In this document: positions 1 to 22,247 of the stretch, in pieces
Position numbering within the stretch: the stretch's first letter is position 1
Layout of the letters: each line of letters begins with the position of its first letter
Source of the DNA: a virus
Reading direction: 5' to 3' (one strand)
DNA length: 22,247 bases
IMG/VR virus record: IMGVR_UViG_3300030098_002125
Span: 1-22,247 of that record
The notes under the pieces: generated by a model
The model's input: only the letters and a program-made list of their open reading frames with translations
Database searches by the model: none
What the model was told of the DNA's origin: nothing
Program-made: the position numbers and the translations under genes

Positions 1-210
1 GAAGATCTTTATAGTAAAAATGCAATTTTAAAAGAAAAGATTGTCAATATGGAAGCTAAAGTAGAAGCTTTAAATGAAGTTGTTTGCAAGGAATGTAAGC
101 AAATAGAAGCATCTAACGTAGATATGTTAAGTAAGATGGAAGGCATAGAAGTTACATTAGCTGAACATGCTGCTATAATACTTAGATTAAAAGATAGGAT
201 GGGTTTATGA
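1..210 (+). CDS. Truncated coiled-coil protein, C-terminal part only
   Basis: The frame is open from the first base and ends at TGA 208-210, giving 69 residues with the start outside the window. The visible part is rich in Lys, Glu and Leu and looks helical, with heptad-like spacing (KEKIVNMEAKVEALNEVV). A Cys pair, C-K-E-C, sits near the middle and could bind metal or be chance. The stop overlaps the next start in an ATGA junction (207-210), so the two genes are translationally coupled. I do not recognise the family. Its neighbours are small non-structural genes and a nuclease, so a DNA-metabolism or accessory role is more likely than a virion role. Confidence 0.75.
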   Translation, partial: EDLYSKNAILKEKIVNMEAKVEALNEVVCKECKQIEASNVDMLSKMEGIEVTLAEHAAIILRLKDRMGL

Positions 211-422
211 AACAGAAAAAGCCAACTAAGAATGAAGTTAAAACAGTAATAAACAATATGCTTGTTGAAATGTCTCAAATGTCTAGATTTATACAAGGTC
301 TAGATACATCATTTGCTGCTTATTTAGAAATGAAAGGTGAAGATAAAAAGCTTAATGATTTTATTACAAAGAAAATAAAGGAGGCTAAAGATGCCAAGCA
401 AAAGCAAAGCAAAGGGAAATAG
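207..422 (+). CDS. Small helical hypothetical protein, 71 aa
   Basis: A 71-residue protein whose ATG overlaps the upstream stop (ATGA). AGGAT lies about 7 nt before the start. The N-terminus is basic (KQKKPTKNEVK), followed by a predicted helix with several Met residues (MLVEMSQMSRFIQGLD), a short acidic stretch and a very Lys-rich tail (KKIKEAKDAKQKQSKGK). There is no signal peptide or membrane segment. The 3' end overlaps the nuclease gene by 32 nt, so the Lys-rich tail is encoded in DNA that also encodes the Lys-rich nuclease N-terminus. Function is unknown. Small coupled proteins of this shape are common near phage replication genes, and nothing in the sequence shows catalysis. Confidence 0.8.
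   Translation: MKQKKPTKNEVKTVINNMLVEMSQMSRFIQGLDTSFAAYLEMKGEDKKLNDFITKKIKEAKDAKQKQSKGK
378..384 (+). promoter_or_regulatory. Strong ribosome binding site of the resolvase gene
   Basis: AAGGAGG, a full Shine-Dalgarno match, lies 6 nt before the ATG at 391 and inside the upstream gene. It fixes the nuclease start in spite of the 32-nt overlap and shows that the host uses anti-SD pairing. Confidence 0.85.
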
Positions 423-717
423 GTTCGAAAGAGAAATAGTTAAAATAGCTAAAGATCATGGCTTTGAATCGCAAAGAGCTTGGGGATCTAATGGTCAAGC
501 TTTAGGTATGCACGAAGAAGTAGATTTAACTTTAGGAAAGAATCCTAAAATGAAGATACAAGCTAAGTGCAGAAAGAGTATAGCTTCTTATCTTATACCT
601 ACAGAGCATGTAGATGCAGTTGTATGTAAAGAAGATAGAGGAGAACCTTTAATAATAATGAGATTTTCCGATTGGCTAAATATGCATTGGGGAAATTGTA
701 TGGTGGAGGATAAATAA
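391..717 (+). CDS. Hjc-like Holliday junction resolvase / PD-(D/E)XK nuclease
   Basis: This 108-aa protein has the size and motif order of archaeal-Hjc-type resolvases, which cut four-way junctions to resolve recombination and replication intermediates before packaging. After a Lys-rich start come G9-N-R-F-E13-R-E (the usual first acidic residue), then R29-x3-S33 in RAWGSNGQALG, then E-V-D45 (metal-binding Asp) and I-Q57-A-K59, which replaces the usual E-x-K. The Q-x-K form is a known variant of the PD-(D/E)XK fold, so activity is plausible. An Hjc usually has about 120-145 residues, so this one is compact. It could instead be another small nuclease of the same fold. It starts after a perfect SD and ends in a TAATG overlap with the next gene. 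The fold call comes from motif recognition only. Confidence 0.75.
   Translation: MPSKSKAKGNRFEREIVKIAKDHGFESQRAWGSNGQALGMHEEVDLTLGKNPKMKIQAKCRKSIASYLIPTEHVDAVVCKEDRGEPLIIMRFSDWLNMHWGNCMVEDK
705..709 (+). promoter_or_regulatory. Ribosome binding site of the 40-aa gene
   Basis: GGAGG lies 7 nt before the ATG at 717, within the last codons of the nuclease gene. It is the main reason to accept the short reading frame that follows. Confidence 0.65.
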
Positions 718-839
718 TGGCAGTACAGTTGTACCATAAACCTAAAAAAGATAACAATAAACACAATAACAAAAATCTTGAATACAAGATGACAAAATTA
801 ATTAGCCTAATAGAAAGGCTCCTTAATAAGTTAAGTTAA
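717..839 (+). CDS. Small Lys/Asn-rich protein, 40 aa
   Basis: A 40-residue frame whose ATG overlaps the nuclease stop (TAATG) and is preceded by GGAGG at good spacing. The N-terminal half is polar and probably disordered (HKPKKDNNKHNNKN). The C-terminal half is an amphipathic helix (KLISLIERLLNKLS) ending in TAA 837-839. It could be a small regulator, an oligomerising peptide or a membrane-active peptide, and the sequence does not decide. It is the last + strand gene before the convergent structural block, and the hairpin at 850-879 begins 10 nt after its stop. Confidence 0.6.
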   Translation: MAVQLYHKPKKDNNKHNNKNLEYKMTKLISLIERLLNKLS

Positions 840-849
840 TGAATAGCTA

Positions 850-879
850 GGGTAAGGTGGGTTTTAACCTATCTTATCC
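850..879 (+). terminator. Convergent-junction hairpin, likely 3' end of + strand transcripts
   Basis: Bases 850-861 pair with 868-879 in 12 consecutive pairs around a 6-nt loop. Three pairs (852-877, 857-872, 859-870) are G-U in + strand RNA and become A-C mismatches in minus-strand RNA, so the perfect stem belongs to the + transcript. No U-tract follows, so it is not a classic intrinsic terminator. It may block read-through, protect a 3' end or be a processing site. The stop codon of the minus-strand 1038-aa gene (864-866) lies in the loop. Confidence 0.4.
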
Positions 880-3800
880 AATGCTAGTATTACTGATTCT
901 AAATCTCTTTTATTAACGTTTTTCTTTTGAAAAATAGATTTTTTTCTAGACTTTTTCTTTTGGCCTAGCAACCATCTTCTGTTTTCTCTTTGTTGCTTAC
1001 TAGAAAATAATCCTAATTCTAGCCAAATAATATCTCTCAATCCATAACCACCACTATATACATTAGGAGCTGTATATGACACTGACCTTGCTAACTGTGA
1101 ATTTATTCTAGATAAAAAGTCATATGTTTCTTGAACTGTATATTCAGTATTAAACCATTTCTTACCAGTTTTTTTATAAGTTTTAAATGCTGTATCAAAT
1201 GCATTTTCCATTAACGGATCTACTTTGCCGTCTAAATTAGATTTAGCTACCATTTCATATGCGCTCATAATTAAAGGTGCATTAGGACCTAAAAATGTAG
1301 CTCCTCCTTGACCATATGTAGCTTTCATCCAATCTCTTATTAATTCACCATGAGTAAACTTTTGATAAATCTTTCCTGTAGTGTCATTTTTAATTCGGTT
1401 AATTTGATCTTCTGTTATTTCATTCGTAGCTAATTTAGCTTTAACTCTTGCATGTAAATATAAAGCTTTACCTGTTTCCATAACATCGTTTGGCATTAAC
1501 TTTTCAAAATTTGTACCCAATAAAGAGCTACCACCCCATATTAAAGCTTGCAACATAGCAAATCTCATAGGTCTCATAAATTCTTCACTTTGAAAATCCC
1601 CAGCTCTTGCTGCGCCAACATTTTGTTTAGGATTTAATCCCGCCTCTGTTAACCATTTATGCATTAAACTAGTCATTTCAAATCTATAATGTGCAAACTG
1701 ACCTAGCCCTATTTTAGCCATCATAGTAGCTTTATTTTCTTTTCCTGTAACACGTATAGCTTTAGCCTTATTCCAGTTAGAATATTCAAAATGCAAGTCT
1801 AATACACCACTATAAGCTAACTCACCAGCTTTATTTTCAACCCAATCATTCATTATCTTATCAGATTTATTACCATATTTTTCTTTTAAGTCTTTTTCTG
1901 TTATAATATAATCAGATCCTTTTTTAGATAATATATCAGATTCAAATCTTTTTAATATTTGTTGCGATCTCCATGTTCTACTTGTTTGATTTAAATTCAT
2001 AGAAGCTAATGCAAATCCAGCTCTAAAAGTTTTACTTCTATTCCAATCTTCAACTACTTTATGTAACTTGCCAGAAATTCTACCTGCATTTGCAGCAACT
2101 CTAGCTGTTCTTGCACTCCAATTTTCTGAATCTGCTACTTGTAATTCGCCATTTTTATCTACATATAAATCTTTATCTTGAATATAAGATTCTTCTAAAG
2201 CACCTCTACTTTGTGCGCTTACATTTGCGTCTTTACCTGTTGCTATATCAAAAGCATTAGATCTGACAGTTTTTCCATCAAACCATTGTAAACCATACTT
2301 TTTTTGTTGTCTAATTAATTTAGTTTGATTGTCATCTGCTGATCCTACATTCTTATAAAAATTAGGAACGTCTTTGAGCATAGCTTTATATCCAAACTCA
2401 ATAAATTCATAAGCTCTTTGCGTAGCATTTCTTGCTGCAGATCTAACATTTCCACCCATTAATCTAAAATATGTAATAGATTGCATAGTTCTCATTATAT
2501 TTTCTATATGACTACTTCTGTTAGGATCTATCTGTTGTATATCAGTATAAACATCATTAATAAGATCTAGCATCCCATTTGCTGATTCTATTAAATCTTT
2601 TCTACCTTTTTCTTTAGCAGGGTTTAAATGATCACTAACAATAGCTTTATGTGCTTTTGTAAAATTATCCTTAACATGAGTTCTATAGTTAAATATACCT
2701 ACATCACTAACATATTTATTTAAAAAGAAATATGGATCAGCATCATAAACAGGATTAGCTATAGGATTCCTACCCTTTGCTACATTAGTTATGTCATCCC
2801 AACTATTTATTTCAGCTCTTATTTCTTCAGATAGACTTCTATCATGATTTTGTACAGATGATTCTATTTTTTTTATAGTTTTTAATAAACCTAACGAATA
2901 TTGAGACATATAATGTTTAGAAAAAGCTAGTTTACCATTAGTAGAGTATTCATTTGTCTTAAAGCCTAGTTTTAAAAAATCCCTATCTGATGCTAAATTT
3001 TTATAATCAGTAGTTACGCCTTCTTCGTCTATTTGTTTTTGAAATTCTATATTTTTTATTAGTCCTTCTACTTTATCTATAACGCCAGATGCCCATTTAA
3101 CATCTTTTTCTTTAGCCATAGATTTAATTTTTTGCAAACCCCTAACAAGACCTAAAGCTCCTGCCTTTCTAATGTTCTTATAATTTTCTCTCATTTGTTC
3201 TAAAGATTTTCTTTGAATAGGAGTTAATTTAGTTCCATCAGAATTAGTTATTGTTGCAATGTCAGCGCCTTCCATAACGCTATTCATCATTTTAAATGCT
3301 TCACCAGAACCTGTCTCATAAAAGCTTTTTATCATATCTCTATTTTCTCTTAGTTTTTTAGATAAAACTTGTTTATTTTTAAGAGATGGTGATCTTAAAT
3401 ACTGTTGTTGTAAAGATGAATACTCATCATATAAGTTTCTAAGTCTTTTATGCTTGCTCAATTTCTTTTTTAACTTACTAAAAAATCCTTTTTCGCCTGT
3501 ATTTAAAGCTAAATCATTTAAGTTTTGTAGAAATTCATTAACATTCTTAGTAGAATTAACTGTATAATCCCTAAAGAATGATGTTTCATTTACTAAATTC
3601 TTTTCAAATCTTTGCAACTCAGGAAAGTTTTGCATAGCTCTTCTAGGCAAATGAAATTTAGATGCAAAAATACCTTTAGGTTTAGAAACTAAATTGTCAT
3701 AGTATTTTAATCCAAGCTCAAATCTTCTAACGTGCTTGTAGTTTACAGGAAATTCAGATGGGTTTATACTAGGTAGCTTTGTATATTTTTTCCAAAGCCA

Positions 3801-3980
3801 TTCAAATGTTTCTGGATTATTATAATTAGCATCTTTAATATTTTTATAAGCTCCTGATGCAAAATCTTTAGCTATTGATTCCATCTTATTAGCTATATTA
3901 TTTTTATCTTCAGGACTTAAATCTTTGTCCCCTTCTAGTTTTTTTCTAAAAGGATTTAATCCACATAACCATGTACTCAT
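864..3980 (-). CDS. Large polyvalent-protein-like virion protein, 1038 aa (putative ejected protein)
   Basis: This is the last gene of the leftward structural block, starting 9 nt after the giant gene ends and preceded by AAGGA. The protein is almost entirely helical, with long Lys-rich segments in the first 350 residues. The second half has a pattern I associate with the C-terminal parts of very large 'polyvalent' phage and mobile-element proteins: LMGGNVRSAARNATQ (about 507-521), an E-D-W-N-R-S-K-T-F segment (W646), FEYSNWNKAKA (W736) and LGQFAHYRFEMTSL (about 760-775). The C-terminus is strongly basic (GQKKKSRKKSIFQKK). No hydrolase or protease motif (such as HExxH) was found. Its position next to the putative polymerase suggests that it is packaged and injected, acting with the polymerase or forming part of the genome-delivery channel. 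Another structural role is possible. Coding status is certain and function is inferred. Confidence 0.7.
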   Translation of the reverse strand: MSTWLCGLNPFRKKLEGDKDLSPEDKNNIANKMESIAKDFASGAYKNIKDANYNNPETFEWLWKKYTKLPSINPSEFPVNYKHVRRFELGLKYYDNLVSKPKGIFASKFHLPRRAMQNFPELQRFEKNLVNETSFFRDYTVNSTKNVNEFLQNLNDLALNTGEKGFFSKLKKKLSKHKRLRNLYDEYSSLQQQYLRSPSLKNKQVLSKKLRENRDMIKSFYETGSGEAFKMMNSVMEGADIATITNSDGTKLTPIQRKSLEQMRENYKNIRKAGALGLVRGLQKIKSMAKEKDVKWASGVIDKVEGLIKNIEFQKQIDEEGVTTDYKNLASDRDFLKLGFKTNEYSTNGKLAFSKHYMSQYSLGLLKTIKKIESSVQNHDRSLSEEIRAEINSWDDITNVAKGRNPIANPVYDADPYFFLNKYVSDVGIFNYRTHVKDNFTKAHKAIVSDHLNPAKEKGRKDLIESANGMLDLINDVYTDIQQIDPNRSSHIENIMRTMQSITYFRLMGGNVRSAARNATQRAYEFIEFGYKAMLKDVPNFYKNVGSADDNQTKLIRQQKKYGLQWFDGKTVRSNAFDIATGKDANVSAQSRGALEESYIQDKDLYVDKNGELQVADSENWSARTARVAANAGRISGKLHKVVEDWNRSKTFRAGFALASMNLNQTSRTWRSQQILKRFESDILSKKGSDYIITEKDLKEKYGNKSDKIMNDWVENKAGELAYSGVLDLHFEYSNWNKAKAIRVTGKENKATMMAKIGLGQFAHYRFEMTSLMHKWLTEAGLNPKQNVGAARAGDFQSEEFMRPMRFAMLQALIWGGSSLLGTNFEKLMPNDVMETGKALYLHARVKAKLATNEITEDQINRIKNDTTGKIYQKFTHGELIRDWMKATYGQGGATFLGPNAPLIMSAYEMVAKSNLDGKVDPLMENAFDTAFKTYKKTGKKWFNTEYTVQETYDFLSRINSQLARSVSYTAPNVYSGGYGLRDIIWLELGLFSSKQQRENRRWLLGQKKKSRKKSIFQKKNVNKRDLESVILALDKIG

Positions 3981-3989
3981 AAATATTCC

Positions 3990-6900
3990 TTATTTACTTT
4001 TATAACAACTAAATTTATCTCTAACCATAGAGGTGACATCTTGCCTAATGCCTTTTCTTTCGCCCATATCTTTATTATTTATAGCATCTACTTCACTAAC
4101 AAATACTTTTTTAGTTCCAAAGTTTCTTAAATTGCCATCTTTACCTTGAACGTATTCAGTTTTGCCCCATTGTTTATCTATAGGTATATTAGCAGCTTCC
4201 ATAACTTTTGATGCTTTGTATAATATAACAGGATCTACACTTTTACCTGATGTTGCATAATCTATCATAACTCTTGCAGCATCTTTTTGTATCTTATCTT
4301 GCACATCTCTTTTGTTAAATATATCTTGATTTAAATACTTTTGACTAGTCATAAAGCCATCTAAACTAGCAGGTTCTGTATACATATTAGATGTTATATA
4401 GTCAACATTTACATTAGGATTTTGCGCAGACATAAAATGTGCATTTTTTAAGAAGTTAATATCATCTAATAATTCATTTGCAAAGTCTTTATAACCACTT
4501 TTAGGTTTAAACTCTCCAGATCCAATACTAGCTAATAATCCCATAATAGGCTCATGTAAGCTATTTTGTGTATATACATAATCAAATACAGCTTTTTTAC
4601 TTTGATTGTCTGTTATGCTCCTTATTGATATTCTATTATTAGATACATTAGGAACTAACATTCTTAATATTATAGCTTTTCTTTCTACATCAGATAGTTC
4701 TAAATTATTAAATATATTATCATATAAAGCTTGTCTTCTCTCTATTACATAGTCTTCAATACTAGTTCGCTCAGCTGTTCTTTTATCATTAAGCTTTATT
4801 ACTTCGCTTATAATTTTATTGTATTTTTCTTTAATATATGTATTAGCTTCATAAGAAGATATTCTTTTCATAACATTATTATTATCTCTTATAACAGGCA
4901 AACCTGCAAAAGCTTCAAATAAAACTCTAAGACCTCTTTGCTCTTCTCCATTAGTTACTTCAAACCTTCTACCATTTTTTATAGCTTTATCTTTAGATCC
5001 TATAACTTGTACATTTCTTCTTCCTGGTCTAATAACTTCCTTTATTTTACCAACAGGGTTTATTATAACAACAGGCACTTTTTCATAATTTTTGTAATCA
5101 CCTACACGTGAAAACTTAACAGGTACAGTTTTAGGAGGTTTGTTAAATTCTTCTCCCATCATATAAGATGCAGACTCTTCCATCATTATTCTTAAATCTT
5201 GAACTCTAGCTAACTTTTTATTTAAAGATTCCAATTCTTTGCTTGGTTCTGTAGACTTTTCAAATCTTTTTAACTTGTCTATTTCAAACTCTAAAGCTGT
5301 TTCTCTAGTCTTTAAATCTATTATTTTTAAATATTTAGATTCATCAGCTACAAACTCATTTAGAGCCATATTAAACATTTTATTGTATCGTTCTGTTGCT
5401 GTAGTTCCTGGGATATTAGCATAACCATTTTCTAAGTATTCTATTATTTCATCTTGCGTAGACCTAGCTTGACTAGAGCCACCTTCAGAATTTAATTTAT
5501 TTTGATACAGCTCATGCATAGATTTCATAGCTATATCATAAGGATTAGATGAATTTGCAAAGTAATCTTTTGCAGCTTGTAATCCAGGTTGCATATCTAT
5601 TCTAGGATCTATTCCCCATTTTTGAGTAGGAAGTATAGTTTTTTTGACAAACTCTACAAAAGCATTATTATAGCTTTCTAGTGATGCAGCTCTACTTTGA
5701 CCAGAAGGATCAGTTTCCATACCTTGATTGTATTTTAAATATTTATTTAATGGTACTATTAATCTATTTCTAACAGCTTCTACTATTGGTCTATTTGCAG
5801 GCGCATCTACATTAAAATCATCTGATTGTATTTTTATAAAATCACCTTTTTCATTTCTATATCCTAATTCAAATATACCATCTGCACCAAACATAACTTT
5901 AGTTTGCATATCTGTTATAGCTTCAAAGCTAGCATCAAATTTAGAAGGAAGTTTATCATAAATATCTATAAACTTAATAGCTAATTTACCAATATTATCT
6001 ACAGTAGTTATATATTTTGCACCTGTATTTAGTCTTAGTTCCATAGTTTTAACTTTAGGTCCTAATCTATTAGTTTCCATTGTTAATACTGTAGAGTTTC
6101 TTCTAAACATATTAGATAAATATGTAGCTGTTTGATGCATTTTTACAAATTGACCTTTAGCATTGTTTACTTCAGTAACTAACATGTCTGTAGTAGGATC
6201 AGCATCAAATAAGTTTACAATAGTATTTGCATATGAATTAGGACTATCTATATTAGGATCAAATATTTCATTTATCTTTCCATCTATATTGTTAGTTCCT
6301 TCTATATATCCACCTATTCTACCTGCTTCTCTCCAAAATCTTCCAGGTGCAGCTACATAATTAAATGATTTGTCAAAGTCAAAATCAGCATCTTGTGGTT
6401 TTATAGCATCACTATGATTCATTCTACTTACATTACCAGAGTTCTTATCTACATGCGATCTTTTGACACCACCAACTTCTTCAACTGCCATTTTACTTAT
6501 AACAACATCACCCATCATATTTCTAGGCTGTCTACTATTTAACATGCCAATAGCCATATTTTTGTCAAACTCTTTTATTATTAAATTAGCATCATTTAAT
6601 GTTGTATGCGTATCAATTAATAAATCACCATTAGCATCTTTTTGCGATAATGCATCTGATTCTTTTTTTATAGCATTGTCGTAAGTCTTTTTGTTAGCTT
6701 TTTTATCGCCTTTTAATATTGTTCTTGTATCTATATCTATAAGATTACCACTCTCATCAATATACCTACCTTCTACTTGTAAATATTTCTTTCTATCTAC
6801 ATTAAAAAAGTATGCATCTGCTGTTCTTGAACTACCATTTTCAGCTGTATAGCTAACTCTTTGTATTATAGCATTATGAGCTGTATTTGTAGCAGGATTA

Positions 6901-9900
6901 TCGCTTGGTATAAATTTCTTTTGAGCTGCAAAATATGAAGGTAAAAATTCTCCAAAGTATTGTACTGTAGGCCTATCTCCTACCTTAGATCTTACTGTAA
7001 TGTCAAGATTACCCATGTCTGCTGTCATAACATCTAAAGAACCATTTTCAACTTGACCACCAGCTATATTTCCATTATTCATAAAGTAGCCTATTAAATT
7101 GTCGTTTAAACGCTTAATAGCCCAGGGCTCTAGTAATAACCCATTTCTTGCTAAAACTGATGATATAGCGCTATTTATAGACGCAGGATCACCACTATCT
7201 GCTCTAGCACCAAATACTTTCTGCGCTAAGCCTGTTCTAAAGTAAGGATTGTTATAGCTATTTTGTATTCCTGCATTTAAATTGTTTATTTTTTGATCTA
7301 AATTTATCCACTCTCTTATTCCTGAGTTATTTGCCATATGAACTGCAGCATTTGCACCTACTAAAGGATTGTGTTCTTTAGATATAGTTCTTAAACTTAA
7401 AGCTTCTAATGGTATTTCTACCAATCTGTTTGGATCTGTTATGTTAGCTCTATTGGTTATATAGCTATCCCAATTTTGATCAAGATTATCTGTACCTTTA
7501 ACACCTGAATAGTTGTTATCATTATATTGCTCACCTGCTTTTGGTTTAATAGAATTAATTTTATTAGCAGATTTAAAAGTTATGGCATCTATTTTTAAGT
7601 CTTTCATTATGTCGTCTAACAATGGATTATATTTAAATGCTGTTTTTCCAAACCATTCTTGCACTCTTCCATATGTACTGCTAGATTTATCAATGTCTAC
7701 TACAGAATGTGTTATTGTAGGTTTTATTCCTCCAGATTTAAACCCTGTAACTTTATTATTTATATCTGTTCTAACCATTTTAGGACTCAATCCTATCATA
7801 GCTAAAGATGCTAAATAAAAATCTTTAGAAACAAACATTTCTCCGTCTACTATAGATTTAGTAACTTCTGATATTCTTTTAATCTCTCTATCATATGTAT
7901 CTTGATCAATAAGTTTATTAGCAAGCTTATCATCTAAAGATTTAGTAGCTCTATCTAAAGAACTAAATATATTGCCTAGTTGATTTCCATTTGCATCTGT
8001 TAATATAGCTTCATCATCTATTGATAAAGTTTTTAATTTTCTAAAGTTACCATTTGCATCAGGAGTAACCCAATCTTTTATATCTTCATATACGCTTTTG
8101 TATAAATCGGAACTAGCATTTTTATATATTACCCCTGTTTTAGCTCTATTGCTTTCTGTTGGTATATACCCATTTTTAGTTTCATTTAACTTATCTCTTT
8201 TAAATCTATTCTTTATATATTTATGATTTAAGTCTATTTCTTCTACTCCAACAACTTTATCTATAGCTCCTGGCATATTTAAAATCATTCTAGTTAACTT
8301 AATAGCTTCTACTACAGAATCATCACCATTAGATAAGTTTCTTATATTGTTTAGCTTTTTAAGTATATTAGCATGTTTTTCTAATGTTACATTGCCATCA
8401 AGTATAGCTTCTAAAGTCTTAAACATTAATCCGTCTTTACCAAATTGCTCTTTAATGTTGTCATGCAAAGAACCTTTAAATTTATCTACTCTAACTACTA
8501 TAGAAGTTGATTCATTCATAGGTATTATTCTATATCGCTCTACCTGATCAGCTTGTGAAAAGTTTGTCCTTTTAATCTCTTCAATAGTGTCTGTTTTATA
8601 AAGCTCTGACTTTCCTTTTGCATTGCTTATTTTAAATCTACCACTTTGCAAGCTAGTGTTATAATCTAATAACTTATTACCATTTATATCTCTTATAACA
8701 TTTCCATTTTTATCTACACCACTTCTTTCAGCTAGGTATATAAAATCTTGATTAGGATCTAAAGCTTTTATAATTCCACCAAATCCTCTATCTGATGTCT
8801 CTCCTATAACTTTATACCCTTGATGTAATTTATTGTTTTTAATGTCTATTTTTACTGTTTTAATAGGTATTTTAGAAAAGTATCCCGAAACTACAGAATA
8901 CAAATCGCTATCCATTTCAGCTTGGCTAGGTCTACTAGCTTCATTCATGGCCATTACTTCTGATTGCATTCTTATTTTTATAGGATCAACAATTAGTTTA
9001 TTAAAATTATCATTATCTAATGCGACATCACCTGATAAATTTTTAAGAGTTTGTACAGCTTTAAATGCTTGTGACATTAATTGTTGATTAGACTTTAAAG
9101 TTTCTGGCAATCTATATATATCACCTAGAACATCTTCAGCAAACTTATTTATATCTGCAGATGCTATTCTTCCTGTCCTATCTATGTCAAATATCTTATC
9201 TAAATCACTAGTAGATATTTTATATTTTGTAGAAAATTGAGCTGTAGTAAGTTTAGTTATTTTATCTTGTATATCTTTTTCAGGTATATTATAATTAGAT
9301 ATTTCTTCTTTAATAAAGTCTTGTATATTGGCTTCGCTTAAAACTATTTGTCTAGCTTCGCTTTGTATATCTGTAGATATTTTAACTATCTGTCTTGCAT
9401 ACTCTAATCTATCTGAATTTTTAGGGTTATAAGAAAGCATGTTTAGTATATTTCTTATATCACTTTCTTTTTTGCTAGCAGCCCTCAATACATAAGGATT
9501 ATTTTCTATTAAAGCTGTCTTTAGTGTCTTTCTTAAATTTAATGTAGCTTTTTTATTGTTATATAATTCTGATAATTGCTTACTGTACCTATCTTTAATA
9601 TTTGTGTCTAAGTTATCTGCACCCATTAGAATGTTTTCTATTAGCAATATATCTTTTTCCATTTGTGAAAGATTTTTATCAAGCACATCTACAGTAGCTC
9701 TAGCTTTACCATTAGACCAGTTATCCATAGCAGCTTCACCAGTAGCTAATGATTTTTGTAAAGACTTAATCCAGTCACCGTCTTTTGCTTGTAATACAGT
9801 ATCGTCAAATCCTACAGGAGCTTTAGCTAATTCTACCTTATTGACAATTTCTTCATAGTGTTCTTTAAGCCTTTTAAACATTTCAGGACTAATACTATTG

Positions 9901-12900
9901 CTTTCCTTAGCAGATATTAATAATTTTTCTACAGCTCCTAGTGAAGGGAATATGGGTTTAACACCATCTTCTTGATAGTTAAATCCTACATCTTTCATTA
10001 GTGTAACTAAACTTGCTTTAACATCTATGCCTCCAGGTATATCATTTATACCTATTTTACTTATAGCTTTTTGTGTTATATAGTCTTGAAAGTCATTATA
10101 AGCATTAGTATTGCTAAATAAATCCCCTGTAGCAGATTCTATTTTTTCTTTTAAAGCAGTAGCTTCATCAAATGATATTACCTTACCATTTTTAGATAGT
10201 ATATTAGGATTTAAAGATTTAATAGCTGATTGTACTTTATCTAAAAATTCTACTACCTCTCCATAGTTTTCTGTTTTATCACCTTCTTTTCTAACTTGTA
10301 GCTTACCTCTTGTAAGTAAGTATTGGTTAATAGCATCTTTAATAGATTCTGCATCATTTATTTTTATACCATGCTCAGAGCCATCTGTAAATAATTCATA
10401 TGCTTGTCTTCTTTGTTGATGTTTTAATAAGTCAGAATAAGACAAACTCCAAACAGGATTTATTAAAGCTAGAGGATCAAATTCCTTAGACTTTTTCCAG
10501 TTATCTCCCCATATATGACTCATTAAAGACTCTGTAGATCTAATAAATTGTTGCTGAGCTTTAGCTATTTGTTCTTTACCTAAATTAACTTCTGAAGCTC
10601 TTAATTGCTGTCCTTCAACTATCCATCCATTTTTTCTTCCCATGCCATACAATACATCAACAGTTTCTCTGATTCTATTATCATTAAAATTAATATTAGT
10701 AACATCAGGCATTACCAATGCACCGTCTTCATTATACCTATTTACATCATATGGTAACTCTAATTCGTCTAGCAAGTTTCTTAAAAAATCTCTTTGTATT
10801 TCTTGTGGCCTATTGACAGATTTTGTTATATTTTTTTCCATCCATTCATCTAGTTCAAAAGACATATTATTAGCTGATAATGTTTTACCATTAAACTTAA
10901 TAGCTGCTAGCTTAGTTACTATATCTAAAGCTTGATCAGGTGTAAAGCTAATTGACTGTACTTCTCCTGTATTTGCTTCATATTCTTCTAATATTCTTTG
11001 AGCTACAGATAGTTTTTCATTTAGAGCTAATGCTTGGTCATATGTTATTTCATTATTTTTAACCATATCAGCTATTTTTTTATTAAAAGAAGTCATTAAA
11101 TCTGCACCACCCATATTATCTGCACCAGATATAGACGATAATATTTCATTAACTTCAAAAAACTCTCTAGTATTATCTAACGATGACTTAATAATATTTC
11201 TAGCGTCTGCATAGTTTTCTAAGTCTGTATTGCCATAATTATTTACTATAGCATTTAAACCTTCAGCATCTGCGCCAAATGTTTTCATACTACCTACAAT
11301 TTTTCTTAATTGACTAGCTTTACTATTAAAGTAATTATCTATATTACCTGTTTCAAATACATTTTTAAATCCTTTAGATCCTATATCTGCATGAAAACTA
11401 TGAGGTCTTCTTGTAAAAAATGCAGCAGTAAATATATTAGCTGCTATTTCTTCTGGTGTTCCTCCTAAAGCTATCTTTGCATTTTCTAGCGATGCTCCAT
11501 TTCTATAAAAATTTTCTAACAATCTAGGAGTATTCATCGCTACTATACCAGCTGCCATTCTAGGAGCAGATTTCATAACATCAGTTCCAAATTCACCAAT
11601 CCAATATTTAGGTGCTTGCATAACAAATTTGCTTCTTATTTCAGAAAGCATTTCTCTCATTATTTGTGTATCTTCATCAGATGTTGCATCTTTAAACCAT
11701 TGCTTTCCACCGCTTATAGTTTTTCCTCTATATTTACCACTTAATTGACTTGTTAAATAGCCATCAGACAACTCATCCATAGCAGTTAACTGCATTCTTA
11801 ATTCTTTATTAGTATATTTATTTAATGGTTTCCAATAAGATTTAAATGAGTTTTTAAACAAAGAGCCTAATCTACCAATATGACTAGCTTGTGTACCACC
11901 CTTTAAGAATGATACTGGTCCCATCATAGAATAATAAAAGCTTTCTTTTACAGCTTCATCCCACCATCTATTATAAGTACTACCTATATTAATATCGTAG
12001 TTTCCTATATATTCAGGCTCTCTATACTCATTATAATCAACACCCATTGTTTTCTTTTGAGCTATTTGAGCACCAACTCTTATAGTTCCTAATCCAAATC
12101 CAATAGCTGCATCATATGCTGCCGCACCAATTATAGCTCCTGCCGCAGGTCCAGCTCCTGGTACTTTTCTACCTAACATAGTTAGTAATGAAAAAGCATC
12201 ATTAGGATTATTCTTACTTACTATTTCAACAGTTTCTTTAGATATAGCTTCTAATATTTCATCATCAGCTATTTGTAATGTCTTCCCTATATTTTCTTTT
12301 ATTTGACTTTTAAATACATCTTGATATACATCTTTAGTAACATTATTTTCTATAGCATTTATTATATTAGAGTCATTTTTAACATTATATGCATCATCTA
12401 TAATCTTACTAGCTTTACCACCCTTTAAGCTCTCTGCTACATCTTTAATACCTTTTTTAAATGGTAGATTATCAGCAGCTTTAATAAGATCATCAGTAGA
12501 CATTTTTGTAGCTAATTTGGCTGCTCCTAAAAGCTTTCCACCAGTTCTAATACTACCCCCTGCAATTCTAACTGCTGGTATTAATGCTGGTAAATTACCT
12601 AGCATACCACCAACTATAGCTCCTGCCTTACCAGATGGAGATAATTGATCCCAATTTCCTGCCGCTCCACCAGCTAACATTTCTTCCCAAGTTTCTTCAC
12701 CAGGTTCAACTTTTTCTAAAAAAGCATCCCTTGCTCCTAATGTTCCAAACGAAGCTTGGTCTAGTGTGTTCCATAGAGCTTGTCCAGCAAAGTCATATAA
12801 AGCGCTTCCTGTAGTTCCTATGTCTACATCTGGTTCATCTACCCACTCACGTCTATTTTTTTTCTCTTCAATGAGTAGTCTTGTTACATAATCTAAGTTG

Positions 12901-12914
12901 TCTATATTTGCCAT
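3990..12914 (-). CDS. Giant protein with two-barrel (DPBB) RNA polymerase motifs; putative virion RNA polymerase, 2974 aa
   Basis: One uninterrupted frame of 2974 codons. Near the N-terminus are Gly/Ala-rich hydrophobic stretches (about 96-133 and 250-287, the latter VPGAGPAAGAIIGAAAYDAA), typical of membrane-active ejected proteins. The core signal is at 2126-2190: N-S-R2128-Q-P2130-x4-G2135-D2136, then ADFDFDKSFNYVAAP with D2177, D2179 and D2181. R-x-P-x4-G-D followed by D-x-D-x-D matches the catalytic barrel of RNAP beta' (NADFDGD), RNA-silencing polymerases (LDGD type) and YonO. The usual Gly is Phe, and crAss-like virion polymerases also lack that Gly as I recall. A candidate beta-type lysine pair is K1781-S-A-N-K1785. 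No T7-type polymerase motifs were seen. The predicted role is Mg-dependent RNA synthesis on early promoters after injection with the genome. The start directly follows the upstream stop, with only a weak SD (AGAAGAAAA). The rest of the protein is unassigned. A degenerate, inactive barrel is the main alternative. Confidence 0.75.
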   Translation of the reverse strand: MANIDNLDYVTRLLIEEKKNRREWVDEPDVDIGTTGSALYDFAGQALWNTLDQASFGTLGARDAFLEKVEPGEETWEEMLAGGAAGNWDQLSPSGKAGAIVGGMLGNLPALIPAVRIAGGSIRTGGKLLGAAKLATKMSTDDLIKAADNLPFKKGIKDVAESLKGGKASKIIDDAYNVKNDSNIINAIENNVTKDVYQDVFKSQIKENIGKTLQIADDEILEAISKETVEIVSKNNPNDAFSLLTMLGRKVPGAGPAAGAIIGAAAYDAAIGFGLGTIRVGAQIAQKKTMGVDYNEYREPEYIGNYDINIGSTYNRWWDEAVKESFYYSMMGPVSFLKGGTQASHIGRLGSLFKNSFKSYWKPLNKYTNKELRMQLTAMDELSDGYLTSQLSGKYRGKTISGGKQWFKDATSDEDTQIMREMLSEIRSKFVMQAPKYWIGEFGTDVMKSAPRMAAGIVAMNTPRLLENFYRNGASLENAKIALGGTPEEIAANIFTAAFFTRRPHSFHADIGSKGFKNVFETGNIDNYFNSKASQLRKIVGSMKTFGADAEGLNAIVNNYGNTDLENYADARNIIKSSLDNTREFFEVNEILSSISGADNMGGADLMTSFNKKIADMVKNNEITYDQALALNEKLSVAQRILEEYEANTGEVQSISFTPDQALDIVTKLAAIKFNGKTLSANNMSFELDEWMEKNITKSVNRPQEIQRDFLRNLLDELELPYDVNRYNEDGALVMPDVTNINFNDNRIRETVDVLYGMGRKNGWIVEGQQLRASEVNLGKEQIAKAQQQFIRSTESLMSHIWGDNWKKSKEFDPLALINPVWSLSYSDLLKHQQRRQAYELFTDGSEHGIKINDAESIKDAINQYLLTRGKLQVRKEGDKTENYGEVVEFLDKVQSAIKSLNPNILSKNGKVISFDEATALKEKIESATGDLFSNTNAYNDFQDYITQKAISKIGINDIPGGIDVKASLVTLMKDVGFNYQEDGVKPIFPSLGAVEKLLISAKESNSISPEMFKRLKEHYEEIVNKVELAKAPVGFDDTVLQAKDGDWIKSLQKSLATGEAAMDNWSNGKARATVDVLDKNLSQMEKDILLIENILMGADNLDTNIKDRYSKQLSELYNNKKATLNLRKTLKTALIENNPYVLRAASKKESDIRNILNMLSYNPKNSDRLEYARQIVKISTDIQSEARQIVLSEANIQDFIKEEISNYNIPEKDIQDKITKLTTAQFSTKYKISTSDLDKIFDIDRTGRIASADINKFAEDVLGDIYRLPETLKSNQQLMSQAFKAVQTLKNLSGDVALDNDNFNKLIVDPIKIRMQSEVMAMNEASRPSQAEMDSDLYSVVSGYFSKIPIKTVKIDIKNNKLHQGYKVIGETSDRGFGGIIKALDPNQDFIYLAERSGVDKNGNVIRDINGNKLLDYNTSLQSGRFKISNAKGKSELYKTDTIEEIKRTNFSQADQVERYRIIPMNESTSIVVRVDKFKGSLHDNIKEQFGKDGLMFKTLEAILDGNVTLEKHANILKKLNNIRNLSNGDDSVVEAIKLTRMILNMPGAIDKVVGVEEIDLNHKYIKNRFKRDKLNETKNGYIPTESNRAKTGVIYKNASSDLYKSVYEDIKDWVTPDANGNFRKLKTLSIDDEAILTDANGNQLGNIFSSLDRATKSLDDKLANKLIDQDTYDREIKRISEVTKSIVDGEMFVSKDFYLASLAMIGLSPKMVRTDINNKVTGFKSGGIKPTITHSVVDIDKSSSTYGRVQEWFGKTAFKYNPLLDDIMKDLKIDAITFKSANKINSIKPKAGEQYNDNNYSGVKGTDNLDQNWDSYITNRANITDPNRLVEIPLEALSLRTISKEHNPLVGANAAVHMANNSGIREWINLDQKINNLNAGIQNSYNNPYFRTGLAQKVFGARADSGDPASINSAISSVLARNGLLLEPWAIKRLNDNLIGYFMNNGNIAGGQVENGSLDVMTADMGNLDITVRSKVGDRPTVQYFGEFLPSYFAAQKKFIPSDNPATNTAHNAIIQRVSYTAENGSSRTADAYFFNVDRKKYLQVEGRYIDESGNLIDIDTRTILKGDKKANKKTYDNAIKKESDALSQKDANGDLLIDTHTTLNDANLIIKEFDKNMAIGMLNSRQPRNMMGDVVISKMAVEEVGGVKRSHVDKNSGNVSRMNHSDAIKPQDADFDFDKSFNYVAAPGRFWREAGRIGGYIEGTNNIDGKINEIFDPNIDSPNSYANTIVNLFDADPTTDMLVTEVNNAKGQFVKMHQTATYLSNMFRRNSTVLTMETNRLGPKVKTMELRLNTGAKYITTVDNIGKLAIKFIDIYDKLPSKFDASFEAITDMQTKVMFGADGIFELGYRNEKGDFIKIQSDDFNVDAPANRPIVEAVRNRLIVPLNKYLKYNQGMETDPSGQSRAASLESYNNAFVEFVKKTILPTQKWGIDPRIDMQPGLQAAKDYFANSSNPYDIAMKSMHELYQNKLNSEGGSSQARSTQDEIIEYLENGYANIPGTTATERYNKMFNMALNEFVADESKYLKIIDLKTRETALEFEIDKLKRFEKSTEPSKELESLNKKLARVQDLRIMMEESASYMMGEEFNKPPKTVPVKFSRVGDYKNYEKVPVVIINPVGKIKEVIRPGRRNVQVIGSKDKAIKNGRRFEVTNGEEQRGLRVLFEAFAGLPVIRDNNNVMKRISSYEANTYIKEKYNKIISEVIKLNDKRTAERTSIEDYVIERRQALYDNIFNNLELSDVERKAIILRMLVPNVSNNRISIRSITDNQSKKAVFDYVYTQNSLHEPIMGLLASIGSGEFKPKSGYKDFANELLDDINFLKNAHFMSAQNPNVNVDYITSNMYTEPASLDGFMTSQKYLNQDIFNKRDVQDKIQKDAARVMIDYATSGKSVDPVILYKASKVMEAANIPIDKQWGKTEYVQGKDGNLRNFGTKKVFVSEVDAINNKDMGERKGIRQDVTSMVRDKFSCYKSK
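6372..6386 (-). other. Codons of the D-x-D-x-D catalytic motif
   Basis: GAT TTT GAC TTT GAC on the minus strand encodes D2177-F-D-F-D2181 of the giant protein. In the DPBB RNA polymerase superfamily the three Asp residues hold the catalytic Mg ion. The flanking residues (ADFDFDKSF) follow the beta' pattern ADFDGDQMA apart from the Gly. Confidence 0.7.
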
Positions 12915-13889
12915 TTATTTATTTTCTTCTAATAATTGTATTAATTCTGGTAATGTTGTGTACCCATTTTCTATCAAAGGTGTAATATTTGCACTACTCA
13001 ATATACCCCTTTGTTCATCTCTAAACTTTACAATATCATCTGCTTCTTCTTCTATTTGATTAAGAGGCGCTAATATAGCTTTTAAAGAATCTCTTTCTGC
13101 ATAAGCCTCAGACAATCTATCTTGTGTAGCGCCAATAGTATTGCCAGGTCCTATTCTTTTATTGACTGGATCCCAATTTAACTTTCTGTTTTCTATTTTT
13201 TCCATACCATCGCCATAAACATAATCAAACATTCCTGCTGGTACTTGCATAGCTAGCTTAGTTAAAGCTGGTATGGCTGCTGAAAAGAAAGGTATAGCTG
13301 TTTCATCTTCATCCCAACCAGTTACCTTAGAAACTGTTTTAGGATTTACAAATCCTAATGTTAATGCTTGAGCAGCAGGTAAAAAAGGTGATAGGATTTG
13401 ATCTACTTTATACAATGGATTATCTTTATCCCACCCTACTATTGTAGATCTTTCGTCAAAACTTTTTCTTTCTGATGATATAACATTCTGTAAATTTAAT
13501 ATTCTTTTGTTAACAATATCAATATCATCTTCTAATGCTTCTTGTTTTATTCTATGTTGCTTTACTCCTTCAACTACATCTTTACCAAACAATTCCTCAT
13601 CTTGCATTACAGATTTTTCATATATATTTTTAAGAGTATTCAATATAACTTCATTACTATAATCTTTAGAAAACATATATTGATTGCTTTCAGGATTGCC
13701 TTTTTCTTGAATCATAGTTTGCATCATAGTAGTATTGATTTGCTCTCTTAGTCCTAAAGCATCTACAACATCTGATACAGGCGCTGATATTGTAGCTCCT
13801 TCTATAAACCCTGATGTTAGATATTTATTTTTATCTTCAAAAGTAGGCATGCTATTTAATTCATTCATTATTACATCTGTCAACTGCAT
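12915..13889 (-). CDS. Helical internal-virion / ejection-type protein, 324 aa
   Basis: This gene directly precedes the giant gene and its stop abuts that ATG. The first 140 residues are mostly helical and polar. Residues about 115-145 form a likely coiled coil (EALEDDIDIVNKRILNLQNV). A moderately hydrophobic stretch at about 160-225 (SPFLPAAQALTLGF, IPFFSAAIPALTKLAMQVPAG) could insert into or contact membrane, and a second coiled-coil-like region follows at about 260-300. No signal peptide, lytic transglycosylase or catalytic motif is visible. Order in the operon and composition resemble the ejection proteins of T7 (gp14-16), P22 (gp7/16/20) and N4. That is an analogy, since I see no sequence homology. 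AGGA lies about 11 nt before the start. Confidence 0.65.
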   Translation of the reverse strand: MQLTDVIMNELNSMPTFEDKNKYLTSGFIEGATISAPVSDVVDALGLREQINTTMMQTMIQEKGNPESNQYMFSKDYSNEVILNTLKNIYEKSVMQDEELFGKDVVEGVKQHRIKQEALEDDIDIVNKRILNLQNVISSERKSFDERSTIVGWDKDNPLYKVDQILSPFLPAAQALTLGFVNPKTVSKVTGWDEDETAIPFFSAAIPALTKLAMQVPAGMFDYVYGDGMEKIENRKLNWDPVNKRIGPGNTIGATQDRLSEAYAERDSLKAILAPLNQIEEEADDIVKFRDEQRGILSSANITPLIENGYTTLPELIQLLEENK

Positions 13890-13891
13890 AT

Positions 13892-15142
13892 CTATTCTAT
13901 TCCTAATTTTCTAAGTTGATTATCTATATCCACACCAGTATTTAAACTATCTAAATCGCTAGGCTCTATTTGATCATTTTCTGTAAAGCCACCTAACATA
14001 TCATTGCCTTGTATTTTTTTAATTTGTGTAGCAAAATCATCAAAAGATACACTAAACCCAAAAAAATCTTGAGCTACTTTTTCTATTTTATCAGCTATAA
14101 GCTTTTGATTAGCATTTTTCTTATTAAGTCTAGCATAATTCTTATAAGCTTCGTCTATTAGATTATAAAAAGCTGAATAGTCAGGTTGTATATATGTATT
14201 GCCCTCTTTTACGCCTTTTGCAAGTTGAAGCATTTCAGTATAGTCATTCCAAAATGGTAAATCTAAACTAATTTTTTGTTGCATTAGAGTAGATAAGCTT
14301 GCTTCTATATTAACTTTTATTTCATCTGCTTTTTGTGCCGAAGCAATTCTTTGATCTTCAGGTAAAGTTTCATCATTGGCTATACTACTAAGCGCAATAA
14401 AGTGATTGTACCCGCTTTTTATTCTTGCATTCTCAACAAATCTTCCTGTTTGCTCTGTTTCGCTTAACTTTCCTTTGTCTGTATATAAATTAAGCTTTTG
14501 TTTTTGTATATCTACTGCTAATTTTCGCTTGTTTAATTCATCTATAACAGCGCCCATAGAGCCTTTATGTTTAGCTTGTATTCCTTCAAAAAAAGCTTCT
14601 TGACTAACTCCTTTTAATTCAGGTCTTGAGTTTATGTATTCTTTAAACTTTTTATCAGAAAAATCTCCTACATCCCAAAGCTCTGGATCTATACCACCTT
14701 CATAAGAATGAGCCATTCCTGTATAAAAGTCTTTAATTAAATCTGTTTGTTGAATCTTTGATTTTAAATCTTGATTTATTGATCTATATCCAGCTAGTTG
14801 TTCTTTTTTAGCTTTTGCTATTTTAGTATAATCAGCTACAGTATTGCCTGTTAAATTATCAAGAACACTTAAAACATTATTACTTTGTTCTGAGTCATTT
14901 AATTTATAAATAGTATTAGTAGCATCTTCGTAAAACTTTATATTTTGATTAATTTCATTTTGTATTTTAGCAGACTCTCCTTCAGTGTATTTAATTATAC
15001 TATCTAATACTTTTAAATTATTAGCATCTCTTGCTTGTTGACTAGCTAGCTCTATTTCTTTAGTCTTTGCGCTTGCAGCAAAACCTGCTTGTGCAATATC
15101 TGATAACATAGCTAATGCTTGTAGTGCTTCTGAGTTTCCCAT
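13892..15142 (-). CDS. Helical, coiled-coil virion protein, 416 aa (putative ejection protein)
   Basis: The start overlaps the upstream stop by one base (TAATG) and has GGAGA at good spacing. The N-terminus is Ala/Ser-rich (SEALQALAMLSDIAQAGFAASAKTKEIELASQQ), a pattern seen at the start of many phage internal virion proteins where a short amphipathic helix leads into a long coiled coil. Residues about 35-135 are strongly helical with regular Asn, Lys and Glu. The middle (about 150-185) has a more mixed stretch around EGGIDPELWDVGDFSD. The C-terminus is acidic. No enzyme motif was found. Its likely role is an internal core or DNA-ejection component working with the neighbouring helical proteins and the giant polymerase. 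Position and composition support this, without a recognised family. Confidence 0.65.
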   Translation of the reverse strand: MGNSEALQALAMLSDIAQAGFAASAKTKEIELASQQARDANNLKVLDSIIKYTEGESAKIQNEINQNIKFYEDATNTIYKLNDSEQSNNVLSVLDNLTGNTVADYTKIAKAKKEQLAGYRSINQDLKSKIQQTDLIKDFYTGMAHSYEGGIDPELWDVGDFSDKKFKEYINSRPELKGVSQEAFFEGIQAKHKGSMGAVIDELNKRKLAVDIQKQKLNLYTDKGKLSETEQTGRFVENARIKSGYNHFIALSSIANDETLPEDQRIASAQKADEIKVNIEASLSTLMQQKISLDLPFWNDYTEMLQLAKGVKEGNTYIQPDYSAFYNLIDEAYKNYARLNKKNANQKLIADKIEKVAQDFFGFSVSFDDFATQIKKIQGNDMLGGFTENDQIEPSDLDSLNTGVDIDNQLRKLGIE

Positions 15143-16038
15143 TATACATCTCCTTCATAATTCTGCAACCAACTATCAAAAGGATTAGCCATAGAGTCTG
15201 CAGGTTTTCCTGTAGCTGAAGTGTAATCCATAAATAACTGAGTTCTTTCTTTTCTTGCTTGATCAAGTAAGGCTTGTTCTTGTTGTTTTTTACCAAATTC
15301 TATTCTTTCTAAAGAAGTTTCATAATCTTGTTGCATCCTTTTCATATTGTCCCTGCTTAGATTATTAGCTGTTCCTGAAAATGCTAAATTAGATTGGCTT
15401 ATAGCTTGATCTGTAGATGTCCTTAAATCTTGATAGTTTCTTCTAAATCCAGTTGTTTGGTCATCTATTTGAAATTGTGTTTCTTGTTCTAATTCTCCAC
15501 CTGGCCCTAAAACTCTTTGTGCTCTTCGTGCTAAATCAGCAGTACCTGTTTGTAAAAGATCTTCAGCTTGTGCTTCTAATCGAGTTTCATCACTATCTCC
15601 TTTAGTAAACCAGCCAGATCCATACATAGGAAATACATGCGCAGCAACAGAATTTTCTCCAAACCAAAAATCAGCAGCATCGTCATCCCAAGCCGAAGAT
15701 ATAACAGGAGGAGTACCCCCTGGAAGATTGCCACCAAGTATTGTATCAACACTATCATAAATATCTTGTAAACCTTCAACAATACTGCTATGATGAGCTG
15801 GATGACCTGCTGGCCAATGATCTTTTTTCCATCCTCCAATAGCACTTCCATGATATTCTTTTAATCCTGTACTAGGATTTGTAGTGCCTGCTCCCATTGA
15901 TTTAATTATAGGAGTGGCTAAGCTCTTTCCCAATCTATCATATAGAGATGCTTCCATATTATTAACATGAGCAGGACTGCCATCTATATTCCTTATCTTT
16001 GTATCGCCAAATCTTCCTTTGTTTGCTAATTTATTCAT
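15142..16038 (-). CDS. Virion protein with His/Trp-rich centre and helical C-terminus, 298 aa
   Basis: Starts after AAGGAGA at short spacing and ends in a TAATG overlap with the 416-aa gene. The first 150 residues are Gly/Trp/His-rich and look globular: GGWKKDHWPAGHPAHHSS (about 68-85) holds four His within ten residues and might bind metal. FWFGENS and FPMYGSGWF follow. Residues about 150-275 are helical, including a segment (QSNLAFSGTANNLSRDNMKR, about 215-234) with the Ala-Phe-Ser-Gly pattern that recurs in internal proteins of marine podovirus-like phages, and a Lys/Gln/Glu-rich coiled coil. The role is probably an internal virion or tail-adaptor component between the tail genes and the ejection proteins. 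The family is not recognised. Two hydrophobic frames inside this gene are shadows. Confidence 0.65.
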   Translation of the reverse strand: MNKLANKGRFGDTKIRNIDGSPAHVNNMEASLYDRLGKSLATPIIKSMGAGTTNPSTGLKEYHGSAIGGWKKDHWPAGHPAHHSSIVEGLQDIYDSVDTILGGNLPGGTPPVISSAWDDDAADFWFGENSVAAHVFPMYGSGWFTKGDSDETRLEAQAEDLLQTGTADLARRAQRVLGPGGELEQETQFQIDDQTTGFRRNYQDLRTSTDQAISQSNLAFSGTANNLSRDNMKRMQQDYETSLERIEFGKKQQEQALLDQARKERTQLFMDYTSATGKPADSMANPFDSWLQNYEGDV

Positions 16039-16046
16039 AATTCTCC

Positions 16047-16730
16047 TTAATCAAATATAGCATCTAATCCTGTCAATGCTAAAGATCCTACACCTCCTAT
16101 AACATTTAATCCAGGAATCAAGCTCATACCTGCTAGTGCTGTTCTTCCTACTGATAATCCTTTATCTACTTCAGATTTTTTATCAAAGTTTTGATACATA
16201 TCGTATAAGCTTGCTCCAAAGCCTAAAGCTCCTGCTGCTTGTCCAAAAGTCACACCGCCTAATCCTGCTTTACTAGTAGTTGTTGTAGTTAACTCAGGCA
16301 TTCCTGCACCTACAACTTTAGAAGCGCTTGTAGTTTCTTGTCCAGGCATAATAGGATTAGACATAAAATTATCTATTTTAGAATAAGAATTTGCAACATT
16401 ACTTTCATTAGATATTAATGATTTAGCTTTAGTAAGCTCAGGAGTACCTTCTTCTAATGTAGGATTTATCATTACCCTTTTACTAGCAGGAGTAAAAAAT
16501 CTTTCAAACATTCCTGCTTTCATATATTCAGGGTTCATATCAAATAAACCAGTAGCCATTAATTCTTTGGTTTTTAAATTCTGAGTTCCAGAATATATAT
16601 CTATTAAATTCTTGCCTATTGTTAATCCAGCTTGTTTCTTTTTAGCTTTGTTCATTTCTAGCTCTTCTAACTCATCTCTCAATAATTTAAATTGATATTG
16701 ATAATCTGGATTTGATCCTAAAGTTGCCAT
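16047..16730 (-). CDS. Small internal-virion-type protein with glycine-rich C-terminal helices, 227 aa
   Basis: Preceded by AAAGGAAG and separated by only 8 nt from the next gene. Residues 10-35 form an acidic then basic helix (LLRDELEELEMNKAKKKQAG). The middle is Ser/Thr-rich and low complexity (ELTTTTTSKAG, about 146-155). The C-terminal 70 residues contain two Gly/Ala-rich hydrophobic segments: VTFGQAAGALGFGASLYDMY (160-179) and ALAGMSLIPGLNVIGGVGSL (198-217). The glycine spacing fits a helical hairpin that packs in or against a membrane, as proposed for small ejection proteins such as T7 gp14. A holin is a weaker alternative, because the long polar N-terminus and the operon position favour a virion protein. 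Confidence 0.65.
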   Translation of the reverse strand: MATLGSNPDYQYQFKLLRDELEELEMNKAKKKQAGLTIGKNLIDIYSGTQNLKTKELMATGLFDMNPEYMKAGMFERFFTPASKRVMINPTLEEGTPELTKAKSLISNESNVANSYSKIDNFMSNPIMPGQETTSASKVVGAGMPELTTTTTSKAGLGGVTFGQAAGALGFGASLYDMYQNFDKKSEVDKGLSVGRTALAGMSLIPGLNVIGGVGSLALTGLDAIFD

Positions 16731-16748
16731 GTCTTCCTTTCTTGTGCG

Positions 16749-16862
16749 TTACTGCGCATTAATCCAATCTATTATTTCATTTATTTTATCAATTAACTCT
16801 GATATTATTAAACTATTCTCATCATCACCTAATAAATCTTTATTTGTATCTAATTTATCCAA
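16749..16862 (-). CDS. Small acidic protein with TTG start, 37 aa
   Basis: This frame fills what would otherwise be a gap between the fibre gene and the 227-aa gene. It starts at TTG (16860-16862), which overlaps the fibre stop by 8 nt, and has GGAGG exactly 6 nt upstream. It ends at TAA 16749-16751. The peptide is acidic (DKLDTNKDLLGDDENS) and closes with an amphipathic helix (ISELIDKINEIIDWINAQ). No ATG start exists in this frame here. The SD spacing, the coupling and the lack of stops support it. Function is unknown; a fibre chaperone or small assembly factor would fit the location but is a guess. Confidence 0.6.
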   Translation of the reverse strand: MDKLDTNKDLLGDDENSLIISELIDKINEIIDWINAQ

Positions 16863-18237
16863 ATGTAGCCTCCAGTGAAAAAACGCTATACCAAAAATAA
16901 TAACTAGATGTGTTAGTTGTAGTTCTTCTAAGCATAGGTATTAATATATCCCCTGCTGATAGTGATACACTTAATCCAGTTTCTTCTAATTTTTCATACA
17001 TTGAAGTTGTTTTAGATCCTGATTGTGTAGATCCTACTTGTGACAGTGTATGATTGCCATTGGTTCCCCAGTTAGGAGATGCTTTTAATAATTTAAATTC
17101 ATAGGTTGCTGATCCTGTTGGCCTTCCTTGTAAAGTATATCTGTTTAATGTGCAATTTTTAGGCACTACTATTATAGGATTATAAGTATCTAACCAACTA
17201 GCTAATAGGCCATTACCATTATCTTTATTCCATTGATAATATGATGCTCCATAAGTAGTTGATGGACTAAACCATCTGTCATATCTAGTATAATATCTTT
17301 GAGACCATTGTGGAGTCCAATAAGCTGAACCACCTCCACCCCCACCTCCTGCTAAGCTAGAACCATTAGTTATTTGAACATCATTACCTGCATCATTAGT
17401 AAAATATAAATTATTAGGAGTATCATTTTTAACCCAAACTTGACCATATGAAGAAGAATCAGATACAGCGCTTGCAGACTCTTTAATTTTAACAGGCAAA
17501 TCACTTCTTAGCTCAGCATCTTTAATAAACAATACATCGCTATCATCTTTCATAAATATTAAATCAGTACCATCAGAGTATATTTTATCATTATTATCGT
17601 AAGTATTAAATACTATAGCATTTTGTGTTGTAAGGCTTATATCAAAAGATGTAGAAACTCTACTATTAGCTTCATCTAATGTTAACATTTTATCACCACC
17701 AACATACATATCTAATACATCATCAGAAGATTCTTGTATATAAGTATGACCACCACCAGTAGAGCCAATAGCATTGTCAAAAAATAATTTACTTGTAGCT
17801 CTAGCGCCTATATCTCCCGTTCCATGGATTCCTAATATATTTGTATATGCATTGGCCGTAGAATTAGACGATCCACCTGCTAATGTAGTTCTTAAATATA
17901 CACTACCACCTACTGCTGTACCTGTACCTTGACCACCTTCTAAATACAATCTATATCCTTCTGCATTAGCACCTGTTGTTGGATTAATAGTAACATATGA
18001 ATGCGAACCGTCAAAGCTTAAAGTATTATTATTTAAACTAATTGTTCCATCTGCTATTAACTGACCTAAAAAAGTAATTACAGCATTTGTGTCATTACCT
18101 ATGCTAAAATTGCCTGATATAGCAGATAACCGAGATATAATACTAGAAGAGTCTAAAGCTACACTTACCTTACCCTGTCTATTATTAACAGTTAAACCGC
18201 TTAAATCTAATATTTTAACACCTTTTATTTTAGCCAT
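16855..18237 (-). CDS. Tail fibre / receptor-binding protein, 460 aa
   Basis: The N-terminus (about 1-60) probably joins the tail. Residues about 65-245 are beta-rich with repeats of the type seen in marine phage fibres: SKLFFDNAIG, HTYIQESSDDVLDMYVGGDK, DKIYSDGTDLIFMKDDS. The 250-290 segment (KIKESASAVSD, YGQVWVKNDTPNNLYFTNDA) is a common fibre module placed before the tip. A run of seven Gly (297-303) forms a hinge. The tip (304-460) is rich in Tyr, Trp and Ser (YWTPQWSQRYYTRYDRWF) and looks like a beta-sandwich binding head for sugars or proteins on the host surface. No C-terminal S74-type chaperone domain is present, and the protein ends shortly after the beta strands. Its ATG overlaps the stop of the 70-aa gene by one base; SD is weak, so translation is probably coupled. 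Confidence 0.8.
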   Translation of the reverse strand: MAKIKGVKILDLSGLTVNNRQGKVSVALDSSSIISRLSAISGNFSIGNDTNAVITFLGQLIADGTISLNNNTLSFDGSHSYVTINPTTGANAEGYRLYLEGGQGTGTAVGGSVYLRTTLAGGSSNSTANAYTNILGIHGTGDIGARATSKLFFDNAIGSTGGGHTYIQESSDDVLDMYVGGDKMLTLDEANSRVSTSFDISLTTQNAIVFNTYDNNDKIYSDGTDLIFMKDDSDVLFIKDAELRSDLPVKIKESASAVSDSSSYGQVWVKNDTPNNLYFTNDAGNDVQITNGSSLAGGGGGGGSAYWTPQWSQRYYTRYDRWFSPSTTYGASYYQWNKDNGNGLLASWLDTYNPIIVVPKNCTLNRYTLQGRPTGSATYEFKLLKASPNWGTNGNHTLSQVGSTQSGSKTTSMYEKLEETGLSVSLSAGDILIPMLRRTTTNTSSYYFWYSVFSLEATFG

Positions 18238-18449
18238 TATGATATAATTGTAATTCCTTCCATATCAGATCCTTTTATCATTTCTCTTTTGTATAAAGAT
18301 CCATTATAAACTGTATAAATAAACAAACCTTCATTTGTATGTCTAAGAGTTAATACCCCTTCTTTTAATTCGCTTGGGATAGGCTCTCCTCTTTTTACAG
18401 AAATTGTTTCTTGCTTTTTATGTATTAAGTTTCTAGCATTTCTATCCAT
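18237..18449 (-). CDS. Small beta-rich fibre-associated protein, 70 aa
   Basis: Sits between the tail-hub gene and the fibre gene, with one-base TAATG overlaps on both sides and AAGGA before its start. After a basic N-terminus come G-E-P-I-P-S-E-L-K-E-G-V-L-T-L-R-H and GLFIYTVYNGSLYKREM. This pattern (a short statement of a value, then a strand ending in an N-G-x-L-Y turn) resembles small marine phage proteins that precede fibre genes and the N-terminal strands of some fibres. It may be a fibre attachment or trimerisation partner. It has no membrane segment or catalytic motif. The role is inferred from position and strand-like composition. Confidence 0.7.
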   Translation of the reverse strand: MDRNARNLIHKKQETISVKRGEPIPSELKEGVLTLRHTNEGLFIYTVYNGSLYKREMIKGSDMEGITIIS

Positions 18450-21400
18450 TATTTAATTCCTTTTTGTCTATAAATAATAGTAATATCATTAATTCTAAAT
18501 TTACTAGGGACAGTTCCATCTGTAGTAAATTGAAGCGCAAATGAATATATATTATTTGCTGTACTAGAAGTACTAGGCTTTAAAGTAGCTCTTTGCCATC
18601 CTATGGCTGCAGATAATTCATTGCTTACTAAATTAGTTCCATCTTGAAATGTTTGATTGTAAGACTTACTACCATTAGTAGAATATTTAACTTGCACATT
18701 TGTAGTAGTGCCACTTTCTGCTCCTGGGTCAGTACTAGTATATGTAATATATACTTTATATATTTTCTTTCTAATACCTGGAGAGCCAAAGTCTATATCT
18801 TTAGTTGTATATATAAATCCAGAAGAATCTTTAGGATTTACTGACCATTCTAAAACATTAGCTCCATTATTATATGCATAAATTAATTTATTATTATGGT
18901 CTAAAACTGAATTAGTTCTAGACTTATCAAGTATTCTACTAGTGTCATTATTACTTAAATAAGACCAAGCCTGATTTTTAACATCATATAATAAAGCTGA
19001 TTTATTTATTCTACTATTATTTATATCTCCTAATTCAGCTATTACTAATATACTATTTACTTTTGGTAAGTAATGTATAGTTGGAGTAGCTTGAGTAGCA
19101 GCGCTAGTATATGTACCTCCTAAAGAAGTAAAGTCAGCCCAATCAACACTGCTAATTAATTTTTTATCAGCTCTGTGTAATAAATTTGTTATATTAGTAC
19201 CGTTATAAAGATATACTCCATTTTTATTAACCCATACAATTCCCAAATCAGTTAACTTAGCTGCTTCAGGATGTGTTATTCCTTGATTAGATATTGTTTG
19301 CTCTAAAAACTCTATTTCTTGAGATATGTTTATTATAAATATATTATTTTTTTTAAACTGAAATATTCTATCTGCGTATGATAATAATTTTACAATAGGA
19401 GATCCATCGTTTACAGCTACATCTATAGCATTATCTTGTGGAAATATATCAAAAGCATTAACAGGACTTTTAATCATTCTGTCTGACATAACAACTTCTT
19501 CTCCATCACTATTAACAGATTTAATATTTCCTATATAATGCCTTCTATTTGCTATAACTGAAGTTGACCATCTTGCATTTAAAGATGCTTCTGTTGATCT
19601 ATAAGAGTTTAAACTTTCATAAGTATATACACCAGAATTGATAACATAACCTCCTGCTGTTGCAGATATATATCCTGATGCGTTTCTAGTACTAATAGAT
19701 ACTCCTTGATAATATCCACCTATACTGCTATATGGAATAACAGAAGATCCTTTTGCAAAATTTAATTCTTGAGCAAAAAACCATTCTGATTCGCTATCTT
19801 TAATTCTATAATAAGCTCTAGCGCCTGTTATCCTAGGATTAAAAGGAGCTCTAAATTGCCAACTTATCATTATAGGACCTGTATCAGTACTTTTGTCAAT
19901 ATAGCCACCCAATTTAAAAGGTAAAGATTCTTGTACTCCATCATATATAAAAGTTGTAGCCCATTCATAGTCGTTTCCACCATCGAATAAACCGTCTTCT
20001 TGATTGGCAGACCCTAATTGATTTATACGCAAATTAAAGCCTGTACCTACTGGAGGAGCAATTATTATTTCATCATCTTCTTCAAATCCATTTCTTGAGC
20101 CTCCAGTTATTCCTCCTGGTATAGAAAGAATATCATCACTAGTCTTTGCAGTTATTTCTCCCCAACTCCCAGTAGTAGAATTAATAGCTGAATATCCTTT
20201 ACCATCTATTTCATCTGTAGTAAATCTTTCAAAAGTAGCAGCATTACCAACTGCATCTGTGTTTTGTAAAGAAGTAGCGCTAGAATTGTCATTGTCTAAC
20301 TTAAATAAAACAGTATCACCTTCTGCAAAATCTGAATAGCTACTACCTACTAATCCTCTTGTAGGAGCGTTTATTTCTTGGTCTGCTAAAACCCATCCAT
20401 TATAAACTTCTTCTGTCATAGCCCCAAAATTTCCATATTTAACATATTGATCTAATGATGGATTTGGATTATAATAATTAAATCTTGTAGGCCATAACTG
20501 CTTATCTATAAATCCATACCATTTATTTTTATTAGTATTGTTAAATTCTGAATCACATATTCTGATATTGCCATCTACTATAGTAAAAACTTCTTTTCTT
20601 TTTCCACCAGTATTATCTGTTAATCCAGTTATAGGAGTAGCCCAAGAATCACTATTAGCGCTATATATAGATATTGTGCCGCCTGTATCTGTATCAGAAA
20701 GCATTAAATAATTATCTCCAGTATCTTGAGGATTAAAAGCTTCTAACTTTAAATTATCTATGACAATAGTAGATGTATTTGAAGTTATATTAAACAATGA
20801 AATTGCAAAAGATTGAGAACTAGCATTAGAGTTTGATACAAATGTTTTTGTATGAGTTCCTTCTGTTAAGTCTGCTGCTTCTAAATTTACTGCAGATGCA
20901 GAAAATGTATTTGATATTTGTCCAGTATGATATCCACTATTAGAACTGCCTGAACTATCTGTTGTATTTTGATTTTCTAATACAGTATAAGTAAATTTAT
21001 AATTACAATCATTAGCTCCTTTTAAAGCTCTGTCACCTGCAGTTTGGCTTAGAGTTGTTAAACTAGTAGCGCTTGCCTTGCTTTCTTTAAAAGCTTTTTT
21101 AGTTACTGTTATATTATTTAAATTCCAATTCGCAGTATTAGCTGTTGAATTATCTATAATCAACCCTTGGTCTGGATTATATAAAGCTTCAGTTATAGTC
21201 AAATTAGCTGTATACGTTGTTCCACTGCTTGTAGCGCTTACAGCAAAGCCAGCACTACTAACTCCTGCTAATTGTATATGAAAAGCATTTCCAACGCTAG
21301 GATCAGATCCACTATCCCACCATATTTCTGCAGTTATAGTATAGGCACCGCCAATAACAATATCTTGAACAAATGAATCTGAAGGTACTAATTGCACTCC

Positions 21401-21883
21401 TTGAAATCCACTATCTGATGTAGGTGCTATAGTTAACTCTCCATTAGCTTTAGTTATTGAAGGAGCTACATTAGCACCAAAAGGTTCCCATTCACAATTA
21501 GCGCCAGCAAAAGACGTTCTATTGTCTGCATGTGATATTTGCTCAAAGTCAGGAAAAGAAGCACTACTAGTAGTAGTACTAGCTGTCCATTTACTTGTAG
21601 TATTATTAAGTTGCCCATCTGTAAAATGCTCTAAGCCACCAACACTTGCTCCAATCCTATCATGAGAAAAAGCAAACAACCCATAACCATCATTTGTTGT
21701 ACATGTAAGTCCAGTAGTATCAGAAGAATGAGCTTCTGTACCTATTGGAAGATTTAATTCTTTGCCTTTTGTTAATCCTATATCAAAAGCATTGTCTGAT
21801 TCATTTATTTCTATATCTCTTGAATCAGAATCAGTATTTAATCCTCCGTCAAATCTTTCTATTTTATATTCTTGTTTAGGCAT
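18449..21883 (-). CDS. Tail hub / stabilisation-type protein with inserted carbohydrate-binding-like modules, 1144 aa
   Basis: The N-terminus (KIERFDGGLNTDSDSRDIEINESDNAFDI) is typical of podovirus tail-hub proteins of the P22 gp10 kind, which close the tail channel and carry a beta-propeller. Propeller-like features recur: GLFAFSHDR (69-77), a continuing NYLMLSDTDTGGTISIYSAN strand pair after residue 390, DRIFQFKKNNIFIINIS (about 838-854) and LGIVWVNKNGVYLYNGTNI further on. Between residues about 85 and 385 lie two jelly-roll-like modules, each ending in a similar strand (WNLNNITVTK; STIVIDNLKLEAF), as in CBM4/9-type sugar-binding domains. The C-terminus is beta-rich. At 1144 aa it is more than twice the size of P22 gp10, and the insertions explain part of this. 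It lies upstream of the fibre genes. Homology to gp10 is judged by pattern only. Confidence 0.7.
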   Translation of the reverse strand: MPKQEYKIERFDGGLNTDSDSRDIEINESDNAFDIGLTKGKELNLPIGTEAHSSDTTGLTCTTNDGYGLFAFSHDRIGASVGGLEHFTDGQLNNTTSKWTASTTTSSASFPDFEQISHADNRTSFAGANCEWEPFGANVAPSITKANGELTIAPTSDSGFQGVQLVPSDSFVQDIVIGGAYTITAEIWWDSGSDPSVGNAFHIQLAGVSSAGFAVSATSSGTTYTANLTITEALYNPDQGLIIDNSTANTANWNLNNITVTKKAFKESKASATSLTTLSQTAGDRALKGANDCNYKFTYTVLENQNTTDSSGSSNSGYHTGQISNTFSASAVNLEAADLTEGTHTKTFVSNSNASSQSFAISLFNITSNTSTIVIDNLKLEAFNPQDTGDNYLMLSDTDTGGTISIYSANSDSWATPITGLTDNTGGKRKEVFTIVDGNIRICDSEFNNTNKNKWYGFIDKQLWPTRFNYYNPNPSLDQYVKYGNFGAMTEEVYNGWVLADQEINAPTRGLVGSSYSDFAEGDTVLFKLDNDNSSATSLQNTDAVGNAATFERFTTDEIDGKGYSAINSTTGSWGEITAKTSDDILSIPGGITGGSRNGFEEDDEIIIAPPVGTGFNLRINQLGSANQEDGLFDGGNDYEWATTFIYDGVQESLPFKLGGYIDKSTDTGPIMISWQFRAPFNPRITGARAYYRIKDSESEWFFAQELNFAKGSSVIPYSSIGGYYQGVSISTRNASGYISATAGGYVINSGVYTYESLNSYRSTEASLNARWSTSVIANRRHYIGNIKSVNSDGEEVVMSDRMIKSPVNAFDIFPQDNAIDVAVNDGSPIVKLLSYADRIFQFKKNNIFIINISQEIEFLEQTISNQGITHPEAAKLTDLGIVWVNKNGVYLYNGTNITNLLHRADKKLISSVDWADFTSLGGTYTSAATQATPTIHYLPKVNSILVIAELGDINNSRINKSALLYDVKNQAWSYLSNNDTSRILDKSRTNSVLDHNNKLIYAYNNGANVLEWSVNPKDSSGFIYTTKDIDFGSPGIRKKIYKVYITYTSTDPGAESGTTTNVQVKYSTNGSKSYNQTFQDGTNLVSNELSAAIGWQRATLKPSTSSTANNIYSFALQFTTDGTVPSKFRINDITIIYRQKGIK

Positions 21884-21898
21884 TCTTTTTTCTTTAAT

Positions 21899-21926
21899 AT
21901 TATACTGGATGGAGTGTATTTAGCAA
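21899..21926 (-). promoter_or_regulatory. Possible sigma70-type promoter before the tail-hub gene
   Basis: On the minus strand TTGCTA (21926-21921) and a perfect TATAAT (21904-21899) are 16 nt apart. A start about 7 nt downstream would leave a leader of only about 8 nt before the ATG at 21883, and the SD there is weak (AAAGAAAAAAGA). TATAAT is expected often by chance in such AT-rich DNA. The inverted repeat overlaps this site. Confidence 0.2.
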
Positions 21927-21993
21927 TGATAGACCCACACGAAACAAAAGGAGTAGTGAACGTTGGAAGCTCAGTACACACTCCATACCAGTA
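21903..21993 (-). repeat. Imperfect inverted repeat element upstream of the tail-hub gene
   Basis: Left arm TACTGGATGGAGTGT (21903-21917) is complementary to ACACTCCAT-A-CCAGTA (21978-21993), with a single bulged base at 21987. In minus-strand RNA two more pairs (one of them G-U) extend the stem to 17 bp, while in + RNA the G-U becomes A-C. The loop of about 56 nt contains AACGTT. The element is about 43% GC by hand count, clearly above its surroundings. It occupies most of the only sizeable non-coding gap in the minus-strand block. It could be a structured RNA, a leader or attenuator, or an operator. The + strand holds a 22-codon open frame (21926-21994) and the minus strand a 28-codon one (21900-21986), neither with a good SD. 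Confidence 0.55.
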
Positions 21994-22003
21994 ATGTTTA
22001 TAT

Positions 22004-22183
22004 TTACTTGAGGATGACACCTTTAACTACAGCCTCAACTGATTCGTAAATAGCTTCTATTATTTTACCTTCAGTTTCTTCATTGATAATAGGTATATTT
22101 ACATTATCGTTTAATTCTTTAACAATTTTAGCTTTCATTTCATCATTAAAGATGTAGTTTGCTATCATTTCCTTCATATCCAT
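22004..22183 (-). CDS. Small helical protein, 59 aa
   Basis: Starts at ATG 22183 with AGGAG (22195-22191 on the minus strand) 7 nt upstream, which selects this ATG over the in-frame one two codons later. It ends at TAA 22004-22006. The sequence is mixed acidic and basic with two helical stretches (MKEMIANYIFNDEMKAKIVK and EGKIIEAIYESVEAVVKGVI) separated by a short NDNVNIPIINEET turn. No membrane span or known motif is visible. It lies directly upstream of the inverted-repeat element and the tail-hub gene, so it may be a small structural or assembly protein. The family is not recognised. Confidence 0.7.
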   Translation of the reverse strand: MDMKEMIANYIFNDEMKAKIVKELNDNVNIPIINEETEGKIIEAIYESVEAVVKGVILK

Positions 22184-22190
22184 TTAACTT

Positions 22191-22195
22191 CTCCT
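22191..22195 (-). promoter_or_regulatory. Ribosome binding site of the 59-aa gene
   Basis: AGGAG on the minus strand lies 7 nt before the ATG at 22183 and just after the stop of the upstream partial gene. It supports a gene too short for most default ORF length limits. Confidence 0.65.
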
Positions 22196-22196
22196 G

Positions 22197-22247
22197 TTAT
22201 TTATTTAACCACTCTTGCCATTTTATCTTGACAGCTATATAGCACAT
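22197..22247 (-). CDS. C-terminal end of an unidentified minus-strand gene
   Basis: The frame is open from the window edge and ends at TAA 22197-22199; the last residues read AVKIKWQEWLNK. An ATG lies at the very edge (22247-22245), so it could also be a 16-residue peptide, but the end of a longer gene is more likely in such a tightly packed operon. The stop is immediately followed by the SD of the 59-aa gene. No function can be given. Confidence 0.4.
   Translation of the reverse strand: MCYIAVKIKWQEWLNK

Follow-up and report, generated by a model that had tools for sequence, protein, structure and literature searches.

A giant phage protein with a predicted single-chain two-barrel RNA polymerase, probably carried in the virion

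Here we describe a 2,974-residue protein encoded in the IMG/VR virus record IMGVR_UViG_3300030098_002125, a stretch of 22,247 bases (G+C ~30%) that was analyzed as a whole and is hereafter called the window. This giant protein is very probably a DNA-dependent RNA polymerase (RNAP) of the single-chain, two-barrel type that is carried in the virion and enters the cell for early transcription. In the predicted structure, residues ~1300–2480, roughly the middle third of the chain, form a single-chain two-barrel RNAP fold with intact catalytic residues. We further infer catalytic activity, a DNA template, packaging, ejection and a role in expressing the early genes.

An earlier note, made by reading this DNA without database searches, had pointed to the motif R2128-x-P-x4-G-D2136 and to the aspartates D2177, D2179 and D2181 in the giant open reading frame (ORF). 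Both are present as described, on the minus strand, which had gone unmentioned. The segment RQPRNMMGD begins at R2128, and four alternating aspartates, D2175, D2177, D2179 and D2181, sit in PQDADFDFDKSF. The Gly-rich hydrophobic stretches noticed toward the N-terminus are likewise there, residues 97–115 and 260–278 being the two most hydrophobic segments of the protein. Taken by itself, the motif proves little. Because a D.D.D pattern arises in 3463 of 5000 shuffles of the giant protein (69%), the motif alone is weak evidence; a loose form of the whole pattern, R.P.{3,5}[DS].{25,60}D.D.D, appears in 86 of 5000 (1.7%). It is conservation and fold that carry the case.

With the full-length giant protein as query, Pfam, PHROGs, the PDB sequences and 50,697 phage records gave no match, and neither IMG/VR nor the genomes searched yielded a relative. 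Pfam recognized no polymerase family in it, and a PF00940 (T7-type RNAP) search of 11 records gave no hit, nor did its control search. Relatives surfaced only when 91 residues of the motif region were used to query IMG/VR, which yielded 12 loci whose complete giant ORFs align over nearly the full length at 34%–53% identity. Profile searches raised the total to ~45 IMG/VR loci, the most distant members being ~11%–20% identical to the window protein, depending on the region. A profile scan of bacterial and archaeal genomes revealed no relative of the giant protein, and distant family members used as queries likewise went unmatched among the phage records. In an alignment of 35 giant proteins, residues R2128, P2130, D2175, D2177, D2179, D2181, K2182 and S2183 of barrel A are invariant (35/35), and the motif is the strongest conservation peak of this family of IMG/VR relatives. 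The Asp triad, on whose conservation among homologs the earlier note had staked its claim, is thus fully retained. About 400 residues N-terminal of the motif, K1731, P1732, K1757, T1758 and K1785 are invariant in all 35 proteins as well. Moreover, identity in the distant members climbs from ~15% to 28% in just two stretches, residues 1651–1800 and 2101–2250, which is the pattern expected of two separate catalytic barrels in a single chain.

The family profile of residues 1300–2480 was aligned by hhalign to eight crAss-type RNAPs, among them gp66 of Cellulophaga phage phi14:2 (Crassvirales; PDB 6VR4), which we matched to AGO48955 (2,180 aa, locus tag gp077, KC821624) and number according to the deposited translation. 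Over 206 columns, the top alignment reached a score of 57.9 (E 2.9e-5), compared with 18.5 for the reversed template and 27.7 for the top of 60 block-shuffled templates. The aligned stretch corresponds to barrel B and the segment leading into it, and barrel A is matched only at the motif. Within it, K1731, K1757 and K1785 pair with K1011, K1026 and K1064 of gp66, each of which is invariant in all eight crAss-type RNAPs. In barrel A, R2128-x-P2130 corresponds to R1321-x-P1323 of gp66, and D2177, D2179 and D2181 to D1360, D1362 and D1364. The Asp motif contributed nothing to the first hhalign score and showed up in a short match of its own, correctly ordered; the homology is therefore independent of the motif first noticed. 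On this comparison, the giant protein is homologous to the crAss virion RNAPs at the profile level. A Gly-to-Phe change within the Asp motif had been taken as the mark of a divergent branch, a view that does not hold: because the crAss enzymes, gp66 included, carry Ile or Val at this position and not Gly, the Phe in D-F-D-F-D does not set the family apart. Wza constructs in the PDB gave short profile matches of 26 residues around DADFDLDK, which were set aside as chance.

The structure of residues 1300–2480 was predicted by AlphaFold2 from the window protein and 34 homologs, yielding a model with a pLDDT of 83 and a pTM of 0.83. In a Foldseek search against the PDB, the sole match below 1e-3 was 6VR4, the virion-packaged RNAP of phi14:2 (E 9.9e-7, probability 1.00), with maize RDR2 and then RNA polymerase I as runners-up. 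By VIA-align, 6VR4 (Z 10.2 over 728 residues) was followed by P74-26 gp62 (Z 9.8 over 450 residues), RDR2 and QDE-1 (Z 8.3–9.1 over 500–556 residues) and the largest subunit of Pol I/II (Z 8–9 at model residues ~650–1015, the barrel A side), Z values of 8–10 being only slightly over the usual background for large models. Among the predicted viral structures of BFVD, 21 matches fell below 1e-3; the top five are unnamed, and the named ones belong to crAss-like phages and the uncultured virus NIOZ-UU157. Two-barrel RNA polymerases are thus the closest structural counterparts of the predicted fold, and the proposal of a single-chain two-barrel RNAP of the gp66 kind is strongly supported by the fold, the shuffle-controlled profile alignment and the matching lysines, R-x-P and Asp triad. 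Given that the loop of the Asp triad is modelled at low confidence (model residues 874–879, pLDDT below 50) and that the TM-scores to 6VR4 are modest (0.32/0.19), the geometry of the active site is deduced from the sequence. Within the chain, some 1,150 all-helical residues come before the polymerase. Residues 30–1150 were modelled as almost entirely helical (AlphaFold2 pLDDT 78, pTM 0.53), with no convincing fold or sequence match (top Foldseek E 0.37) and no likeness to known ejection protein folds.

Table 1. Features of the window, numbered from its first base.
Feature	Positions	Strand	Basis
Giant protein, 2,974 aa: helical N-terminal region, predicted two-barrel RNA polymerase and C-terminal region	3990..12914	-	Open across 2,974 codons; ~45 homologous IMG/VR loci
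Predicted RNA polymerase region, residues 1300–2480	5475..9017	-	AlphaFold2 model; top PDB match 6VR4; hhalign to crAss RNAP profile
Putative barrel B (beta-like) catalytic region, residues 1690–1800, with K1731 (IKP), K1757 (GKT) and K1785	7515..7847	-	Invariant 35/35; aligned with gp66 lysines
Putative barrel A (beta'-like) active-site segment, residues 2128–2183: R-x-P...G-D and D-x-D-x-D-K-S	6366..6533	-	Invariant 35/35; gp66 counterparts
All-helical region, residues 30–1150, with two Gly-rich hydrophobic stretches	9465..12827	-	AlphaFold2, Foldseek, hydrophobicity
C-terminal region, residues 2470–2974, with invariant Cys C2970	3993..5507	-	Alignment
Companion protein, 1,038 aa, next gene downstream of the giant gene	864..3980	-	Homologue directly downstream in 34/34 loci
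324-aa protein directly upstream of the giant gene, probable small internal virion protein	12915..13889	-	Position
Three small candidate internal/ejection proteins (416, 298 and 227 aa), encoded between the tail and polymerase genes	13892..16730	-	Position only
460-aa fibre-like protein, short stretch resembling tail fibre adhesins	16855..18237	-	PHROG 2056 E 2e-4; Pfam GP38 E 9e-4, under curated cut-off
1,144-aa tail-type protein	18449..21883	-	Position and size only

The genes around the giant ORF are virion-type by position, with the tail and fibre genes located upstream on the same strand (Table 1). To this extent its reported setting among ejection-type genes stands, although Pfam and PHROGs confirmed no individual ejection gene in the window. 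The 1,144-aa protein has no Pfam match, the companion belongs to no Pfam or PHROG family, and the 324-aa protein has a recognizable homolog at the equivalent place in close relatives only. In the relatives, a companion homolog of ~1,000 aa comes next after the giant gene on the same strand at every one of 34 loci, in most of them with little or no gap. Past the companion, opposite-strand genes usually begin, including a DnaB-type helicase of ~580 aa; upstream of the giant gene lie several smaller genes and then tail genes. In relatives whose contigs reach the head genes, these include a portal of PHROG 156 (Pfam P22_portal), a terminase of PHROG 38 and, in one relative, an SU10-type capsid protein, whereas the portal, capsid and terminase of phi14:2 fall into PHROGs 6547, 11589 and 6681. 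By portal, capsid and terminase family, as judged on the relatives (the window itself is without these genes), the phage group is not Crassvirales. The companion also shows no detectable relation to crAss001 gp49 or phi14:2 gp076. Upstream of the putative early genes of three relatives we found no shared promoter motif, and repeats there did not exceed those in shuffles.

Several further features of these genomes deserve mention. Outside the polymerase, a rare conserved spot lies in the helical N-terminal region, where S449, R452, G456 and M460 (window 11535–11570, minus strand) are invariant (35/35). C2970, which lies five residues from the C-terminus of the giant protein, is likewise invariant in these 35 proteins, and the Cys at position 6 of the companion is invariant in 31 of 31; these two cysteines might possibly mark an interface or link between both proteins. 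At 391–717 on the plus strand, the window encodes a protein resembling Hjc-type Holliday junction resolvases (Pfam PF01870, E 6e-6, above cut-off). One relative (IMGVR_UViG_3300030107_003883, 37826–41852) carries an apparent ubiquitin-like cluster consisting of a ThiF/E1-like protein, a JAB-like peptidase just under the cut-off and a 68-aa ORF that is beta-grasp-like by eye; a similar gene with a small ORF, by resemblance only, is found in another (IMGVR_UViG_3300037634_004666, 9001–10760).

An 82.9-kb contig (IMGVR_UViG_3300030107_004423) appears to consist of two related phages joined, given that its early-gene block, from helicase to resolvase, is present twice (3–3546 and 53465–58000, ~65%–98% identity). 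A near-identical Hjc-type resolvase gene adjoins the polymerase module in this contig. The first phage encodes a polymerase of the window type. In the equivalent place, the second encodes P0003, a protein of 2,830 aa that BLAST aligns with the window type only in the vicinity of the N-terminus (26% identity over 154 residues). The motif of P0003 is the canonical DWDGD, and its single sequence aligns by hhalign to the family profile over barrel B with an E of 4.7e-5. P0003, a single example of which no further copies were found, looks like a relative that has diverged deeply and occupies the same genome slot.

On these grounds, a putative model for the action of the giant protein may be outlined. 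Barrel B would provide K1731, K1757 and K1785, and barrel A would contribute R2128 together with D2177, D2179 and D2181, which would bind the metal. The leader formed by residues 1 to ~1250, helical and with hydrophobic Gly-rich stretches, would most likely pack the protein in the head. Upon infection, the leader, together with the small proteins encoded nearby and the 1,038-aa companion, would help the giant protein to traverse the short tail and to build the entry channel or travel along it, the protein exiting ahead of or together with the DNA. Finally, the polymerase domain would transcribe the first phage genes from the incoming DNA inside the cell, without the host enzyme. We infer packaging, exit with the DNA and first-gene transcription from the precedents of crAss-like phages and P23-45; for packaging in the virion, the position of the gene, the fused helical N-terminal region and the additional precedent of N4 point the same way.

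The enzyme might instead be an active two-barrel RNAP that is made after infection and stays unpackaged, like the non-virion P23-45 gp64 or YonO, and the second-ranked VIA-align match, P74-26 gp62, is indeed of the non-virion type. We consider this unlikely, given that the gene lies in the virion block beside small internal-type genes and the conserved companion, that the DnaB-type replication genes of the relatives are on the opposite strand, and that the protein has ~1,250 extra helical residues and a virion enzyme as its top structural match. Distinctly less probable is a two-barrel polymerase with another template or product, either RNA-templated like QDE-1 and RDR2, which VIA-align finds nearly as similar as 6VR4, or primase-like: in Foldseek, the DNA-dependent phage enzyme leads by a margin of four orders of magnitude in E, and it is the crAss enzymes that the profile comparison detects. 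In addition, RNA-templated synthesis is of little use to a dsDNA phage. It is barely credible that the polymerase is a catalytically dead remnant retained as a structural ejection protein, since no catalytic position varies among 35 proteins whose identity elsewhere drops to 11%–20%; nothing positive speaks for such a remnant, plausible as a structural role is for the other regions. A chance motif in an unrelated helical ejection protein, an idea that could appeal to the frequency of D.D.D in shuffles and to the lack of a Pfam or PHROG family, is contradicted by the conservation, profile and fold results and may safely be dismissed.

With a virion-carried polymerase as the preferred reading, a broader proposal can be made, to which we give slightly less than an even chance. 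The window would belong to an undescribed, diverse lineage of uncultured short-tailed phages with its own deep branch of two-barrel virion RNAPs, fused to a helical channel-making or threading part such that entry of the DNA is mechanically coupled to early transcription, and a sister phage would hold a diverged DWDGD version in the same position. What is new here is the separate phage lineage, the fusion layout and the fact that current family libraries do not recognize it; the strategy of a two-barrel virion RNAP is known. We found no description of this family of RNAPs in the literature searched; an earlier account may exist elsewhere, and unnamed entries with the same fold are present among the deposited viral proteins in BFVD. 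The family would extend the strategy of a virion-carried single-chain two-barrel RNAP to a separate phage lineage of ~45 uncultured contigs, and add another fusion architecture for testing the coupling of DNA entry and first transcription. The diverse sequences of the family should also be useful for tracing the relationships among cellular, RNA-silencing and phage polymerases.

Among known systems, the closest parallel is found in the crAss-like phages, whose RNAP proteins are virion cargo (PMC10172136). The gp66 of phi14:2 is the best PDB fold match, has the barrel B lysines, R-x-P and D-F-D-x-D-K in the same order, and is a single chain whose neighbours are giant structural proteins. However, it is ~800 residues shorter, has no leader of such length and shows no BLAST-level similarity to the window protein; the portal, capsid and terminase families of phi14:2 differ from those of the window phage's relatives, and the companion is not detectably related to the crAss neighbours. 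In Thermus phage P23-45, gp96 is a virion RNAP joined to the tape measure, for which action at the entry pore has been proposed, and gp64 is a non-virion RNAP (PMC10770324). P23-45 gp96 resembles the giant protein in that a two-barrel RNAP is contained within a giant virion protein and coupling of DNA entry to transcription has been proposed. In this long-tailed phage, however, the RNAP lies N-terminal to the tape measure, whereas in the window protein a helical region precedes the RNAP, and the phage group has a P22-type portal. YonO of SPbeta and QDE-1/RDR2 are two-barrel single-chain polymerases with a catalytic Asp triad (PMC5467207), but they are non-virion, much smaller and match more weakly. 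Marine Caudovirales with a multi-subunit RNAP are likewise uncultured phages with a two-barrel enzyme, which is described as made of separate beta and beta' subunits (PMC7481178); the window phage in contrast has one chain, which Pfam does not recognize. The gp50 of phage N4 (Schitoviridae) comprises a helical N-terminal injection region of ~1,000 residues, a T7-like polymerase and a C-terminal region needed for encapsidation (PMC5512222). This three-part layout in a giant virion protein of a short-tailed phage is reminiscent of the window protein, yet the T7-like polymerase has an unrelated fold, so that the likeness is one of layout and not of homology. The giant protein may work like the N4 virion RNAP but, to judge by its predicted fold, is unlikely to be one.
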